Assembly: GCA_001798885.1 (NCBI GenBank)
Contig: MGQW01000080.1
Span: 1-64,000 of the forward strand
Direction: 5' to 3'
Source of the DNA: Deltaproteobacteria bacterium RBG_16_64_85
GTDB taxonomy: Bacteria > Desulfobacterota > Deferrimicrobia > Deferrimicrobiales > Deferrimicrobiaceae
DNA length: 64,000 nucleotides
A model generated the notes under the pieces. It saw only the letters and a program-made list of their open reading frames with translations, was not told the origin of the DNA and made no database searches. This document shows, piece by piece, positions 1 to 64,000 of the stretch. Both the position numbers and the translations under genes were made by a program. Positions within the stretch are counted from its first letter, which is position 1. Each line of letters begins with the position of its first letter.

Positions 1-502
1 CATCCGGCTCCTTTTCGGTCACGGTTCGGAGTTCCCCGTGGAGCTTCCCGCAGAAATGGCAGTCCGGGTCGCTGAACACGATGACCCGGCGCTTCGCGGA
101 CGGTTTCCCCATCACGAGGGCATCTTCCAGCGGGATCCGGGAGAGGTCGACCTTGACCTCGTTCAGCTTGTTCATCCTCGCGCCGGTGAGGTCCTCTTTC
201 GTGCTGAGCCGGATGATCTGGGCACCGAGCAGGTATTTTTTCGAAAAATCGATGTAGACGGGGATCTTCTTCCCCGTTTTCACGATATCCACTACCCATA
301 GCCCCTGGACCGGGCTCATCTCGACGTTTAGCACGTTGTCGACCATGCCGGACAGAAGTTTTCCGGCCTCCTCGCGAGTCAGGCTGTGGCAGTCCCGGCA
401 TTCACCGGATCCGCAGGCCTCCTTCATGAAGGCCAAAGCGCCGGTTTCACCAGCGGCGAGAATCATGGCGACCAAAAAAAATCTAATGAGCAAGTTCCTC
501 AT
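1..502 (-). CDS. DsbC/DsbG-like thioredoxin-fold protein with N-terminal CxxCH, partial
   Basis: The gene reads leftward from an ATG at 502 (GGAGG just upstream) and its 3' end lies outside the window, leaving 167 codons. The N-terminus is a signal peptide ending near ALAF. A short Cys-rich segment with CGSGECRDCH follows, which includes a CxxCH heme-attachment motif. A DsbC-type dimerisation-like domain comes next (conserved pattern around PVQGLWVVDI and PVYIDFSKKYLLGA), and then the start of a thioredoxin fold with the redox motif CHFC after FSDPD. In this family the CxxC isomerises or reduces disulfides in the periplasm; here it would suit maturation of the many cytochromes c encoded next door. 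The gene is divergent from the porin-cytochrome cluster. Whether heme really binds CRDCH cannot be told from sequence. Confidence 0.8.
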   Translation of the reverse strand, partial: MRNLLIRFFLVAMILAAGETGALAFMKEACGSGECRDCHSLTREEAGKLLSGMVDNVLNVEMSPVQGLWVVDIVKTGKKIPVYIDFSKKYLLGAQIIRLSTKEDLTGARMNKLNEVKVDLSRIPLEDALVMGKPSAKRRVIVFSDPDCHFCGKLHGELRTVTEKEPD

Positions 503-973
503 ACTTCCTCCCGGGATACAAAATCGTAAGATCATTCTTATTATAGTTTCATTTTTTCCCCGGTTCCTTTTTTCGCCATCGTTACCGCTGGATGGCCGGA
601 AAAGAAAAGGCTGATTCTTGACATCACAATATTCTTTTGTGTTGTGAGCACTTCAGTTCGTTGCTCCCTGCCGGAAGACTCATCGGGACTCCTTGAGAGA
701 GGTTCTTGTTGAGAGTCGGCACTATTATTGCGTATAACGCGCCACCTTTAGGAAGGATCGGGGGGGGGAGCGTATTGCGGGGCAGGGTGTATCCCCTTGA
801 TTTGTCGGTCTGTTTCAGGTCTGTCTTTATCATCCTGGTCAGTTTCCCATTCTTCCATGAGGTGTTCGAAGGACCTGCATGGTCCGGTGAACGGGATGGT
901 TCTTATTGCAATTGGCGTCAGCCGTTTAATTATATAAAGTAGTTTCAATCAATAAAACAATCGGGGGAAAGCG
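503..973. other. Intergenic region between divergent units
   Basis: These 471 bases are visibly more AT-rich than the neighbouring genes and hold no convincing reading frame. The region must carry promoters for the DsbC-like gene (minus) and the barrel-cytochrome cluster (plus). It contains a possible sigma70 promoter at 709-738 and an imperfect TCACAA/TTGTGA inverted pair at 625-648. No terminator or RNA structure was recognised. Confidence 0.5.
709..738 (+). promoter_or_regulatory. Candidate sigma70 promoter
   Basis: TTGAGA at 709-714 and TATAAC at 733-738 are separated by 18 bp and point toward the barrel gene. The start codon is about 230 bp downstream, so the leader would be long. A TATATAAA stretch at 931-938 closer to the gene is an alternative -10. 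Confidence 0.3.
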
Positions 974-2287
974 ATGGGACTTTCGAGGTCAAGGAATTGC
1001 CCCGGGAAACGGACAACTTTATGTTGTGCCGCCGCCCTGCTTCTTCTGGCTGCCCTGTTTCCATCAGAATTGCGCGCCGCGGACATCACCCTTTCCTCGA
1101 AGACCTATCTACTCTACTACAAAAGGGATCTCCCCGGCAGCTCCACCCAGCAATTCGCCCCCTTGTACGAATACCTGTCCGCCGACGCGGGTCAGCTGGG
1201 CGGGACCCCCTTCTCCTTCCACTTTTACGGCTGGGGTCGTCAGGACCTCCAGGATGCGACCGGAAGCGGCAAGACGAGCGGTGAGCTCGGAAGTGCCTAC
1301 CTGCAATATCTCCACCCGACGGGAAACGGGGAGATGCGCTTGGGGCGATTCTTCCTGACGGAAGGGGCGGCCTTCGAGATCATGGACGGTATCTTCCTCA
1401 AGGCCAGGACCCCCGTGGGCCTCGGCTTATCCGTCTTCGGCGGCGTGCCTGCGGAGGCCACCATCACTTCCACGAAGACGGGTGACTCGATCTACGGGGG
1501 GAGGGTCTTCTTCGCCAAGCCCGGATTCACCGAGCTCGGCGTGAGCTACCTTATTGAAAAGGGGAAGTTCCAGGGAGAGGACCGGAAAGAGATCGGCGGT
1601 GACCTTTGGCTTCGGCCTTTCGGCCCCGTTGAGCTCATCGGCCGCGCCACGTACAACGACGCCACCCGCGCCCTGGCATACCAGCGCTACCTGCTGCGGC
1701 TTGCGCCGGCCTCCGGAGTCGACCTGTCGGTGGGGTACGAGGCCTACAAGTACAAGGACTACTTCCAGACGACACTCAACCCCGCCTTTCAGTTTCCGAC
1801 GATCGACAACACCGACCGGGTCCGGACCGTGTTCGCCGTCCTTGACTGGGAAGTGGTCAAAAGCGTTACGGCGACCCTGGGTGCGAAGAGCATCAAGCAC
1901 GACACGGCGGCCGTCGGCGACGCCACCCGAGGGGAGCTGGGGGTGAAGTACGTCTACAACAACAACCGGGACGCGGCCGGAGTCTCGGCGGCCACGGTCA
2001 GCGCGGACAAAGACCGGAACGCCTACCAGGAGTATCGGGGCTATGCCACCTACTCTCCCGCAAAATGGCGGTTTGCGCTGGATGCTCTTACGCAGCAGTA
2101 CAAGCAGGCGATCAGCGGGGTGAAGAACGCCTATCACGTCGTGGGGTCGGCGGGGTACCGGCTGTTTGAAGTTCTCCGGTTGTCGGGGGACCTGACGTAC
2201 ACGAAGAGTCCGCAGTTCGACAAGGATTACGCCGGGCTCGTCCGGGCTTCGCTGTTTTTCGGGTCCGGCACGGGAGGGAAGAAATGA
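974..2287 (+). CDS. Outer-membrane beta-barrel (porin-like) protein of a cytochrome cluster
   Basis: This 437-residue protein begins with a basic segment and a hydrophobic signal peptide (about residues 15-35, ending LRAAD). The rest alternates short polar and aromatic/hydrophobic stretches with many Tyr, Gly and Phe residues and no membrane helix, as expected for a beta-barrel. It has no heme motif. The stop overlaps the start of the next lipoprotein cytochrome gene by 4 bp (ATGA), so the two are translationally coupled. In Geobacter-type porin-cytochrome conduits a barrel of similar size surrounds multiheme cytochromes and passes electrons across the outer membrane; that role is inferred here from gene order. 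I do not recognise a named family. A pseudo-Shine-Dalgarno GGGGGAAAG precedes the ATG. Confidence 0.75.
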   Translation: MGLSRSRNCPGKRTTLCCAAALLLLAALFPSELRAADITLSSKTYLLYYKRDLPGSSTQQFAPLYEYLSADAGQLGGTPFSFHFYGWGRQDLQDATGSGKTSGELGSAYLQYLHPTGNGEMRLGRFFLTEGAAFEIMDGIFLKARTPVGLGLSVFGGVPAEATITSTKTGDSIYGGRVFFAKPGFTELGVSYLIEKGKFQGEDRKEIGGDLWLRPFGPVELIGRATYNDATRALAYQRYLLRLAPASGVDLSVGYEAYKYKDYFQTTLNPAFQFPTIDNTDRVRTVFAVLDWEVVKSVTATLGAKSIKHDTAAVGDATRGELGVKYVYNNNRDAAGVSAATVSADKDRNAYQEYRGYATYSPAKWRFALDALTQQYKQAISGVKNAYHVVGSAGYRLFEVLRLSGDLTYTKSPQFDKDYAGLVRASLFFGSGTGGKK

Positions 2288-2757
2288 TGCGACGCGCATG
2301 CCAAGGGATCGTTTTCGGAGCGGTTTTTACGGCCCTGATCGCGGGGTGCTCCGCCATCTCTCAGTCGCCTTCCGTGCCTCCGAGACACCCTGAGGAGCTT
2401 GCGGGCTGGACGCAGGTGGACTGCCGCGAGTGCCATTCCGATATCTCCACAGGGGCGCTCAAACCGTATGCCTCCTTCCGGCATTCGACGGCTTTTGTCC
2501 GGCACCACGGCCTTTATGCTCGCCAGGGTCAGAACCTGTGCCAGTCGTGCCACGGCCCGTCGTTCTGCCAGGGCTGCCATGCCCGGAAAGAGGAGTTGAA
2601 GCCCGACACGCGGATGGGTGACCGCCCCGACTTGGCGCTGCCGCATCGGGGCGATTACATCGTGCAGCACCAGCTGGACGGGAGGATGGACCCAGGGTCC
2701 TGCTTCCGTTGCCACGGCAATAAGAACGACGCCAGGTGCAGGGCATGCCACAGGTAG
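2284..2757 (+). CDS. Pentaheme c-type cytochrome lipoprotein
   Basis: The 157-residue product has an N-terminal signal with lipobox LIAGC (Cys about residue 22), so it is probably a lipid-anchored protein. Five canonical heme motifs occur in the remaining 130 residues: CRECH, CQSCH, CQGCH, CFRCH and CRACH, the last at the extreme C-terminus. Several extra His residues (HSTAFVRHH, LPHRGDY, QHQ) could be distal heme ligands. The gene is coupled to the barrel gene upstream by an ATGA overlap and lies 53 bp before a larger multiheme lipoprotein. The likely role is the periplasmic or outer-leaflet partner of a trans-outer-membrane electron conduit. The family is not one I can name. Confidence 0.85.
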   Translation: MMRRACQGIVFGAVFTALIAGCSAISQSPSVPPRHPEELAGWTQVDCRECHSDISTGALKPYASFRHSTAFVRHHGLYARQGQNLCQSCHGPSFCQGCHARKEELKPDTRMGDRPDLALPHRGDYIVQHQLDGRMDPGSCFRCHGNKNDARCRACHR

Positions 2758-2810
2758 GACTGCGGGCGGGGGAGCAAAGCATTGCGGAGTTCGAAGGAGG
2801 GGGAAACACG

Positions 2811-4244
2811 ATGACGGGAACGAGGAATCTGCGGCCGACAAGGCCTTGGGTTTTTCTGCTGCTTTTCGGGGTGCTTCTTTCCGCCGGGTGCTCGACGGGC
2901 ACCGGCGATTCCGGACTGAACCTCGTTACTCCGTCCGGTAGCCATCCGGCGGGATTCCTCTCGACGCATACCGCCTTCGCCATTTCGGATACAACGCAAT
3001 GCGAATCCTGCCACGGAAGCGACCTGGCGGGAGGGATCGCAAAGACTTCCTGCTTCACGTCCGCGTGCCATCACGGAACGAAATCGAGCTGGGCGCTGCC
3101 CGCGGAGCACGGCGCCTCGGCCAAGAGAGCGCCCGGCAGCTCGGGGTTCGCCTCCTGCCGAATCTGCCATGGGAACGATTTTGCCGGAGGGGGTTCCGGC
3201 GTCTCCTGCCTGAATAACGCCGCCTGCCACGGGAGCGGGGTCAACTCCCCTCATTCCCGCAGGCTCTGGCGCCTCACCGGGACGGGCAATACGCACACGA
3301 ACACGGACCCGGCGAACGCCGTCGTATGCATCAACTGCCATGCCAGCGGGGCCAACACGAACCCGCCGCATCCGCCGCCCACGCCGGCGCCTGCGGGGAC
3401 CCCCCCGGGATGCTTCAACAGCACGTTGTGCCATGGGGTAGGGCCCGGCGGGGCGAACCATACCGTCCCCTTCCTTGCGCCCACGCATACGCAGTCGACG
3501 CAGCCCACGTTCACGAACGACTGCTCGAGCTGCCACGCGGTCACGGGAACTTCACCGATTTCCGCGGCGCCGCTTTGCACCGTGTGCCACACCGCGGGGT
3601 CGCCGTTCACGCTCACGAACTGCACCTCCTGCCACGCTTTCCCGCCGAACGGGGCGGCGGGAGCGGCGTATCCGAACATCGCGGGGGCCCATCCCGTGCA
3701 CATCGCCTTGAACGGCGCGGGGACCCCGATCTCCTGTGACACTTGCCACAACGGGCTGGGGACCAATACCTTGAACCATTACAACCGTGCCAACGCACGG
3801 CCAGGGTTGAACGCACTGCGGGTTCCTCCCGGGGATGCGGCGTTTCCCGCCACGTACAACGCGAAAACCGGGGCGTCGTCGTTCAGCGCAACCGCGCTCA
3901 CCTGCTCGAACGTGAGCTGCCATGGCGGGCAGGCCAACCTCAACTGGCAGACGGGAACGCTCGATGTGAACACCCGATGCACGAGTTGCCACGCTTCGGG
4001 TACGGCGCAGTTCAATAGCTACAACTCGGGACGGCACACGAACGTCGGGAAGCATGTCAGCAACGGGTGCACGTCCTGCCACGACACCGCAAGGCTCGCG
4101 CTCGGCCATTTCACGAACCTCGCAACCTCGGCCTTCGAGCAGGCCCCGAGGGCCACGCTCCTGACGGGGCTCCAGTACAACGGCGCAACGTGCAATCCGG
4201 GCGCCGGCGGTATTTCAGGATGCCACGACCAGAAAACCTGGTGA
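2811..4244 (+). CDS. Large multiheme lipoprotein cytochrome with CxxCH and CxxxxCH motifs
   Basis: The start is the ATG at 2811, preceded by AAGGAGGGGG; an upstream in-frame ATG at 2736 lies inside the previous gene. The 477-residue product has a signal peptide with lipobox LLSAGC. It contains nine canonical CxxCH motifs (CESCH, CRICH, CINCH, CSSCH, CTVCH, CTSCH three times, CDTCH). It also has spaced variants: CFTSACH and CSNVSCH (CX4CH), CLNNAACH and CFNSTLCH (CX5CH), and a final CX9CH. This mixture, in a Ser/Thr/Asn/Gly-rich sequence with little secondary structure, is typical of the Geobacter CxxxxCH...CxxCH cytochrome family. It is probably the surface-exposed terminal element of the barrel-cytochrome cluster. 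A strong terminator follows the stop. Confidence 0.88.
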   Translation: MTGTRNLRPTRPWVFLLLFGVLLSAGCSTGTGDSGLNLVTPSGSHPAGFLSTHTAFAISDTTQCESCHGSDLAGGIAKTSCFTSACHHGTKSSWALPAEHGASAKRAPGSSGFASCRICHGNDFAGGGSGVSCLNNAACHGSGVNSPHSRRLWRLTGTGNTHTNTDPANAVVCINCHASGANTNPPHPPPTPAPAGTPPGCFNSTLCHGVGPGGANHTVPFLAPTHTQSTQPTFTNDCSSCHAVTGTSPISAAPLCTVCHTAGSPFTLTNCTSCHAFPPNGAAGAAYPNIAGAHPVHIALNGAGTPISCDTCHNGLGTNTLNHYNRANARPGLNALRVPPGDAAFPATYNAKTGASSFSATALTCSNVSCHGGQANLNWQTGTLDVNTRCTSCHASGTAQFNSYNSGRHTNVGKHVSNGCTSCHDTARLALGHFTNLATSAFEQAPRATLLTGLQYNGATCNPGAGGISGCHDQKTW

Positions 4245-4250
4245 CCGGCA

Positions 4251-4279
4251 AGGGGGCCGCGTAAGGCCCCCTGCTTTTC
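4251..4279 (+). terminator. Intrinsic terminator after the cytochrome cluster
   Basis: AGGGGGCC at 4251-4258 pairs perfectly with GGCCCCCT at 4265-4272 around a 6-nt loop and is followed by GCTTTT. It begins six bases after the stop codon of the multiheme lipoprotein. Confidence 0.85.
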
Positions 4280-4367
4280 CGCGGGATCGGGTTATTGTGC
4301 ACGGATGACCGATCTGCGGGGAGGGAAACGGGGGATTGGGACGACCCCCCGTTCTTGAGAGAGAGTG

Positions 4368-4399
4368 AAAGCCCCGGAGGGAAGAAAACCGGGGCTTTT
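4368..4399. terminator. Second, bidirectional terminator
   Basis: AAAGCCCCGG at 4368-4377 pairs with CCGGGGCTTT at 4389-4398 around an 11-nt A-rich loop. A T-run follows on the plus strand and an equivalent one is produced on the minus strand. It backs up the terminator at 4251 and insulates the HD-GYP gene. Confidence 0.8.
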
Positions 4400-4475
4400 G
4401 CATTTTCGGGGCGCGGCGCACGCGTTGCCGGTTGGCCTATGGTTCGCTCGGAACTGAATCCTATTCACTTCCGTG

Positions 4476-4503
4476 TTGACTTCGTTTTCTTTTTCGATAG
4501 AGT
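4476..4503 (+). promoter_or_regulatory. Candidate sigma70 promoter for the HD-GYP gene
   Basis: TTGACT at 4476-4481 and TAGAGT at 4498-4503 are separated by 16 bp. The predicted start site is about 25 bp before the GTG start codon at 4537. It lies directly after the double terminator. Confidence 0.5.
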
Positions 4504-4536
4504 CGGATTTATAGGCATGAAGTGGTGGGGGATTCT

Positions 4537-5469
4537 GTGGCGATCCTCAGGCTGAGATTCCCGGTCCATTCGCTGGACCACAGACAACTGCTTCCGGCGG
4601 GCACGCTGCTTACGCGGGAGACCCTCGACGAGCTGTCCCGTCCCGTCAAGGGGAAATCCTTTCCGGTGATGCCTTTGCTGGAGTACGGCACCGTTCGCCG
4701 GGACCTCCAGGGATTTCTCCGCCAGGGGGCGTTCCGGCGTATTTTCGAAGATCCGCGGAAAAATGGCGTCATCCAGTCGCTCATGGAAAAGGTGGCCCTG
4801 GCCCAACCCGTTCTGGAAACCCTCCGTTACTTTCAGCGAGCCGATCCGTACACCTACCGCCATGTCCTGAGGGTTTTCGCGTTGTCGATCCTCCTGGCCC
4901 GGGATCTGGAGTCGAATTTCGAGGATCAGATCCTGGAGGCAACGGCCGGCCCATTGCACGATTTCGGCAAGATCTGCGTCCCGCTCCGGATCCTGAAAAA
5001 GACCACTCCGCTGCAACGGTCCGAAAGGGCCATCCTGGAACACCACACCGTTGCCGGATTCGCGTTGATCAGTTATTACCTGAAGGACTTCAAATGCATC
5101 GCCGCCAAAGTGGCCGCGGAGCACCACGAAAGGAAGGACGGGTCCGGCTATCCCCTGGGGATCCTCCTCCGGGACCGTCTGGTGGAGATTGTCGTGACGT
5201 GCGACGTCTACGACGCGCTCATTTCCCCAAGGCCGTATCGCAGGGTCTCTTACGACAACCGGACCGCCCTCGAGGAAATCACCGAGATGGCCAACCAGGG
5301 AAAGATCGACTGGAACATCGTGAAGGCGCTCGTGGCGCATAACCGAAAGGGCAAGCCTCCGGCAAACGAATGCGCGGTTTCCATCGAGAAAAGGGGGACC
5401 CCCCCGGAAGGCAATCTCTACGGCGTCCTGATCGACGACGCTCCCCCGCCGGATCGCTCTGCGGAATAA
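4537..5469 (+). CDS. HD-GYP domain protein, predicted c-di-GMP phosphodiesterase
   Basis: I chose the GTG at 4537, which has GGGGGAT before it; an in-frame GTG at 4522 is possible. The product is about 310 residues. The N-terminal third is a divergent segment without a receiver or membrane motif. The C-terminal two thirds are an HD-GYP domain with HDFGK, LEHHTVAGF, the HHERKDGSGYP signature, and the PYRR segment typical of the family. Such enzymes hydrolyse cyclic di-GMP to linear pGpG or GMP and control surface attachment and motility. There is no linked sensor domain, so the input signal is unknown. The gene is monocistronic, between terminators on the left and a convergent aminotransferase 8 bp beyond its stop. 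Confidence 0.85.
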   Translation: MAILRLRFPVHSLDHRQLLPAGTLLTRETLDELSRPVKGKSFPVMPLLEYGTVRRDLQGFLRQGAFRRIFEDPRKNGVIQSLMEKVALAQPVLETLRYFQRADPYTYRHVLRVFALSILLARDLESNFEDQILEATAGPLHDFGKICVPLRILKKTTPLQRSERAILEHHTVAGFALISYYLKDFKCIAAKVAAEHHERKDGSGYPLGILLRDRLVEIVVTCDVYDALISPRPYRRVSYDNRTALEEITEMANQGKIDWNIVKALVAHNRKGKPPANECAVSIEKRGTPPEGNLYGVLIDDAPPPDRSAE

Positions 5470-5477
5470 GCGGCGCG

Positions 5478-6653
5478 CTACCTGCCGAGGATTGCCCTCA
5501 GCCCCTCGATCAGTCGGCCTGTTCCTTCGACGGCGGTTTCCATCTTCAGGCTCCCGTAGGCGATCCGCAGGCAGCACCCCTCCGTGACCCCGAACGTCCC
5601 GCCGGGGATGACGGCCACCTTGTGGTTCCGGACCAGCCGCTCGGTAAGCGGGAGATCGCCCATCGAGGTGCGCACCTTTGCCAGGAAATAGAATGCCCCC
5701 TGCGACGGGGGGATCGTGAGGAGGTCGGGAACGCTCGAGAGACGCTCAAGGACCTGTTGCCGGACCTTCGCGATGGACTCCAGGTGCTGGTGGCAGTAGC
5801 CGCGCCCGATCCGCAGCGCCTCCAGGGCGACCGCCTGGGAAACCGCCGGGGCGCAGATGATCACCGTGTCCTGGATCTTGATCAGGTCGTCGAAGAGATG
5901 CGCCGGCGCAACCAGGAACCCGACCCGCCAGCTCGCCATCCCGTATGCCTTGGAACAGCTGTAGAGCGAGATCGTATGGTCCTCGCCTCCCAGGGAGCCG
6001 GGGGAGAAGTGCGCGGCGCCGTCGTAGGTGAAGTACTCATAGGCCTCGTCGCTGATGTGGTAGATCCCACGCCTGGCGCATAGACGATTGATCTCTGAAA
6101 GCGTTTCCCTCGAATAGACAACGCCGGTGGGGTTGTTCGGGGACACCGTGACGATCGCCCGCGTCCTGGGCGTCAAGGCCGCCTCGATCGCGCCGACGCG
6201 CGGATGGTAGTTCCCGTCCGTCGGAACGCACACCGCCCGGCAGCTTGCCAGCGCGATCGCCATTTCATGGTTGAAGTAGTAGGGCGTCATCAGGATCACC
6301 TCGTCGCCGGGGTCGCAGATCGCCAGGACGGCGTTGAAGAACGCCTGGTTTGCGCCGGCGGTGACGATGATCCTCCGCTCGAAGGGGGCGTAGATCCCGT
6401 TCTCCGTGCGAAGTTTCCCCTCGAACGCCTTCCGGAGTTCGGGAAGCCCGGCGTCGGGCTTGTACGGGTGGCTTCCGGGAGTCGAGGAAAAACGATCGAG
6501 GACCTGCATGGCTTGTGGCGGGGGCCCGTAGTACGCCACTCCCTGGCCGAGCGAGATGGCCCCCGGGGTCTCCGCGATCCAGCCCGCCACCGTCGGGATG
6601 ATGGGAAGCTGGACGCCGCTGGCTCGCCGCGATGAGGTCGTGGACCTGCCCAT
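5478..6653 (-). CDS. Class I/II pyridoxal-phosphate aminotransferase
   Basis: The 391-residue protein has the fold-type I aminotransferase hallmarks: SPNNPTG (residues 171-177), SDEAYEYF (Asp202 and Tyr205 contacting the cofactor), SCSKAYGMASWRVGF with the Schiff-base Lys235, and a C-terminal LRIAYGS containing the substrate-carboxylate Arg. The N-terminus has the ISLGQGVAYYGPP substrate loop typical of the aspartate/aromatic/alanine group. The substrate cannot be fixed from sequence. It is the last gene of a leftward trio with two metallophosphoesterases, 22 bp downstream of the nearer one. It is convergent with the HD-GYP gene. Confidence 0.85.
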   Translation of the reverse strand: MGRSTTSSRRASGVQLPIIPTVAGWIAETPGAISLGQGVAYYGPPPQAMQVLDRFSSTPGSHPYKPDAGLPELRKAFEGKLRTENGIYAPFERRIIVTAGANQAFFNAVLAICDPGDEVILMTPYYFNHEMAIALASCRAVCVPTDGNYHPRVGAIEAALTPRTRAIVTVSPNNPTGVVYSRETLSEINRLCARRGIYHISDEAYEYFTYDGAAHFSPGSLGGEDHTISLYSCSKAYGMASWRVGFLVAPAHLFDDLIKIQDTVIICAPAVSQAVALEALRIGRGYCHQHLESIAKVRQQVLERLSSVPDLLTIPPSQGAFYFLAKVRTSMGDLPLTERLVRNHKVAVIPGGTFGVTEGCCLRIAYGSLKMETAVEGTGRLIEGLRAILGR

Positions 6654-6675
6654 GTCGAATGCCGTACTCCCGTTC

Positions 6676-7506
6676 CTATACGTCGATGACCTGCCGCTCG
6701 AACTTCATCGTCTCCAGGTTCCCGATAACGACGGTGAGGCCGTTGGCCGACTGGCCCGGCTGGATGCAGATCGTGCGGCCGACGGTCGCCTTCCAGACGC
6801 CGCTCTCCTCGGGGGATTCGTGGATGTGCCCGTGAAGCGAGAGAAGCGGTTGGCGATGTTCAAGGAACTTGAGCGTGGCCGCGGATCCCACCGCAGCCCC
6901 TCCCCGGCAGACGTCGAGCCCCAGGCTCGACGGCGGCCCGTGGAGGACATAAACGGCATGCTCCGGATCCCTCGGCTCGGGAAGGCGGTAAAGCTCCTCC
7001 TCGATCGTGGGGAGAGTCCTGGCGTACGCCGGCCAATCGGGAATCTCCTTCCAGCCACCGGGGAGGGAGAGGATCCCGCCGCCGAACTGCGGGGGGAAGG
7101 TGAAGTCGCGCGCATCCATCCGGGCGCGGTCCTTCAGGCGGAACGGAAAATCCGTCACGAGGTTCATCCCGATGAAATCGTGCGCCCCGAGGGAGATCCG
7201 TCGACCGGCAAGGTTCTCCACCAGGAGGTATTTCCCGCAGGCGGCGTCGAACAGGGGGTCGTGCGCGCGCAGGTCGTCATTCGCCAATAACCCCAGGTGA
7301 CGGATCCCTGCCGCCTGGTATTGCGCGAAGAGCGGATCGAGAAATTCCCGGACGAACCGGGCCTGTTCCTCGTGCATCCGCCCGTGGGAAAACATGTCCC
7401 CGCCGTTGATGACGAGGAACGCGCCCAGTTTCTTCGCCAGCGCGAGCGTCCGCTCGTACTTCCGCCGGTTCCCGTGCAGGTCGGTCACGAAGAGAAACGT
7501 CGCCAT
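6676..7506 (-). CDS. Calcineurin-like metallophosphoesterase
   Basis: The frame is open far upstream, but the protein begins at the ATG at 7506 (MATFLFVTDLHG), giving 276 residues. Metal-ligand motifs are TDLHGN, INGGDMF, LLANDD in place of the usual GNHE, VLHGPP and LHGHIHE. This pattern fits the cytosolic metallophosphoesterase group that acts on small phosphoesters or nucleotides; the substrate is unknown. The gap to the upstream membrane metallophosphoesterase is only 8 bp, so the two are almost certainly cotranscribed. No strong ribosome-binding site is visible, which suggests translational coupling. Confidence 0.8.
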   Translation of the reverse strand: MATFLFVTDLHGNRRKYERTLALAKKLGAFLVINGGDMFSHGRMHEEQARFVREFLDPLFAQYQAAGIRHLGLLANDDLRAHDPLFDAACGKYLLVENLAGRRISLGAHDFIGMNLVTDFPFRLKDRARMDARDFTFPPQFGGGILSLPGGWKEIPDWPAYARTLPTIEEELYRLPEPRDPEHAVYVLHGPPSSLGLDVCRGGAAVGSAATLKFLEHRQPLLSLHGHIHESPEESGVWKATVGRTICIQPGQSANGLTVVIGNLETMKFERQVIDV

Positions 7507-7514
7507 GGCAAAGA

Positions 7515-8663
7515 TTATAACCGGGCCGGGGAGCGATCGATGTCGATGATCGTTATCTCGGGGGGGGAGAGGAAACGCATCGGCGGGCCCCAGGTCCCCG
7601 TCCCCCGGCTGGTGTAGAGGGCTGCGCCGTTCTTCGACTCGTACAGGCCGGAGAGGAGCGGGTACCAGATCCGGACCAGGAGCCGGAAGGGGAAGATCTG
7701 CCCGTTGTGCGTGTGGCCGGAGAGCTGAAGGTCGGCCGCCTTCCGCGCGGCGGGGGATAAAAAGGGTCGGTGCTTGAGGAGGAGCGTGAAGAGGGGGGAA
7801 GGCCCGTTTCCCAGGAGTTCTTCTTCCGAACGCCCGGGGGCCGGACCGAAAGACCGGCCTGCCGGGTCGTCGACCCCGACGAGGCGCAGGACGTTTCCGA
7901 CCGTAACGGCCTCTCCCCTCAGGACCGTGAAGCCGGAGCGATGCATGAAATCGAGGGACGGGCCGATCCCCGCGTAGAATTCGTGATTGCCCGTTACCGC
8001 GTATTTGCCGAGAGGCGGGCGGATCTCCCGGAAGATCTCGGAGAGCCCGTCGAGATGGTTGATCCGGCCGTCGACGAGGTCCCCCGTGGCAACCAAGACA
8101 TCCGGGGTGGCGTTCCGCACTTGTTCCGCGATGGCGGCAGCCTTCCGGTGCCGGACCATCAGCCCCAGGTGGACGTCGGAGATCTGCGCGACCCGGATCC
8201 GCTTCGTTGCCGCCGGCAGCTTGTCCGTGAGGATCCGGATGCGCTCCACCCGGAGGTTCGAGGCTTCGAGGAAAGAGGCGATTCCCAGAACGACAGATAG
8301 TCCCGCAAGGGAAAGGAACGCGGGCCTGCCGTAGGCGATGAACGGGCGCGGCCCGTCGCCGAAAACGGAGGTCAGAAGGCGCGCGAGGAGGTTTGCGGCA
8401 TCCACGGCAAGGTTCATCCAGGTGAAGAAGAAGAGCAGCCCCATCCACGTGTACGCGATCCAGGAGGCGGCCCGTGAGGCCCCCTCCATTCCGCGCTCTC
8501 CGAGAACGTACACGATCAAGGGGCCGCAAAGAAGCGCGGCGAGCAGGGGAATCGCGGCGAGGGTCGTCTTCCAACCCAGCCCCAGGGCGGCCTGGGCCTT
8601 GGACAGCGCGTAGGCGTGGGTCCCGCCATAGATCAGGAAGAAGGTAAGAAGAAAAAGGGACAA
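7515..8663 (-). CDS. Membrane-anchored metallophosphoesterase (YkuE/YaeI-like)
   Basis: The 382-residue protein has about four hydrophobic helices in its first 135 residues (around 2-12, 33-54, 68-90 and 113-133), followed by a cytosolic catalytic domain. Metal-binding motifs are SDVHLG (Asp163, His165), GDLVDG (Asp195), GNHEFY (Asn226, His227), the His of LLLKHRPF and GHTHNGQ. The arrangement matches the YkuE/YaeI branch, some members of which hydrolyse UDP-2,3-diacylglucosamine in lipid A synthesis; that function is a family possibility and not established here. It starts a leftward operon that continues with a second metallophosphoesterase and an aminotransferase. Confidence 0.83.
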   Translation of the reverse strand: MSLFLLTFFLIYGGTHAYALSKAQAALGLGWKTTLAAIPLLAALLCGPLIVYVLGERGMEGASRAASWIAYTWMGLLFFFTWMNLAVDAANLLARLLTSVFGDGPRPFIAYGRPAFLSLAGLSVVLGIASFLEASNLRVERIRILTDKLPAATKRIRVAQISDVHLGLMVRHRKAAAIAEQVRNATPDVLVATGDLVDGRINHLDGLSEIFREIRPPLGKYAVTGNHEFYAGIGPSLDFMHRSGFTVLRGEAVTVGNVLRLVGVDDPAGRSFGPAPGRSEEELLGNGPSPLFTLLLKHRPFLSPAARKAADLQLSGHTHNGQIFPFRLLVRIWYPLLSGLYESKNGAALYTSRGTGTWGPPMRFLSPPEITIIDIDRSPARL

Positions 8664-8731
8664 GGGAAAGCCTCCGGCGGCGATCGTATTATGAGATAAT
8701 TACGTCACTATTTTGCCACCGGAGGGACGGG

Positions 8732-9001
8732 GTGCCGACATATGAATACAAGTGCGGGAAGTGCGGGGAGTTCGAAACGACCCAGAAGATAAGCGCCCCG
8801 CCCCTCTCGAAATGCCCGACCTGCGGGGGGAAGGTGAAGCGCCAGATCGCGGGAACCGGCGGCTTCGTGCTCAAGGGAAGCAACTGGCCCTCCAAGATGG
8901 CCTCCTCGGGCGAATCCGCGAAGAAGAAAGCGGATCGTTTCATGAAGCAGACGGTGGGGGAAGTCGCCGAGGACATCGCGAAGCACTCCGATTCCCATTA
9001 G
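8732..9001 (+). CDS. FmdB-type zinc-ribbon regulatory protein
   Basis: This 89-residue protein starts with GTG preceded by GGAGGGACGGG. The first 45 residues form the FmdB/CxxC_CxxC zinc ribbon: MPTYEYKC-GKC and CPTCGG supply four Cys. The tail is basic with several Ser and Lys residues. The family is widespread and mostly of unknown function; founding members were proposed as regulators. The stop overlaps the stop of the convergent threonine aldolase gene by four bases. The start is divergent from the metallophosphoesterase operon. Confidence 0.85.
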   Translation: MPTYEYKCGKCGEFETTQKISAPPLSKCPTCGGKVKRQIAGTGGFVLKGSNWPSKMASSGESAKKKADRFMKQTVGEVAEDIAKHSDSH

Positions 9002-10047
9002 GAACCCCGCCCGACGATAACCTCCCGAAGCGCCCGCACGGCGCGGGAAACGTCCTTTTTCCCGATCCCCAGGTGGGTGACCGCCCGGAAGAGCGGGAAC
9101 CCCCGGTCCTCCAGGAGCACTTTGCCGGCACCCAGTTGTTCCCGGAAAGCGGGAAGCCCCATCGAGGGCATTTTCCATCGGAACAGGACAATGTTGGTTT
9201 CCACCGGTGCGTTGATGACCTCCACCCCGGGGATCTCTTTGAGCCCGGCCGCCAGCGTCCGCGCGTTATCGTGGTCCTCCGCGAGCCGCTCGATGTGGTG
9301 CCTGAGGGCGTAGAGCCCCCCCGCGGCCACGATTCCCGCCTGTCGCATCCCGCCTCCGATCCGCAAGGCGATGCTCCGAACATCCTTCAGGAAGTCCCGG
9401 GAACCCACCAGGACCGAGCCGACCGGAGCCCCCAGGCCCTTGGAGAGGCAGAACATCAAGGAGTTGGAAACCTTCCCGTAGGACGCCGGGGACACGCCGG
9501 ACGCGATCGACGCATTGAAGATGCGCGAGCCGTCGAGGTGAAGGGGGATGGAAGCCTTTCCGCACACGGTGCGGATGCGCTTCAGGGCGGCCAGGGGGAA
9601 GACGGTTCCTCCCCCGGCGTTGTGGGTATTTTCGGCGGTCACCAGGCGCACGTTCGACTCGACGCGCCGTGGCGCCGCGGCGATGGCCTCCGCAACATCC
9701 TCCGCCGAGAAGATCCCCTCCGGGGCGTCGATCCCCAGGATGACAACGGAAGCGAGATGGGAGACGGCGGGGCTTTCGCGTCCCGCGATGTGGGATGCGG
9801 AAGAAGCAACGATCCCGTCGCCTGGGCGGGTCCAAGCCGCCACGGCGCACAGGTTCGCCATCGTGCCGGAGGGGAAGAACCTCCCCGCCTCCTTTCCGAA
9901 GAGGGCGGCGGAATGTTCCTCGAGAGCGCGGACGGACGGGTCCTCCCCCCGCCGGGAATCGCCGACCTTCGCCCTCGCCATCGCCCTTCTCATCCCGGGC
10001 GTGGGGAGTGTGACGGTATCGGAACGCAGGTCGACGGCTTCGGCCAT
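8998..10047 (-). CDS. ltaE: Low-specificity L-threonine aldolase
   Basis: The 349-residue enzyme shows the PLP fold-type I aldolase pattern: DLRSDTVTLP at the start, the RGEDPSV loop, FPSGTMAN, His86 in ASSASH that would stack on the cofactor, HLDGSRIFNA with Asp172 and Arg175, and the Schiff-base Lys203 in FCLSKGLGAPVGS. It splits L-threonine or L-allo-threonine to glycine and acetaldehyde. The start is 7 bp after the stop of the class II glutamine amidotransferase gene, so the two form an operon. The gene is convergent with and slightly overlaps the FmdB gene. Confidence 0.9.
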   Translation of the reverse strand: MAEAVDLRSDTVTLPTPGMRRAMARAKVGDSRRGEDPSVRALEEHSAALFGKEAGRFFPSGTMANLCAVAAWTRPGDGIVASSASHIAGRESPAVSHLASVVILGIDAPEGIFSAEDVAEAIAAAPRRVESNVRLVTAENTHNAGGGTVFPLAALKRIRTVCGKASIPLHLDGSRIFNASIASGVSPASYGKVSNSLMFCLSKGLGAPVGSVLVGSRDFLKDVRSIALRIGGGMRQAGIVAAGGLYALRHHIERLAEDHDNARTLAAGLKEIPGVEVINAPVETNIVLFRWKMPSMGLPAFREQLGAGKVLLEDRGFPLFRAVTHLGIGKKDVSRAVRALREVIVGRGS

Positions 10048-10054
10048 GGACGGG

Positions 10055-10786
10055 TCAGGCGGCCGCGAAGAGGACCGCTGAACGTGGGGCCCCGGGGCGC
10101 AGCTCCACCAGCTCCCCGTTGCAAAACGGCCGCCATCCGGGACCGTCGTCCAGCGGCTGGCTCGCCGCGACGGCCAGGCCGGGCCCGTCCTTCAGGAAGA
10201 GCGTGTAGTAGTCCTCGTTCCTGCGCCAGTGCCGCAGCGCGAAAAGCGCCTCCCCGGATGCGATCAGCAGGTTGGCGGCGGAATAATCCCCGACCTGCCC
10301 GGGGTCGCACAGGATCGCCATCAGCGCCTCTCCGAGATGTGAGAAGACCTTTTCCTCCCAGAGCACGGACAGCCGCTCCAGGAAGACGAGTGTGTCGCTG
10401 ACGTTGCGCCGCTGGGCCTCCTCCCCGATTTTCCCGTGGAAGGTACCGTTGTGGGCAAGCGCCGTACCGCGGACGAGGAAGGGGTGTGCGTTGGAGGCGC
10501 TGACCGTCGCGATGTTGGAGGCATACCGGACGTGTCCGATGAACCGGTCGGTCGTTACCCTTACCCCGGAGAGCGCCGGGTCGGCGTTGGCCGGCTTCCC
10601 GCTGCGCAGGAGCCGTATCCCCCCCCCAGCGCGATAGGCGATCCCCCACCCGTTCGGATGGTTCCCGCCCGCCCTCCGCTCCCATCCATCCACCAGGTTC
10701 CCGCGTCGTGAAAAGTCGGAGAGGCCGTCAAGGAAAGGGGCCAAGTCCAACGGCTCCGCGGATGCGAATCCGATCATCCTGCACAT
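10055..10786 (-). CDS. Class II glutamine amidotransferase (YafJ/EgtC-like)
   Basis: The start is set at the ATG at 10786 because the sequence then begins MCRMIGF, which places the catalytic Cys at position 2 as Ntn-type glutaminase domains require; GAGAGGT lies upstream. The 243-residue protein has the NGWGIAY, VRYAS and NAHPF motifs of stand-alone Gn-AT-II proteins. It has no synthase domain, so the acceptor of ammonia is unknown. Members of this group include EgtC (ergothioneine) and YafJ. It is followed after 7 bp by threonine aldolase. Any longer N-terminus would bury the nucleophile. Confidence 0.85.
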   Translation of the reverse strand: MCRMIGFASAEPLDLAPFLDGLSDFSRRGNLVDGWERRAGGNHPNGWGIAYRAGGGIRLLRSGKPANADPALSGVRVTTDRFIGHVRYASNIATVSASNAHPFLVRGTALAHNGTFHGKIGEEAQRRNVSDTLVFLERLSVLWEEKVFSHLGEALMAILCDPGQVGDYSAANLLIASGEALFALRHWRRNEDYYTLFLKDGPGLAVAASQPLDDGPGWRPFCNGELVELRPGAPRSAVLFAAA

Positions 10787-10815
10787 GGGAAGTACCTCTC
10801 TTGTAGAAGATGAGG

Positions 10816-10847
10816 GAACCGTATCCCCCGGTTCGGGGATGCGGTTC
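10816..10847. repeat. Interrupted inverted repeat between actE and the amidotransferase gene
   Basis: GAACCG(T)ATCCCC pairs with GGGGAT(G)CGGTTC around a 6-nt loop; the stem has one internal mismatch. Read on the minus strand it lies 29 bp before the amidotransferase start and has no following T-run. Read on the plus strand it is followed by a T-run. It may end act-operon transcription or act in the leader. Confidence 0.4.
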
Positions 10848-10899
10848 TCCGGTTGTTTTTCAGGCATTCAGCAAGAAGAAGATCACGCCGGGAAGCCGC

Positions 10900-11388
10900 T
10901 CACTTAAGTGTGCGTAGATAGACGACGACGTGCCACCGCTCGTCGGGGGTGAGATCCGCCCGGAAGGCCGGCATCCCGCCGGCACCGTTGGAAAGGATGG
11001 CGAAGAGCGCCCCGTCGGGCAGTGCGGACACAGGGGATCCGGCATGCAAGTCGGCGGGGGTGGGAACGTATTTTTTCCCTACGGGTCCGTCCCCTTTGCC
11101 GGAGACGCCGTGGCAGGGCACGCAGAAGATCCCGTAGAGATCTTTTCCTTTCGACAGATTCCCTTCCGATGGATCGACGGGATTCTTGAGTTTCACGGCC
11201 TCGGCCATCGAGAGATTGCGCTCCTTTCCCTTCGTGGGGACCGAGTCCTTCGGCGGCAGGCGGACCGGCTCCTCCTGGGGCTTGTAAGCCGGATTGTCCC
11301 ACATGTTCCGGTCGATCCGCTCGCAGGCGGTCAATGACCCCGCCGCGAGGACCAGGGCGGCAAGCAGCGCGGGAAGGCGGCCCCTCAC
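10900..11388 (-). CDS. actE: Alternative complex III subunit E-like monoheme cytochrome c lipoprotein
   Basis: The start is the GTG at 11388, overlapping the stop of the DUF3341 gene (GTGA) with GGAGGGGG upstream. The 162-residue product has a signal peptide with lipobox SLTAC and one heme motif, CVPCH, in a class I cytochrome c fold (KGKDLYGIFCVPCHG, then GMPAF carrying the axial Met). This is the mobile-type cytochrome that in alternative complex III receives electrons from the membrane complex. It is the last gene of the leftward act operon. Confidence 0.85.
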   Translation of the reverse strand: MRGRLPALLAALVLAAGSLTACERIDRNMWDNPAYKPQEEPVRLPPKDSVPTKGKERNLSMAEAVKLKNPVDPSEGNLSKGKDLYGIFCVPCHGVSGKGDGPVGKKYVPTPADLHAGSPVSALPDGALFAILSNGAGGMPAFRADLTPDERWHVVVYLRTLK

Positions 11389-11918
11389 AGCACCCCCTCC
11401 TCGATCCGGACGTCGGTTCCACCTGCCCCGGAAAGCGCGCCGGCGGCCCGCCGGGCCTGATCCCCGGGCGTGACATAGGCGCACACCGCGATCTTCCCCT
11501 CGTGGATCCGCGGGTCGAACACCTTCCTTTTCCAGAACCTGGCCAGCCCGATGGACAGGAAGCCGGCGACGAGCGTCGCAAGCAGAGCCGCCAGCATGGC
11601 CGTCTCGTAGGTGACGATGATCGTCGGCGGTACGGAGGCGATCGGCTTGCCGGCCGTGACCAGGGGATACACCAGGTAGGAATAGAGGGTCAGGCCCGCC
11701 CCGGCGGCCGCCCCCACGAACCAGAAGACGGCCACGGCCCATGGGAACCGGATCGGCCGGGGGTCCGAGACGACAGCGCCGTCCGGAAGCGCCACGGAGG
11801 AGATCGTCGTGACATCGGCGGCCGGAATCGGCAGGGCGCGCAGCGCCTGAGCGGCCGCTCCCGCCGACTCCACGGCGTCGAAAAGCCCGATGATGACCGT
11901 CCTGCTTCCGCCGCTCAT
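11385..11918 (-). CDS. actD: Alternative complex III subunit D-like, DUF3341 membrane protein
   Basis: The 177-residue protein starts at the ATG at 11918, which overlaps the NrfD-like gene's stop by four bases and has a GGAGGAAGG site. An N-terminal soluble segment (VIIGLFDAVESAGAAAQAL) is followed by two membrane helices at about 59-84 and 103-130 and a soluble tail (KIAVCAYV). This topology is that of DUF3341/ActD, a structural membrane subunit of alternative complex III. Both neighbours overlap it, so the order actC-actD-actE is tightly coupled. Confidence 0.85.
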   Translation of the reverse strand: MSGGSRTVIIGLFDAVESAGAAAQALRALPIPAADVTTISSVALPDGAVVSDPRPIRFPWAVAVFWFVGAAAGAGLTLYSYLVYPLVTAGKPIASVPPTIIVTYETAMLAALLATLVAGFLSIGLARFWKRKVFDPRIHEGKIAVCAYVTPGDQARRAAGALSGAGGTDVRIEEGVL

Positions 11919-13300
11919 TTCCCTTCCCCTTCCTCCTCCTGGGCTACCGACGCGACGGTGGCCGCCCCGATGGATCGGTCCGTCGTGCGGAAGAGATGCT
12001 CCTTGATGTCGCTGATCGCCATGACGGGCAGGATCTTGGAGAACAGAACGTAGAGCAGGGAGAACATCGCGACGGAGCCCACGATGTAGGACATCTCCAC
12101 CCAGGTGGGGAAATAGTTGAGCCATATGGACGGGTCGTTCCGCCGCGCGAGGGAGGGCACCACGATCAGGGCCCGCTCCGCGAACATCCCGATGTTCACG
12201 ACGAGGGAAACGGCGAATAAAGCGGGGACCGACCGCCGCACCCTGGAAAGGCACAGGGCCGGCAGCGGAAGGAGGAAGTTGCACGTAAGCATCAAGAGGA
12301 AAAGCGGCAGGAAGTGCCCCCCGTAGGAGCTTACAAGCGCCCAGTCCTCGGGGAGGCGGCTGTACCAGGTGGTCAGGAACTCCGCGAAATAGAAGTAGCC
12401 CCAGATGAGGGTCATCGTCAGGAGGAGTTTTCCGAGGTTGTCGAAGTGCTGCACCGTGAGGAAGTTCTCCAGCCGGAAGACGCGCCGCAGGAACGCCATG
12501 ACGGTGATGACGCCGGCGATCCCGGAGTAGATCGCCCCCGCCACGAAATACGGCGCGAAGATGGTGCTGTGCCAGCCCGGCACCATCGCCATGGCGAAGT
12601 CCCAGCTCACGATCGAGTGGACCGAGACGGCGACGGGGATGATGAGGACCGCGAACAGTGTGGAGGCGACGCGGTAGCGGCGCCATTCGGAGTGCGTCCC
12701 CCGGAATCCGGCGGCGAGGATCGTGTATAGCTTCTTCCTCCACCCCGTGGAGTGGTCCCGCGCGATCGCGAGATCCGGGATCATCCCGAAGTAGAGGAAC
12801 AGGATGCTCCCGGTGAGGTAGGTGCTGATGGCCACCATGTCCCACAGGAGGGGGGAACGGAAGTTCGGCCACAGCATCCGCTCGTTGGGGTAGGGGATCA
12901 TGTAGTAGAAGCGCCAGTTCCGCCCCAGGTGCATGAGGGGGAAGAGGCCGCCCACCATCAGCGCGAAGACCGTCATCGCCTCCGCGCCGCGCAGGACGGG
13001 CGCGCGCCAGCCGGCCTGGGTGATCCGCAGGATCGCGGAGATGAGCGTCCCCGAGTGGGAAACCCCGATCCAGAAGACGAAGAGGATGATCATGGTGCCC
13101 CACATGACGGGGCGGGAAAGGCCGGTGACGCCCAGGCCCGTCGCCATCATGTAGAGGAAGGCGCCTACCGCTCCGGCCGTGACCGCGAGGAGGATCCCCG
13201 CCGCCAGGTACCAGGACTTCGTCGTGACGAGGTTCGACCGGGAGAGCTCCTCGTAGAGCTTGCCTTCTTCGTGCCGCGCCAGGTGATGCCGTTCGCTCAT
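11915..13300 (-). CDS. actC: Alternative complex III subunit C-like NrfD-family quinol-binding membrane protein
   Basis: The open frame extends far upstream, but the ATG at 13300 overlaps the ferredoxin subunit's stop (ATGA) and has a GAGGGGG site, giving 461 residues. About ten hydrophobic helices alternate with short loops, as in NrfD/PsrC-type proteins that oxidise or reduce quinol at the membrane. Motifs such as HSGTLISAILR and WEMSY-like WVEMSYIVG match the ActC branch. It would hand electrons from menaquinol to the iron-sulfur and heme subunits. Only one NrfD-type gene is present; typical alternative complex III has a second (ActF). Confidence 0.85.
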   Translation of the reverse strand: MSERHHLARHEEGKLYEELSRSNLVTTKSWYLAAGILLAVTAGAVGAFLYMMATGLGVTGLSRPVMWGTMIILFVFWIGVSHSGTLISAILRITQAGWRAPVLRGAEAMTVFALMVGGLFPLMHLGRNWRFYYMIPYPNERMLWPNFRSPLLWDMVAISTYLTGSILFLYFGMIPDLAIARDHSTGWRKKLYTILAAGFRGTHSEWRRYRVASTLFAVLIIPVAVSVHSIVSWDFAMAMVPGWHSTIFAPYFVAGAIYSGIAGVITVMAFLRRVFRLENFLTVQHFDNLGKLLLTMTLIWGYFYFAEFLTTWYSRLPEDWALVSSYGGHFLPLFLLMLTCNFLLPLPALCLSRVRRSVPALFAVSLVVNIGMFAERALIVVPSLARRNDPSIWLNYFPTWVEMSYIVGSVAMFSLLYVLFSKILPVMAISDIKEHLFRTTDRSIGAATVASVAQEEEGEGK

Positions 13301-13998
13301 CGCCCGGGCCCCCTCTGCTTCTTCAGGTACACCGTGCTCGGCTCGGTCCCCTTGTGCTCCATCAGCTTGAACAGCCGCGGATCCTTGACCATCCGCGAGA
13401 TGGCGCTGACCGGGTCGAGAAGATCGCCGAACTGGATCGCCCCCGGGGGGCACGTTTGCGCGCAGGCGGGCATCACTTCGCCGTCCCGGATCTTCCTTCC
13501 TTCCTTAAGGGCCGTCTCCTTCCCCCTGCGGATCCGCTGGATGCAATAGGTGCATTTCTCCATCACGCCCCGGGACCGGACCGACAGGTCCGGGTTGAGC
13601 TGCTCGTCCAACGGTTTTTCCCACTTGTGGTCCCACCAGTTGAACACCCGGACCGAGTAGGGGCAGTTGTTGGCGCAGTACCTCGTCCCGATGCAGCGGT
13701 TGTACACCATGGCGTTCAGTTGGTCGTCCTCGTCGTGGTAGGTGGCGTACACCGGGCAGACGATCTCGCAGGGCGCCTTCTCGCAGTGCATGCACGGGGT
13801 GGGAACGAAGATCGCGCGCGTTTCCGCTCCTTCCTTCTTCCAGTATCGGGACACCCGCAGCCATTGCATCAAGCGGCCCTTCCCGGCCTCTTCCTCCCCG
13901 GCGGTCGGGATGTTGTTCTCCGCGACGCAGGCGACCACGCACGCCCCGCAGCCGGTGCAGCGGTCCATGTCGATCACCATCGCCCACTTGTGCTTCAT
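13297..13998 (-). CDS. Four-cluster ferredoxin-like electron-transfer subunit (ActB C-terminal part/QrcC-like)
   Basis: This 233-residue protein holds Cys motifs for four [4Fe-4S] or [3Fe-4S] clusters: CTGCGACVVAC, CMHCEKAPCEIVCP, CIGTRYCANNCPY and CTYC paired with CAQTCPPGAI. Such DmsB/NrfC-type subunits pass electrons between a catalytic or structural subunit and the NrfD membrane protein. In many alternative complexes III this domain is fused to the molybdopterin-like domain as ActB; here it is a separate gene 22 bp downstream of that domain's gene, as in Qrc. It overlaps the next gene by four bases. Confidence 0.88.
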   Translation of the reverse strand: MKHKWAMVIDMDRCTGCGACVVACVAENNIPTAGEEEAGKGRLMQWLRVSRYWKKEGAETRAIFVPTPCMHCEKAPCEIVCPVYATYHDEDDQLNAMVYNRCIGTRYCANNCPYSVRVFNWWDHKWEKPLDEQLNPDLSVRSRGVMEKCTYCIQRIRRGKETALKEGRKIRDGEVMPACAQTCPPGAIQFGDLLDPVSAISRMVKDPRLFKLMEHKGTEPSTVYLKKQRGPGR

Positions 13999-14020
13999 CG
14001 TGGCGGTCCTTCCGCGCGCG

Positions 14021-16216
14021 TCACAGGATGTTCTCGTACTTCCATTGCCCTTCGACGTTGACGGTCCGCACCAGGCTTCCCTTGAGCTTCGCCTTCGCGA
14101 GGGAAACCCGGGTGGACTGTCGCGCCGGGCCCTTCGATCCCTTTTCCTCCTTCAACGGCAGGAGCGAGAAGGGATTCCCCCCCCGGTTCGCGGCGTCCTT
14201 GCCGTACCGGGTGTGCCCCTGCCCCAGCGGCAGGGCGACCACGTCAGGCGCCATCGCCGGGTGGAGGACGACGAAAGCCTCCATCGATCCGAAGGGGGAG
14301 GTAACGACGACGCCGTCGCCGTCCGCAAGCCCCAGCTTTCCGGCGGTCTTTGGGTTCACCTCGACCCAGTTGCGCCACACGGCGGTGGTGACGGGATCGG
14401 GCAGCTCCTGCAACCAGGAGAGGTTCGCCCCGCGGCCGTCGGAGTGGGCGATGGATGGGTAGACGTGGAGAAGGAGCGGGTAGCGGGCCGGGTCTCCTTC
14501 GAATTCCGCTTCCGTGATTTTGGGCAGGGAAAGTTTTTGCGTCTTCGGCGCGGGGCGCGGCGCAGGCGCCTTCACGGGGAAGAGCCCGCCATCCTTGCGG
14601 GCGTCTTCAAGGTTCACCCCCATTCCGGCGTAGGACTTCTCCACGCAATCCCGGAAGCCGGCCCACGGCAGGGCGGCCGCGACGGGACCGCCCAGCTCCT
14701 TCGCCGCGGCGATCAGGATGTCGGGCATCGAACGTGTGTCGCGGAATGGATCGACGACCGGCTGCGCCATGGTGATTGCGTTGCCCGAGTGCCCTGCAGG
14801 CGCGATGTCGTCGCCCCACTCCTCCAGGTACGTCGGGACGGGGAGCACGAGGTCGGACAGGGACGTGGTCTCGTCCAGGAAGGAGGCGAACGACACGACC
14901 TGCGGAACCGACAGGAGCGCCTCCCCGAATTGGAGCTGCGCGGGAAGGGTGAATGCGGGGTTCGCCGCCCCGGACAACAGCGCCATCCCGAAGGCCCCCC
15001 TGCGCATCTTCTCTACCGCGTCCCGAACGTGTGCGAACCCGCTCTCGGGAGAGGGCAGCAACAGCGCCGCGTCGGATCCATACCGAGAAAACGCCGCCAG
15101 CCGGTTCGGGAAAGAGATCCCCCCCGGCCTGCCCACGTTGCCCGCCAGCGCGTTCAGGAGCGCGGCGCACGCGAGGTTGAACGTCCCGTTCGTGCACCCG
15201 GCCGCGCCGTCGCCCGCGATCGCAAGCCCCGGCGGATTTTTTGCGAACTCGCGCGCGACGGCCTCGATGTCGGATGGGGGCAGGCCGGTCGTCTTCCCCA
15301 CGGCTTCCGGCGTCATCCGCGAAAGCCCGGCGGTCCACAGGGAAGAGGCCGCGGCGGCGGAAGGAACAAGCTTCTCCCTCACCATCACGTGCGCGATCCC
15401 AAGCGCGGCCGCCCCCTCGGATCCCGGCGCGATCGGAAGGAAGACGTCCGCGTTCGCCGCGGTCATCGAGAGCCGGGGGCCGAAATGCACGAACTTTCCC
15501 CTGACGGTCGGGCGCGACTGGCGCATCTGCCCGTAGGCGCGGCCGAAATGGACCGGCGAAATACCCGTCTCGAGGAAGTCGCCGCTGAAGGAGAGGAGGT
15601 AGTGGGCGTTGGCGATGTCGACCTCGGGGAGATCGCGGACGCCGAACACCGCCTCGTTCGCCGCGAGGAGCGCGTCCTGCCCGAACGGGTTCCAGGCGAC
15701 GCGATTCGGGGATCCGAACGCGCGCAGGAACCGGGCGGCCACGAGGTTCTGATGGCCGCGCATGGGCTCGGTGAGCATCAGGAGCGACGCCGGCGCCCCG
15801 GCCCGAAGTTTCTTCAATCCGGTCAAAAGGATCGAGAGCGCCTCTTCCCAGGAGATCTCCGCGAACTTGCCCGATCCCCGCGGACCGGAAAGCGCAAGCG
15901 GCCGCCCGATCCGCTCGGGATGGTAGAGCGCCTGGAGGCCGGCCTGTCCCCGCGCGCACAGTTTCCCGCGGTTGACCGGGTGGAGCGGGTTCCCCTCGAT
16001 CTTCTTCGCGCGCCCCTCGGAAACCCGGACCACGATGCCGCACCCCGCCGGGCACTGCCGGCAAACGGAGGCGTACCAGAGCGATTCTCCCAGGGTGTAG
16101 TTCTCCGGCGGGATCACGAAGGGGATGATCTTCTTCGGGATCTTGTCGCACCCTCCGAACAGGGCCGCGAATGCCGTCGCCCCGCCGAGTTTCAGGAAGT
16201 CTCTCCGGTCGAGCAT
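14021..16216 (-). CDS. Molybdopterin-oxidoreductase-like subunit of an ACIII/Qrc-type complex
   Basis: The 731-residue protein begins with a twin-arginine signal (RRDFLKLGG) followed by LFGGC, so it may be a Tat-exported lipoprotein. A [4Fe-4S] site follows: CRQCPAGC plus LCARGQ about 30 residues later. The rest resembles the molybdopterin oxidoreductase fold, ending in a C-terminal dinucleotide-binding-like domain (KLGLADGDGVVVTSPFGS). ActB and QrcB proteins have this fold but carry no molybdenum; whether cofactor binds here cannot be decided by eye. It lies between the pentaheme and the ferredoxin subunit genes in the same operon. Confidence 0.85.
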   Translation of the reverse strand: MLDRRDFLKLGGATAFAALFGGCDKIPKKIIPFVIPPENYTLGESLWYASVCRQCPAGCGIVVRVSEGRAKKIEGNPLHPVNRGKLCARGQAGLQALYHPERIGRPLALSGPRGSGKFAEISWEEALSILLTGLKKLRAGAPASLLMLTEPMRGHQNLVAARFLRAFGSPNRVAWNPFGQDALLAANEAVFGVRDLPEVDIANAHYLLSFSGDFLETGISPVHFGRAYGQMRQSRPTVRGKFVHFGPRLSMTAANADVFLPIAPGSEGAAALGIAHVMVREKLVPSAAAASSLWTAGLSRMTPEAVGKTTGLPPSDIEAVAREFAKNPPGLAIAGDGAAGCTNGTFNLACAALLNALAGNVGRPGGISFPNRLAAFSRYGSDAALLLPSPESGFAHVRDAVEKMRRGAFGMALLSGAANPAFTLPAQLQFGEALLSVPQVVSFASFLDETTSLSDLVLPVPTYLEEWGDDIAPAGHSGNAITMAQPVVDPFRDTRSMPDILIAAAKELGGPVAAALPWAGFRDCVEKSYAGMGVNLEDARKDGGLFPVKAPAPRPAPKTQKLSLPKITEAEFEGDPARYPLLLHVYPSIAHSDGRGANLSWLQELPDPVTTAVWRNWVEVNPKTAGKLGLADGDGVVVTSPFGSMEAFVVLHPAMAPDVVALPLGQGHTRYGKDAANRGGNPFSLLPLKEEKGSKGPARQSTRVSLAKAKLKGSLVRTVNVEGQWKYENIL

Positions 16217-16227
16217 CTACGCCCCTC

Positions 16228-16725
16228 TCAAAAGTGGCAGGACCAGCATTCGATGGAAACGCCCCGGCTCCGGTGGCACTTTAGGCAGAATCCCATCGTG
16301 AACTCCTGCCGCTGGACCGCGATGTCCGCCTTGTCGATCACAGGGTGGCACGTAAGACAAGGCACTCCGGCGTTGACCATGCGGAAATGGGGGAAATAGT
16401 TGAAATCGGGAAACTCCGTCACCCGGTTCCAGGGGATCGGCTTCTTCTCCTTCCAGTACTGTGCGATCTTCCGGACTTCCGGGCTGTCCACCGCGATCAC
16501 CCGGTGGCACATCATGCACTTCTCCACGGAAGGGATCCCGGCGGAGGCGGACTTGGTCGCCGAGGAGTGACAGAAGAGGCAATCGATCCCGTAGTCCGTT
16601 ACGTGGACCTTGTGGCTGTACCGGATGGGCTGTGAATCCTTCGCGCGCGCGGCGGCCGCGGCGCCGAACAGAAGGAGAGCGAAAAGAGAGGCGGCGATGG
16701 CGGCCTGCCGTCGCGGTCGGGGCAT
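16228..16725 (-). CDS. actA: Pentaheme cytochrome c subunit, ActA-like
   Basis: This first gene of the act operon encodes 165 residues with an N-terminal signal or anchor (about residues 7-27, ending ARAKD). It has five heme motifs: CLFCH, CMMCH, CLTCH, CLKCH and CWSCH. IRYSHKVHV and other His residues could supply distal ligands. ActA of alternative complex III is a pentaheme protein of comparable design that takes electrons toward the soluble cytochrome. Eleven bases separate it from the molybdopterin-like gene. Confidence 0.85.
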   Translation of the reverse strand: MPRPRRQAAIAASLFALLLFGAAAAARAKDSQPIRYSHKVHVTDYGIDCLFCHSSATKSASAGIPSVEKCMMCHRVIAVDSPEVRKIAQYWKEKKPIPWNRVTEFPDFNYFPHFRMVNAGVPCLTCHPVIDKADIAVQRQEFTMGFCLKCHRSRGVSIECWSCHF

Positions 16726-16769
16726 CGGTCCTCTTCCGGTTCCCGGTTTACCTGCGATCCGTAAGTCTT

Positions 16770-16799
16770 GATTCTATCGCAATCGGAACAGGCGAACCA
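16770..16799 (-). promoter_or_regulatory. Candidate promoter of the act operon
   Basis: On the minus strand TTGGTT (16799-16794) and TAGAAT (16775-16770) are separated by 18 bp. The -10 lies about 45 bp before the actA start, in the 80-bp gap after the cupin gene. Confidence 0.45.
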
Positions 16800-16805
16800 A
16801 AATAA

Positions 16806-17159
16806 TTACCGAAGGCAGAGCTTCGCCGCGGGGATGACGCACAGGAAGTCGAAGGGTCCGTCTCCCGCGTTGGCGAAGGAATGCTCCTCGTCGGGCGCAA
16901 CGTAGACGAAGCTCCCCGATGCCACCTCCGTCTCCCCTCCCTTCCGCATCACCCTCCCTTTTCCGGAGAGAATGTAGACTTCATGCTCCCAAGGGTGGGT
17001 GTGGTACGGGGTACCGCCCCCCGGCGCCAGGGAAAAGTGGCGCATGGTGAACGTCGGTGCCCCGACATTATCCCCCATCAGGACCCGGAGGGAGACCCCG
17101 TTGGCTCCCGGGTCGGTGACCGGCTTCACCTCTACTTCCTCCCATCGCGAAACGTGCAT
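16806..17159 (-). CDS. Small cupin-domain protein
   Basis: A 117-residue single-domain cupin. Motif 1 is PYHTHPWEHEVYILSGKG, with two His and a Glu as metal ligands, and motif 2 is PDEEHSFANAG with the third His. It is soluble and has no other domain. Its start lies 3 bp after the stop of the DUF6306-like gene, so the pair is one transcript. Proteins of this kind act as metal-dependent sensors or small enzymes; the substrate is unknown. The location beside nitric-oxide reductase genes hints at a role in nitrosative or redox stress, which is inference only. Confidence 0.8.
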   Translation of the reverse strand: MHVSRWEEVEVKPVTDPGANGVSLRVLMGDNVGAPTFTMRHFSLAPGGGTPYHTHPWEHEVYILSGKGRVMRKGGETEVASGSFVYVAPDEEHSFANAGDGPFDFLCVIPAAKLCLR

Positions 17160-17162
17160 GCG

Positions 17163-17561
17163 TCACCCCGCAGGAAGAGACTTGCGGCACGCCTCTATAT
17201 TTACCACGTGCGCATCCCGCATGTCGGCGAAAAACGTCTTCTCGCCGGGCGTCATCTCCGCTTGCGGCAGTTCGTCGATCTTCCGCACCACCCACGCCTG
17301 CCCCTTGACGAGGAGCGCCAGCCGCTCGGCCTCGCCCGGAAGCGCCAGGACCTTGTCGGCGAACGGGCCGACCTTGCCGTGGGGCGCAGCCCCGCGCACC
17401 TCGATGAGTCGGTACAGCCCCGCGCAGAACCTCCCCTCGTCGTTGCGGAGGAACGTCAGGAAGTCCTTCTTTTCTCCCTGCGGCGCCTCGTCCGCCATCG
17501 CCGTCAGGCACTTCACCCCGGCGCGCTCGGCCTCCAGCAACTCCTGCATCCGCTCGATCAT
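17163..17561 (-). CDS. Ferritin-like helical protein resembling DUF6306
   Basis: The start is placed at the ATG at 17561, which has GAGGAGGTCGTG directly before it. The open frame upstream of it is unlike a protein. The 132-residue product is all helical, beginning MIERMQELLEAERAGVKCL, with acidic, His and Cys residues spaced along the helices (RNDEGRFCAGLYRLIE, FFADMRDAHVVNIEAC). This resembles the DUF6306 group, which I recall as ferritin-like; metal binding is not proven. It is followed at 3 bp by the cupin gene. It sits between the DUF1858 fusion and the act operon. Confidence 0.6.
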   Translation of the reverse strand: MIERMQELLEAERAGVKCLTAMADEAPQGEKKDFLTFLRNDEGRFCAGLYRLIEVRGAAPHGKVGPFADKVLALPGEAERLALLVKGQAWVVRKIDELPQAEMTPGEKTFFADMRDAHVVNIEACRKSLPAG

Positions 17562-17750
17562 CACGACCTCCTCGTCCCAGATCGTTTCGGCATTCGTTCC
17601 AAGAGATCTGCTTCGCAGTACCGACCCTCTCGTGCCCTCGCCTCCTGTACGGGCTGCGTGCCCCGCCTCGGCGGCTTCCACGGCCATGAATGGCCGCTCA
17701 TCCTCGCTGCTCGCTCGGCGCCGCCTCGGAGCTCGAACCCTACATGTCCA
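17562..17750. other. GC-rich non-coding block
   Basis: This gap between the DUF1858 fusion gene and the DUF6306-like gene is rich in GAGC/GCGAGC words and has a GGCCATTCATGGCC palindrome near 17680-17695. An open frame through it starts MAVEAAEAGHAARTGG and is low complexity, so I treat it as non-coding. Similar GC-rich text occurs at 18765-18850 and 39990-40200. Confidence 0.4.
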
Positions 17751-18704
17751 CTATAGCGGTTGGGTTCTCGCTCCCGCGGCGCGGTTCAGCTCCTCAAGAA
17801 TCCGCCGCTCGTCGATGTTGTGCATCATCGCGCTTTGCTTGACGCTCTCGGTCGCCTGCCCCGGGCAGGAGAAGCACCCTTCCCCGTAGTACTTCTTGAA
17901 CACCTTCACCGTTTCCGGATAGACGGTCAGGATGTCCCCGAGGATATTTTCACTCCCGATCGGTTCTCCCCTGGAGAGCCCTCCTTTTCGGGACGGCCCT
18001 GTCCGGGAGCCGGCCGCCGCGGCCGGTGCCACCTTCCCCGAAGCCGCAGCGATCAGGCGGGCGATCATCGGCTCGAGGTCGACGTTGTGCCTCTGGCACG
18101 CCATGCGAAGCGTGATCGGGATCTGCTTGACCTGCTCCCGGTGCTCGGGGTTGCCAAGGGAGGCGAACCCGTTCTCCACGAACACCTCCACCGTTTCCGG
18201 CCAGCGCGAGAGGATCTCGCCCACCCGCATGTCGGGGTGGATGTCCACGGGCGATGCGGCGGGCGGTTCCTGCCGGGCGGCTTCCGGGGGGGACTCCTCG
18301 TCCTCTTCGGCTTCCTCCGACGCAGCGGGAGCAAGGAGCATCGTCGCCCCCAGGTTGACCGCGAACAGTGCGACGGAGACCACCGAGAGTACGGCGAACA
18401 GGGTAAATCCCGTCGAAGGTCGCTCGGGGGACGTGGCCACCATGCCGATCAGCCCGATGTTGGCCAGGTAGAAATGGACGGGGACCCACGACGGCCAGCG
18501 AAGGATACGGCCGTTGAACCGGGGCAGGATGAAGTACCCGACCCCGTAGATCATCATCGCCATGAAGCCGAGCAGGTTGAAGTGGACGTGGGCGAATCTG
18601 GTCCATGAAGCCGTCTCGGCCGCTCCCATCCAGATCCCCAGGACGGCGGCCAGGAAAAAGTAACCGAGCGCTGCGACGACAAAGCCCTTGGTGTAGCGAT
18701 CCAT
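17751..18704 (-). CDS. Membrane protein fused to two DUF1858 domains, linked to NO reductase
   Basis: The 317-residue protein starts at the ATG at 18704 with a GGGAGGAACG site. The first 130 residues hold about four membrane helices with HVHFNLLG and VHFYLANIG, His-bearing motifs resembling the first helices of heme-copper oxidase/NorB subunit I or NnrS-type proteins. An acidic linker (EEAEEDEESPPEAA) leads to a first DUF1858 domain at about 158-215 (MRVGEILSRWPETVEVF) and a second at about 250-305 (ILGDILTVYPETVKVF) containing CFSCPGQ. DUF1858 is a small helical domain often found with redox proteins. Its position downstream of norCB suggests a role in NO reduction, NO sensing or metal-centre repair. 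I know no named protein of this architecture. Confidence 0.65.
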   Translation of the reverse strand: MDRYTKGFVVAALGYFFLAAVLGIWMGAAETASWTRFAHVHFNLLGFMAMMIYGVGYFILPRFNGRILRWPSWVPVHFYLANIGLIGMVATSPERPSTGFTLFAVLSVVSVALFAVNLGATMLLAPAASEEAEEDEESPPEAARQEPPAASPVDIHPDMRVGEILSRWPETVEVFVENGFASLGNPEHREQVKQIPITLRMACQRHNVDLEPMIARLIAAASGKVAPAAAAGSRTGPSRKGGLSRGEPIGSENILGDILTVYPETVKVFKKYYGEGCFSCPGQATESVKQSAMMHNIDERRILEELNRAAGARTQPL

Positions 18705-18718
18705 CGTTCCTCCCTATC

Positions 18719-18764
18719 GGGGACATTCCTGATTCATGCGCCTGAAATCGCGAGGAGTGTCCCC
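18719..18764. repeat. 46-bp inverted repeat, copy 1
   Basis: Arms GGGGACATTCCT (18719-18730) and AGGAGTGTCCCC (18753-18764) flank a 22-bp centre. The arms and the CCCGCCCG sequence after the right arm are the same as in the copy at 21029. It lies 15 bp upstream of the DUF1858-fusion gene start. Confidence 0.85.
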
Positions 18765-18938
18765 GCCCGCTTCGCCGCAAGCGGCTGCGCTGCCTCGCAG
18801 GGAGGCTCTCCCTCCGTCGCTCGCCTTGCGGTGAACCTGCAAGTCTGCGCTATCCCCTTGCCTTAAAGCTCCGTTCGACCCCCCCTGCTGCGTCCGCTTT
18901 GCCGCAATCGGCTTTTTTTAGATGCGCTTCCCTATAGT

Positions 18939-20267
18939 TTAGGCCCGGACCTTCGCCGGGCGCAGCGTCAGGAGGTCGATCACCGTGGTCAGCAGCCCCG
19001 CCAGGAAGGCGAAGCCGCAGAAGAACACGATCCCCATCCACAGCCGCATGTTCGACTGTGCCGTCATGAACCCCATCCCGAGCACCCGCTCGATGTAGCT
19101 CTGCAGGACGCCCGCCACGCCGAAGAACAGCCCCATCAGCATCATCGCGATGCACATCGTCCAGAACCCGAACTTCCCGCGGCGGTCGTCGTAGACCTCG
19201 ATCCCCTTGAGCTTGGGCATCGCATAGTAGAAGGTCATCAGGTTCAGAAGGGCGTAGGCGCCGAAGAACGCCAGATGGCCATGGGACGCGGTGACCTGCG
19301 AGCCGTGGGTGTAATAGTTGATCTGTGGAAGCGTGTGCATGAACCCAAAGATGCCGGCCCCGATGAAGTGATAGATCGCGCACCCCACCGCGTAGGTCCA
19401 GGTGAGGGGGTTCAGGATCTTCGCCTCGCGCTTCTTTACGTGCATGACGGTGTCGACGAGCATCAGGATGATCGGAAGCGGCTCCAGCGCGGAGAAGATC
19501 CCGCCGATCCAGAGCCAGTAGCGGGGAGCCCCGATCCAGTAGTAGTGGTGGCCCGTCCCGGCGATCCCCGTGAAGAGGAAGAGCCCGATCTCCACGTAGA
19601 GCCACTTCTCCACGACCTGCCGCTGGACGCCGGTGAGCTTCATCAGGACGAACGCGAAGATGGCCGCCGTGACGAGTTCCCAGGCGCCCTCCACCCAAAG
19701 GTGGATGACCCACCACCAGTAGTACCAGTCGATCACCTCATTCTTGTAGAAGGGGATCCCGAACAGGTAGAGCAGGGCGAGGAAGGTCAGCCCCCCCAGC
19801 AGCGTCCCCTGGATCGCGGTCCATCGGTTCGCCTTGATCATCGTCATCGCGATGTTGAAGAGGAAGATCAGCGCCCCGACCACGACGACGAGGTCGAGGG
19901 GCCGCGGGATCTCCAGGAGCGGACGCCCCTGCGTCCATCCGAAGAGGAAGCCGACCAGCGCGACGACGCCCGTGACGAGCAGGGCGATCAGCTGGAACCA
20001 GGCGAGCTTCTCTGAAAAGATCTCGGATTTCGTCTCTTCCGGGACGATGTAGTACGTCCCGCCCATGAATCCCAGGAGCATCCACAGCACGAGGAGATTC
20101 GTGTGCATGGCGCGCGCCGTGGCGAACGGGAAAACGTCGACGACCGACTGGGGGACCGTCCAGGTATAGCTGTACGCAAGGTACAGCCCCAGGAAGATCT
20201 GGAGCACGAACAGCGGCAGCGCCGCCGCGAAGTACCAGTAGGCGATTTTCTGCGAGCGGTATTCCAT
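18939..20267 (-). CDS. norB: Nitric oxide reductase subunit B (cNOR catalytic subunit)
   Basis: The 442-residue protein has about twelve membrane helices. Conserved residues of the heme-copper oxidase/NOR family are all present: His55 (ARAMHTN) and His331 as likely low-spin heme ligands, His329 for the high-spin heme, and His189, His240 and His241 for the non-heme iron. The catalytic Glu193 is in HLWVEGAWEL, a NOR signature. The length is that of the short cytochrome-c-dependent NOR rather than the quinol-dependent type, and norC precedes it by 10 bp. It reduces two NO to N2O at the membrane. AAGGAGGGAACG precedes the ATG and overlaps the norC stop region. Confidence 0.93.
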   Translation of the reverse strand: MEYRSQKIAYWYFAAALPLFVLQIFLGLYLAYSYTWTVPQSVVDVFPFATARAMHTNLLVLWMLLGFMGGTYYIVPEETKSEIFSEKLAWFQLIALLVTGVVALVGFLFGWTQGRPLLEIPRPLDLVVVVGALIFLFNIAMTMIKANRWTAIQGTLLGGLTFLALLYLFGIPFYKNEVIDWYYWWWVIHLWVEGAWELVTAAIFAFVLMKLTGVQRQVVEKWLYVEIGLFLFTGIAGTGHHYYWIGAPRYWLWIGGIFSALEPLPIILMLVDTVMHVKKREAKILNPLTWTYAVGCAIYHFIGAGIFGFMHTLPQINYYTHGSQVTASHGHLAFFGAYALLNLMTFYYAMPKLKGIEVYDDRRGKFGFWTMCIAMMLMGLFFGVAGVLQSYIERVLGMGFMTAQSNMRLWMGIVFFCGFAFLAGLLTTVIDLLTLRPAKVRA

Positions 20268-20277
20268 CGTTCCCTCC

Positions 20278-20979
20278 TTATTTCAGGCTCGAAAGGAATT
20301 TCGCCGCTTCCTGGAGCTCGCGGTTCGTGAGCTCCTTCTGCGGCGGCATCATCGCTTTCGGGTTGACGCTCTTGGGATCCCGGACGTAGTGTTCGATCTG
20401 CTCCATCGACAGCTTGCGGCCGACGGTGTCCAGGGCCGGGCCGAACGTCCCCCCCGTCCCGTGGAGCGAGTGGCAGTTCATGCACCCCTTCGTCTGGAAG
20501 ACCGCTGCGCCGGGCGACACGCCCACCGAGGCGACCATCGCCTGCTCCCCGCGGGAAAGGCGCTTCTTGCTGTCCTGGGGCGGCCAGTCGTTGTTGTTGA
20601 CCTCCCCCACCCACTTGAAGAAGGAGACCATATCCGCGATCTCGGCGTCGGAGGCGTGCACGTTTTGCATCTTCCGCCAGGAGTTGGCGAACGCTTTTTC
20701 CGGGCTCTTGATCCGGTAGCGCACCCCCTCCTCCCCGATGCGCTGCACCACCCGGGTCAGATCGGGGGCGTAGTAGGCGCCGAATCCCAGGATCGTGTGG
20801 CAGTCGTTGCAGTTGTACTTCTCGAAGGCGCGCTTGCCCGCCACGACACGGTCGTCCAGCTTGTCCGCGTTCGACAGGACGGCCACCTGCCGGTGGGTGT
20901 CCCACGTGGCCGCCAGGAACAGGATCGCCGAGGAAACCGTTCCCAGCAGGAAGATCCAGAAGGCCACTTTCTTGGTCAT
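20278..20979 (-). CDS. norC: Nitric oxide reductase subunit C, diheme variant
   Basis: The start is the ATG at 20979 with AAGGAGGT six bases before it; the longer frame would read through this site. The 233-residue protein has an N-terminal membrane anchor (about 6-24), then a cytochrome c domain with CNDCH (57-61) and the NorC-type sequence HTILGFGAYYAPDL. A second heme motif, CMNCH (166-170), lies in a C-terminal cytochrome domain followed by MMPPQ. Ordinary NorC is monoheme and about 150 residues, so the second domain is an extension that may accept electrons from a periplasmic cytochrome such as ActE. It is cotranscribed with norB. Confidence 0.9.
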   Translation of the reverse strand: MTKKVAFWIFLLGTVSSAILFLAATWDTHRQVAVLSNADKLDDRVVAGKRAFEKYNCNDCHTILGFGAYYAPDLTRVVQRIGEEGVRYRIKSPEKAFANSWRKMQNVHASDAEIADMVSFFKWVGEVNNNDWPPQDSKKRLSRGEQAMVASVGVSPGAAVFQTKGCMNCHSLHGTGGTFGPALDTVGRKLSMEQIEHYVRDPKSVNPKAMMPPQKELTNRELQEAAKFLSSLK

Positions 20980-21028
20980 TCCGTAACCTCCTTTTTTTCC
21001 GGTTGAAGGTCCATCATTTCCCTTTGTC

Positions 21029-21074
21029 GGGGACATTCCTGGTTTCATCGCCTAGGATAACAAGGAGTGTCCCC
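21029..21074. repeat. 46-bp inverted repeat, copy 2
   Basis: Arms GGGGACATTCCT (21029-21040) and AGGAGTGTCCCC (21063-21074) flank a 22-bp centre, the same spacing as copy 1. It lies 49 bp upstream of norC, between norC and the FNR-type box. Confidence 0.85.
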
Positions 21075-21127
21075 GCCCGTTGCCCGAAGAATGGAGTCAG
21101 GGTAGGACGGTTCGGGGCGTGTGCGCC

Positions 21128-21141
21128 TTGATGCACGTCAA
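21128..21141. promoter_or_regulatory. FNR/DNR-type regulator box
   Basis: TTGAT-GCAC-GTCAA matches the FNR-family consensus TTGAT-N4-ATCAA with a single G for A change, a common variant in denitrification promoters. It lies in the divergent region, about 98 bp before the carbonic anhydrase start and 149 bp before norC. It may control either or both genes in response to low oxygen or NO. No CRP/FNR-family regulator gene is in the window. Confidence 0.65.
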
Positions 21142-21238
21142 GCATCCTGAAAATTATGTGAATTGCGAAGAATCCGCTTGTTGGATGCGGTATTCCGCAT
21201 CATATTACCAGTACCCGGAAAGTGCAACGGAGGGCGGC

Positions 21239-21880
21239 GTGCAGAAGCTGATCGCGGGGATCCACAGGTTCCGGAAGCAGTACTGGAGCGAGAACCGGCA
21301 GCTGTTCGAACGGCTGGCCGAGCAGGGTCAAACCCCGGAAGCGCTGTTCATCACCTGCTGCGACTCGCGCGTGGACCCGGTGGTGATCACCCACGGCAAG
21401 CCGGGGGACCTCTTCGTCTTCAAGAACATGGGGAACTTCGTCCCCCCCTACTCGGAGAACCCGCTCGAAGGCACCGGGGTGGCGGCGGCGGTGGAGTATG
21501 CCGTCGCGCACCTGCAGGTGCGGGACATCATCGTCTGCGGCCATTCCGACTGCGGAGCGATGAAGGCCTTGTACAGCGACCGTTCGCACTACGCCGACAC
21601 CCCCCATATCGGGGAGTGGCTGAAATACGGCGAGCGCACGATGCGGATGGTCACCGAAAGCTATCCCGAACTGTCCAGGGAGGAACGGCTGAAGATCACC
21701 CCCAAGGAGAACGTCCTCGTCCAGATGGAGAACCTGAGGACCTTCCCGGTCGTCCTGAAGGCGGTGAAAGAGGGTCGGCTCCATGTCCACGCGTGGTTTT
21801 TCGATATCCGGATGGGCCGTGTCTACAGCTATTCCCCCGAGAAGGAGCAGTACGAGCCGATCGGTTATGAGGAAGGGTAG
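21239..21880 (+). CDS. Beta-class carbonic anhydrase
   Basis: The start is the GTG at 21239, preceded by GGAGGGCGGC; the longer frame back to 21080 would run through the FNR-type box. The 213-residue protein has the zinc ligands Cys41 (CDSR), His102 and Cys105 (CGHSDCG), and the Asp42-Arg44 dyad. GTGVAAAVEYAV is the usual helix of the family. It interconverts CO2 and bicarbonate in the cytosol. It is divergent from norC and shares its regulatory region; a separate link to NO metabolism is not obvious. Confidence 0.9.
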   Translation: MQKLIAGIHRFRKQYWSENRQLFERLAEQGQTPEALFITCCDSRVDPVVITHGKPGDLFVFKNMGNFVPPYSENPLEGTGVAAAVEYAVAHLQVRDIIVCGHSDCGAMKALYSDRSHYADTPHIGEWLKYGERTMRMVTESYPELSREERLKITPKENVLVQMENLRTFPVVLKAVKEGRLHVHAWFFDIRMGRVYSYSPEKEQYEPIGYEEG

Positions 21881-21964
21881 GCTGCGGAGGGGACGGGAGG
21901 AAACCGCCCCATCCCGGAGGGAATCCCACGGGATGTCGGGACGGAGATCACCGGGAGACGGACG

Positions 21965-23347
21965 ATGAGCGAGTTCCGCGTGGAAAAGGACTCGATGGGC
22001 GAGGTTCAGGTTCCGGCGGAGGCGTACTTCGGGGCGCAGACGCGCCGCGCCGTCGAAAACGGCCCCGTGAGCGACGCCCCCATGCCCCTGCCGGTGGTAC
22101 ACGCCGTGGCGATGATCAAGGGGCTGGGCGCCGAGGTCAACGCGGGGCTGGGCATTCTTCCTCCGAACCTGGCGGAATCGATCTCCCGGGCCGCCCGAGA
22201 GGTGCTGGAGGGGAAGTTCGACAAGGAGTTCGTTCTCGATGTCTTCCAGACCGGGTCGGGGACCTCGACCAACATGAACGTCAACGAGGTGCTCGCCAAC
22301 CGGGCCAACGAACTGCTGGGGCGGCCCAAGGGGAGCTACGCGCCGGTCCACCCCAACGACCACGTCAACCGGTGCCAGTCCAGCAACGACATCATCCCGT
22401 CGGCCATCCGGATCGCGGCGCGCAGGCAGCTCTCCGGCTCCCTCCTCCCGGCCCTTGAGCTGCTGCGGGACGCCCTGGCGGCGAAGTCGCGGGAGTTCTC
22501 CGACATCCTGAAGATCGGCAGGACCCACCTGCAGGATGCGGTCCCCGTGACCCTGGGCCAGGAGTTCTCCGGTTACGCCTCCCAGGTGGACCACGGGATC
22601 CGCCGGATCCGCGCGACGTTTCAGGACCTGGAGGAGCTTCCGCTGGGTGGGACCGCCGTCGGTACGGGCCTGAACGCCCACCCCGAGTTCGGCGCGAGGA
22701 CCGTCGCGGAGATCGACACGGTCACCGGCATCCCGTTCCGGCCGGCGGAGAACCGTTTCGAGGCGATGGGCGCGCAGGATCCCCTCGTCTCGGTGAGCGG
22801 CGCGCTGAAAACGATGGCGGCCTCCCTCATCAAGATCTGCCACGACCTGAGGCTCCTTTCCTCCGGCCCGCGGTGCGGGATCGGGGAGATCGACCTGCCA
22901 TCGCTCCAGCCGGGGTCCTCCATCATGCCCGGGAAGGTCAACCCGGTGATCCTGGAGATCGGGATCCAGGCGGGCGCGCAGGTGATCGGGAACGACGTGG
23001 TGGTGACCCTTGGCGGCTCGCTCGGCGTTCTGGAGCTCAACGTGATGCTCCCCGTCATGGCCCGCAACCTTCTCGAGTCGATCGGGCTTCTCTCCGCCGC
23101 GTCACGCCTTCTGGCGGAACGGTGTGTTTCCGGGATCACGCCCAACCGGAAGCGGTGCGCGGAGCTGATCGAACAGAGCCTGGCGATGGTGACCCCGCTG
23201 GCCGTCAAGATCGGGTACAACCAGGCCGCGCAGCTTGCGCACGAGGCCTACCACGGCGGCAAGACGATCCGTATCCTACTGAAAGAAAAAGGGTTTCTGG
23301 CGGATGCCGAGATCGAGCGCGTACTCGATCCCAAGGGGATGATATAA
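21965..23347 (+). CDS. fumC: Class II fumarate hydratase
   Basis: The 460-residue protein carries the fumarase/aspartase signature GSSIMPGKVNPV and the other conserved blocks: FQTGSGTSTNMN, HPNDHVNRCQSSND and GRTHLQDAVPVTLGQEFSGY. These place it in the class II, iron-independent fumarases rather than the aspartases, although the two are close relatives. It hydrates fumarate to malate in the TCA cycle. The gene starts 84 bp after the carbonic anhydrase and ends 10 bp before the YdjM-like gene, so it may be cotranscribed with either. Confidence 0.92.
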   Translation: MSEFRVEKDSMGEVQVPAEAYFGAQTRRAVENGPVSDAPMPLPVVHAVAMIKGLGAEVNAGLGILPPNLAESISRAAREVLEGKFDKEFVLDVFQTGSGTSTNMNVNEVLANRANELLGRPKGSYAPVHPNDHVNRCQSSNDIIPSAIRIAARRQLSGSLLPALELLRDALAAKSREFSDILKIGRTHLQDAVPVTLGQEFSGYASQVDHGIRRIRATFQDLEELPLGGTAVGTGLNAHPEFGARTVAEIDTVTGIPFRPAENRFEAMGAQDPLVSVSGALKTMAASLIKICHDLRLLSSGPRCGIGEIDLPSLQPGSSIMPGKVNPVILEIGIQAGAQVIGNDVVVTLGGSLGVLELNVMLPVMARNLLESIGLLSAASRLLAERCVSGITPNRKRCAELIEQSLAMVTPLAVKIGYNQAAQLAHEAYHGGKTIRILLKEKGFLADAEIERVLDPKGMI

Positions 23348-23357
23348 TTAAAAACTT

Positions 23358-24401
23358 ATGGATACGGTTACTCACGGGCTGACCGGGTGGCTGATCGCCA
23401 GGGCGGTCCCTTCGGAAGCGGGAAAGAAAGAGGCGACCCTCGCGGTTGTCGCGGGATCGGTTCTCCCCGACGCCGATAACGTCGCCTCCCTGCTCGGCAG
23501 CGAGTTCTACCTGCGGATCCACAGGGGAATATCCCACTCCTTTGCCGGCGTTGCGGTGACGTCGCTGCTGGTCGCCTTGTTGCTCTATCGATTCGGGAAG
23601 TGGAAGGACCTGAAGAAGCTCTACCTGCTCGCGCTGCTCGGGCAGCTCTCGCACATCGCCCTCGATCTTCTCAATTCCTACGGGACGCAGATCTTCCAGC
23701 CGTTTTCCGACGCGCGGGTGTCGCTCGACCTGCTGTTCATCGTCGACATCGCGTTCACGGGGATCATCGTCCTCGGGCTCCTTCTGTCCCGTTACCGCCC
23801 ATCGCGCGCGCGCGCGGCCCTTGTCGTTCTTGCCGCATACGTCGGGTTTGCGGCCTTCCTCCACCTGCGGGCGGAGGACGCCGTACGGGAGGCGGCCGTC
23901 CGCCACGGCGTCCCCGTGGTTTCCTCGTGGGCGCTGCCGCGGATGGGTGAAATGCAGTCCCTGCCGGACCTCGGGCTGGGACGGAGGGCCGAAGCAGCAG
24001 TGGATTCCCGAAGGTCGGGAACACCCCCGGGTGTTCCCGGAGTTCCGGGCCGAAAGGGATTCCCGTTCCCTGCCGGCCCGTTTGCCTGGAACGGCTTCGT
24101 GGACGACGGGGCGACCTACCTGCGGGCGGAGGTCGACCCCTTCGACGGGGCGATCGCCTGGAAGGAGCGCGCGCGGAAAGGGCGGGACGTGCCGGAAGCG
24201 CGGGCTCTCGGGAATCTCCCGGATGTCCGGACCTACCTCTGGTTTGCGCGCTTCCCCACGGTGTACGTTTCTACGGTGGAGGGGAAGACGGTCGTAACCT
24301 TTTTCGACCTGCGGTTCGGCGGAGTGGCCGCCCGCCGCCCGTTCGTCCTCAAGGTGATCGAGTCGCCCGGCCGCTCTCCGCAGGCGATGTGGGGCTCTTG
24401 A
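23358..24401 (+). CDS. YdjM-type membrane-bound metal-dependent hydrolase
   Basis: The 347-residue protein begins MDTVTHGLTGW and has conserved His/Asp motifs VLPDADN, HRGISHSF and HIALDLLNSYGTQ on and between about four membrane helices (residues 20-170). This is the pattern of the LexA-binding, inner-membrane YdjM hydrolase family. A large soluble C-terminal half (about 200-347), beginning with a Gly/Pro-rich loop, has no motif that I recognise. Biochemical function is unknown; some members are induced by DNA damage. Its last 53 bases overlap the convergent MFS transporter gene. Confidence 0.75.
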   Translation: MDTVTHGLTGWLIARAVPSEAGKKEATLAVVAGSVLPDADNVASLLGSEFYLRIHRGISHSFAGVAVTSLLVALLLYRFGKWKDLKKLYLLALLGQLSHIALDLLNSYGTQIFQPFSDARVSLDLLFIVDIAFTGIIVLGLLLSRYRPSRARAALVVLAAYVGFAAFLHLRAEDAVREAAVRHGVPVVSSWALPRMGEMQSLPDLGLGRRAEAAVDSRRSGTPPGVPGVPGRKGFPFPAGPFAWNGFVDDGATYLRAEVDPFDGAIAWKERARKGRDVPEARALGNLPDVRTYLWFARFPTVYVSTVEGKTVVTFFDLRFGGVAARRPFVLKVIESPGRSPQAMWGS

Positions 24402-25545
24402 GGGACAGCAGCAGCGCGGCCGCGAGGAGCGCCAGCGTTGCGCTCAGCCCGAAGGCGGCTCCCGCCCCGCGCCATTTCCAGATGGCGCCGAAGAGGACGC
24501 TTGCCGGAAGGGCGGAGACCCCCACCACGAGGTGGAACCACCCGTAGGCGGTTCCGCGACGCTCGGGGGGGATGAAGTCGGCGACCAGCGCCCGCTCCAC
24601 CCCCTCGGTCGCAGCCGCGTACAGTCCATACACCAGGAACAGCCCCACCATCCAGGCCGGCCCGCGGGCCAGGCCCCACGCGGCGTACGTTACGGCATAG
24701 ACGATCCACCCCGCGACGACCACCTTCCTGCGGTCCCACCGGTCGGAGAGGATCCCCGCGGGGATGGAAAGGGAGGATTTGACGACGTGGAACGCCCCCC
24801 ACAGCAGGGGGACGTACGCGACGGGAATGCCCGACTCCACCGCGCGGAGGATGAGGAAGGCGTCGCTTGCGTTCCCGAGGGTGAACAGGCAGACGATCAG
24901 CAGATAGCGGCGGTAGGCGGGCGGTAGCCGACCGTCTCCGAGTTTTCCCCCTGCGTGGACCGGAGCGGGGGCTTGCGGCTCCCGCACGAGAAAAAGAAGC
25001 GCCGCGACGGCGGCCGCCCCGGGGATCGCCGAAAGAAAGAAAACGGTCCGCAGGGAGAGCCCCGCGCCGGAGAGGAGCAGGAAAGCGGCCAGGGGGCCGA
25101 CCACCGCCCCCAGGTGGTCCATCGCCCGCTGCAGCCCGAAGGCGCGCCCGCGGTCTTCCGCCGGGACGGATGTGGCGATCAGGGCGTCGCGGGGGGAAGT
25201 CCGGATCCCCTTGCCGATCCGGTCCGAGAACCGCACGGCCAGGACATGTCCCCAGGAAGTGGCAAACCCCACCAACGGGCGCATGGCCGCGGACAGGCCG
25301 TACCCCGCCGCAACCAGCGGCTTCTTTCGTCCCATCCGGTCGGACCAGACGCCGGAAAAGAGCTTGAGGAGGCTGGCGGTGGTTTCGGCCACCCCTTCGA
25401 TCATCCCGAGGGCGGCCGGGCCGGCGCCGAGCGTTGTCGTGAGGAACACGGGGAGGAGGGGGTAGATCATCTCGCTCGAGAAGTCGGTGAGCAGGCTCAC
25501 CATCCCGAGGGCGAGGACGTTTCGATGAAGGCGCGCGCGGGCCAC
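24349..25545 (-). CDS. Major facilitator superfamily transporter
   Basis: The 398-residue protein has about twelve hydrophobic helices and the MFS A-motif-like loops GVWSDRMGRKKPLV between helices 2 and 3 and GILSDRWDRRKVVV between helices 8 and 9. The region FSDRIGKGIRTSPRDALIA is characteristic of a group of drug/sugar-like MFS proteins found widely in Deltaproteobacteria. The substrate is unknown. The 3' end overlaps the convergent YdjM-type gene by 53 bp. It is followed upstream (19 bp) by the heavy-metal ATPase gene on the same strand. Confidence 0.85.
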   Translation of the reverse strand: MARARLHRNVLALGMVSLLTDFSSEMIYPLLPVFLTTTLGAGPAALGMIEGVAETTASLLKLFSGVWSDRMGRKKPLVAAGYGLSAAMRPLVGFATSWGHVLAVRFSDRIGKGIRTSPRDALIATSVPAEDRGRAFGLQRAMDHLGAVVGPLAAFLLLSGAGLSLRTVFFLSAIPGAAAVAALLFLVREPQAPAPVHAGGKLGDGRLPPAYRRYLLIVCLFTLGNASDAFLILRAVESGIPVAYVPLLWGAFHVVKSSLSIPAGILSDRWDRRKVVVAGWIVYAVTYAAWGLARGPAWMVGLFLVYGLYAAATEGVERALVADFIPPERRGTAYGWFHLVVGVSALPASVLFGAIWKWRGAGAAFGLSATLALLAAALLLSLKSPTSPAESGRATRSP

Positions 25546-25564
25546 GCCGCGATTATACCGGTGT

Positions 25565-27706
25565 TCACCGGTTCCGCAACAGGCGAAGGCCGTTGGCGAT
25601 GACGAGCAGCGTCGTCCCCATGTCGGCCGCCACCGCCATCCAGAGCGTGGCGGTCCCGGCCACGGCCATCGCGAGGAAGCCGGCCTTGATCGCGAGGGAG
25701 GCCACGACGTTCTGACGGATGGCCGACACCATTTGCCGCCCCAGAACGACCGCGGCGGGGATCTTGCGCAGGTCTTCCGTCATCAGGGCCACGTCCGCCG
25801 TCTCGATGGCCGCGGGGGACCCCGCCGCGCCCATCGCGATCCCGACGGAGGAAAGCGCCAGGGCAGGGGCGTCGTTGACGCCGTCCCCCACCATCGCCAC
25901 GGTTCCGTACCGGTCGACCAGCTCTCTGACTTTCCGTAGCTTGTCCTCGGGAAGAAGATCGGGGAACACCTCGTCGATCCCCACGGCCACTCCCATCGCG
26001 CGGGCAGTCTCGGGGCGGTCCCCGGTGAGCATCACCACGTGCTCGACCCCCAGTGCCACCAGCGAGCGGACCGCGGACGGCGCCTCGTCGCGAATCTCAT
26101 CCTCCATCTCGAGAACGCCCGCTACGGAGTGCGATGTCCCCACGATCGAAACCATGCGGGACGTCTCCTTCCGGTCGGAAGAAAGGAGGGCGTCCAGTGC
26201 GAACGGCGCGGTCCCGATCTCCTCGAAGAGCCGGCGGTTGCCGACGAATACCCGTCTCCCTTCGACCTCCGCCGAAACGCCGCGCCCCTCGAGAACTTCC
26301 AGCGTGCGCGCCAGCGTCCCCCTGGCCGCAAGCGCAACCTCCCTTCGCCGGGCCTCGTGCCGGATCGCCTCGGCGACCGGGTGGGCGGAGCCTGCTTCCA
26401 CGGCGCCCGCCAGCCGCACAACCTCTTCCTCCGAAGTCCCCTCCGTCGCCCGGACGCGGGTGATCCTCAGCTTCCCGCGGGTGAGCGTCCCCGTCTTGTC
26501 GAAGGCCACCGCGCGGACCTTGCCGAGCGCCTCCAGGTGGTGCGCCCCCTTGACCAGGATTCCTTCGCGGGTGGCGCGCGTGAGCGCGGCGACGGTGACG
26601 ACGGGGGCCGCCAGGACGATCGCGCACGGGCATGCGATGACGAGCAGGACGAGAGCGCGGTAGGCCCAGCCGGAGAGCGCGCCGGCCCCCAGCAGGGGGG
26701 GAAGAGACGCCACCAGGACGGCGGCGGCCAGCACCGAGGGGGTGTAGACCGCGGCGAACCGGTCCATGAAGGCCTGGATGGGTGCCTTTTGCGACTGGGC
26801 CTCCTCGGTCCGCCGCAGGATCCGGGCGTACGCGGATTCCGACAGCGGCAAGATCGCCTCGGCGAGGAGGAGGCTTCGCCCGTTCACCGTGCCGGCGTAA
26901 AGGGGGTCGCCCTCGCGCTTCTCCACGGGGATCGACTCGCCGGTGAGCATCGCTTCGTTGAGGTCGGAGCTTCCCTTGTAGACGACCGCGTCCACGGGCA
27001 CCCGCTCGCCGGGCCGGAGGATCAGCAGGTCGCCCGGCCGCACCTCCTCCGCGGCGACGGTCCGTTCCCGCCCTCCGACTCCCCCTTCCCGGATGACGGC
27101 GGTTTCCGGGGAAAACGCAAACAGGCTGGCGGTGGCCTTGCGGGCCCGATCGAGGCTCCTCGCTTCGAGGTAGTTGGCCAGGGCGAACAGGGTGACCACC
27201 CCGCCCGCTTCCGCCCACTCTCCCATCACGGTGGCCCCCGAGACGGAGATCGTCATGAGGGCGTTCATCCCCAAGGAGCGGTTGCGGAGCTCCCGCGCAC
27301 CGCGGACGGCAATTGGCGCCCCGCCGGCGAGGACCGCGGCAAGGAAGAATCGTCCCGCCCAGGGGGAGACGGGGAGAAAGAAAGCGAGCAGGGTCCCCGC
27401 AAGGAACAGGGAGGCGGACAGATAAAACGTGGTGAGAGGGGCCTTTGGCGCTTCGGGGATGTCGGCTTTCCTCAAGGATTCGTCCACCGGGTGGCCCTCC
27501 ATCCCGATCGTACGAAGGGCCGCGAGGATTTCCTCGAGCTCTCCCCGGTGGCGCACCTCGAGCTGCCGGGAGAAGAGGTGGAAGGTCAACGCCTCGATCC
27601 CGCCGAGTCTGCCCAGGGCGGCGCGGATCTCCTTCTCCTCGTCCGGACAGTCCATCGCCGGGATGAAGATCCGCGACAGGGTTGTGTTTCGGCTGTTTAC
27701 CATCAT
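25565..27706 (-). CDS. Heavy-metal P1B-type ATPase (Zn/Cd/Pb exporter-like)
   Basis: I start at the ATG at 27706 or the one at 27703, since upstream sequence is not protein-like; this gives 713 residues. The N-terminal metal-binding domain has a single MDC motif (AMDCPDEEKEIR, Cys20) as in ZntA/CadA rather than the CopA CxxC. The core has CPC in the metal-transport helix (IACPCAIVL), the DKTGTLT phosphorylation site, HPVAEAI and the hinge GDGVNDAPA. Together these indicate export of Zn, Cd or Pb. No metal-responsive regulator gene is adjacent. The MFS gene follows in the same direction. Confidence 0.88.
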   Translation of the reverse strand: MMVNSRNTTLSRIFIPAMDCPDEEKEIRAALGRLGGIEALTFHLFSRQLEVRHRGELEEILAALRTIGMEGHPVDESLRKADIPEAPKAPLTTFYLSASLFLAGTLLAFFLPVSPWAGRFFLAAVLAGGAPIAVRGARELRNRSLGMNALMTISVSGATVMGEWAEAGGVVTLFALANYLEARSLDRARKATASLFAFSPETAVIREGGVGGRERTVAAEEVRPGDLLILRPGERVPVDAVVYKGSSDLNEAMLTGESIPVEKREGDPLYAGTVNGRSLLLAEAILPLSESAYARILRRTEEAQSQKAPIQAFMDRFAAVYTPSVLAAAVLVASLPPLLGAGALSGWAYRALVLLVIACPCAIVLAAPVVTVAALTRATREGILVKGAHHLEALGKVRAVAFDKTGTLTRGKLRITRVRATEGTSEEEVVRLAGAVEAGSAHPVAEAIRHEARRREVALAARGTLARTLEVLEGRGVSAEVEGRRVFVGNRRLFEEIGTAPFALDALLSSDRKETSRMVSIVGTSHSVAGVLEMEDEIRDEAPSAVRSLVALGVEHVVMLTGDRPETARAMGVAVGIDEVFPDLLPEDKLRKVRELVDRYGTVAMVGDGVNDAPALALSSVGIAMGAAGSPAAIETADVALMTEDLRKIPAAVVLGRQMVSAIRQNVVASLAIKAGFLAMAVAGTATLWMAVAADMGTTLLVIANGLRLLRNR

Positions 27707-27767
27707 TTCTATTTTACGGTGGTTCGATAGGAAGGATCCCTCTCCGGATGACAAATCGCGCGGGCCG

Positions 27768-28559
27768 TTACGCCTTGCGGCCGACGAAGATCCCCTTTTC
27801 GTCCGAGTACGAGGCGACCCGGCTTCCATCAACCCGGACCCGGAAGAATTCCCTCGCGCGGGGGAACGCTCCGAGGAACATCTCCTCGACTTCCCGCTGG
27901 ACGGCCTCGGTCCTTCCGGTGCGGCTCACCCATTCCCGGAACGGGTGCTCTTTCCATGCGCAGGAAACGTGCAGGAGGGACAGGCCCGCTTCTTTCAGGA
28001 AAAAGACCCACTCCTCGATACGGTAGCTGCGCACGTGCGTGGGGTCGCGGACCTTCTCGATCCCGTTCATGAAGGCGTCCAGCGCCGGGTCCTCCGGGAC
28101 GACGCTGTCGATGATGCCCACCAGCCCGCCGGGCCTGGCGATGCGGACGAACTCCGAGACCGCCGCGCGCACGTCCGGGAAGTGATGGGGGGCGATGCGG
28201 CAGGTGACCCGGTCGAACGTAACGGAGGGGAACGGAAGGCATTCCGCGTCCGCGACGACGAAGTCGATATTCCCGCGGCGCTGTTCCCGGGACAGGGTAC
28301 GGGCCTCCCGGAGCATTTCCGGGGTGAGGTCCGAGGCAATCACCCTGCGGACGCCGGAGGAGATGGCGACCGCCGTGTGGCCGCCCCCGGTGGCCACGTC
28401 GAGGACGACGTGGGAGGGCTCGAGCGAAAGCCAGGAGATCAGGATCTTCCGGTCGTCGGGGTCGGCGTGGTCGCCGCTTACGCGGTACCGACCGGCTACC
28501 CCCGCGAACTGGGTCCGGGTTTTTCTTTTCGTAGGCAGTTCCTTCAAGATCTCCTCCAC
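27768..28559 (-). CDS. SAM-dependent methyltransferase, UbiE/class I fold
   Basis: The 263-residue protein has a Rossmann-type methyltransferase core: motif I VLDVATGGGHTA, motif II ASDLTPEML, VVADAECLPF, and the post-motif RIAPHHFPD. This matches the UbiE/Coq5-like group, whose substrates range from quinones to small metabolites. The C-terminal half carries no diagnostic segment. The gene is divergent from addB, which starts 39 bp beyond its own start, and lies 62 bp before the P-type ATPase. Confidence 0.8.
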   Translation of the reverse strand: MEEILKELPTKRKTRTQFAGVAGRYRVSGDHADPDDRKILISWLSLEPSHVVLDVATGGGHTAVAISSGVRRVIASDLTPEMLREARTLSREQRRGNIDFVVADAECLPFPSVTFDRVTCRIAPHHFPDVRAAVSEFVRIARPGGLVGIIDSVVPEDPALDAFMNGIEKVRDPTHVRSYRIEEWVFFLKEAGLSLLHVSCAWKEHPFREWVSRTGRTEAVQREVEEMFLGAFPRAREFFRVRVDGSRVASYSDEKGIFVGRKA

Positions 28560-28597
28560 GGCCTATTTTCCGCCGGGGCGAGGACGATTACAATGGG

Positions 28598-31500
28598 ATG
28601 GCGATGACCGATCCCGCCCACCCCGTTTCCCGGCTTTTTGCAGGACCTTTTCCCGCGATCGAGGAGAAGCTTCTCTCGCGTCTTCCCGACAAGCTGGTTC
28701 GCGCCGGGGGGTGGGAGCAGGTCCTCCTCGTCCCGTCGAACGAGCTGCGGGAACACCTGCTGCGCCGGCTCGCGGCCCGCTGGGAAGGCGTTGCCGTCGG
28801 GGCTTCCATCCAGACCCTCTTCGATTTCGCGCTCCGGCTGCTCAAACACAGGGGAGTATTTCCCCGGGAGCTGCCCCCGGCCCTGATGTCGGCGGCGCTG
28901 TCCGAGGCGGTCCGGGAGGTCTACACGGGGGGAGGAGGGGACTTCGCGGCGATCGCCGGGACGCCGGGATTCCTTCCGGCGCTCTCCCGCACGCTGACCG
29001 ATCTCGAAGAGGGTTGGCTCGGGGCCGACGTACTCCTCCTGGCGGAGCGGAAGGCCAGAGGAGAGGGCCGTGCCGGTAAGGCGGACCGGTGGGCCGAGTG
29101 GCGCAGGCTCGTCGAGACGGTCGAGCGGAAGGTCCACGCGATGGGAGGGATGACGCGCCGGCGGATCTTCCAGGAAGCCGTTTCCGGGTTCGAGCAGCCC
29201 GGCTACCCCTTCCGCGTTTCCCTCTATGGTTTCTACGATTTCACGCGGCTGCAGTGGACCCTCGTCGAGGCGCTCCTGGGGAGCGGTCTCCTCGACGAGG
29301 CGTACTTCCCGGGGATTTTTCGGGAGGACGGCTCTCTTTCCCCCGCCTGTTTCTACGCGATGCTTACGTGGGATCGCCTCTCGCGCGCCTTCGAGGGGAA
29401 CGTGGTGATTCTCGCCGATCCAGCGCCGCCGGATCTGCGCGCGGTTCGGGAAAGGATCTTCTCCCTGTCCTATCCCGAAACCCTTGCGCCCGCCCCGGTG
29501 ACGATCCTGTCCGCTCCTCACGAGGAGGGCGAAGCGCGGCTGTCGGCCCGCCAGGTCCGCCGCTGGCTCGACCGTCATCCCGGGGAGGAGATCCTGCTGG
29601 TCTCCCGGCGCTTCGAGGAGGATGCGATTTCCGCCTGGGAACGCGCGGCGGCGGAATACGGCGTCCGAACGGTGGAGCGGTTGACCGTTCCTCTCGCATC
29701 GGCCCCGCCGGTACGGGTGCTGCTCCAGATGATCGAGGCGGCCAGGGAGGATTTTCCTCGGAGGAAGGTGATCGACGTCCTCTCTTCTCCGTACCGCCGC
29801 CCTGCGGCCGCGAAGCCCCGCAGACAGCCGCGGCCGGACCTGTGGGACGTCTGGACCCGCGAGTTGCTGGTCGTTTCCGGGAACGACTGGGAGAAGCGTC
29901 TTTCCCGCCTCCGCCCCCGGGATCGGGAGGATGGGGAAGGGGAAGCGGGGGAAGAGCAAAAAGCGCAGCTTGCGCTCCTCAAGGCAGAGGTCCGCGCCCT
30001 TCGTGCATCGCTGCGTCCGTTGCGGGAGGCCAAGGGCTATTGCGGCCTGGCACGGGACCTGCGGCGGATCCTCGTCGGAAATTTCCGCCTCGTCGACGAC
30101 GCCAGCAACGAAGCCGAACGGGACCGCCGGGCCCTCTCCGCGCTCCTCTCGCTGCTGGACGACATCGAACGGATCCCTGCGCGCGCGGTCCGTTGGCCGG
30201 GAGCCGACGAGGCGATTTCCTGGTTTGCGACTCTGCTTGCAAGCCATCGCATCTTCGCCGGAGAGAGAGGCGGGATGCGGGTTCCCGGGGCGGTCATCGC
30301 CGGCGACCTCAACACGCTGCGGGGCGTCACCGCGGACCGGGTGATCTTCCTGTCGGCGAACGAGGACCTCGTACCGGCCCAGATCGACGAGGACCCCCTC
30401 CTGCCCGACGCGGACCGGGAGGCGCTCAACCGGCTGGCGCGGCAGGCGGGGTTCCCCGAGGCCCTTTCCCTCCAGCGGCGCAACGCGGCCCAGGAGAAGC
30501 TCCTGTTCACCTTGCCGGCGGCGCAGGCTCGGCGGGAGATCGCCTTTTCCGTCCTCCGGGCGGACGCCGAGGGCGCCGTGAAGCGTCCTTCCCGGTATCT
30601 TCTCCACCTCCTTGCGCAGTTTGCCGGCCCGGGAGTCTTTGCGGAAGAGTGGGCGTCGGCGGCGAATGCGCCCGTCCGTTTTCTTCCCCGCTCTCCCTTC
30701 GCGATGCTGCGTGCGGAGGGTCCCTTGAGCCCGAGGGAAGAGGTGCTTCGTTCATGGCGCGACGGGTTCCCGCCGAAAGACGGAGCGGACGGGATTCCAT
30801 GGCGCAGGATCGTGGCGACGCTTTCGGAGTGGGAGAGCCGACAGGCGGGGAGTTCCCTCTTTCCCGGTCTCGGGGCGGCTGCGTCGCGGCCGACGTGGAG
30901 CGCGACGGAGCTGGACCTGCTGGCCCGCTGCCCGTACCGGTACTTCCTGCAATACCGGTTGGGACTTACCCCGGTCGAGGAGCCGGAAGAGGAGCTGTTG
31001 CTTACGCCTGCCGAGTCGGGGCTCATCCTCCACGACATCCTCCACTTGCTGGGGAAGGACGTCCTCTCCGGGAAAGGGTGGGGGGACGTCGCGCTCGCAG
31101 CAAGGAAAGCTTTCGCCCGTTTCGCGCGGGAGAATCCCACCGGCCTGCCGGGACTGTTCCACCTGCGGTGCCGGGAGATCGAGCGGGACGCCGCCGCCTT
31201 TGTGGAATGGGAGCGAAGCCGCGCGGGCGACCCGGAAGCGTACCGGGTGGCGGGTGTGGAGCTCCGGTTTACGGTGGCGGGGGAGAGGCGCCTCCCCGCC
31301 TTCCGCGGCAGGGTCGACCGCATCGACCGGGGCGAGGCGGGAGAGGCCGAGATCATCGATTACAAATACCGCGACGGTACGCGCGAGAAGGCGCCGCTCG
31401 AATGGATCCTGCACGGCCTTGCCAACCAGATCCCGGTTTACCTCGCTTTTGCCCGGACGCTTTCACCGCCGCCTCCCGACGTCCGCGCTTCCCTTTTCTT

Positions 31501-31813
31501 TCTGAAGAACGGGGTCCGGCCCGTGACGGTCGCGGGCGAGCAATGGAAAGCCGTGCGGGACGAGTGGTCCGCTGCCCTTTCCGACTGGATCGCGCTCGAC
31601 CGGTCGGGAACGTTCCCGCCTCTTCCCCACCATCGGTTCGGCTACGCGGGCGGTCCTCCGCCGCGATATTGCGACGCCTGCCCCTTCGCGGACCACTGCC
31701 GCGTGTCGCCGCGATACGAGGGGGCGAAACGGGAGACGGAGGCGCTTTCGCGCCGGGTGGGCGAAGACCCCGCCCTGCAGGGGATCGGAGAGCACCGTCC
31801 TGCGATGAAATGA
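28598..31813 (+). CDS. addB: AddB-like subunit of a helicase-nuclease (PD-(D/E)XK nuclease)
   Basis: The ORF from 28598 gives 1071 residues; a second ATG at 28604 is possible. The N-terminal part resembles a degenerate SF1 helicase without a good Walker A. The C-terminal 350 residues hold a RecB-type nuclease: LHDILH, GRVDRIDRGE and the IDYKYRDG catalytic segment. Four Cys form the AddB iron-sulfur staple: the Cys of LARCPYRYF and CDACPFADHC. With AddA it would process DNA double-strand ends. The next gene begins 79 bp downstream and encodes the AddA helicase. Confidence 0.85.
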   Translation: MAMTDPAHPVSRLFAGPFPAIEEKLLSRLPDKLVRAGGWEQVLLVPSNELREHLLRRLAARWEGVAVGASIQTLFDFALRLLKHRGVFPRELPPALMSAALSEAVREVYTGGGGDFAAIAGTPGFLPALSRTLTDLEEGWLGADVLLLAERKARGEGRAGKADRWAEWRRLVETVERKVHAMGGMTRRRIFQEAVSGFEQPGYPFRVSLYGFYDFTRLQWTLVEALLGSGLLDEAYFPGIFREDGSLSPACFYAMLTWDRLSRAFEGNVVILADPAPPDLRAVRERIFSLSYPETLAPAPVTILSAPHEEGEARLSARQVRRWLDRHPGEEILLVSRRFEEDAISAWERAAAEYGVRTVERLTVPLASAPPVRVLLQMIEAAREDFPRRKVIDVLSSPYRRPAAAKPRRQPRPDLWDVWTRELLVVSGNDWEKRLSRLRPRDREDGEGEAGEEQKAQLALLKAEVRALRASLRPLREAKGYCGLARDLRRILVGNFRLVDDASNEAERDRRALSALLSLLDDIERIPARAVRWPGADEAISWFATLLASHRIFAGERGGMRVPGAVIAGDLNTLRGVTADRVIFLSANEDLVPAQIDEDPLLPDADREALNRLARQAGFPEALSLQRRNAAQEKLLFTLPAAQARREIAFSVLRADAEGAVKRPSRYLLHLLAQFAGPGVFAEEWASAANAPVRFLPRSPFAMLRAEGPLSPREEVLRSWRDGFPPKDGADGIPWRRIVATLSEWESRQAGSSLFPGLGAAASRPTWSATELDLLARCPYRYFLQYRLGLTPVEEPEEELLLTPAESGLILHDILHLLGKDVLSGKGWGDVALAARKAFARFARENPTGLPGLFHLRCREIERDAAAFVEWERSRAGDPEAYRVAGVELRFTVAGERRLPAFRGRVDRIDRGEAGEAEIIDYKYRDGTREKAPLEWILHGLANQIPVYLAFARTLSPPPPDVRASLFFLKNGVRPVTVAGEQWKAVRDEWSAALSDWIALDRSGTFPPLPHHRFGYAGGPPPRYCDACPFADHCRVSPRYEGAKRETEALSRRVGEDPALQGIGEHRPAMK

Positions 31814-31826
31814 TCTCATCGATAGC

Positions 31827-31873
31827 GGGGGACACTCCTGGTTTTATCTTCGAGGAAAAAAGAATTTCCCCCC
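31827..31873. repeat. Third, decayed copy of the 46-bp repeat
   Basis: GGGGACACTCCTGGTTTTATC at the left matches copy 2 at 19 of 21 positions. The right arm has decayed to AGAATTTCCCCC. It fills most of the gap between addB and addA. Confidence 0.6.
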
Positions 31874-31892
31874 GTTATCCGGGGTACTCGTA

Positions 31893-34800
31893 ATGGAAAG
31901 CGATCGCATAAGGGCCGTCACGGATTTCGGCCGCGACATCGCGGTGGACGCCTCCGCGGGGACGGGGAAGACGGCGACCCTGATCGCGCGCGTGACGAAC
32001 CTCTTTCTGGCCCGGAAAGAACTCCTCCCCGACCAGGTCCTGCTCCTGACGTTCACCGACAAGGCGGCGGCCGAAATGAAGTCCCGGGTGGTGGAAGGGC
32101 TGGAGCTGCTGCTGACCGCCTGCCGGTCGGCATCCTCCCTGGAAGAAGTGCAGGAAAAGGTCGCGGCGTGGAACTCCCTCGTGCGGGTTCCCGGCGGGGA
32201 GGAGGGGGAGCTTGCGGTCCTCCGGGAGCGCGTGGAAGAGCTGGTGGACGGAGTGGGAAGGCTCTCCGTCACCACGTTCCACTCCTTCTGCCGGCGCATC
32301 CTTCTTTCCTTTCCCGCGGAGGAGGGGGTCGACCCGAGGTTCGAGGTGCTTCCGGAAGGGGAGGCGTCCGACGCATGGGACAGCGCCTTCCGCGCGTTCC
32401 TGCGGTCCGAGTTCGGGGGGGAGAAAACCGATTCCTCTTGGGAGCAGGTGCTCTTCGGCGCACCGGGCCAGGACGCCGTCTGGTCGATGATTCGCCGCCT
32501 TTGCCTTTCCCAGCGGGACCTTCTTGCGGCGGGGGAGCTCGATTTCGGGTCGCCGGCCGATTTCCTCGCGTACCTGAGGCGGGAGTATGCCGGCCCGCTC
32601 GAATGGTTCCGGACCTTCGTCGGCGGGATCGAAGACCCTTCCCACGAGATGGCCCCGGTACTCGCCGATGCCTTGTCGGTTCTAGAAAAGGCATGGGAGG
32701 CGGTTTCGCGGGACGACCTTGCGGCCGCGGCCGCGTTGGCCGCGCAAGGGGTGGTTGCCTTCGGGTTCCGGGCCGACCGGACGAGGAGCAGGAAAAATTT
32801 TCCTCTGCCTTCCGGCTTTACGCTGGCGCAGGCGCGGGACGCGCTGAAGAGTTTCTGGCGGGAGCTGTCGAAGACGCCGGCGGGCGACGCCGCCGCCCGT
32901 TTCCTCGTGGACCGGGCGCGCGCGGCGCTTGCGTTCTACGAGAAGTCGAAGGGGAGCGGGCTCGATTTCATGGACCTGCTGCTCCGTGCGAACGGCCTGC
33001 TCGCGCGGAACCGCGAGGTGGCGGCATCGCTCTCGGAGCGGTTCCGCTACATCTTCGTGGACGAGTTCCAGGACACCGATCCCCTGCAGGCGGAGATGCT
33101 CCATGCCCTCTCCTCGGACGGCTCGCCGGGAAGGCTGTTCGTGGTCGGCGACCCGAAGCAGTCCATCTACGGCTTCCGGCGGGCGGACATCCAGGTCTAC
33201 GCCCATTTCCGGGAGAAGATGCTCTCGCAATCGGGGGAAGGGATCGCGCTCGTCCGCAACTTCCGGAGCCGGCCCGACCTGCTTGCGACCGTCAACGGCC
33301 TCTTCGGACACGTCCTCTCCGGCGGGGAGGATTTCTCCCCCGTGTACGTCCCCGTGGTCCCCCATCGACAGGACCCGGGCACCGGCTCTGCGGTGACGCT
33401 GTACACACTGGGAGAGGAGGTCCGCGAAGCGGAATTCGTTTGCGCGCTGGTCCAGGGGATTGTCGGAAGGGTCGTCGTGGGGGGAAAGGGCGGGGCGCCT
33501 TCGGTTCCGGCCTCGTTTCGCGACATCGCGGTCCTGTACCGGTCGGACACGGGCGGGGAGGTGCTTTCCGCCTTCCGCGAGGCCTTCGGCAAGGCGGGGA
33601 TCCCGCTCGTCGTGCCTCCGCGGAAAGGATTCTATGCCCGTCAGGAGGTGCAGGACCTGCGGATGGTCCTCTCTGCCGTCGATGCGCCGGCGGACCTCTC
33701 CGCGCGATACGCGGCGCTCAAGACGATCTTCTTCGGGCTGCGGGACGAGGAGATCCTGCCGCTCTACGCGGACGGCGGGTCGCCCCCGTCGGCCAGGGTG
33801 CGCGACGCGCTCGATCTCCTGGCGCGCCTCTCCGCAACCAGCGGGAGGGCGTCGCTTTCCGGCCTCCTGGCCGAGCTCTACCGGGAGGCGGGGGTGGAGT
33901 TCGTGGCGGCGCGGCTTCCCGACGGGGACCGCATCGTCCAGAATCTGGCGAAGGCCGCCGGGATGGCGAGGGCGTTCGAGTGGACCGGCGGCGGCTCCGT
34001 GAAGGCGTTTCTCGCCGACCTGCGGCGCAAGACGGAGGAGGACCGGCAGGAAAGCGAGTTCCCCTCCTTCGACGAAGGGGAGAACGCCGTTCAGATATCC
34101 ACCATCCACGCCTCCAAGGGGCTGGAATTCCCCATCGTGATCCTGGCCAACCTCTCGCGGGGGGGAAGGAAGCGCGTCGAGGGGCTTCGGGTGGACCGGG
34201 TCCGGAGGCTTTCCGCGGTGATTTTCCCGGGATTCAAGACCTATTCCGCATTCCGTCAGATTCCCCTCGGCGCGGCAACCGCGACCTTCGAGCAATGGGA
34301 GCAGGCGAAGCAGGACGCGGAGGAGGTCCGCCTGCTCTATGTCGCCGCGACCCGCGCGCGCGACCGGCTCTATCTGGTGGAAGGATCGAAAGGCCAGGGG
34401 TCGGGACAAAGGGATGCGCTCCGAAACGGTCTTTCTCGCGCAACGGACGGCGGAGAGGGGAAGTGCGCCGTGACCGGGCTTTCCGGGACGCGACGGGTCT
34501 TTGACGGGGGGGGAGAGCTTCTGGAAGTTGTGGTTTCGGAGCCGTTGCCGTTGGAAGAGGTTTCCCCCCCGGCGCCGTTCGACCTTTCCTTTATTAAAGG
34601 ATGGGCCCCCCCGCCTTCGGTGCCCCCGCACGTTCTTCCGGAACCGCTCTCCCTCAAGGAGTTCCATGACCGGGAGAAGGGGAAGCAGTTCGGGGAGAAA
34701 GTCCACAAGGCGCTGGAGTCGGCCCCTCCGGTTTTCGCCCCGTGGCCTCCGCGGGATCCTCTGCCGCCCGCCATTTCCTGGGGGGAAGGCGAGGAGCGGC

Positions 34801-35141
34801 GGTGGAAGGAGATCTGCCGGAAGATTTCCTCGAGCGCCTTCTGCAGGAAACTGCGCGGAATGTCGCTTGTCGGGACGGAAGTCCCCCTGCTGGCGTGCAG
34901 GGACGGGCTATCGAGAGAGGAGCGCGCCGACCTGATCGTCCGCTCTTCCGCAGAATACTGGGTAGTCGACTACAAGACGGGGCGGCGGGAGAAGGCTTCG
35001 GAAAAGGATTACTTCCTTCAGGTTCGAACCTACATGGCGATCCTGACGGAATGCTTTCACATACCCGTTCGTGGTTTTATCTGGTACGTCGAAACCGGAG
35101 AAGCCTTGGAAGTGCCTCTTACCTCTCCACGAGGCGGATGA
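31893..35141 (+). CDS. addA: AddA-like UvrD/RecB-family helicase-nuclease
   Basis: The 1082-residue protein begins with a Walker A site (ASAGTGKTATL) and has FTDKAAAEM, a UvrD-type Walker B (FVDEFQDTDPLQ), VGDPKQSIYGFRRAD, ISTIHASKGLEFP and VAATRARDRLY, the ordered SF1A helicase motifs. The last 200 residues are a PD-(D/E)XK nuclease domain with the WVVDYKTGRREKA catalytic segment. This is the AddA architecture. Together with AddB upstream it is the RecBCD-equivalent end-resection enzyme that loads RecA. The start is the ATG at 31893, with only a weak GGGG site. The 3' end overlaps a small convergent DUF1059 gene by 23 bp. Confidence 0.88.
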   Translation: MESDRIRAVTDFGRDIAVDASAGTGKTATLIARVTNLFLARKELLPDQVLLLTFTDKAAAEMKSRVVEGLELLLTACRSASSLEEVQEKVAAWNSLVRVPGGEEGELAVLRERVEELVDGVGRLSVTTFHSFCRRILLSFPAEEGVDPRFEVLPEGEASDAWDSAFRAFLRSEFGGEKTDSSWEQVLFGAPGQDAVWSMIRRLCLSQRDLLAAGELDFGSPADFLAYLRREYAGPLEWFRTFVGGIEDPSHEMAPVLADALSVLEKAWEAVSRDDLAAAAALAAQGVVAFGFRADRTRSRKNFPLPSGFTLAQARDALKSFWRELSKTPAGDAAARFLVDRARAALAFYEKSKGSGLDFMDLLLRANGLLARNREVAASLSERFRYIFVDEFQDTDPLQAEMLHALSSDGSPGRLFVVGDPKQSIYGFRRADIQVYAHFREKMLSQSGEGIALVRNFRSRPDLLATVNGLFGHVLSGGEDFSPVYVPVVPHRQDPGTGSAVTLYTLGEEVREAEFVCALVQGIVGRVVVGGKGGAPSVPASFRDIAVLYRSDTGGEVLSAFREAFGKAGIPLVVPPRKGFYARQEVQDLRMVLSAVDAPADLSARYAALKTIFFGLRDEEILPLYADGGSPPSARVRDALDLLARLSATSGRASLSGLLAELYREAGVEFVAARLPDGDRIVQNLAKAAGMARAFEWTGGGSVKAFLADLRRKTEEDRQESEFPSFDEGENAVQISTIHASKGLEFPIVILANLSRGGRKRVEGLRVDRVRRLSAVIFPGFKTYSAFRQIPLGAATATFEQWEQAKQDAEEVRLLYVAATRARDRLYLVEGSKGQGSGQRDALRNGLSRATDGGEGKCAVTGLSGTRRVFDGGGELLEVVVSEPLPLEEVSPPAPFDLSFIKGWAPPPSVPPHVLPEPLSLKEFHDREKGKQFGEKVHKALESAPPVFAPWPPRDPLPPAISWGEGEERRWKEICRKISSSAFCRKLRGMSLVGTEVPLLACRDGLSREERADLIVRSSAEYWVVDYKTGRREKASEKDYFLQVRTYMAILTECFHIPVRGFIWYVETGEALEVPLTSPRGG

Positions 35142-35298
35142 GGTTGTTCGCCTTCTTCCGGTGCTCTTCCGTGATCTCGATGGCGTGGACGGTCTTGAGG
35201 TGAACGGCGATCTTCCGGACGATCTCTTTTTCTGATTCGTCCTCGACCGCGAAGGTGCAGTTGAGGCCCATCGCCCTGCAGCTGAGTTTTTTCTTCAT
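35119..35298 (-). CDS. DUF1059 small protein
   Basis: The start is the ATG at 35298, with GGAGG six bases upstream, giving 59 residues. It begins MKKKLSCRAMGLNCTF, in which the two Cys are the hallmark of the DUF1059 family, followed by helical sequence with KTVHAIEITEE. Function is unknown; members are small and cytosolic. Its 3' end overlaps the convergent addA stop region. An imperfect palindrome TTGTC/GACAA lies about 30 bp upstream at 35327-35345. Confidence 0.8.
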   Translation of the reverse strand: MKKKLSCRAMGLNCTFAVEDESEKEIVRKIAVHLKTVHAIEITEEHRKKANNLIRLVER

Positions 35299-35412
35299 CG
35301 CCCGCCTCCGTCGCGGAATACCGTTGTTGTCAGGAAATTCGACAAGCCGCAATTGAATGGTATTCCCAATCGCGTGCGGGCACAACCGGATAATGCGGGC
35401 AGTGGATGCGGG

Positions 35413-35892
35413 TCAGTGGATCTTCTTCAGGTAGATGAGCTTGTCGTCTCCCTCGTCGTAGTAGTCGGGCAGCGTTGCGGCGAGGGTGCAGCCGATCTTG
35501 ATGTAGAACTCCCGCGTCGTTCCGTAACTCTCCTTCGATGATGTTTCGATCACGAGGAGCCTTCCCTCGCGGCGCTTCACCTCCTCTTCGACGAAGGCGA
35601 CGATTCTCCGGCCGTATCCTTTCCCCATCCGGTCGGCGCGGGTGGCCAGCCAGTAGAGGTCGAAAGTGGCTTTCGTCATCGGATTCTTTCCGAAGCAGGC
35701 GTAGGCGACGACCGTCCCGTCCTCCTCTTCCAGGACGAAAGGATGGTAGTCGTCCTGCCCAGGCCGGGTGAGGGCGATCTCCACCAGTTCCATCGCCACG
35801 TCCACCTCGTGGGGTTTGAACGCGCCCGTGCCGTCGATCAGGCCGCGGACGGCCTCGCGGTCTCCCGCTTCGATCGACCGGATCTTCGTCAT
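35413..35892 (-). CDS. GNAT-family acetyltransferase, terminal gene of the kamA cluster
   Basis: This 159-residue protein starts at the ATG at 35892, overlapping the second ATP-grasp gene by four bases (ATGA). It has the GNAT fold: an N-terminal strand MTKIRSIEAGDREAV, acetyl-CoA loop RMGKGYGRRIVAFVEEE, and C-terminal SSKESYGTTREFYIKIGC. Typical GNAT proteins transfer an acetyl group to an amine. Because it is coupled to ATP-grasp ligases and lysine 2,3-aminomutase, its substrate may be the amino group of a beta-lysine-derived product. The known beta-lysine acetyltransferase AblB is longer, so this is not simply AblB. Confidence 0.8.
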   Translation of the reverse strand: MTKIRSIEAGDREAVRGLIDGTGAFKPHEVDVAMELVEIALTRPGQDDYHPFVLEEEDGTVVAYACFGKNPMTKATFDLYWLATRADRMGKGYGRRIVAFVEEEVKRREGRLLVIETSSKESYGTTREFYIKIGCTLAATLPDYYDEGDDKLIYLKKIH

Positions 35893-36917
35893 CGCACCCC
35901 CCGGGCGAGTCCCAGGCGCAGGATCTCCAGAATCAGCGCTTTGTAGGAAAGGCCCCCTGCGCGGGCTGCCCGCGCCAGCCCCGCGTCGGGGGAGATGTCG
36001 GGGTTGGGGTTCACCTCGAGAACGAACAGCTTGCCGTTGCCGTCGGTCCGGAAGTCCACGCGGGAGTAGCCGCACAACCCGAAGACCCGGGCGCATTCGA
36101 TCGTGAGCAGGGTCAGGCCCGCGCGCAGTTCGTCGGAGACCCCGGCCGGGCACTGCGGGGCGATCTCCGCGTAGGAGGGATGGCCGGGATCCCACTTCGA
36201 CTCGAAGGAGCAGATCCGCCACCGGCGGTTCCGGTAGACGAGCTCCGCGGGGGGGAAGGTGCGGAAAGGATCCTGTGCCGTACCGTTGCCCAGGACGGCG
36301 ACGTTGAATTCCCTCCCTCCAACGAACTCCTCGGCGAGCGCCTCCTGTCCGTACCTCCCGATGACGTGCGCCACCCTTCCTTGAAGCCCCGCCTCGTCCT
36401 CGACGATGCTGTCTTCCGTGATTCCCGCCGACCCGTCCTCCCTGGACGGCTTCACGATGACGGGGAAGGCAAGGCCGGAGCGCTCCCGCGGGACGTCGGA
36501 GTAGAGGCGGAATCCCGGCGTGGAGATGCCGTGGGAGGCGAGGACCCGCTTGGTGAGCGCCTTGTCGTTGCACACCGCCAGCGGCATCGGCCCGTTGCCC
36601 GTGTAGGGGAGCCGGAGCAGCTCGAGGAAGGCGGCCGCGTGGGGCTCCTTTTGCGCGGAGTTCAGCGGGCACTCGCTCAAGTTGAAGACGGCGTCCGCGC
36701 CGAAGGAGCGGAAGGATTCGGCGAGCGCGACGATGTCCTTCCCGAAGGGGACGATCCGCGCCGCCACCCCCGACTCGTTGAGCCCGTCCGTGACCGAGCG
36801 GGCGCTGACGGCGAGGTCCATCGTCTCCCGCATCTTCGCATCCGTCACCCCCGCGAGGGATTCCTCCACGGAGGTGTAGAGCACCGCCACGTTTTTCCCG
36901 GCGAGCTCCTGCGGCAT
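35889..36917 (-). CDS. D-Ala-D-Ala-ligase-like ATP-grasp enzyme, second of pair
   Basis: The start is the ATG at 36917, one base overlapping the stop of the first ligase gene (TGATG), giving 342 residues. ATP-grasp features are FPVIVKPSREDGSAGIT (phosphate-binding loop), EEFVGGREFNVAVLG, RVDFRTDGNGK and VLEVNPNPDISPD with Mg-binding Glu/Asn. The N-terminal half (VAVLYTSVEES, AVFNLSEC) is the preATP domain. It is similar to but different from the first ligase beside it. Canonical Ddl makes the D-Ala dimer of peptidoglycan; this copy lies outside any cell-wall cluster, so another carboxylate-amine ligation is more likely. Confidence 0.8.
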   Translation of the reverse strand: MPQELAGKNVAVLYTSVEESLAGVTDAKMRETMDLAVSARSVTDGLNESGVAARIVPFGKDIVALAESFRSFGADAVFNLSECPLNSAQKEPHAAAFLELLRLPYTGNGPMPLAVCNDKALTKRVLASHGISTPGFRLYSDVPRERSGLAFPVIVKPSREDGSAGITEDSIVEDEAGLQGRVAHVIGRYGQEALAEEFVGGREFNVAVLGNGTAQDPFRTFPPAELVYRNRRWRICSFESKWDPGHPSYAEIAPQCPAGVSDELRAGLTLLTIECARVFGLCGYSRVDFRTDGNGKLFVLEVNPNPDISPDAGLARAARAGGLSYKALILEILRLGLARGVR

Positions 36918-37906
36918 CACGGCGGGATCCCCTGGCGGGAGAGAGCGTGTGAGAGAATCTCCGAGATGAGGGAGAGGTAGGGCATCCCCATCCGGTCGGC
37001 CATGATCGGGAGGTCGCCGTACCCCGGAGAAAGGCCAGGGAGGGGGTTGCACTCGATGAACTGCGGGACCCCCTTCGCGTCGATCCGGAAGTCGATCCGG
37101 GAGAAGTCCCTGCATCCCAGCAGGCGGTAGATCCCCAAGGCGCACCGCTCGATCCCGGCGACGACCCCGGGCGCGAACTGCGGCGGACACCGGTATTCGA
37201 CCTGGTTCTCCCAGTCGCGCTTGACCTCGAGGGAATACACGAACTCCTCGTTCGGCACATTTTTTGGCGCGATCTCCATGACGCCGACCACGCGCGGACT
37301 CTCGTTCCCCAGGATCCCCACGGTGACCTCGGGGCCGGCGATGAACTCCTCGACGATGGCGTCCTGGAGGTACGTCCCGGTGACGAACCGCACCATCTCC
37401 CGCGCCTGTTCCGGCGAGGCGGCCCGGGAGGAGAGTCTCACCCCCTTGCTCGACCCCTCGAAGGCCGGCTTTACGATGACGGGGAAGGCAAGACCAGCGC
37501 CGGTGAACGCATCGGCCGAGCGGAAGGAACGGAACTTCGGCGTGGGGTACCCTTCGGCGGCGACCAGCCGCTTGGCGACCGGCTTGTCGAGCGTGACGCA
37601 GAGCGTCAGCGGGTCCGAGCCGACGTAGGGGATGCCGAGCATCTCCAGGAGGGCGGGGACGTGCGCTTCCCGGCACCGTCCCCCTTCCCCTTCGGCGATG
37701 TTGAAGACGATGTCGGGCCGGCTTCGCCGCAGCGCGTCGATGATGCCGGGTCCCGCTCCCAGCCGGGCGACTTCGTGGCCGAGGGCGGAGAGCGCGTTGC
37801 AGAGGTGTCCCACGGTCGCCTCCGAGTCGTACTCCTCGAAGGCGTCTTCAGGGAGGTGGGCGGGAGGGTTTGCGGGCCTTACGTTGTAGGAGAGCCCGAC
37901 TCGCAC
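36917..37906 (-). CDS. D-Ala-D-Ala-ligase-like ATP-grasp enzyme, first of pair
   Basis: The start is the GTG at 37906, with GAAGGAGACG before it and 28 bases of overlap with the kamA 3' end. The 329-residue protein opens MRVGLSYNVRP, then has the ATP-grasp loop VIVKPAFEGSSKGV, EEFIAGPEVTVGILG, RIDFRIDAKG and ECNPLPGLSPGYGD. The last motif closely matches Ddl-type ligases. It would ligate an amino-acid carboxylate to an amine using ATP. Two such ligases in series, after a beta-amino-acid-forming enzyme, suggest ordered addition of two building blocks. Confidence 0.82.
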   Translation of the reverse strand: MRVGLSYNVRPANPPAHLPEDAFEEYDSEATVGHLCNALSALGHEVARLGAGPGIIDALRRSRPDIVFNIAEGEGGRCREAHVPALLEMLGIPYVGSDPLTLCVTLDKPVAKRLVAAEGYPTPKFRSFRSADAFTGAGLAFPVIVKPAFEGSSKGVRLSSRAASPEQAREMVRFVTGTYLQDAIVEEFIAGPEVTVGILGNESPRVVGVMEIAPKNVPNEEFVYSLEVKRDWENQVEYRCPPQFAPGVVAGIERCALGIYRLLGCRDFSRIDFRIDAKGVPQFIECNPLPGLSPGYGDLPIMADRMGMPYLSLISEILSHALSRQGIPP

Positions 37907-39198
37907 CGTCTCCTTCTCCGGGCCATACGCTCGTTGCCCGCGGGGATGAGCGTCTTGATTTCTCCGGTCAGCAGGCGGTACACGTCCAGGCGGGGAGGAA
38001 TCCCCTCCGTCTCCGGCTGGGCGGAAGGCCGCCCGCCGTCACGCGGCTCCTCGTAGCTGACGATGATTCCCTCGTAATTGCGCAGGATCGTCCGCTGCTC
38101 GCCCATCGAGAGGATGTAATTCGGCATGAGCGGGATCTTCCCCCCGCCCCCGGGGACGTCCACCACGAAGGTGGGGATGGCCAGGCCGGTGGTGTGCCCC
38201 CGCAGCGCCTCCATGATCTCGACGCCCTTCGACAGCCGCGTCCGGAAGTGTTCCAGCCCCCGCACCTGGTCGCACTGGAAGAGGTAGTAGGGCCGCACCT
38301 TCGCCTTGACGAGCTGCGTGTTGAGACGGCGGATGATCTCCGGGTGGTCGTTGATCCCCTTGAGGAGGACCGTCTGGTTGCTCACGGGGACGCCGGCTCG
38401 GAGCAGCCGGTCGCACGCCTTGCGCGCCTCCTCGGTGACCTCGCGCGGATGGTTGAACTGGGTGTTGAGCCAGATCGGGCCGTACTTCGAAAGCAAAGCG
38501 CACAGCTCGTCGTCGATCCGCATCGGGAGGACCACCGGCACGCGCGTGCCGATCCGGATGATTTCCACGTGCGGGATCTTCCGCAGGTTCTTCAGGATGA
38601 ACTCGATGCGATCGGTGGGAAGCGTGAGGGGGTCGCCGCCGGAGACGATGACGTCCCGGATCTCCTCGTGCCGCTTGATGTAGGAGAACATCTTGGTGAG
38701 CTCGAACTCCGTCTTCGCCCCTTCGCCCAGCGCCCAGATCCGCTTCCGCGTACAGTGCCGGCAGTACATCGAGCAGAAGTTGGTCACCACCATCAGGCAG
38801 CGGTCGGGGTAGCGGTGCGTGAGGCCCGGGACTGGGCTGTCCTTCTCCTCGTCGAGCGGATCGTCCTCGCCGACGCCCATCCCGAAATACTCCTCGGTGC
38901 CCGGGATCGCCTGGAGGGCGATGGGGTCCGCGGGGTCGTCGAACCGGATGAGCGACAGGTAGTAGGGAGTGATGCCGAGGTGATAGATGTCGTTCACGCG
39001 GTCGAGGATGGCGGCTTCTTCCGGAGAGAAGTAGCGAAGTCCGGCCAGTTCCCGGATGGAGGTGATGCGGTGGGAAAGCTGCCAGCGGTAGTCGTTCCAT
39101 TGCTCCCGGGTCACCTGCGGCCACGGCAGGCCTACGGGATTCTGGCTGCCCGGGCCGTTACGCGGCGGAACGGAATCGTCACCAAGGTTTGGGTCCAT
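37879..39198 (-). CDS. kamA: Lysine 2,3-aminomutase family radical SAM enzyme
   Basis: The 439-residue protein starts at the ATG at 39198 with GAGGAGGAC. It has the radical SAM cluster motif CSMYCRHC and KamA-family blocks: TRKRIWALGEG, VSGGDPLTLP, the IGTRVPVVLP segment, the QFNHPREVT segment and FVVDVPGGGGKIPLMPNY, including the PLP Lys region. Family members turn L-lysine into L-beta-lysine; EF-P-modifying EpmB and glutamate mutases are close relatives, so the substrate is not certain. It overlaps the first ATP-grasp gene by 28 bp and follows the XRE-cupin gene by 66 bp. Confidence 0.85.
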   Translation of the reverse strand: MDPNLGDDSVPPRNGPGSQNPVGLPWPQVTREQWNDYRWQLSHRITSIRELAGLRYFSPEEAAILDRVNDIYHLGITPYYLSLIRFDDPADPIALQAIPGTEEYFGMGVGEDDPLDEEKDSPVPGLTHRYPDRCLMVVTNFCSMYCRHCTRKRIWALGEGAKTEFELTKMFSYIKRHEEIRDVIVSGGDPLTLPTDRIEFILKNLRKIPHVEIIRIGTRVPVVLPMRIDDELCALLSKYGPIWLNTQFNHPREVTEEARKACDRLLRAGVPVSNQTVLLKGINDHPEIIRRLNTQLVKAKVRPYYLFQCDQVRGLEHFRTRLSKGVEIMEALRGHTTGLAIPTFVVDVPGGGGKIPLMPNYILSMGEQRTILRNYEGIIVSYEEPRDGGRPSAQPETEGIPPRLDVYRLLTGEIKTLIPAGNERMARRRRRCESGSPTT

Positions 39199-39264
39199 GT
39201 CCTCCTCGTGCGCTCTTCGCCGACCAGGGTTGGGTTGCCCGGTTCCTCCCGTTTTCTTATCGCC

Positions 39265-39801
39265 TTATCGGCCGCTCGTCTTTACCCAGAGAAATTCGAC
39301 GGGGGCCTTTCCCTTGTTCGAAAAGGCGAACTCCTTCTCGGGGTAGAAATAGAGGCTCTCCCCTTTTCGTGCCACGTAGGTGGCGCTCCCCAGCCGCAGG
39401 CCCAGCCGGCCGGAGAGGACGAACACGTAGTTCTCCCCTTCCTGCGCCGGTTCGAGCGGTGTCTCCTTGCCCGGCTTGATCAGCGCCCGATAGGCGACCA
39501 TGGAGCGGTAGCGGCTCTTGGGGATCGAAGTCTCGAAGGACTGGTATCCCGTCACGTCGGAGGGAAGCGCTTCCGATTTCCGGAAGAGCACCTTCTCCTC
39601 CTCGTCGTCGGCGAAGAAGGAGGACGGGGTTTCGTTCAGGGCGGAGAGAATTTCGAGGAGGTTGGTAACCGAGGGGGACGTGTGGTTCCGTTCGATCTGG
39701 GAGATGGCACCCTTGGTGAGGCCGGCACGCTCCGCGAGGTCGGCCTGGGCAAGTCCGTTGATCTGCCGCAGGTGCTTGATCCTTGCCCCGATGTCGATCA
39801 A
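39265..39801 (-). CDS. XRE-family regulator with C-terminal cupin domain
   Basis: The likely start is a TTG at 39801. The 178-residue protein has an N-terminal HTH (residues 6-62: IKHLRQINGLAQADLAERAGLTKGAISQIER) and a C-terminal cupin at about 100-178 (PAQEGENYVFVLSGRLGL, KGESLYFYPEKEFAF). XRE-cupin proteins such as PuuR bind small amines or metabolites through the cupin and repress nearby catabolic or biosynthetic genes. It is the first gene of the kamA-ligase-GNAT unit. The promoter and a palindrome lie directly upstream, so autoregulation is likely. The Shine-Dalgarno GGGGGG is about 14 bp from the TTG, unusually far. Confidence 0.82.
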   Translation of the reverse strand: MIDIGARIKHLRQINGLAQADLAERAGLTKGAISQIERNHTSPSVTNLLEILSALNETPSSFFADDEEEKVLFRKSEALPSDVTGYQSFETSIPKSRYRSMVAYRALIKPGKETPLEPAQEGENYVFVLSGRLGLRLGSATYVARKGESLYFYPEKEFAFSNKGKAPVEFLWVKTSGR

Positions 39802-39810
39802 TACGGTTTT

Positions 39811-39827
39811 TTAAACCCCCCGTTTAA
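39811..39827. promoter_or_regulatory. Palindromic operator candidate of the XRE-cupin operon
   Basis: On the minus strand TTAAAC-GGGGG-GTTTAA is a perfect inverted repeat with 6-bp arms and a 5-bp centre. It lies a few bases downstream of the predicted transcription start, where a bound repressor would block initiation or early elongation. Confidence 0.55.
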
Positions 39828-39839
39828 TAATCTATCCAA

Positions 39840-39868
39840 ATTTTATGAACATGGAAAAACTCTGTCAA
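39840..39868 (-). promoter_or_regulatory. Strong sigma70 promoter of the XRE-kamA operon
   Basis: TTGACA (39868-39863) and TAAAAT (39845-39840) are exactly 17 bp apart on the minus strand. The expected start site is near 39833, about 32 bp before the TTG start codon. Confidence 0.75.
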
Positions 39869-40216
39869 CAGAAAAATAGCGATTCGTCGAAGAAATTTGT
39901 CCGAATGCCGCTCATCGCTATCCGCCGCGGTCCGTTTCTCTATACCCCGGAAAAAGCCCTCCCGCGCGGGACCGAAACGGGATCGCCTGCTGTGCGGCGC
40001 CTTGCACCCGGTACCGGCTTCGCCGCCTCGGAGGGGGACTCCGCTCGTGGCTCGACATGCGATGGATCCGCATGTCTGCGCTTTACCTCGCTGCGCCCCC
40101 CTCCTGCGGCGGCTGCGCCGGTGACCAGGTGCCCCTTCGTTCGATGCAGCGCAGCCGTTGTCGCTTGAACTGCGCCACGCGTTCCCTGCTTCGCTGCTGC
40201 GGGGCCGGCATCCTGT

Positions 40217-40245
40217 TTGACACCGCGAGCCGAATTGGGGAAAAT
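40217..40245 (+). promoter_or_regulatory. Candidate promoter of tRNA-Ala
   Basis: TTGACA at 40217-40222 and GAAAAT at 40240-40245 are separated by 17 bp, placing the start about 7 bp before the tRNA 5' end. Confidence 0.55.
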
Positions 40246-40259
40246 AGGAAACCCGAGGT

Positions 40260-40335
40260 GGGGGAGTAGCTCAGCTGGGAGAGCACCACGTTCGCAACGT
40301 GGGGGTCGAGGGTTCAAATCCCTTCTCCTCCACCA
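40260..40335 (+). tRNA. tRNA-Ala (anticodon CGC)
   Basis: A full 76-nt cloverleaf is visible, including an encoded CCA. The acceptor stem GGGGGAG pairs with CTCCTCC and includes the G3:U70 pair that marks alanine tRNAs. The D-loop region TAGCTCAGCTGGGAGAGC, an anticodon stem CCACG/CGTGG with loop TTCGCAA (anticodon CGC, codon GCG), and the T-loop GGTTCAAATCC are all standard. It stands alone between the XRE region and priA. Downstream there is a T-run but no clear terminator stem. Confidence 0.97.
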
Positions 40336-40410
40336 CCTATTTTTCTTGTCGGCTTGACCCCACCTTCCCGCATCGCCTGGCGTGCCAAGCCGGGGTAAGA
40401 TGACATCAAG

Positions 40411-42648
40411 ATGTCCACGCCGCCGACAACGCCGCTGTATGTGGAAGTGGCCGTGCCGCTTCCGATCGACCATACGTTCACCTACCGGGTTCCGCAGGGG
40501 GAGGAAGGGCGCGCGAAGATCGGCGTTCGCGTCCTCGTCCCGTTCGGGCCGCGGCGGGTCACCGGCCTGATCGTCGCGGAGGTGGACGGGTCCGCGCTCG
40601 AAGGCCGGGAGGCAAAACCGGTCCTTGCCTTTCTCGACGAGGAACCGTACGTCACTCCCCGCCACCTCGCATTCCTCTCCGCGGCGGCGCGCGAGTGCCT
40701 TTCGCCCATCGGCGAGATGCTGCGCGCGGCCCTCCCCCGCGGGCTTCCCCGGAGAGAGGCTCCGTCGGTTCCCCGGACCGAAACATTTTTCCATCCGGCG
40801 CCCGGCGCCGACGAATTGCCGATGACGCCCAAGCAGCGGCAAGTGGTCGCGGCGGTCCTCGAGGCGGGGGAGATCTCCGCCTCGGAGATTTCGGCGCGAG
40901 TCCCCGGCGGGGCGGACGCCGCCCGGAGACTTGCGGCGAAGGGAATGCTCTTGTCCTCGACGCGGGAGAAACCTGTCGGGCTTTCCGCTGCCCATCTTCC
41001 CGACACGTCGGGGGAGATCGTGCCCACGCATCAGCAGGAGGCGGCCCTGGCGAAGGTCGGCGTGGCCCTTGCCTCGGGGAAGTTCGCCGCGTTCGTGCTC
41101 CACGGGATCACGGGGTCCGGAAAGACGGAGGTCTACCTGCGGGCCATCGAGCAGGTCCGCCTCACGGGGAGACAAGCGGTGTTTCTCGTCCCCGAGATCG
41201 CCCTCACTCCGCAACTGCTCGGGCGTGTGAAGTCCCGGTTCGGGGAGGGGGTGGCCGTCCTGCACAGCGGTCTTTCTCCCGCCGAGCGTGCGGCCCAGTG
41301 GAAACGGGTCCGCGCCGGCGAGGTCTTCCTTTCCGTCGGGGCGCGCTCCGCCGTCTTCTCTCCCTTCCCCGTGCCGGGGCTGTTCATCGTCGACGAGGAG
41401 CACGATTCCGCCTATAAGCAGGAAGACGGGATCCGCTACCAGGCGCGCGACCTCGCCCTGCTGCGCGGGAAAATGGAGGACGCCGTCGTCCTGCTGGGCT
41501 CCGCGACGCCCTCCGCGGAATCCGTCCACAGGACGCGAACGGGGGAGGCCGTGCTCCTCTCCCTGCCGGAGCGGATCGGCGGAAGGGAGCTCCCGGAAAT
41601 CCTGGTCGTGGACCTCAAGGATCGTGCGGGCATGCGGGGAGCCGACCGCTACTTCTCCCCCGAGCTGGAAGCGGCGATCGAAGAGACCCTCTCCCGCGGG
41701 GAGAAGGCGATGCTCTTCCTGAACCGGAGGGGATACGCACCCGCCATCACCTGCCTGGACTGCGGGGAGACCGCTCGCTGCCGGAACTGCAGGGTCTCGT
41801 TGACCTTCCACCAGCAGCACGGCGCGCTGTTGTGCCACTATTGCAACGCGCGCACTGCGCCCCCCGAGAAGTGCGCCGCGTGCGGCGGGCACAGGATCGC
41901 CCAGGTGGGGATCGGCACGGAGCGCCTGCTTGCATGGGCCGCAAAGCGGTGGAAGGACGCCCGGGTCGCGCGCCTCGACTCCGACGTCAGTCGGCGGAAG
42001 GGAGCCTATGGAGAGATTCTCTCCCGGATGCACGCGGGGGACGTGGACATCCTCGTGGGGACCCAGATGATCGCCAAGGGGCACGATTTCCCCGAGGTGA
42101 CGCTCGTGGGAGTGCTGCTGGCCGACCTGTCCCTCTCCTTTCCCGATTTCCGGTCGGCGGAGCGGACGTTCCAGATCTTGACGCAGGTGGCGGGGCGCGC
42201 GGGGAGGGGAGATCGTGCGGGCAAGGTGATCGTCCAGACCCTGTCCCCGGATCACGTCTGCATCCGCATGGCGGCGAGGCACGATTTCGCCGGTTTCATG
42301 GCGGAGGAGCTGGCGGCGCGGGAGGCCCTCGGCTACCCGCCTTTCGGGCGGATGCTCCTCCTGCGCCTGTGGGGACCTTCGGCCGGGAAGGTCCGCGAGG
42401 CGGCGGCGGAGGTGGCGGAGGCGCTGGCGGGACCGGTATCCGCCGCGGGGATCCAACTGCTGGGCCCCGCGCCCTCGCCCATTTCCCTCGTGAAGCGGAA
42501 GCACCATTACCAGGTTCTCCTCAAGATGCCCGTGCGGTTCCCCGTGGGAGATTTCTTCCCTTCGCTGATGCGCTCCCTGCGCGACGTCGTCCGCAAGTAC
42601 AGCGTCCGCATGGAGGCCGACGTCGATCCCTACAACATGATGGTCTAG
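40411..42648 (+). CDS. priA: Primosomal replication-restart helicase PriA
   Basis: The 745-residue protein begins with the PriA 3'-OH-binding domain (VEVAVPLPIDHTFTYRVP). The helicase core follows with Walker A TGSGKTEVYL, DEEH-type Walker B (VDEEHDSAYKQ), GSATPS and QVAGRAGRG. The zinc region has eight Cys: CLDC, CRNC, CHYC and CAAC. It reloads the replisome at repaired or stalled forks. The start is the ATG at 40411, with only a weak upstream GGGG. The gene stands alone, 76 bp after the tRNA. Confidence 0.93.
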   Translation: MSTPPTTPLYVEVAVPLPIDHTFTYRVPQGEEGRAKIGVRVLVPFGPRRVTGLIVAEVDGSALEGREAKPVLAFLDEEPYVTPRHLAFLSAAARECLSPIGEMLRAALPRGLPRREAPSVPRTETFFHPAPGADELPMTPKQRQVVAAVLEAGEISASEISARVPGGADAARRLAAKGMLLSSTREKPVGLSAAHLPDTSGEIVPTHQQEAALAKVGVALASGKFAAFVLHGITGSGKTEVYLRAIEQVRLTGRQAVFLVPEIALTPQLLGRVKSRFGEGVAVLHSGLSPAERAAQWKRVRAGEVFLSVGARSAVFSPFPVPGLFIVDEEHDSAYKQEDGIRYQARDLALLRGKMEDAVVLLGSATPSAESVHRTRTGEAVLLSLPERIGGRELPEILVVDLKDRAGMRGADRYFSPELEAAIEETLSRGEKAMLFLNRRGYAPAITCLDCGETARCRNCRVSLTFHQQHGALLCHYCNARTAPPEKCAACGGHRIAQVGIGTERLLAWAAKRWKDARVARLDSDVSRRKGAYGEILSRMHAGDVDILVGTQMIAKGHDFPEVTLVGVLLADLSLSFPDFRSAERTFQILTQVAGRAGRGDRAGKVIVQTLSPDHVCIRMAARHDFAGFMAEELAAREALGYPPFGRMLLLRLWGPSAGKVREAAAEVAEALAGPVSAAGIQLLGPAPSPISLVKRKHHYQVLLKMPVRFPVGDFFPSLMRSLRDVVRKYSVRMEADVDPYNMMV

Positions 42649-42703
42649 CGCGGCCGCGCACCCGGGACTGGCTCCGCCGGATCCTCCTGCGACATGCGCT
42701 CCA

Positions 42704-42728
42704 AACGGAAGGCGCAGCGCCTTCCGTT
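42704..42728. repeat. Perfect 12-bp-arm palindrome after priA
   Basis: AACGGAAGGCGC (42704-42715) and its exact complement GCGCCTTCCGTT (42717-42728) are separated by one base. No T-run follows on either side. It could be a transcription-end hairpin of priA or a protein-binding site. Confidence 0.6.
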
Positions 42729-42798
42729 GATGGCGCGTACCGGCGCCGGCACGGGGATTGCCCTCTCCCGCGGCAAATACTCCTCGGGAGGTCGTGCC

Positions 42799-43158
42799 AT
42801 GAGAGTGCATTACGTGCTGAACCACGGCGGGACGCCGGAATCCAGGCTGGCGGATGTGGAAATCCATTTCGAGGAAGGTTTGTTATCCGGACTCAAGCTG
42901 GTCGGATGCTCGGTCTGGCGTTCGCGGAAGGGGGAGGAGCCGACGGTCCTCGTCCCTTCCCGGTCGTACGCCACTGCGGGCGGCGTCCGCTACTACGAGC
43001 TGCTGCGCCCCTCGGAGGAAGGGAAGCCCGCGGACGACCCTACGGGAAAACTCGCGGTGCGGAACTTCAAGCAGTACATCCGGAACGAGTATGTGAAAAT
43101 CGCCGCTCTGCCGGAAAAAAAGGGGGAGGGAAACGGGAAAGCGGCAGCTTCCCGGTAA
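42799..43158 (+). CDS. Hypothetical small protein, weakly SpoVG-like
   Basis: I use the ATG at 42799 preceded by GGGAGGTCGTGCC; the frame is open to 42694 but passes through the palindrome. The 119-residue protein has a beta-rich middle with LADVEIHFEEGLLSGLKLVGCSVW and VLVPSRSY, a layout that faintly recalls SpoVG-type RNA-binding proteins, and a basic tail (PEKKGEGNGKAAASR). I cannot name a family. There is no membrane segment or metal motif. The neighbours are priA and a convergent small gene. Confidence 0.5.
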   Translation: MRVHYVLNHGGTPESRLADVEIHFEEGLLSGLKLVGCSVWRSRKGEEPTVLVPSRSYATAGGVRYYELLRPSEEGKPADDPTGKLAVRNFKQYIRNEYVKIAALPEKKGEGNGKAAASR

Positions 43159-43176
43159 CCGGCGGGGGAAAAACGA

Positions 43177-43407
43177 CTACCGGGGTGGGAGGGCCCGTCC
43201 TTCCACCCCTTGCGCCATTCTTGCTTCCTGACCGTCGAGGGCGGTTAAAAAGGCTTCCTGCGGCGAAGCCGAAAACATTTTCCTTGCAAGATAGAGGAGG
43301 CCGCCCAGGTTGTCTCCCCGGTCTTTTGTGCGTCGTTCCAATACCGTTCCGATCTGTACCTTCGTCTTTCTCACATAATCTACGCGGTACACGGAAACGG
43401 GCTTCAT
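43177..43407 (-). CDS. Hypothetical 76-residue protein
   Basis: The start is the ATG at 43407 with GGAGGTGAG directly upstream. The protein begins MKPVSVYRVDYVRKTKVQIG, rich in beta strand, then has a helical part with ERRTKDRGDNLGGLLYLARKMF and SPQEAFLTA. It resembles a family of small conserved hypotheticals in Deltaproteobacteria that I cannot name. It is cytosolic and has no Cys. A TATAAT -10 box at 43446-43441 on the minus strand lies 34 bp before the start. Confidence 0.55.
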   Translation of the reverse strand: MKPVSVYRVDYVRKTKVQIGTVLERRTKDRGDNLGGLLYLARKMFSASPQEAFLTALDGQEARMAQGVEGRALPPR

Positions 43408-43440
43408 CTCACCTCCGCCGTTTCGACATGAATTTGCCTC

Positions 43441-43446
43441 ATTATA
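43441..43446 (-). promoter_or_regulatory. -10 box upstream of the 76-residue gene
   Basis: The minus strand reads TATAAT here, a perfect -10 hexamer about 34 bp before the ATG at 43407. The -35 position has no good match. Confidence 0.35.
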
Positions 43447-43541
43447 GTGACTTGCGGAACAGTAGAACAGAAAAAGTTGATGAAAAAATAACGGATCCGG
43501 CCCTACAATCAACTTTTATCTCGTTGAGAGAAGGGAGCGGA

Positions 43542-44036
43542 ATGCCGGATACGGGCGAAAAGGTCGCACAGGCCACACGCCAGCGCGCAGCCGTCTATGC
43601 TCACCTCCTTCGCGTTCTTAAGGGAAGATTGGGCGAGGAAGAGGCAGTCGCCATTCTGTGCGAGGCGATTTACGCTCACGGAAAGGAAAAATCCATGAAG
43701 GGGTATTCGCTTGCGGCGCGCACCGGTGACCTGGTGCAGGCGGCGAGGGAGTTCGCCAGCCCCGATCCCGTGAAGCAACACCAGTTTGCTCCCCGGATCG
43801 TCTCCGCGAACGGGGAAGAGGCGGTGATCGCGATGTCCCGCTGCCCGCTGGTCGACCAGTGGAAGGAAATGGGGTTTCCGCAGGAGGAAGTGTCGCTCCT
43901 GTGCCGGATCGCCCATTCGGTCGATTTCGGGACGTGGGAAGGGGCTCTCGGGTTTTCGCTTCGATTCGAGGGGACCCGGGGCGAAGGAAAGGACGAGTGT
44001 GTCCTGCGCGTGCGGAAAACCAAGACTCCGAGGTAG
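43542..44036 (+). CDS. L-2-amino-thiazoline-4-carboxylic acid hydrolase family protein
   Basis: The start is the ATG at 43542 after AAGGGAGCGG, giving 164 residues. The sequence has the features of the ATC hydrolase family (PF14196): a helical N-terminus (RQRAAVYAHLLRVLKG), RCPLVDQWKEMGFPQEEVSLLCRIAHSVDFG with Cys in the helix, and a beta C-terminus (GFSLRFEGTR). Pseudomonas members open the thiazoline ring on the way to L-cysteine; here the activity is untested. It is followed by a small diheme cytochrome after 8 bp, an odd pairing. Confidence 0.65.
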   Translation: MPDTGEKVAQATRQRAAVYAHLLRVLKGRLGEEEAVAILCEAIYAHGKEKSMKGYSLAARTGDLVQAAREFASPDPVKQHQFAPRIVSANGEEAVIAMSRCPLVDQWKEMGFPQEEVSLLCRIAHSVDFGTWEGALGFSLRFEGTRGEGKDECVLRVRKTKTPR

Positions 44037-44044
44037 CAAAGAGG

Positions 44045-44281
44045 ATGAAGACGAAGGACGTCCATTTCCTCATCATGGTGGTGGTGGTCATCGGGTTGCT
44101 CATGGTTCTCTACCTCACCGGGCGTCCCCGCTACTTGACCCGTGCGGAGCCTCACCTGAAAGCCGCTACCGACGCGGAGTGCTTCTCCTGCCATGACGAC
44201 GGAAAGGTGTTTCCGATGACCAAGGAACACCCGCTCCGCAAGAAGAACTGCCGGCAATGCCACCGGTTCGAACGAAGATAG
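44045..44281 (+). CDS. Small membrane-anchored diheme cytochrome c
   Basis: The 78-residue protein starts with the ATG at 44045 (GAGG close by). An N-terminal helix (about 8-25, FLIMVVVVIGLLMVLYLT) is an anchor or signal. Two heme motifs follow, CFSCH and CRQCH, about 25 residues apart, with an additional EHPLRKK His. It is similar in plan to small electron-transfer subunits found near multiheme complexes. It lies 8 bp after the ATC hydrolase-family gene and overlaps or abuts the endonuclease IV start. Confidence 0.75.
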   Translation: MKTKDVHFLIMVVVVIGLLMVLYLTGRPRYLTRAEPHLKAATDAECFSCHDDGKVFPMTKEHPLRKKNCRQCHRFERR

Positions 44282-44283
44282 AG

Positions 44284-45168
44284 GTGAATCCCGGACGCAG
44301 GCTTCCTCCCCTCGGCGCGCACGTCTCGGTGGCCGGAGGGGTCGCCACCGCCCCCGGGCGGGGGAAAACGATCGGCGCCGACGTCATCCAGATTTTTTCC
44401 AAGCAGCAGACCCGGTGGATGGGGAAGGCGCTGGAGGAGGACGACGTCCGGGGGTTCCGGGACGAGACTGCCCGCACGGGCGTCCGCACGGTGGCCATCC
44501 ACTGCGCGTACCTCATCAACCTGGGCTCCGCGAAGGAGGCGGTCCGGACGCGCTCCCTGTACGCGCTCGAGGACGAGGCTTCCCGCGCCGCGATGCTGTC
44601 GGTTCCGTACCTGGTGCTGCACCCGGGATCGAGCGGAGAGGACCCGGAAGAAGCCGGGATCGCGCGGATCGCTTCGGCGCTCCGGACGTTCGGCCGGTTC
44701 CCCAAGGGGGTGACCCTTCTGCTGGAGAACACGGCCGGGCAGGGGAATTCCATCGGGCGCACGATGGAGCAGATCCGGAGGCTGCTGGACGCCGCCGGGG
44801 CCCCGCCGGACGTGGCCGTCTGCCTGGACAGCGCGCATCTGTTCGAGGCGGGATATGATATTGCGAGCGTGGACGGATGGGGGAACCTGCTCGCGGAAAT
44901 GGAACGGCGCGCCGTCCTGCCGCTGGTGCGGATGTGGCACCTGAACGACTCCCGGACCGATTTCGGAAGCCGCGTCGACCGGCATTTCCACATCGGCGAG
45001 GGGAAGATCGGCCTGGACGCCTTCCGGAGGATCCTGACCCACCGCGCGTTCCGCGAGCTGCCGATGGTGCTGGAGACCCCCAAGGACGGGGACGATGATG
45101 ACGAAATGGACATCCGGAACCTGGCGACGCTGCGCGGGCTCGCCGGTCCCCGCCGGAAAAAGGAATAG
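44284..45168 (+). CDS. nfo: Endonuclease IV (AP endonuclease)
   Basis: The start is taken as the GTG at 44284 just after the cytochrome stop; an ATG at 44257 inside it is the alternative. The 294-residue protein begins at LGAHVSVAGG, the conserved Nfo N-terminus. Further motifs are HCAYLINLG, LVLHPGS, LLENTAGQGN, VCLDSAHLFEAGYD, MWHLNDSRTDFGSRVDRHFHIGEG and the final Glu in MVLETPK, which together supply the three-zinc site. It cuts DNA 5' to abasic sites. Translation may be coupled to the cytochrome. Confidence 0.9.
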   Translation: MNPGRRLPPLGAHVSVAGGVATAPGRGKTIGADVIQIFSKQQTRWMGKALEEDDVRGFRDETARTGVRTVAIHCAYLINLGSAKEAVRTRSLYALEDEASRAAMLSVPYLVLHPGSSGEDPEEAGIARIASALRTFGRFPKGVTLLLENTAGQGNSIGRTMEQIRRLLDAAGAPPDVAVCLDSAHLFEAGYDIASVDGWGNLLAEMERRAVLPLVRMWHLNDSRTDFGSRVDRHFHIGEGKIGLDAFRRILTHRAFRELPMVLETPKDGDDDDEMDIRNLATLRGLAGPRRKKE

Positions 45169-45185
45169 GGAAGAGGAGCAGGGGA

Positions 45186-45776
45186 ATGGACTACGAGGCG
45201 ATCACGGCACTGGCCAAGCACCACAAGCAGGTCTTCGGGCGGATCGTGAAGTGCGAGATGTACAAACTGGATGACGGAAAGATGCTCGCCCTGTCCCGGA
45301 TGCACGACGACTACCACGACATGAACCTGGCCATCCTCCTGGACGACAAATTCCACATCGAGGAGGTCGGGGGGGAGATGGAACGGATCCCCTATCCGTG
45401 CTGCGAGAAGAAACCCCTCGAGATGCTTTCCTCCTTGAAGGGGATCGGGGTCCTCGAGCGCGGGGGGCTGAAGAAGGTCAAGGAGCGCATCCCCCGGAAC
45501 CTGGGCTGCACCCACGTCTACGAGATGATCGAGTCCACCTTCCGGTCGATCTTCGTGGGGTCGTACAGCATCCACGGGCAGAAGTGGGAAGGGGTCCTCG
45601 CGCTGGACCTGGAGGAGAACCGCCAGCTCGGTCTCCAGTCTCCCGTCCTGGTCGACACGTGCTACGCCTTCAACCGGGAGTCGGTCGACGGCGAGGTCCT
45701 GGCCCGCGCCCGGAGGAAGGTCGAGCAAGCCAGGAAGAAGATGGCCGCCATCGAGGAGGTCAAGCGGGGGGAATAA
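45186..45776 (+). CDS. DUF2889 family protein
   Basis: The 196-residue protein contains the DUF2889 pattern: MHDDYHDMNLAILLDD, EMERIPYPCC, LKGIGVLERGGLKKV and LGCTHVYEMIESTF. It is soluble and has no known cofactor motif. Some members are adjacent to metabolism of aromatic or branched compounds, but no activity is established. It lies 17 bp after nfo and 110 bp before the DUF4139 gene. Confidence 0.75.
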   Translation: MDYEAITALAKHHKQVFGRIVKCEMYKLDDGKMLALSRMHDDYHDMNLAILLDDKFHIEEVGGEMERIPYPCCEKKPLEMLSSLKGIGVLERGGLKKVKERIPRNLGCTHVYEMIESTFRSIFVGSYSIHGQKWEGVLALDLEENRQLGLQSPVLVDTCYAFNRESVDGEVLARARRKVEQARKKMAAIEEVKRGE

Positions 45777-45886
45777 TCCCGCGTACGGCCGCACGTCTTT
45801 TACGCGCCGGGAACTTTCTTCCGGTTTCGGCGGTCCATCCTTTCGCGGCCAGGATGCGTCGATTCCTGCCGCAGGCGAGGTGCGCG

Positions 45887-47515
45887 ATGCGACGGTTTCT
45901 TTTCCCGGCAAGTCTGGTTCTCTTCCTGTCGGCAACCTTTCCATGGACTCCGCTGTGTGCGGCCGAGATCACCTCCCGCGTGGGGAAAGTGGTTCTCTAT
46001 CCGGATCTGGCGGAAGTGACCCGCCTGGTCGACGTGGACGCGCCGACGGGGACGGTAGTTCTTCCGGGCCTTTCCTCCACCCTCTTTCCGGAGTCGATCT
46101 CCGTGAAGGTGCTGAGCGGCGCCGCGAGGATCGCCGGGGTCTCCTCGGAAGACATCTTCCGGACGGAAGCCGCGAGCGGGCGGGTCAAGGAGTTGGAGCG
46201 GAAGTTCGAGGAGCTCTCCGAAGGCAAGCGCGGCGCGGAAGAGGCCATCCGTGACGACAGGAAGGAGAAGGAGCTTCTGGAGAGCGGCGTCCGGTCGGTT
46301 TTCTCGCCCGGGGAGGAGGCCGACGCGCGGAAGAGCGTTCGTCAGCCCCGTCTGACGACCGCCGAGATCGAGGCCTCGCTTTCGCTTTTCCGCTCCCGGG
46401 CCCAGGCCATCGACGAGAGGATCCTGGAGAGGGAGCGCGCCGTCCGGGACTATGACAGGAAGATCGCAGCGGTCCGGCAGGAGTTGGACAAGATCCGCCC
46501 CGCCCGGCCCACGCAGGAGAAAGCGATCCGGATCGAGCTTGCCCGCCCCGCTGCGGGCCGCATCGCCGTGAGTTACCTGGTCCCTGCGGCGGGGTTCATC
46601 CCGCGGTACAACGTGCGGCTTCTCCCCGGGACGGGAAATCTCTCCTTCGAGCTGCTGGGCGAGGCGTGGCAGCGCACGGGCGAGGACTGGAAGGAGGCGG
46701 CATTCACCTTCTCCACCGGAAGACCCGGACGGACGGCCCAGCTTCCGCCGCTTCCCCTCCCCCCCTGGAACATCGATTTTCCCGCGCCCCCCATCGCGCG
46801 GCCGATGATGAAAATGCAGGCGCAGGATGCGCTGAGGGCGGGTTCCCCGGCAGCGCTGGAATCGGAAGCGAAGGAGGAAGCCCCGTCCGCTCCCGAACGC
46901 CGGTTCGCATCCTTCGACGTGACCCTTGAAGGAATGCACGCACTCCCCGGCAGCGGGGAGAAAAAGACCTTTGCGCTGGCCCGCCACGAACAGAAGGCGA
47001 AAGTTGCATGGCGCTCGATCCCGTGGATCGCCGAAGGGGGATTTCTTTCCGCCGAAGGGAGAAACGAGAGCGGGCTGCCGGTCCTCTCCTCCTCCGCGGG
47101 GCTCTTTGTAGAGGATGCGTACGCGGGGAAGGGCCGCCTGCAGGACATCCCGGAAGGCGCGGAGTTCACGATCGACTTCGGGAAGGATGACGCCGTCCAG
47201 GTGCGGCGCAGGGAAATCGAGAGGAAGCGGGAGGAGGGCGGGGTCTTCTCCAAGATGAAACGGCTCCGGTTCCGGTTCGAGATCGAGGTGGCCAATTACC
47301 GGAAGGAAACCGTCCCGCTCACGGTGCTCGACCGTGTCCCTCTTCCCCGCCACAAGGACATCGTGGTGAAGGACGTCGAAGTCGCCGGCGGCGGCAAGGT
47401 CGGCGAGGGCGGCGAGGTCCGGTGGGAGCTTCCGCTCGCGCCGGGAGAAAAAAGGAAGCTGGGGCTGTCGTTCACGGTGGAATACCCGGCGGACAAGGAG
47501 ATTTATGGGCTCTGA
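45887..47515 (+). CDS. DUF4139/DUF4140 (mucoidy-inhibitor MuiA-like) protein
   Basis: The start is the ATG at 45887 with GCGAGGTGCGCG before it; an ATG at 45854 is an alternative. The 542-residue protein has a signal peptide (FLFPASLVLFLSATF, cut near LCAAE). DUF4140 follows (VGKVVLYPDLAEVTRLVDVDAPTG), then a coiled-coil segment (residues about 95-200), and a C-terminal DUF4139 beta-domain (GRIAVSYLVPAAGF, RFRFEIEVANYRKETVPLTVLDRVPLP). Such proteins are exported and of unknown role. The stop overlaps the start of the aminopeptidase gene by 11 bp. Confidence 0.75.
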   Translation: MRRFLFPASLVLFLSATFPWTPLCAAEITSRVGKVVLYPDLAEVTRLVDVDAPTGTVVLPGLSSTLFPESISVKVLSGAARIAGVSSEDIFRTEAASGRVKELERKFEELSEGKRGAEEAIRDDRKEKELLESGVRSVFSPGEEADARKSVRQPRLTTAEIEASLSLFRSRAQAIDERILERERAVRDYDRKIAAVRQELDKIRPARPTQEKAIRIELARPAAGRIAVSYLVPAAGFIPRYNVRLLPGTGNLSFELLGEAWQRTGEDWKEAAFTFSTGRPGRTAQLPPLPLPPWNIDFPAPPIARPMMKMQAQDALRAGSPAALESEAKEEAPSAPERRFASFDVTLEGMHALPGSGEKKTFALARHEQKAKVAWRSIPWIAEGGFLSAEGRNESGLPVLSSSAGLFVEDAYAGKGRLQDIPEGAEFTIDFGKDDAVQVRRREIERKREEGGVFSKMKRLRFRFEIEVANYRKETVPLTVLDRVPLPRHKDIVVKDVEVAGGGKVGEGGEVRWELPLAPGEKRKLGLSFTVEYPADKEIYGL

Positions 47516-48602
47516 GGCGCAGGTCCGGCGGCTCGCCGGCATCCTGGTCCACCACTCGGTGAAGGCGAAGAAGGGGGAGATCGTCCGGATCTCGTGCAGC
47601 GATCTGGCCCGTCCCCTGTCGCTGGAGGTCTTCCGCGAGGTGCTGCGCGCGGGTGCGCACCCGCTGCTGTCCGTGGGGTTCGAGGATGCCCAGCGGATCT
47701 TCTTCGAGGAGGCCGCAGAGGCGCAGATCGCCCACCTGCCGCCGACGAAGCGGTACGAAGCGAAGAGGATCGACGCCGATATCGTCATCCTCGCCCCGGG
47801 CAACACCCGGGCCTTGAGCCACATCCCCCCGAAGAAACTGGCCGACAGGCGGAAGGCGACCAAGCCGATCTCCGAGATCGTCCTGCGCCGGGTCCGCTGG
47901 GTGCTGACCAACTTCCCGACCGAAGCGCTTGCACAGGAAACGGACCGGTCCCTCCCGGAGTACGAGAAGCTGTACTACCGGGCCGTGGACCAGGACTGGG
48001 CTGCGATGGGAAAAATGTTCCTCCGCGCGAAGAGGATCCTGGAAAAGAGCGCGCGGGTGCGGATCGTGGGGAAGGACACCGATCTCTCCTTTTCCATCAA
48101 GGGCCGCACGGCGATCCCCTGCGCGGGCGACTGCAACATGCCGGACGGGGAGATTTTCACGGCGCCGGTGGAGAGCTCCACGGAAGGGACGATCTCCTAC
48201 GAGTTCCCGGCGATCTACGGCGGCCGCGAGGTTTCCGGCATCCGGCTGACCTTCCGGAAAGGAAAAGTCGTCGGGGCCTCCGCCGACAAGAACGAGTCGA
48301 TCCTCAAGGAGATGCTGGCCGCCGACCCGGGAGCCCGCGTCCTGGGCGAGTTCGGCATCGGCGCCAACGCCGGGGTGACTTCCTTCACGCGGGACATCCT
48401 CCTCGACGAGAAGATGGGAGGGACGATCCACCTGGCCATCGGGCGCTCCTACCCGGAGTCCGGGGGAAGGAACGACTCCGCGGTCCACTGGGACATGATC
48501 AAGGACCTGCGGCGGGAGGGGGAGCTCTACCTCGACGGCAGGCCGGTCCTGCGTACGGGGCAGCTGTTCGGAAAGATCCCGCCGGGGATGAAGAGGAAGT
48601 AG
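47505..48602 (+). CDS. M29-family metallo-aminopeptidase
   Basis: The 365-residue protein matches the AmpS/AmpT/PepS type: GDCNMPDGEIFTAPVESSTEG with the first metal Glu, VLGEFGIGANAGV with the second Glu, GTIHLAIGRSYPESGG with His, and SAVHWDMI with the last His/Asp. It would remove N-terminal residues from peptides in the cytosol. The start overlaps the DUF4139 gene. The fused MFS-spermidine synthase gene starts 15 bp after its stop, so the three genes form one transcript. Confidence 0.9.
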   Translation: MGSEAQVRRLAGILVHHSVKAKKGEIVRISCSDLARPLSLEVFREVLRAGAHPLLSVGFEDAQRIFFEEAAEAQIAHLPPTKRYEAKRIDADIVILAPGNTRALSHIPPKKLADRRKATKPISEIVLRRVRWVLTNFPTEALAQETDRSLPEYEKLYYRAVDQDWAAMGKMFLRAKRILEKSARVRIVGKDTDLSFSIKGRTAIPCAGDCNMPDGEIFTAPVESSTEGTISYEFPAIYGGREVSGIRLTFRKGKVVGASADKNESILKEMLAADPGARVLGEFGIGANAGVTSFTRDILLDEKMGGTIHLAIGRSYPESGGRNDSAVHWDMIKDLRREGELYLDGRPVLRTGQLFGKIPPGMKRK

Positions 48603-48617
48603 GTCCGCGGCCCGTCC

Positions 48618-50654
48618 GTGTACGCCGCCACGATCTTCCTCAGCGCGTTCCTGCTGTTCCAGGTGCAACTGCTCATCGCGAAGATGATCCTGCCGTGGTT
48701 CGGCGGATCGGCGGCGGTCTGGACCACGTGCATGCTGTTCTTCCAGGTGGTTCTCCTTCTCGGCTACTTCTACGCGGACGCATCGATCCGGTTCCTGAAG
48801 CCGAAGGGTCAGGTGCTTCTGCACATCTCCCTCCTGGCGATCTGTCTCTTCCTGCTGCCGATCGTCCCCGGCGGCGGCTGGAAACCGGCTCCTTCCCAGG
48901 ATCCGACCCTGCGGATCCTGGCGCTCCTTTCGGCCACCGTCGGGCCGCCCTACCTGCTGCTCTCGACGACCAGCCCTCTGCTGCAGGCCTGGTACGTCCG
49001 GACCTATCGGGGCGCGATGCCCTACCGCCTTTTCGCGCTTTCGAACGCCGGCTCGATGATTGCCCTTCTCTCCTACCCCGTGCTCATCGAGCCGTTTTTT
49101 GCCGTCCGGCGCCAGGCGCAGGGATGGTCGGCGGGTTTCCTGGTCTTTGGCCTCCTGTGCGCGGCGGTGGCGCTGCGCAGCCGGAAGGACGAACCCGAGC
49201 GGCCGGGCGTGGCCGCGGAGGAGGGGGACGCGAAACCGAGGTGGGGGGTGCGGGCCCTCTGGATGGCCCTTGCGGCCTGCGCGTCGACGATGCTGCTGGC
49301 CGTCACCAACCATCTCACGCAGAACGTCGCGGCGATCCCGTTTCTGTGGGTGCTCCCTTTATCCCTTTACCTGCTGAGCTTCATCCTGTGCTTCTCCGGG
49401 GAGGGCCGGTACCGCCGAAGCGCGTACCTGCCGCTCCTTGCCTTGGCGCTCGGGGGGATGTCCTTTCTGCTCTCCAAGGGGCATGAGACCGAAAGGCTTT
49501 CGATTTTGATCCCCCTTTTTACCGGTGGGCTCTTCGTCTGCTGCATGGTGTGCCATGGCGAGCTGGCCAGGATGAAGCCGCCTCCCCGCCACCTCACCTC
49601 CTATTACCTGATGATTTCGCTGGGGGGAGCGGTGGGCGGGGTCTTCGTCGGCCTTGTTGCGCCGTACGGCTTCCGTGGAATCTACGAACTACCGGCGGGG
49701 ATCGCCGCCTGCGCCGCCCTGTCCCTGGTCGTCCTGTCCCGGCTCCGGCCGCTGGATTCGTCGAATCGCCGGCGGTGGGCGGCGGGGCTTTTGTTCGCCG
49801 CGATCTGTACGGTGGGGCTTGCGGGCCTGCTGGCATGGCAGATCCGGGAGACGACCCGGGACGCGCGGGTGCTGGCCCGGAATTTCTACGGGGGGTTGAA
49901 GGTGAGCGATTCGGGCTCCCCGGACAGCGGCAACGCGATGCGCACGCTGGTCCACGGCACCATCACGCACGGCAGGCAATTCCTCTCGCCCGTGCGGCGG
50001 CGACAGCCGACCACCTACTATGGCACGAAGTCGGGTGTGGGGTTCGCGTTGCTCGACCGCAGGCGGGGGACTCCCCGGCGCGTCGGCGTCGTCGGCCTTG
50101 GCGCGGGGACGATCGCCGCGTACGGAAGGCCGGGGGACACCTACCGCTTCTACGAGATCAACCCGTTGGTCGTCCGGTTGGCGGACACGGAGTTCAGCTA
50201 CCTGCGGGATTCCGGGGCGAAGGTCGACATCGTGTTGGGCGACGCCCGCCTTTCCCTGGAGGGGGAGCCGCCCCAGGATTTCGACGTCCTTGCTGTGGAC
50301 GCCTTCTCCGGCGACTCGATCCCCGTCCACCTCCTGACCCGGGAGGCGTTCGATCTCTATTTCCGGCATCTGAAGGAGAGCGGGATCCTGGCGGTGCACG
50401 TGTCGAACAAGTACCTGGATTTGAAACCTGTCGTATGGCGCGCGGCGGAATCGATGGGAAAGGGAGCCGTGGTGGTGGACACGGAAGACGAAGAAGGGAG
50501 CGGCACCTACGGGTCGACCTGGATCCTCGTGTCGGGGGATCGACGATGGTTCGACGGGCCTTCCCTTACGGATGCCGGGAAGCCCCTTGCGGCGAGGGAA
50601 GACGTGCGCCTGTGGACCGACGATTACAGTAACCTGTTCCGGACCCTCAAGTGA
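48618..50654 (+). CDS. Fused MFS-like membrane domain/spermidine-synthase-like protein
   Basis: The GTG at 48618 gives 678 residues. About twelve membrane helices fill the first 400 residues, with a start (AATIFLSAFLLFQVQLLIAKMILPWFGG) typical of this fused family. The C-terminal 200 residues are a Rossmann methyltransferase-like domain: VGVVGLGAGTIAAYG, FYEINPLVVRLA, GDARLSLEG and VLAVDAFSGDSIPVHLLT, which matches spermidine synthases. Enzymes of this kind transfer an aminopropyl group, but in membrane-fused versions the substrate is unknown. The stop overlaps the HAD gene by 4 bp. Confidence 0.8.
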   Translation: MYAATIFLSAFLLFQVQLLIAKMILPWFGGSAAVWTTCMLFFQVVLLLGYFYADASIRFLKPKGQVLLHISLLAICLFLLPIVPGGGWKPAPSQDPTLRILALLSATVGPPYLLLSTTSPLLQAWYVRTYRGAMPYRLFALSNAGSMIALLSYPVLIEPFFAVRRQAQGWSAGFLVFGLLCAAVALRSRKDEPERPGVAAEEGDAKPRWGVRALWMALAACASTMLLAVTNHLTQNVAAIPFLWVLPLSLYLLSFILCFSGEGRYRRSAYLPLLALALGGMSFLLSKGHETERLSILIPLFTGGLFVCCMVCHGELARMKPPPRHLTSYYLMISLGGAVGGVFVGLVAPYGFRGIYELPAGIAACAALSLVVLSRLRPLDSSNRRRWAAGLLFAAICTVGLAGLLAWQIRETTRDARVLARNFYGGLKVSDSGSPDSGNAMRTLVHGTITHGRQFLSPVRRRQPTTYYGTKSGVGFALLDRRRGTPRRVGVVGLGAGTIAAYGRPGDTYRFYEINPLVVRLADTEFSYLRDSGAKVDIVLGDARLSLEGEPPQDFDVLAVDAFSGDSIPVHLLTREAFDLYFRHLKESGILAVHVSNKYLDLKPVVWRAAESMGKGAVVVDTEDEEGSGTYGSTWILVSGDRRWFDGPSLTDAGKPLAAREDVRLWTDDYSNLFRTLK

Positions 50655-51283
50655 CGCGGGCCGAAATGCCGATACGGGCGGTGATCTTCGATTTCGGCGG
50701 GGTGCTGGCCGCCGAAGGGTTCCGGGAGGGGCTCGAGGCGATTGCCCTCCGCCACGGGCTGGATCCCGCGGAGTTATTCACGATGGCTTCGGACGTGATC
50801 TATGAGACGGGCTATATCACGGGGCGCGGGACGGAAACCGACTATTGGGACGTTCTGCGTCGAAAGACCGGCATTGCGGGGGAGGATTCCGATCTCACCG
50901 GAGAGATCCTGCGGCGTTTCGTCCTGCGCCCCCGGATGCTTGCGGCCGTGCGGGCGCTGCGCGCCGACGGCTTCCTCACGGCGATCCTGAGCGACCAGAC
51001 CGACTGGCTGGAGCGGCTCGACGCGCGCGATCGGTTCTTCCTCGAGTTCGACCGGGTGTTCAACAGTTACCGTCTCGGTAAGGGGAAGCGCGACGCGACG
51101 ATCTTCGACGACACGGTCTGCGCCCTGGGCGTGGCTCCCGGGGAAGCGCTGTTCGTGGATGACAATTCCGGGCACGTGGAGCGTGCCGCCTCCCGGGGCC
51201 TCCGGGCAGTGCTGTTCCGCAACCAGGACCGCTTCCTCTCCGGCCTGGGTCCGCTGACAGGCGGGAAAATCGTTTTCCGCTGA
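50651..51283 (+). CDS. HAD-superfamily hydrolase (IA type)
   Basis: The 210-residue protein starts with GTG inside the previous stop (GTGA). The HAD motif I DFGGVLAAEG carries the nucleophile Asp. Cap-region helices follow, then motif II (AILSDQTDW), motif III (RLGKGKRD with Lys) and motif IV (LFVDDNSGHVE). These are phosphatase or epoxide-hydrolase-like HADs; the substrate is not predictable. It is the last gene of the rightward DUF4139-aminopeptidase-spermidine-synthase-like transcript, and is convergent with the glycerate kinase gene 30 bp away. Confidence 0.82.
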   Translation: MTRAEMPIRAVIFDFGGVLAAEGFREGLEAIALRHGLDPAELFTMASDVIYETGYITGRGTETDYWDVLRRKTGIAGEDSDLTGEILRRFVLRPRMLAAVRALRADGFLTAILSDQTDWLERLDARDRFFLEFDRVFNSYRLGKGKRDATIFDDTVCALGVAPGEALFVDDNSGHVERAASRGLRAVLFRNQDRFLSGLGPLTGGKIVFR

Positions 51284-51313
51284 AGTCTTCCTGACGGTGT
51301 CGGCAGAACCGCC

Positions 51314-52657
51314 TTACGTCTTCGAAACCAGCCCGATGGCGACATCGGCGACGTTGGTCCCCGTGGGGCCGGTGACGACGAGGTCTCCGATTGCCCGGAA
51401 AAAGGAATAGGCGTCGTTGTTTTCCAGGAAAGAACGGGGGGACAGGCCTTCCTCCTCCGCCCGGCCGCAAGTGGATCCGTCGGCGATCGCCCCTGCGGCG
51501 TCGGTGGGCCCGTCGACTCCGTCGGTCCCTCCGCAAAGTACCGTCAGCCCCACGGTTCCGGAAAGTTCGAGCGCCGCCGACAGCGCGAACTCCTGGCTGC
51601 GCCCTCCTTTTCCTGTTCCCTTCACGTTGACGGTGGTCTCCCCGCCGGCAAGGAGAACGGCGGTCCCGCCCGGCGCAAGGGAAGACGAAAGAAGTCGCAT
51701 TTCCGCGACGAAGGACTTTGCGCATCCCCTGGCTTCGCCCGATAGAAATCCCGGCAGGAGGCGGATGGGACTCAGCCCCTCGGTTTTCGCCGCCGCCGCC
51801 GCCGCCTCGAGGGCCGTGCGGTTCGATCCCACGACGGCGCAGCTCACCGACGCGAATACGGGATCGCCGGGCTTCGGGGTCTCGCTCACCTCTCCGGCCG
51901 CCGCCGCCTCGAGATGCCGGAGCACGCTGCGGGGGACCTCGTGAAGGATCCCCGGGCGGGACAGGATCTCCAGCGCATCCCCATAGGTCGTCGGGTCGGG
52001 GGAGAACGGTCCCGACGCGATGACGGAAGGGTCGTCCCCGGGGACGTCGGAGAGGAGGAGTGCCCACACCCGCGCGGGAACCGCCGCCCGGGCCGCCCGG
52101 CCCCCCTTGACCAGCGAGAGGTGCTTGCGAACCGTATTGAACGATGCGATGTCGGCCCCCGCGCGCAGGAGGAGCTTCGACAGGGTCGCCTTTTCCTCGG
52201 GGGAAACCCCTTCGACGGGGGCAGAGAGCATGGCGGAGCCGCCGCCGGAGATCAGGGCGATCACGAGGTCTCCTTCTCCCGCCCGCGAAAGGAGGGAAAG
52301 GATTTCGCGCGCCGCCGAAAGGCTTCCGCTGTCGGGCAGGGGGTGCCCCGCCTCGATGAACCGCAACGCCCCCGCGCTTCCCCCGCTCCCCGCCGGGCAG
52401 GCCAGCGCGCCGGCCGCAACCCTCTTCCCGATGACCGCGAGGGCCGCTTCCCCCATCGTCCTTCCGGCTTTCCCCCCGCCGACCAGGTAGATGTTTCTCG
52501 TGCCGGCCCACGGCGCGGAGGCAACGGTCCCGCCGGAAGCGAACGACAGCCCTTCCGGTCCGGCCCGCAGCGCCTCCTTCACCAGCCGGGCCGGGTCGAC
52601 GGCAGCAAGTGCCGCGTGGAAGATCCGGGTGAGGCGCCCCGCGACCGTTCCGGTCAT
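51314..52657 (-). CDS. Glycerate 2-kinase (MOFRL family)
   Basis: The 447-residue protein has the DUF4147 N-terminal part (YLVGGGKAGRTMGEAALAV, LVIALISGGGSAMLSAP) and a C-terminal MOFRL domain (LCGGTDGVDGPTDAAGAIAD, VTGPTGTNVADVAIGLV). Members phosphorylate D-glycerate to 2-phosphoglycerate. It starts 15 bp after the LarA-family gene, so the two are an operon, possibly for hydroxy-acid use. The 3' end is convergent with the HAD gene. Confidence 0.88.
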   Translation of the reverse strand: MTGTVAGRLTRIFHAALAAVDPARLVKEALRAGPEGLSFASGGTVASAPWAGTRNIYLVGGGKAGRTMGEAALAVIGKRVAAGALACPAGSGGSAGALRFIEAGHPLPDSGSLSAAREILSLLSRAGEGDLVIALISGGGSAMLSAPVEGVSPEEKATLSKLLLRAGADIASFNTVRKHLSLVKGGRAARAAVPARVWALLLSDVPGDDPSVIASGPFSPDPTTYGDALEILSRPGILHEVPRSVLRHLEAAAAGEVSETPKPGDPVFASVSCAVVGSNRTALEAAAAAAKTEGLSPIRLLPGFLSGEARGCAKSFVAEMRLLSSSLAPGGTAVLLAGGETTVNVKGTGKGGRSQEFALSAALELSGTVGLTVLCGGTDGVDGPTDAAGAIADGSTCGRAEEEGLSPRSFLENNDAYSFFRAIGDLVVTGPTGTNVADVAIGLVSKT

Positions 52658-52672
52658 CGTTCGTCTGGAGGG

Positions 52673-54112
52673 TTACGTAGCAGCCGGTGCGGACTTGAGG
52701 ACCGGCACGGCGTAGGGGCCTTCCGCAAGGAAGGCGAAGGAGGGAAGGGCGCCTCCCCATTTCGGATGATTCACTGCGAAGAGGACAGCGTTCTGGACCA
52801 TCTCCCGGGCTCTTTCGGCATCGTCCTTGTAGCTGCGAGCCGTCAGGAAGTCCCATCCCATGACGCCCGGAACGATCTCGTGCTCCTTTTCCGTGAGGAT
52901 CGGCGAGCAGTAGAGGATGCCTTCTTCGCCGATCTTCCGGATCACCTTCGCCCACATCTGTGGCTCCCACTGGTCCCGGGTGAACTTCCAGGAAGGGCTC
53001 CGCAGCATGGAGAGGTAGCCCTCGGGACCCTGGAGCTTCAGCAGGTGCAGCAGCGTCTTGTAGGTGGACGGCCCCACGGGGTCCTCGTCTCGCTCGCAGG
53101 CGGCCAGGAGGATGAATCCGTTTTTCCGGACGATCGGCAGCGCATTCACGGCGGCCTTGGCGTTCTGGTAGTGGTTGATGCCGACGTATCCCCCGTGCGT
53201 CAGCACGATGTCGAACTCTTCGTCGACCGGAATGGCGACGACGTCCCGGACCAGCTCGACGGCCCTTGCGTGCGACTCCACCAGGTCGCCGGAATGGACG
53301 CCGATCAGCTCCAGGCGCCGGTTCAGCACCGTGTTGACGATGAAATCGACCCCCGACGTCCGGGCGATCTCCAGCGACTCATCGTGGCAGGGGTTTCCGT
53401 CCAGGACCAGGTTCGTGGCAAGGGGCGAGTCGAGGAATTCCGCCCCGTGAAAGATCTCGACGGTCTTCCTGCTGACCAGGGCGGGGCAGATCGCTTTCCT
53501 TCCCGCGGAGACCCCGGCCATGAAGTGGCTCTCCACCAACCCGGTGGCGATCTTCAGGTCCGCCTCGCAGAAGAACCGGTTGAGGTGGATTTCGGTGCCC
53601 CGGCGGGTTTTTCCGACGTGGACCAGCATCGATTCGTCGTCGCAGTCGTGGTCGATGATCCGGTACTGCGCCGCGACCGGCTCCCCGAACATGGCGACTT
53701 TTTCTTCCGCGGTGCTCGGCCGGTGCGTCCCCGTGCCCACCAGGAGCGTCACGTTCTCCCTATTGACCCCGGCCCGGTGCAACGCCTCCAGGAGGGGGGG
53801 CAGGATTCCCGATTCTCCCTTGTAGGGCACGGGCCGGGTAATGTCGGACGTGGCGATGCAGACCGTCAGATGGTCGGCGGGCTTCCCCTTCCCTTTCAGG
53901 AGGTCCGGCAAGGTCTGCGTGCCGATGGGGTGGCGAAGGGAGGCCTCGATCGCCGCCTTGGGATCCGGGAGCGCCGGATGCTCCTTCATCTCCAGAACGG
54001 TGGAGTTCTCCGGGACGCGGATCGAAAGGACCCGGTTTCCGTATTCCACGCCCACTTCCTTCCAGCGGGCGGTGTCGGCTCCCTGGAGGATTCTGGCGAC
54101 TTCCGGCTTCAT
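52673..54112 (-). CDS. LarA-family protein (nickel-pincer lactate racemase-like)
   Basis: The 479-residue protein has the LarA N-terminal DUF2088 domain (CIATSDITRPVPYK, VGTGTHRPSTAEE), His/Asp residues near HDCDD, SHFMAGVSAGRKAICPAL around the pincer-cofactor Lys region, and a C-terminal domain (LTHGGYVGINHYQNAKAAV). LarA interconverts lactate enantiomers with a nickel-pincer nucleotide cofactor; many homologues racemise or epimerise other 2-hydroxy acids. The cofactor-making larB, larC and larE genes are not in the window. Coupling with glycerate 2-kinase suggests a 2-hydroxy acid such as glycerate or malate. Confidence 0.8.
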   Translation of the reverse strand: MKPEVARILQGADTARWKEVGVEYGNRVLSIRVPENSTVLEMKEHPALPDPKAAIEASLRHPIGTQTLPDLLKGKGKPADHLTVCIATSDITRPVPYKGESGILPPLLEALHRAGVNRENVTLLVGTGTHRPSTAEEKVAMFGEPVAAQYRIIDHDCDDESMLVHVGKTRRGTEIHLNRFFCEADLKIATGLVESHFMAGVSAGRKAICPALVSRKTVEIFHGAEFLDSPLATNLVLDGNPCHDESLEIARTSGVDFIVNTVLNRRLELIGVHSGDLVESHARAVELVRDVVAIPVDEEFDIVLTHGGYVGINHYQNAKAAVNALPIVRKNGFILLAACERDEDPVGPSTYKTLLHLLKLQGPEGYLSMLRSPSWKFTRDQWEPQMWAKVIRKIGEEGILYCSPILTEKEHEIVPGVMGWDFLTARSYKDDAERAREMVQNAVLFAVNHPKWGGALPSFAFLAEGPYAVPVLKSAPAAT

Positions 54113-54189
54113 CGAGAAATTGTTTCATCGCATTATCGTAGGGAGGTGTCAAGGTGTTTTTCGGGGCCGGCGTCCGCTCGCGCCGCCGG

Positions 54190-54218
54190 GTGACAGCCGC
54201 ATCCCCGGGTGATAAAAT
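54190..54218 (+). promoter_or_regulatory. Candidate sigma70 promoter of the FKBP operon
   Basis: GTGACA at 54190-54195 and TAAAAT at 54213-54218 are exactly 17 bp apart, about 45 bp before the ATG at 54264. Confidence 0.6.
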
Positions 54219-54263
54219 TCCCCCTGTAAAACGGGACGAGCCGGCAGGAGGAAAGGAGCTTCC

Positions 54264-54953
54264 ATGGGATTTCGCTGGGTGGCGGCGTTCGGGATCGCGC
54301 TCTTGGCAGGCACGGCATGGGCGGAGGAGGCGGTCGTGCTGAAGACCCAGAAGGACAAGGTCAGCTACGGCATCGGGATGAGTATCGGGAAAAACCTCAA
54401 AAGGGACGCGGTCGACGTGGACGCCGACCTGGTCTCGAAGGGGATGAGGGATGCCTTCTCCGGTGAGAAGACCCTGATGAGCGAAGAGGAGTACCACGCC
54501 GCGATGACCGCCCTTCAAAAGGATCTGATGGAGAAACAGGCCGAGGCCATACAAAAGCTGGCGGAAAAGAACAAAAAGGAGGGAGAGGCGTTCCTGGCCG
54601 AAAACGGAAAGAAGGAGGGGGTGGTCACGCTGCCTTCCGGCCTGCAATACAAGGCGATCCGGTCGGGTAAAGGCAAGACCCCTGCGCTTGCCGACACGGT
54701 GGAGACCCACTACCGCGGCACCCTGATCGACGGGACCGAGTTCGACAGCTCCTACAAGCGCGGTCAGACGGTGACCTTCCCCGTCAACGGCGTGATCCCC
54801 GGATGGACCGAGGCGCTGCAGAAGATGAAGGAAGGCGACAAGTGGCAGCTCTTCGTCCCGTCGAGCCTCGCCTACGGCGAGCGCGGCGCGGGGCGTGAAA
54901 TCGGGCCGAACGCCACGCTCCTCTTCGAAGTCGAGCTGATCGCGGTCAAGTGA
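54264..54953 (+). CDS. FKBP-type peptidyl-prolyl isomerase (FkpA/Mip-like)
   Basis: The 229-residue protein has a signal peptide (residues 1-20, GTAWAEE), then an N-terminal dimerisation region (KVSYGIGMSIGKNLKRD) and a helical stalk (about 75-115, EAIQKLAEKNKKEG), then an FKBP domain (residues 125-228) with ETHYRGTLIDGTEFDSSY, PVNGVIPGWTEALQKMKEGDKW, FVPSSLAYGERG and FEVELIAVK. This is the FkpA/Mip layout: a periplasmic proline isomerase and chaperone. Its stop overlaps the next gene by four bases. GCAGGAGGAAAGGAG precedes the ATG. Confidence 0.92.
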   Translation: MGFRWVAAFGIALLAGTAWAEEAVVLKTQKDKVSYGIGMSIGKNLKRDAVDVDADLVSKGMRDAFSGEKTLMSEEEYHAAMTALQKDLMEKQAEAIQKLAEKNKKEGEAFLAENGKKEGVVTLPSGLQYKAIRSGKGKTPALADTVETHYRGTLIDGTEFDSSYKRGQTVTFPVNGVIPGWTEALQKMKEGDKWQLFVPSSLAYGERGAGREIGPNATLLFEVELIAVK

Positions 54954-55429
54954 ATCGCGCACAGGAACCCGGGCGCGGCGCGGAGGGGACGGTTCCCGAT
55001 CTCCGCGCCCGGCTCCGCACCGGCTTCGACGCCGGGCTGCGGACCGCCCTCCAGATCCTCAAGATCACCGTCCCCCTTTACGTCGCGGTGGACCTTCTCA
55101 AGCGGACCCCCGTCATCGAGGTCCTGGGCGGCTTCTTCGCGCCGGTGATGGGGCTGTTCGGCCTCCCCGGCGAGGCCGCATTCGCCTTCATCGCTGCGTT
55201 CCTTCTCAACCTCTACGCCGCGATCGCCATTCTCGTCCCGCTTCACCTCGACGCTTTCCAGGTGACCCAGTGCGGCCTCATGATGGGGGTCGCCCACAAC
55301 CTGGTGGTGGAAGGCGGGGTTTTGAAGAGCACCGGCGCGCGCGGGGGATTCCTCACCCTTTGCCGGTTCTGCCTCTCGGCGGCGTCGGGGCTCGCGTTTC
55401 ACATCGTCCACCGGATGGCCTCGGGATGA
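54950..55429 (+). CDS. Nucleoside-recognition (gate) domain membrane protein, first of pair
   Basis: GTG at 54950 overlaps the FKBP stop (GTGA). The 159-residue protein has four membrane helices: about 31-51, 57-72, 76-98 and 128-150. The central part FFAPVMGLFGLPGEAAFAFIAAFLLNLYAAIAIL matches the gate domain found in nucleoside transporters, FeoB and spore-maturation proteins SpmA/SpmB. It is followed by a second gate gene overlapping by four bases, so the two probably form one heteromeric membrane unit. The transported solute is unknown. Confidence 0.75.
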   Translation: MNRAQEPGRGAEGTVPDLRARLRTGFDAGLRTALQILKITVPLYVAVDLLKRTPVIEVLGGFFAPVMGLFGLPGEAAFAFIAAFLLNLYAAIAILVPLHLDAFQVTQCGLMMGVAHNLVVEGGVLKSTGARGGFLTLCRFCLSAASGLAFHIVHRMASG

Positions 55430-55881
55430 TGGACGCGGTGGCCGTCGCCCTCCTGGGGGCCCTGAAACTCGCCGGGAAACTGGTCCTCATCATCGTTCCG
55501 CTGGTGACGCTCTTCGAGCTTTTGCGCTACCTGCCCGTTTTCCGGCGGACCGGGGAGGCGGTGGATCCTCTCATGCGGGGCATCGGGTTGACCCGGGAGG
55601 CCGCCCTTCCCCTTTTCACAGGGGTCTTCCTGGGGATCGCCTACGGCGCGGGGATCATCATCCGCGTCGCGCAGGAAAAGCGCCTCCCGTCGCGCGAGCT
55701 TTTTCTGATGGGCCTGTTCCTGGCGACGTGCCACGCCGTGGTGGAGGACACCCTGATCTTCGTGGTGATCGGGGGGAGCGCATGGATCATGCTGGGGGCG
55801 CGGCTGGTTCTTGCGATCTGCCTCACGGCGCTGCTGGCCCGCCTGTGGAAGCCCGGCCGGCAGCCCTCTTCCGGTTTATAG
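55426..55881 (+). CDS. Nucleoside-recognition (gate) domain membrane protein, second of pair
   Basis: The ATG at 55426 overlaps the first gate gene's stop (ATGA), and a second ATG follows. The 151-residue product has about four helices: residues 7-33, 62-80, 91-117 and 119-143, with PLMRGIGLTREAALPLFTGVFLGIAYGAGI as the gate signature. The Asp/Glu in CHAVVEDTLIF lies within a helix, like residues that line an ion path. It mirrors SpmB alongside SpmA. Its 3' end overlaps the convergent histidine kinase gene by six bases. Confidence 0.75.
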   Translation: MMDAVAVALLGALKLAGKLVLIIVPLVTLFELLRYLPVFRRTGEAVDPLMRGIGLTREAALPLFTGVFLGIAYGAGIIIRVAQEKRLPSRELFLMGLFLATCHAVVEDTLIFVVIGGSAWIMLGARLVLAICLTALLARLWKPGRQPSSGL

Positions 55882-57393
55882 GTCTCTCGTCACTTCCACC
55901 CGGATGTAGTACTCGCATTTCCTGCAGTCGCCGAGTTTCTGCGCCATTACCCCCTGCACCCTCGTTTCGGAGAAGGTTCCCGCCACCGACCAGCAGATCC
56001 TCCCGTAATTGGGGTACGCAGGGCAGCTCCTGCCGGCATCGGCGGACTTCTCCACGCCGCACTTCATGTACTCCCAGCACTGGATCTTGAAGGCCTCTTC
56101 CGCCGGCGTGTAGGGAAAGCAGAGGCTGAAGACGGATCCTTCTCCGGGCGTGCTATCGACCTTGATAACACCTCTGTGCTCCTCCAGGATCTTTTTGCAG
56201 ATCGAGAGGCCGAGGCCCGTCCCCTGCCCGATCTCCTTCCTGGAATAGAACGGTTCGAAGATCCGGACCATCTTTTCCTTCGGGATCCCGACGCCGGTGT
56301 CGGCGACGTCGATGACGATGTAGGGCACGCCGTTATCCTCCATCGATCGGGTCCGCAGCGTCAGGGTTCCCCCCGCCGGCATCGCCTCGACGGCGTTCTG
56401 CACGAGGTTGTTGACGGCCTGCCGGACCTGGTCCCTGTCCACGACGCAGGACGGCAGATGCGGCGCCGCTTCGATCGTAGAGCGGACCCCCTTCTCCTTG
56501 CACAAGTCGGCGATGGCTTCGCCGGTCTCGGTAAGGATGTCGTTGAGGTTCGTGTGGCTCTGGTGATGCTTCGCCTCTCTCGAGAAGGCGAGGATGTCCT
56601 TCAGGATCAGCTCCAGCCGGGCGACCTCGGAGACGATGATCCCGGCATACTCCTTTTGCTTCTCGTTCTCCGGGAGACGTTTCTCCAGGCGCCTGGCGAA
56701 GCCCCCGATCACGGTCAGCGGGTTCCGGATCTCGTGGGCTACGTCCGAGGTGAGGCGACCGAGGGCGGAAAGTTTCTCCGCCCGGATCAGCTTGTCCTGC
56801 AGCCGTTTCAATTCCTCGATCGAGCGAAGGAGTTCCGCGTTGAGCGATTCGATCTGGGCTTTGTCCACGCGCAGCTTCGCGGACAGGATCCCGAGGGGAA
56901 GGGCGATGAGGAAAAGGAAGGAGACGCGCAGGAAGAAGTCGATCCGGTTCAGGGCAGAGACCGAGGTCCCGCTGAAGAAGTAGACGATTGCGCTTGCCCC
57001 CGCGACGAGAAGCCCGCCACGAAGTCCGTAGTAGAAGGAATGCAGGGCCGTCAGGAGGTAGAATCCGATGAAGAAACTGCTGTCGTAGCCGCCGGAATGG
57101 GCGGCCAGGAGGTATACGTAGGAGAGATCGAAGCCCAGGGAAATGCCGTAGATCGTTTTCTTCCTTCCGGGCAGCAGGAACAGGAGAAGATAAAGGAACA
57201 GGGAATAGACGATGAAATATCGGATGATCCAGTGAAAGATCCCGGCCTCCCCCTCCGGTATTCCCGAGAGAAGGAGCCAGGCATAATTTCCCGCGGGGGC
57301 GGCGACCCGGAGGAACAGGAATCCGACGTCGGCGATCTCGACATCGCCCTTGAGGGTTTCCCATCTTTTTCCCAGAGCCTCGAGGAAGGGCAT
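55876..57393 (-). CDS. Membrane sensor histidine kinase with C-terminal Cys-rich tail
   Basis: The 505-residue kinase has about five or six membrane helices in residues 55-172, a coiled-coil linker (about 175-208), the phospho-accepting H-box SDVAHEIRNPLTVIGG (His220) and a HATPase domain (N box NLVQNAVEAM, DTGVGIP, TGLGLSICKKI). From residue 435 it has an extra Cys-rich tail: six Cys at 439, 445, 457, 467, 490 and 493, in CWEYMKC, CPAY, CWSVAG and CRKC. This tail is found on Geobacter-type sensors and may bind a metal or iron-sulfur group, or sense redox. No response regulator gene is adjacent. The extra-cellular loops are small, so the signal is probably sensed at the membrane or in the tail. 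Confidence 0.85.
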   Translation of the reverse strand: MPFLEALGKRWETLKGDVEIADVGFLFLRVAAPAGNYAWLLLSGIPEGEAGIFHWIIRYFIVYSLFLYLLLFLLPGRKKTIYGISLGFDLSYVYLLAAHSGGYDSSFFIGFYLLTALHSFYYGLRGGLLVAGASAIVYFFSGTSVSALNRIDFFLRVSFLFLIALPLGILSAKLRVDKAQIESLNAELLRSIEELKRLQDKLIRAEKLSALGRLTSDVAHEIRNPLTVIGGFARRLEKRLPENEKQKEYAGIIVSEVARLELILKDILAFSREAKHHQSHTNLNDILTETGEAIADLCKEKGVRSTIEAAPHLPSCVVDRDQVRQAVNNLVQNAVEAMPAGGTLTLRTRSMEDNGVPYIVIDVADTGVGIPKEKMVRIFEPFYSRKEIGQGTGLGLSICKKILEEHRGVIKVDSTPGEGSVFSLCFPYTPAEEAFKIQCWEYMKCGVEKSADAGRSCPAYPNYGRICWSVAGTFSETRVQGVMAQKLGDCRKCEYYIRVEVTRDL

Positions 57394-57430
57394 GCAGAGG
57401 AGTCCTTTCCCTGGCCTGTGGAAGGCGCGG

Positions 57431-58054
57431 TTACCCTTTTCCCTCGAACTTCCGGATCGCGCGGAGGAAGGCCTCCTCCTCGAAGCGGCACCCTTCCGCG
57501 CGGGCGACCTTGAGCATCTGGGTGTCCGTCAACCCGAGGTTGGCGAAGTGCGGGTATTTCACCCGCACCCAGGAGGACGGGGTGACGTGCGCCTTCTTGT
57601 AGATCTTGAGCTGCAGCATCGCCCCTTCGCGGGTTGCGTCCCACAGCCGGTGCAGGAACTTCTCGTCGGGGACGGGCTTCCGTCCCCTTTTCTTCCAGAG
57701 GAACCCGTTGAGCACTTCCTGTACCCAGCCTTCCCCCCAGAACATCACGTTCACGCCGGGGAAGGGTCGAAGGAGGTTGTCCTCTTTCCGCTGCATCCGG
57801 CCGAGGAGCCTCTGGCGGGTGACCTCGTCCAGTCCGGAGACCAGGATCAGGTCCCGGCTGAGCGGGATCGGGTTAAAGGTGGAATGGAACCGGACAAGGG
57901 CGAGGAAGGCCTCGGCGTCGCCCTGTTTTGCAAGAACGGTCAGGTCGATCCGCTGGAACTCCTCCGGTTTGTCGACCCGTGGTTTTCTGCCTGTCCTGCG
58001 CGCCTTCGGGACGGGACGGATCCGAACTCGTGGCGGTTTCCTTTTTTGCTTCAT
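57431..58054 (-). CDS. Hypothetical basic protein, 207 residues
   Basis: The start is the ATG at 58054 with AGGAGGCCCCC before it. The N-terminus is strongly basic and proline-rich (MKQKRKPPRVRIRPVPKARRTGRKPR). The rest is soluble and mixed helix/strand, with KPEEFQRIDLTVLAKQGDAEAFLALVRF and HVTPSSWVRVKYPHFANLG. I recognise no family. It is 37 bp upstream of the kinase in the same direction and may share its transcript. The basic front suggests nucleic-acid binding, which is only inference. Confidence 0.6.
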   Translation of the reverse strand: MKQKRKPPRVRIRPVPKARRTGRKPRVDKPEEFQRIDLTVLAKQGDAEAFLALVRFHSTFNPIPLSRDLILVSGLDEVTRQRLLGRMQRKEDNLLRPFPGVNVMFWGEGWVQEVLNGFLWKKRGRKPVPDEKFLHRLWDATREGAMLQLKIYKKAHVTPSSWVRVKYPHFANLGLTDTQMLKVARAEGCRFEEEAFLRAIRKFEGKG

Positions 58055-58143
58055 GGGGGCCTCCTGTCGTGGGCCGGGCTTCGCAAATAGGGTATCCGGA
58101 AATCTCGCGGCGGACAACCTTAGACGGCCCTCCGTCCCTTTCC

Positions 58144-58152
58144 TGTTATTAT
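58144..58152 (+). promoter_or_regulatory. Extended -10 promoter candidate for the M16 gene
   Basis: TG-T-TATTAT, an extended -10 with one mismatch to TATAAT, lies about 40 bp before the ATG at 58191. No clear -35 is present. Confidence 0.4.
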
Positions 58153-58190
58153 AGGAAGCGGCGTTCGAGCATTCTTCGTCTTCGGAGAGG

Positions 58191-60848
58191 ATGATGACTC
58201 ATAAAGCGATTCCGGTGTTTCTTTTCGCGGGGATCCTGTTGGCAGCGGTGGCGGCGGGAGCGACTCCCGCGCCGGAGGGAGCCAGGTTGATCGAAAAAAC
58301 GAAGCTGAAGAACGGCATGACGGTGGTGATCCGTGAAAACCCTTCCTCTCCGGTGGTGGCGGTGCAGGTGTGGGTCAAGGCGGGGAGCACGACCGAGCCG
58401 GAAAGCCGTGCGGGGATGTCCCACATTCTCGAGCACATGGCGTTCAAGGGGACCAGGAGGCGCGGTCCTGGCCAGATCGCGCGGGAGGTCGAGGCCCTGG
58501 GGGGCGAGATCAACGCCTACACGAGCTTCGACCAGACCGTCTACCACATCACGATCTCCGGGAGATACCTGGAGAACGCGCTGGACATCCTGGCCGACAC
58601 CCTGGGCAACTCGGTGTTCGACAAGGAAGAGCTCGAGCGCGAGCGGGAAGTGATCCTCGAGGAGCTCCGGATGAACGAGGACGATCCGGGCAGGGTCGTG
58701 TGGAAGGCCCTCTTCCGCGAGGCGTATCGCGTCCACCCGTACGGGCGCCCGGTGATCGGGTACGCGGACACGATCAAAAAAACCACCCGGGACGACCTGG
58801 TTTCCTACTTCTCGAAGTTTTACTACCCGGGAAACATGGTGCTGGTGATCGCCGGCGACGTGGACCCTTCGAAGGCCCGGCCGATGATCGAGAAGACGTT
58901 TCTTCCCTTGAAGGGCCACGCCGCTCCGACCATGGACATCCCCGCCGAGCCGCCGCAGGAAGGGATCCGCGTGAAGATCCAGGAGAAGGACGCCAAGCGG
59001 GCCTACCTGGACCTCGGGTTCCCCGGACCTTCCATGCGGGACGAGGACGTCTTCGCCTGGGACCTGCTCTCCTCGATCCTCGGCGAGGGGCAGACCTCCC
59101 GCCTCTACCGCGAGGTGAAGGACAAGCGCGGATGGGTCGACTCCGTGAGCTCCAGTTCCTATACCCCGAAGGACCCGGGGCTGTTGATGGTGGGGGCCAC
59201 GGGGGCGACGAATAAGGCCCCGGAGGCGCTTCGCGAGATCCTCGTACAGGTCTTCGGGATGACCGCATCGCCGCCGGAGGGGGATGAGCTGGCCCGCGCC
59301 AAGACGCAGACGGAGAGCCACTTCGTCTATTCCCTGGAGTCCCAGGGATCGCTGGCGGGCCACATCGGCTCCTTCGAGGTGACGCTGGGCGACGCCGCGT
59401 TCGAGCAGAAGTACCTTCAGAAGATCCGGGCGGTGACCGCCGAGGACATCGTCCGGGTGGCGAAAAAGTACCTGAAGCCGGAGAGGCTCAGTGTTTCCTT
59501 CGTGGTGCCGCGCGGCGACGGAGGGATCCTGACGGAAGCGGAGGTCCGGAAGTTCGCCGGGGAGGCCTGGAAGGAGGCGACGGCAAGGACGGCGACGAAG
59601 CCCGGAAGCGAGAGCGCCATCGTCAGGAAAGAGGTGCTGGAGAACGGCATCCGGGTGATCGTGCGGGAGAACCACGCCGTCCCGGTGGTGGCCGTCGAAG
59701 CGGGGTTTCTGGGGGGCCTGCGGGCCGAAACCCCGGAGCAGAACGGGATCTCCATCATGACCGCCGAGATGATGACGAAGGGGACGAAAGAGCGGACCGC
59801 GCAGGAAATTTCGGAGGCCGTGGAAAACATGGCCGCGGACCTGTCGGGCTTCTCCGGAAGGAACTCCTTCGGCCTGCAGGCGAGGTTCCTGCGGAAGGAT
59901 ATCGAGCAGGGGTTCCGCCTGTTCTCCGAGTCGCTCCGAGGTCCGACGTTTCCCCCGAAGGAGCTGGAGAAGAAGCGGCAGGAGGTCCTGGGCCGGCTCA
60001 AGCTCCAAAAGGACAGCCTGTCGCAGTCGGCCTTCCTCCTCTTCCTGTCGACCCATTACGGGAGCCACCCGTATGCCCGCAATTCCCTCGGCAAGGAAGA
60101 GACGGTCCGCGCCATGACCCGGGAGGACCTGGAAAACTTTTTCCGGCGCTGGGCGGATCCGCGGAACCTGGTGATCGCCGTATCCGGGGATATCGGTGTC
60201 GACGAGGCGCTGTCCGTCGTCCGGAAAGCTTTCGGCGATTTTCCCCAGCGGAAGGATTTCGTCCCCATCGGGCCGATGCCGGTTCCGGAGCTGTCGAAGA
60301 TCCGCCTCGGCGAGGAGCAGCGGGAGAAGCAGCAGGCCCACTTCGTGATCGGGTACACCGGCGCGAGGTTTACCGACCCCGACCGGTACGCCATGGACCT
60401 GCTGGGGGCTGCGCTCGCGGGGATGGGGGGGCGGCTGTTCACCAACTTGAGGGACAGGAAGTCGCTGGCGTATTCCGTGACCTCCTTCTCCTCCGAGCAG
60501 GTCGACCCCGGGTTTTTCGCGTTCTACATGGGGACCAGCGCGGACAAGCTGGAGGCCGCGATCGGGGATACCCTGGAGGAGATCGAGTCGGCCCGGAAGG
60601 ACGGGGTGACAGGGGAGGAGTTCGAGCGCGCCAAGAAGTGGATGATCGGCACCTACGAGATCGGACTGCAGAGCAATTCCGCATACGCCGGGAAAATGAT
60701 GTACAACGAGCTCTACGGCATCGGCTACGAGGAGACGTTCCGTGCTCCGGAAAAGATCCAGGCCGTGACCCTGGAAGAGGTGAACCGGGTGGCCGCGAAG
60801 GTGCTGAACACCGACCGGTATACCCTTGCCGTCATCCGCGGCAAATAG
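58191..60848 (+). CDS. M16-family zinc metalloprotease, two-domain, exported
   Basis: The ATG at 58191 or 58194 follows GGAGAGG. The 885-residue protein has a signal peptide (FLFAGILLAAVAAGAT), a first M16 domain with the inverted zinc motif HILEH (His78, Glu81, His82) and the downstream Glu in VILEEL, and a second M16-like half (from about 485, NGIRVIVRENHAVPVV) that has lost the zinc site. This is the PqqL/YmxG type of processing peptidase in the periplasm. The substrate is unknown. It stands alone, before a 310-bp gap. Confidence 0.9.
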   Translation: MMTHKAIPVFLFAGILLAAVAAGATPAPEGARLIEKTKLKNGMTVVIRENPSSPVVAVQVWVKAGSTTEPESRAGMSHILEHMAFKGTRRRGPGQIAREVEALGGEINAYTSFDQTVYHITISGRYLENALDILADTLGNSVFDKEELEREREVILEELRMNEDDPGRVVWKALFREAYRVHPYGRPVIGYADTIKKTTRDDLVSYFSKFYYPGNMVLVIAGDVDPSKARPMIEKTFLPLKGHAAPTMDIPAEPPQEGIRVKIQEKDAKRAYLDLGFPGPSMRDEDVFAWDLLSSILGEGQTSRLYREVKDKRGWVDSVSSSSYTPKDPGLLMVGATGATNKAPEALREILVQVFGMTASPPEGDELARAKTQTESHFVYSLESQGSLAGHIGSFEVTLGDAAFEQKYLQKIRAVTAEDIVRVAKKYLKPERLSVSFVVPRGDGGILTEAEVRKFAGEAWKEATARTATKPGSESAIVRKEVLENGIRVIVRENHAVPVVAVEAGFLGGLRAETPEQNGISIMTAEMMTKGTKERTAQEISEAVENMAADLSGFSGRNSFGLQARFLRKDIEQGFRLFSESLRGPTFPPKELEKKRQEVLGRLKLQKDSLSQSAFLLFLSTHYGSHPYARNSLGKEETVRAMTREDLENFFRRWADPRNLVIAVSGDIGVDEALSVVRKAFGDFPQRKDFVPIGPMPVPELSKIRLGEEQREKQQAHFVIGYTGARFTDPDRYAMDLLGAALAGMGGRLFTNLRDRKSLAYSVTSFSSEQVDPGFFAFYMGTSADKLEAAIGDTLEEIESARKDGVTGEEFERAKKWMIGTYEIGLQSNSAYAGKMMYNELYGIGYEETFRAPEKIQAVTLEEVNRVAAKVLNTDRYTLAVIRGK

Positions 60849-61158
60849 AGTTACTAAAGCCAGGGACGTTCTTAAACTTTTTAATGGAGAGGACGATGCC
60901 CATGTGCAACGCCAATGGAACCAGCTTGTAAAAACGTTGCACAATGTTCTCCTCTTGTTGCTTATTTTGTTGCATGATGCTGTCGATTCCAGGTCGTCCA
61001 CACGGATTACCGCAGTTAACCTTCGATGAATAAAAGACATTTCAATTAGTCCGGCTTCCGGATTGGTTTGTGGCATCCTCCTTGCCCTTACGGTGGAAAA
61101 AACGTCGTGAAGTGTTGCAGCAGGGAGATATGCTCCCGGCAACAGAGGGGAGAAGACG
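60849..61158. other. AT-richer gap before the efflux operon
   Basis: This 310-bp gap is AT-richer than the rest of the window and has no convincing ORF in any frame. It carries a long inverted repeat at 60903-60943 and a sequence CAGGGACGTTCTTAAAC at 60865-60881 that faintly recalls the left arms of the 46-bp repeats. It must contain the promoter of the TolC-MFP-RND operon. It may also hold the remains of a regulator or mobile element. Confidence 0.45.
60903..60943. repeat. 9-bp inverted repeat with 23-bp loop
   Basis: TGTGCAACG (60903-60911) is the exact complement of CGTTGCACA (60935-60943). The distance suits either two sites of a dimeric regulator or a weak stem. It lies 216 bp before the TolC start. 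Confidence 0.5.
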
Positions 61159-62559
61159 ATGACCGGACCTCTTCGCGCCTCGGGCGCAACCGTTTTCCGC
61201 AGGGCGTCAGTCGGATTCCTTGCCCTCCTGCTGTTTCTGCCAGCCACCGTCCTTGGGGGCGGCGCAAGGGTCGATTTCCCGGAGGCGGTTTCCCGCGCGA
61301 TGACGAACAACCCGTTCCTGTCGGCGGCAGGGGAGGAATGGGCGGCGGCGAAGAAGGACACCGAGGCGGCACGCGGCTACTACTTGCCGAGCCTCACCTT
61401 TGAGGAGAGGTTTGTCCGCACCAACATTCCCTCCGAGGCGTTCGCGTTCAAGATCAACCAGGAGAGGATGCTCCTTTCCGATTTCGCCTCCGTCGACAAT
61501 TTCAACAAGCCCTCTCCGATTAACGAGTACATGACCACGTTCACCGTGGAGCAGGCCCTCTTCGCCCCGAAAGTCTACCTGGGGCACCGGATGGCCGGCC
61601 GCGAAGCCGGAGCGAAGGGGCTGGAACTGCGGCGGAAGAAGGAAGAAGTGGCCTACCAGGTCCTCTCCTCGTATCTCGGCGTGCTGACGGCGAAGGAATT
61701 CATGCAGGTCGCGGCCCAGGGGCAGGAGGACGCGAAGGAGCATCACCGGATTGCGGAAGCGGTGGAGAGGTCGGGGATGGGGCTTGCCTCCGACGTCCTG
61801 CGGGCGAAGGTGTTTCTCGCTTCGGCGGAGAGCAGCCGGGTGACGGCGGAGAACCGGCTTGCCCTGGCGCAGCGGGGGCTGGCGTTGGCGATGGGGGAGA
61901 AAAGCGGGAGCGAAGTGGACGCCGCCGCCGCCCTCCCTCCCCTTCCGGACGAAGGCTCGCTGGAAGACCGGATCGCTGTCGCCCTCGCAGGCCGCGCCGA
62001 CCTCCGCGCATTTTCGCTTCGGGTCGAGAACGCCGCCGCGAATGTGGCTTTGCAGCGGTCCGACTATCTCCCGACGGTGGGCGTGATGGGCGCCTGGCAG
62101 ATGGACGGTCAGGAAGGAGTCTTTTCTCCCGATAACCATGCCTGGAAGGTCGGCATGGGGCTGAAGTGGAACCTTTTCGACGGGTTCCGCCGGGAAGCCG
62201 CGGTGGCCAGATCTTACGCGGAAAGCGGGAAGGCGAAGGCATATTACCGGGGAGCGCGGGACGTTGCGGCGTTCCAGGTGACCCGGGCCTATCTGGGCAT
62301 CGAGGAGGCCGGGAAGCGCGTGGAGATCGCTCGGTCCGCCGCCGCCGCCGCGGAGGAAGGGACGCGGCTCATCAAGGCGCGGTACGAGAACCAGCTGGGC
62401 CGGATGGTCGACCTGCTGGACGCCCAGTCGGCCCTCAACGCCGCCCGCGCGGATCTCGTGAAGGCGGAGAACGACTTGCGGCAGTCCCGCGCCGAACTCC
62501 TGTTCGCCTCGGGTACGCTCTTGACCTGGGCCCTGCCCGGCGGATCGGAGGAGAAATGA
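61159..62559 (+). CDS. TolC-family outer-membrane efflux protein
   Basis: The ATG at 61159 follows GGGGAGAAGACG. The 466-residue protein has a signal peptide (VGFLALLLFLPATVLGGGAR), then two helical repeats typical of TolC: VDFPEAVSRAMTNNPFLSAAGEE, SYLGVLTAKEFMQVAAQGQ, ENAAANVALQRSDYLPTVGV and VARSYAESGKAK, with a Leu/Ala-rich C-terminal coiled coil. It forms the trimeric exit duct of a tripartite pump. The MFP gene overlaps it by four bases (ATGA). Confidence 0.9.
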   Translation: MTGPLRASGATVFRRASVGFLALLLFLPATVLGGGARVDFPEAVSRAMTNNPFLSAAGEEWAAAKKDTEAARGYYLPSLTFEERFVRTNIPSEAFAFKINQERMLLSDFASVDNFNKPSPINEYMTTFTVEQALFAPKVYLGHRMAGREAGAKGLELRRKKEEVAYQVLSSYLGVLTAKEFMQVAAQGQEDAKEHHRIAEAVERSGMGLASDVLRAKVFLASAESSRVTAENRLALAQRGLALAMGEKSGSEVDAAAALPPLPDEGSLEDRIAVALAGRADLRAFSLRVENAAANVALQRSDYLPTVGVMGAWQMDGQEGVFSPDNHAWKVGMGLKWNLFDGFRREAAVARSYAESGKAKAYYRGARDVAAFQVTRAYLGIEEAGKRVEIARSAAAAAEEGTRLIKARYENQLGRMVDLLDAQSALNAARADLVKAENDLRQSRAELLFASGTLLTWALPGGSEEK

Positions 62560-63761
62560 GAAAGGGAATCGGGAGGACGAAGACAAGAATGCGCAGCGTG
62601 GCGGGCCTCGCGGCAGGACTCCTTCTGGTGGCCGGAGGCGCAGGCCTGCTCGCCGGGTGCCGGGAAAAAACCAAGCCGGAGACGGCGGAGGTCCAGCGGC
62701 CGCTGGTGACGGGAGTGGAGGTGGTGACGGTCTCCCTCTCCCCGCAGGAAACGATCGTCGAGGCCGTCGGGACGGTCCGGGCGCGGACCATCGCCGCCGT
62801 GGCCCCCCAGGTGATGGGGAGGGTGACCTCCTTCCCCGTCTCGGAAGGGAGCAGGGTGGAAAAGGGTGCGCTCCTCGCCACGATCGACGACGCCGCGATC
62901 CGGGCGCAGGCGGCGGCGGCCGAAGGGATGGTGGCGGAGGCCCTCGCCGCGCGCGAGGAGGCCGAGCGAGCCATCGCGCAGGCCGAGGCGGGCAAGACGC
63001 TCGCCGAGAAGACGTACTCCCGGTTCCGGAAGCTGCACGAGGAAAGGGTGGTCACGCAGCAGGAATTCGAAGAGATCGAGGTGAAGAGAACGGTGGCCGT
63101 GAAAGACCACGAACGGGCCCTGGAAAAGCTCGCGCAGGCGACTGGAAGGATCGCGCAGGCGAGGGGACAGGCCGACGCGGCGAACGCGATGCTCTCCTAC
63201 ACGAAGGTGACGGCGCCGTTCGCCGGCGTGGTGACCGAGAAAAAGGCCGACGCCGGATCGATGGCCGTCCCCGGGATTCCGCTGCTGACCCTCGAGGACC
63301 CGCGCCGCTACCGGCTCGAAGCCGCCGTCCCGGAGACGCACCTTTCCCGGATCTCCGCGGGGTCGAAGGTCCAGGTCGTCCTGGATACGGCCCCGGACAA
63401 GCCGCTCCCGGCGGTTCTGTCGGAGATCGTTCCGGCGGTGGACCCGGCGAGCCGGACATTCATCGCGAAGGCCGACGTGTCGGGCCCCGGTTTGCGCACG
63501 GGGATGTTCGGGCGCCTCCGCTTTTCGGCGGGAAAGGAAACCGTCCTGGCGGTGCCGCCGAAGGCGATCTCCCGCGCGGGGGGATTTGACGGGGTGTTCG
63601 TCGTGACCCCGGACAACGTCGCGCGCCTGGTGATGGTCAAGACAGGGCGGCAGACAGGCGACCGGATCGAAATCCTTTCCGGGATCGATCCCGGCTCCCG
63701 CGTGGCCGTCTTCCCGATGGAAAAGCTGGTCGACGGAGCGAGGGTGGAGGTTCGCAGGTGA
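62556..63761 (+). CDS. RND efflux periplasmic adaptor (membrane-fusion lipoprotein)
   Basis: The 401-residue protein starts at the ATG at 62556 inside the TolC stop. It has an N-terminal signal with lipobox LLAGC, a biotinyl-lipoyl-like domain half ([30 protein letters not shown]), a long alpha-hairpin of about residues 105-205, the second half-motif ([23 protein letters not shown]), and a C-terminal barrel ([28 protein letters not shown]). It links the RND pump to the TolC duct. The RND gene overlaps its stop by four bases. Confidence 0.9.
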
Positions 63762-64000
63762 GGGAAAAGGGCCGCGGGCTGGCCGGCAGAATCGCGTCCG
63801 CCTTCATCGACTCCCGGCTGACGCCCCTGATCGTCTTGGCGTCGATGCTCCTCGGCGTGGGCGCGGTGCTTCTCCTTCCCCGGGAGGAGGAGCCGCAGAT
63901 CGTCGTCCCGATGATCGACGTGTTCGTGCAGATGCCCGGATCGTCGGCAAAGGAGGTGGAGGAGCGGGTCACCAAGCCGATGGAGAAGCTCCTCTGGGAG
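63758..64000 (+). CDS. RND-family efflux pump inner-membrane protein, partial
   Basis: The gene starts with GTG at 63758 within the MFP stop (GTGA) and runs off the window after 81 codons. The visible N-terminus [20 protein letters not shown] is followed by a first membrane helix ([18 protein letters not shown]), the [11 protein letters not shown] segment and the beta-strand [22 protein letters not shown]. This is the typical beginning of an AcrB/CusA-like RND transporter, which uses the proton gradient to expel drugs or metals. Substrate class cannot be told from this part. Confidence 0.9.

Follow-up and report, generated by a model that had tools for sequence, protein, structure and literature searches.

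Three genes near the start of the window (the whole analysed stretch of 64,000 nucleotides, which is the first 64 kb of its contig in a 2.2 Mb genome of 96 contigs) most probably encode a porin–cytochrome conduit of a pentaheme type, a candidate route for electrons across the outer membrane that is distantly related to the conduits with which Geobacter respires minerals. As in porin–cytochrome conduits generally, a barrel gene is clustered with genes of multiheme c-type cytochromes, and, judged by sequence only, an outer-membrane lipoprotein with redox cofactors is encoded. The preliminary description of this DNA had suggested a divergent conduit; this is also the best reading of the present data, given the remote homology to OmbB- and OmaB-like proteins and the linkage of barrel and pentaheme genes in 74 of 77 related loci. 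Coordinates are listed in Table 1.

Table 1. Features of the conduit locus and its flank, in window coordinates.
Feature	Position	Strand	Basis
DsbC-like thiol-disulfide isomerase gene, divergent, truncated by contig edge	1–502	-	weak Pfam matches
Predicted outer-membrane beta-barrel, 437 aa	974–2287	+	ORF and AlphaFold
ATGA overlap of barrel stop and pentaheme start	2284–2287	+	sequence
Pentaheme c-type cytochrome, putative lipoprotein, 157 aa	2284–2757	+	5 CxxCH, lipobox Cys22 at 2347–2349
Large multiheme c-type cytochrome, putative lipoprotein, 477 aa	2811–4244	+	9 CxxCH, lipobox Cys27 at 2889–2891

The coupling of the barrel gene by ATGA to the gene of a five-heme lipoprotein, noticed in the preliminary description, is confirmed, the two frames sharing 4 bases. 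Read upstream, the third gene stays open as far as a GTG at 2736 (2736–4244); ATG 2811 is the more likely start, because it follows an AGGAGG at 2795–2800 and a lipoprotein signal starts there. The divergent DsbC-like gene, whose Pfam matches are all below cut-off (Thioredoxin_2, 3.7e-4; Thioredoxin_4, 4.1e-4; DsbC_N, 9.5e-4), probably lies outside the conduit operon. A promoter/terminator scan yielded about as much as in shuffled sequence; a GC-rich hairpin, absent from the list of that scan, was spotted by eye immediately 3' of 4244. Further into the window, at ~11–16.7 kb, the ORFs resemble an alternative-complex-III cluster, and other c7-type multiheme proteins are encoded in the same genome.

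The barrel protein has a signal peptide of about residues 1–36 and a mature part free of cysteine. Its AlphaFold model (mean pLDDT 84.7, input alignment of 46 sequences) contains 22 predicted strands between residues 37 and 430, the first at 37–52 and the last at 417–430, which supplies the strand number that the preliminary description had proposed to predict. No Pfam or NCBIfam family is matched at E ≤ 1, and the sequence matches no solved structure at E ≤ 10; the profile gives three chance matches to solved structures, with E of 0.62 or worse. The top structural matches in VIA-align are TonB-dependent receptors (PirA: Z 20.6, 4.0 Å over 338 residues), with alignments that begin at the end of the receptors' plug, while Foldseek matches ushers, AlgE, and substrate porins. 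MtrB is not among the VIA-align matches listed, an absence that excludes nothing. By its model, the barrel is thus predicted to be large, of the size of a TonB receptor, and devoid of a plug domain; a cytochrome may fill its lumen.

The heme motifs of both cytochromes are far in excess of chance: the pentaheme protein has 5 CxxCH (mean 0.06, maximum 2 in 5,000 shuffles) and the third protein 9 (mean 0.09, maximum 2, likewise in 5,000 shuffles). In the pentaheme alignment of 36 sequences, all five CxxCH and, in addition, His 35, 67, 75, 121, and 129 are invariant, hence bis-His ligation would be possible for all five hemes. The strict lipobox pattern is present in 31 of these sequences and fails in 5. 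Solved structures give only weak pentaheme matches to MtrC, OmcA, NapB, and nitrite reductase, the best at 0.018. The AlphaFold model of the pentaheme is poor (pLDDT 56.2), so that neither a fold nor a position inside the barrel is derived from it.

The third protein, described at the outset as a lipoprotein with nine or more hemes, indeed carries two CX4CH and two CX5CH motifs besides its nine CxxCH, along with the lipobox. It matches TIGR01904 (CxxxxCH/CxxCH domain) with 29.2 bits at a cut-off of 27, and no solved structure at E ≤ 1. It is 35% identical over the whole length to the protein in third place in a cluster from Geobacteraceae (E 9e-60). Among third proteins of related loci, the strict lipobox pattern fails in 16 of 68. 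The heme number among relatives is most variable in this protein, which fits a part that faces the substrate.

Within the same family, 18 of 24 searched genomes, the source genome among them, encode a barrel of the window type (E ≤ 1e-100). Of the other six, G006 shows only a weak barrel match of OmbB type (1.4e-7), and five, which are less complete, lack any match. In the full set of 59 genomes, the barrel query has matches in 24 (E ≤ 0.001) and the pentaheme query in 25. The pentaheme profile matches 86 of 97 genomes (E ≤ 0.001) of the order to which genome G050 belongs, a count that includes OmaB-type proteins. A scan of named genomes with this profile yielded 80 loci, with 81 relatives confirmed; as it relied on one peptide pattern, it is no census. 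Carriers of the pentaheme include Oryzomonas japonica, Geomonas silvestris, G. limicola, Pelotalea chapellei, Geothrix and other Holophagaceae, two Nitrospirae MAGs, and many deltaproteobacterial MAGs.

Linkage was counted over 77 of these loci, three with only 39 residues being left out. A homologous barrel ORF, or the end of one, stands directly upstream of the pentaheme in 74; as for the other three, two begin at a contig edge, and in one the junction with the barrel contains an unknown base. The 4-base overlap recurs across many loci. A downstream multiheme ORF with at least 3 CxxCH (range 3 to 24) is found in 68 loci; in the remaining 9 the script detected none, some of these being contig ends or a matter of start choice. 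A homologue of the third protein is downstream in 62 (phmmer E < 1e-5), with 0 matches among OmcB-like controls, and this linkage spans Geobacterales, Holophagaceae, and the present lineage. By these three counts, the genes travel together as a single module. In the barrel tree, the present lineage forms one supported group (9 rows, 100/100), with Geobacterales and Holophagaceae placed beside it, and the OmbB-like barrels split off on a long branch of their own. A barrel–pentaheme fusion in a Holophagaceae locus (L130) was dropped on account of an unknown base at the junction.

The same genome encodes a second set (contig C72), consisting of a 419-aa barrel, a 245-aa octaheme cytochrome, and a 981-aa dodecaheme lipoprotein. 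This is the make-up described for Geobacter OmbB–OmaB–OmcB in the available part of PMC6344600, and the corresponding labels are used here on the basis of heme counts and gene order, not of named sequences. The window barrel matches the OmbB-like barrel with E 1.1e-11 in the whole-genome search and 2e-11 by BLASTP, and hhalign aligns 401 columns of the two. Over 116 columns, the pentaheme corresponds to hemes one to five of the OmaB-like octaheme (BLASTP E 7e-10), and each of the five extra histidines of the pentaheme is paired with an invariant histidine of the octaheme alignment. Because hhalign E-values come from one-to-one comparisons and heme motifs inflate them (an unrelated dodecaheme control reached 1.6e-7 over just 21 columns), homology was judged by aligned length and BLASTP. 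The third protein and the OmcB-like dodecaheme have a best BLASTP E of 0.06, i.e., no homology. Accordingly, barrel and pentaheme are, on these alignments, remote homologues of the OmbB–OmaB-like pair. The statement in the preliminary description that the set does not match OmbB, OmaB, and OmcB stands for the third gene and fails for the barrel and the pentaheme.

We infer cellular location, electron transfer, its direction, and protein contacts as follows. Electrons from the quinone pool would reach the periplasm, possibly through the alternative-complex-III-like cluster; periplasmic c-type cytochromes would pass them to the pentaheme, which may serve as a five-heme wire in or at the barrel lumen. 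From there, they would move to the third protein, a large lipoprotein presumed to lie on the cell surface, and further to an extracellular acceptor, e.g., Fe(III)/Mn(IV) oxide, humics, or a partner cell. By the Mtr structures, five hemes at ~1 nm per step would just span a membrane.

The place of the pentaheme in this scheme could be different: like ExtC, it may be a second outer-membrane lipoprotein, with an unlinked periplasmic cytochrome entering the barrel. We consider this arrangement rather unlikely, if worth keeping in view. It agrees with the lipoprotein character of the pentaheme by sequence, with three loci (L154, L155, L156) where a protein of ~300 aa with 11–12 hemes is encoded directly before the barrel, as in the ExtABCD layout, and with a genome of the same family (G002) that encodes a protein of the 11–12 heme type away from the barrel–pentaheme pair. 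The three loci cluster together among the labelled rows of the barrel tree. On the other hand, no extA-like gene stands beside the window barrel, and a search of the source genome with an ExtA-like protein from G050, labelled by gene layout, gives only a 34-residue match (E 3.3e-4), so that a dodecaheme of that type is lacking in this genome; moreover, the pentaheme matches OmaB, the partner cytochrome of OmbB.

The conduit may also run inward, with extracellular Fe(II) or a partner as the electron donor, as has been suggested for PioAB/MtoAB in the available part of PMC6344600, and direction is not readable from sequence. Such a role seems improbable, since the relatives are in Geobacterales and Holophagaceae, groups known chiefly for reduction according to the accessible portions of PMC6344600 and PMC11748539, and PioAB/MtoAB, unlike the window set, is described there (PMC6344600) as having no extracellular cytochrome. 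That the barrel is an ordinary substrate porin with cytochromes adjoining it by chance is very hard to believe and was dropped on linkage: the Foldseek matches to substrate porins are expected of any large barrel, whereas the pair is kept in 74 of 77 loci, which represent two or more phyla and in many cases show the 4-base overlap, and the homologous OmbB-like barrel itself precedes an octaheme cytochrome. An ordinary porin in unrelated clusters, raised in the preliminary description as an argument against a conduit, was looked for in these loci and not found.

Returning to the outward conduit of pentaheme type, a more specific version can be put forward tentatively, at somewhat less than even chances. 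In it, a plugless barrel of 22 strands would house the five-heme lipoprotein, lipid-anchored and related to OmaB in the region of that protein's first five hemes, as the minimal wire through the outer membrane; the Omc-type conduits and those of pentaheme (Ext-like) type would be of one origin, contrary to the published view; and some relatives would have their barrel fixed to the cell wall through an OmpA domain fused to it. If a five-heme chain does cross the barrel, it gives a lower bound for protein wires through the outer membrane and offers a simple target for reconstitution, while the link to OmbB–OmaB provides a testable common ancestry for conduits so far treated as unrelated.

To judge from the names of relatives and the type of genome, the source family may correspond to MBNT15/Deferrimicrobiota. 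The genome paper on this lineage (PMC9386147), in its available part, lists multiheme cytochromes and act-like complexes and does not describe a barrel–cytochrome module. Literature searches combining MBNT15/Deferrimicrobiota with porin or extracellular electron transfer returned, in the texts available, no report of the module, and the accessible main text of an ISME J 2025 survey (PMC12133095) does not contain the terms Deferrimicrob or MBNT15. The proposed conduit extends the porin–cytochrome kind to an uncultured lineage, which widens a known kind of machine and adds none. As the family also spans Geobacterales and Holophagaceae, it may be a common route of iron and humic respiration that has no name in profile libraries. 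Work on a humic lake reports, in the part available, putative Geothrix conduits without homology to known ones (PMC6344600), and Holophaga is reported, in a source likewise available in part, to express extEFG homologues (PMC11748539); Holophagaceae also carry the conduit family of the window, and either of these systems may belong to it.

Comparison with the Ext conduits of Geobacter relies on their published description, as given in the available part of PMC6148476. There, ExtB is a barrel, ExtC a pentaheme lipoprotein assigned to the outer membrane, and ExtD a dodecaheme lipoprotein, with ExtA periplasmic and encoded separately in some genomes; ExtE is a barrel, ExtF a pentaheme lipoprotein, and ExtG a dodecaheme cytochrome described as periplasmic; Ext and OmcB components are stated to share no homology. 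The order of the window genes (barrel, pentaheme lipoprotein, multiheme lipoprotein) is that of ExtBCD and ExtEFG. The third protein differs from ExtD in having 9 CxxCH instead of 12 hemes, and from the periplasmic ExtG in its lipobox. In Geobacter metallireducens, Gmet0825–0828 are described, in the accessible part of PMC11389400, as a 12-heme protein, a barrel, and proteins of 5 and 6 hemes. Three Geobacter-like genomes (G075–G077), which may or may not carry ext clusters, show, by profile, only OmbB/OmaB-type pairs and no Ext-like pair, with a 12-heme gene standing alone; if anything, this result speaks against orthology with Ext.

With the Omc conduit, the window set shares the order of barrel, cytochrome, and large lipoprotein cytochrome. 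The third protein differs, as noted above, and so does the middle component: OmaB has eight hemes and is termed periplasmic (PMC6344600, available part), whereas the pentaheme has five hemes and a lipobox, so that a lipidated cytochrome inside the barrel, as supposed here, would be unlike OmaB.

As for MtrCAB, MtrA is a decaheme protein, in contrast to the five hemes found here, and the window barrel has no NCBIfam match at E ≤ 1 that would place it in the MtrB family. MtrB forms a barrel of 26 strands, compared to the 22 predicted for the window protein. The working principle would be shared: a barrel, a cytochrome wire, and a surface cytochrome.

The conduit barrel is fused to a C-terminal OmpA-type peptidoglycan-binding domain in two relatives, L137 and L138 (see the table). 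This extension is seen in 2 of the 74 barrels at related loci, and a literature search yielded no earlier report of a conduit barrel fused to an OmpA domain.

The product of the DsbC-like gene adjacent to the barrel in the window contains CxxCH close to its N-terminus. At two related loci, L063 and L065, antisense ORFs point to a neighbor of the same kind.

Coordinates of barrel–OmpA fusions and of additional features of the window
Feature	Location	Strand	Basis or remark
Barrel–OmpA fusion, L137	L137:2333-2989		Pfam OmpA, 6.6e-23
Barrel–OmpA fusion, L138	barrel ORF 4228-6348		by eye
DsbC-like gene	window 1-502	minus	divergent from barrel; truncated at contig edge
Alternative-complex-III-like cluster	window about 10900-16725
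Five-CxxCH protein of this cluster	window 16228-16725	minus

Duplicated pairs are observed in other genomes: G004 has two barrel–pentaheme pairs (L066 on G004:C206, and another on G004:C242), and the Geobacter-like genome G076 has an OmbB/OmaB-like pair twice on contig C2 (23216-24850 and 75090-76724, ~52 kb between). In the genome of the window, contig G000:C72 carries, at 58637-66320, a series of long multiheme proteins (frames of 442-705 aa) with cytochrome c7-type repeats, and, at locus L079 (24000-43999), a set at 3349-10959 of the locus (minus strand), followed by a 10-heme protein of 842 aa; by heme counts and gene order, this set is OmbB–OmaB–OmcB-like.

Follow-up and report, generated by a model that had tools for sequence, protein, structure and literature searches.

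A conserved KamA, double ATP-grasp and GNAT operon predicted to ligate and acetylate beta-lysine

Beta-lysine is known mainly as an osmolyte precursor, a part of antibiotics, a tag on EF-P and a step in lysine fermentation. Among the described systems closest to the present locus, the AblA/AblB pathway has been proposed for Pelobacter carbinolicus (PMC3543383), and NAGGN synthesis (Ngg/AsnO) yields an osmoprotectant dipeptide by N-acetylation and ATP-driven formation of a peptide bond (PMC8070244). Within the KamA family, the S enantiomer of beta-lysine is made by lysine 2,3-aminomutase (LAM) and the R enantiomer by EpmB (PMC2821294). No published pathway combining KamA with ATP-grasp enzymes was found in the literature searched, which covers few subscription journals. 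Here we describe an operon that encodes both.

Layout and regulation of the locus

The window, the whole 64,000-nucleotide stretch analysed here, is part of contig C80 of a 2.2-Mb genome (99% complete) whose closest relatives with a name are MAGs of groundwater Deltaproteobacteria. A preliminary description of this DNA had reported five genes on one strand, overlapping or at most 66 bp apart; all five were found there on the minus strand, and the enzymes listed (KamA, two Ddl-like ATP-grasp proteins and an N-acetyltransferase) were recovered with Pfam and NCBIfam. The gene calls could be kept apart from the start of AG2, which is better read as ATG at 36917.

39840-39868, minus strand: sigma-70-like promoter TTGACA-17-TAAAAT
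39812-39826, no strand assigned: palindrome TAAAC-N5-GTTTA, between the -10 box and the start codon
39265-39801, minus strand: XRE-cupin regulator (HTH_3 and Cupin_2, PuuR-like; Pfam/NCBIfam), TTG start
37879-39198, minus strand: KamA, radical SAM lysine 2,3-aminomutase with LAM_C (TIGR03820, PDB 2A5H)
36917-37906, minus strand: AG1, Ddl-fold ATP-grasp ligase (PF07478, AlphaFold2), GTG start
35889-36917, minus strand: AG2, second Ddl-fold ATP-grasp ligase (PF07478, AlphaFold2)
35413-35892, minus strand: GNAT N-acetyltransferase, homologue of PDB 2R7H

The gap between the XRE-cupin gene and KamA is 66 bp. KamA and AG1 overlap by 28 bp, AG1 and AG2 meet at TGATG and AG2 and GNAT at ATGA, junctions that suggest translational coupling of the four enzyme genes. 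The flanks are ordinary, with AddB-like and AddA/RecB-like helicase-nuclease genes, tRNA-Ala(CGC) and PriA (window 28598-35141 and 40260-42648). A small ORF of 59 aa downstream of GNAT (35122-35298, minus strand) resembles DUF1059 by eye; it was rejected as a sixth operon gene, as NCBIfam gave no match to it and none of the relatives checked has a homologue at the locus.

The strong promoter and the palindrome announced ahead of the operon are both present. The promoter is near consensus, with 11 of 12 bases (0.1 such sites were expected in shuffles), and its TTGACA box is kept in the relatives compared. The palindrome, TAAACGGGGGGTTTA, has invariant arms and a variable centre in nine relatives. 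It occurs as a single copy in the 2.2-Mb genome, and a search for a wider regulon gave no second operator copy anywhere in that genome. This single occurrence suggests a dedicated autorepressor. Judged from sequence, the XRE-cupin protein has the features of one (HTH, cupin and a palindromic site of its own), and the palindrome is its probable operator. The TTG start codon of the regulator is ATG or GTG in several relatives.

Sequence features of the four enzymes

The best profile of KamA was lysine 2,3-aminomutase TIGR03820, at 517.1 bits a near miss of the cut-off of 525.4; it falls under this AblA equivalog threshold and is therefore filed as LAM-like, not as AblA. The KamA of most relatives of family f9 exceeds the cut-off. 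The protein matches PDB 2A5H (E 2e-131), keeps the cluster motif CxxxCxxC as CSMYCRHC and the PLP-lysine motif GGGGK, and carries the LAM_C domain. Both lysine-type aspartates are kept, at residues 310 and 347 (Asp293 and Asp330 in 2A5H, where they bind the epsilon-amine of lysine); the pair is also kept at every linked-locus KamA where the region was read. By this pair KamA is of the lysine type, in line with the initial suggestion that it is likely a beta-lysine aminomutase. Other types were discarded: glutamate 2,3-aminomutase (467.7 bits for a cut-off of 650, Asp pair not replaced), the EpmB type (232.6 bits for a cut-off of 369.3, LAM_C present and hence not the truncated form) and the arginine type (scores and Asp pair). 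Lysine 5,6-aminomutase, of lysine fermentation, was not found in the genome; the control genomes gave no match either, which makes this a weak argument against fermentation.

AG2 is 36% identical to AG1, and in the tree AG2 sequences form a single clade apart from AG1 (support 0.95). Both proteins belong to the Ddl superfamily (PF07478) but fall well short of every Ddl and Van family cut-off. Their confident AlphaFold2 models (pLDDT 92.9 for AG1 and 90.8 for AG2) have Ddl structures as nearest PDB folds and show the small-substrate Ddl fold with no extra domains. Residues were numbered on E. coli DdlB, with which the window genome's own Ddl is consistent. The Ddl ATP and magnesium residues K97, K144, E187, K215, R255, D257, E270 and N272 are kept in AG1 and AG2. 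The position of Tyr216 is Arg in the window AG1 and Trp in AG2 (overall, Arg, Trp or Glu in AG1 and Trp in AG2), and Ser281-Leu282 is replaced by Gly-Asp in AG1 and Ala-Gly in AG2. With ATP and metal residues retained and these positions exchanged, both look like active amide ligases that would use other substrates. It had been cautioned that one of them might be the essential cell-wall Ddl; neither is, as the true ddl is found on contig C65, flanked by murB and ftsQ (murB-ddl-ftsQ-ftsA).

For GNAT, the closest solved relative is PDB 2R7H (E 1e-31), which its depositors named a putative D-alanine N-acetyltransferase and for which we know of no activity. The enzyme has its own motif, conserved across 72 loci.

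Distribution and gene context

We surveyed 297 genomes of the phylum to which the window organism belongs, and AG1 was present in 104, about one third. Gene order is conserved in relatives, a point on which the preliminary description had made its pathway depend: the distance between AG1 and KamA is no more than 7 kb in 77 genomes from 32 families and no more than 1.5 kb in 65 genomes from 28 families, counts that include related genomes. KamA was found in 100 of the 104 genomes with AG1 and in 68 of the 193 without it (Fisher p 1e-27, overstated as kinship is ignored). In one of the four exceptions, G027, the operon is interrupted by a stretch of unknown bases. Outside the phylum, in records that are mostly MAGs, the AG1-AG2-GNAT-KamA string or a close variant occurs in Aminicenantes, Ignavibacteria/Melioribacter, Kryptonia, Calditrichota and Omnitrophota. 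Such a string is also found in Bathyarchaeota and in a Nitrososphaerales archaeon; in this archaeal version (L101-L103, L135) KamA and AG1 share one strand and AG2 is divergent.

Among the identified neighbours of the operon loci there was no exporter, NRPS or carrier gene. An exported natural product was rejected on this ground, and together with the wide distribution it favours an intracellular product over an antibiotic. Separately, in Ignavibacteria (L078-L081, L087, L094, L097, L105, L108) a lone AG2-like gene and a conserved C39-peptidase-like gene are divergently oriented, often with an isochorismatase-like gene; this is another uncharacterised ATP-grasp pair.

A different context was seen in 13 genomes of the phylum: here agmatinase and pyruvoyl-dependent arginine decarboxylase directly precede AG1-AG2-GNAT, which do not lie beside KamA. 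A lysine-type KamA is encoded elsewhere in all 13, and in the ten examined (L153-L162) it stands behind a conserved MerR-like small regulator of about 100 aa. The polyamine-linked loci (L041, L042, L049-L053, L057, L082-L086, L100) usually contain GNAT and often hold a gene of the deoxyhypusine synthase family. In the AG1 tree their sequences are nested among the KamA-linked ones, so the tie to KamA is the broader one. The polyamine linkage hints at an amine partner and is a lead only, since unrelated housekeeping genes are found in these strings as well. In the window genome agmatinase, decarboxylase, RimI and PyrD lie together on contig C11 without ligases.

Two further genes were observed in these surroundings. 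A third, RimK-like ATP-grasp gene is placed between arginine decarboxylase and AG1 (L049:6110-7051, with the same cluster at L082 and L114). An HDAC-family protein occurs at some KamA-AG1-AG2 loci (L043:10141-12411, L064:7916-9667, L069:7440-9173, L167); in L043 and L064 it is fused to GNAT domains, suggesting an acetylation/deacetylation step.

Proposed pathway and comparison with described systems

The conserved gene order, the lysine-type KamA, the true Ddl elsewhere and the residue pattern of the ligases together give good support to a conserved pathway in which beta-lysine, the predicted substrate, is ligated and acetylated. That the operon would serve, more specifically, as an intracellular route to a small amide of beta-lysine is in our judgement moderately probable. 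Going by the chemistry of the enzyme families, KamA would move the amino group of L-lysine from the alpha position to C3, and a classical LAM is expected to give the S form of beta-lysine. AG1 and AG2 would both be ATP-dependent, each converting a carboxylate to an acyl phosphate and making one amide bond; between them they would link beta-lysine to one or two partners (amino acids or an amine). GNAT would acetylate one amine. The XRE-cupin protein would repress the operon through the palindrome, its cupin sensing a pathway metabolite, and the product would most likely be retained intracellularly, to act as a stress solute or polyamine-like protectant. AG1, AG2 and GNAT may nevertheless act on a substrate other than beta-lysine. 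Two points count against the beta-lysine amide pathway: several lineages link the ligases to putrescine genes and not to KamA, and KamA may have a second job via EpmA.

The first of these points has its own reading, in which AG1, AG2 and GNAT act on a diamine (for instance putrescine or agmatine) and beta-lysine is the acid that becomes activated, giving acetylated beta-lysyl-polyamine conjugates. The 13 genomes with ligases behind agmatinase and arginine decarboxylase, all with KamA elsewhere, agree with it, as do the PuuR-like regulator and the HDAC-family protein (acetylpolyamine amidohydrolase-like) at some KamA loci. We hold it to be doubtful, because polyamine-linked AG1 sequences branch within the KamA-linked ones, because those operons also carry RimI, PyrK and PyrD, so that the linkage may be incidental, and because the window organism has its polyamine genes on a separate contig.

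The second point concerns EF-P, a role of KamA that had been set aside at the outset as not explaining two ligases. That objection stands, and the dismissal was too quick: the window genome encodes EpmA (290.9 bits, just over the cut-off of 286.9) and EF-P with the target lysine at its tip (PGKGGAF), no EpmB was found in it, and the operon KamA is its sole KamA-family gene, which may thus also supply EF-P beta-lysylation. The EF-P, EpmA and KamA genes are spread over contigs C11, C14 and C80. That KamA mainly feeds EpmA, with ligases and acetyltransferase as passengers or finishers of the modification, nevertheless seems unlikely. EpmA chemistry needs no ligases; G081 and G030 carry EpmA beside its own EpmB-type KamA and, separately, an AG-linked KamA; no EpmA passes the cut-off in at least six of the sampled genomes that carry AG1-AG2 and KamA (G016, G054, G119, G173, G197, G283); and the products of LAM and EpmB are opposite enantiomers. 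It is improbable, too, that the operon makes N-epsilon-acetyl-beta-lysine with GNAT standing in for AblB and the ligases serving some separate purpose. KamA and a GNAT are indeed present and AblB (TIGR03827) is absent from the genome, in a search where control genomes gave positive matches, but two translationally coupled ligases are kept with GNAT across many families, and this GNAT is of a different, 2R7H-like family. Attachment of beta-lysine by the ligases to protein, peptidoglycan or lipid has a precedent, as ATP-grasp enzymes such as RimK modify macromolecules in other systems; we consider it very improbable here, since the operon has neither a wall gene nor a gene for a conserved substrate protein next to it and both ligases are modelled as small-substrate folds.

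The beta-lysine amide pathway would thus concern a gene set without known product in about one third of the sampled genomes of the phylum and in members of other bacterial phyla and of the archaea. A further widespread use of beta-lysine, if true, would supply a missing part of anaerobic core metabolism. A bolder version is conceivable, though we would not expect it on balance: an ancient pathway, spanning several bacterial phyla and archaea, whose products, acetylated oligo-amides of beta-lysine that may also be conjugated to polyamines, would form a new class and serve anaerobes generally as a protectant or cofactor inside the cell. The enzymes are for the most part soluble, have a single domain and are directly assayable.

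Compared with Ddl and Van ligases, AG1 and AG2 share the fold and the ATP and magnesium residues, but they differ in scores, in the Tyr216 and Ser281-Leu282 positions and in the presence of a true Ddl elsewhere. PDB 2R7H gives GNAT a solved relative whose name is itself only putative. With EpmA/EpmB the locus has in common a KamA-family enzyme, predicted here too to make beta-lysine, and EpmA occurs in the same genome; however, the window KamA is a full-length LAM with LAM_C whereas EpmB is truncated, and that system has no place for ligases or GNAT. The likeness to AblA/AblB lies in a lysine 2,3-aminomutase beside a GNAT and in the beta-lysine intermediate, here a predicted one; in the window operon two ATP-grasp ligases stand in between and KamA falls under the AblA cut-off. 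NAGGN synthesis likewise couples acetylation to an ATP-driven bond, giving a small acetylated dipeptide, and has a local repressor. The window operon differs in its separate ligases and GNAT and its predicted beta-lysine input, and contains neither an Ngg-type acetyltransferase-ligase nor an asparagine synthetase gene. Although the locus thus falls outside the definitions of both, the logic of the operon resembles NAGGN synthesis fed by the first step of AblA/AblB.
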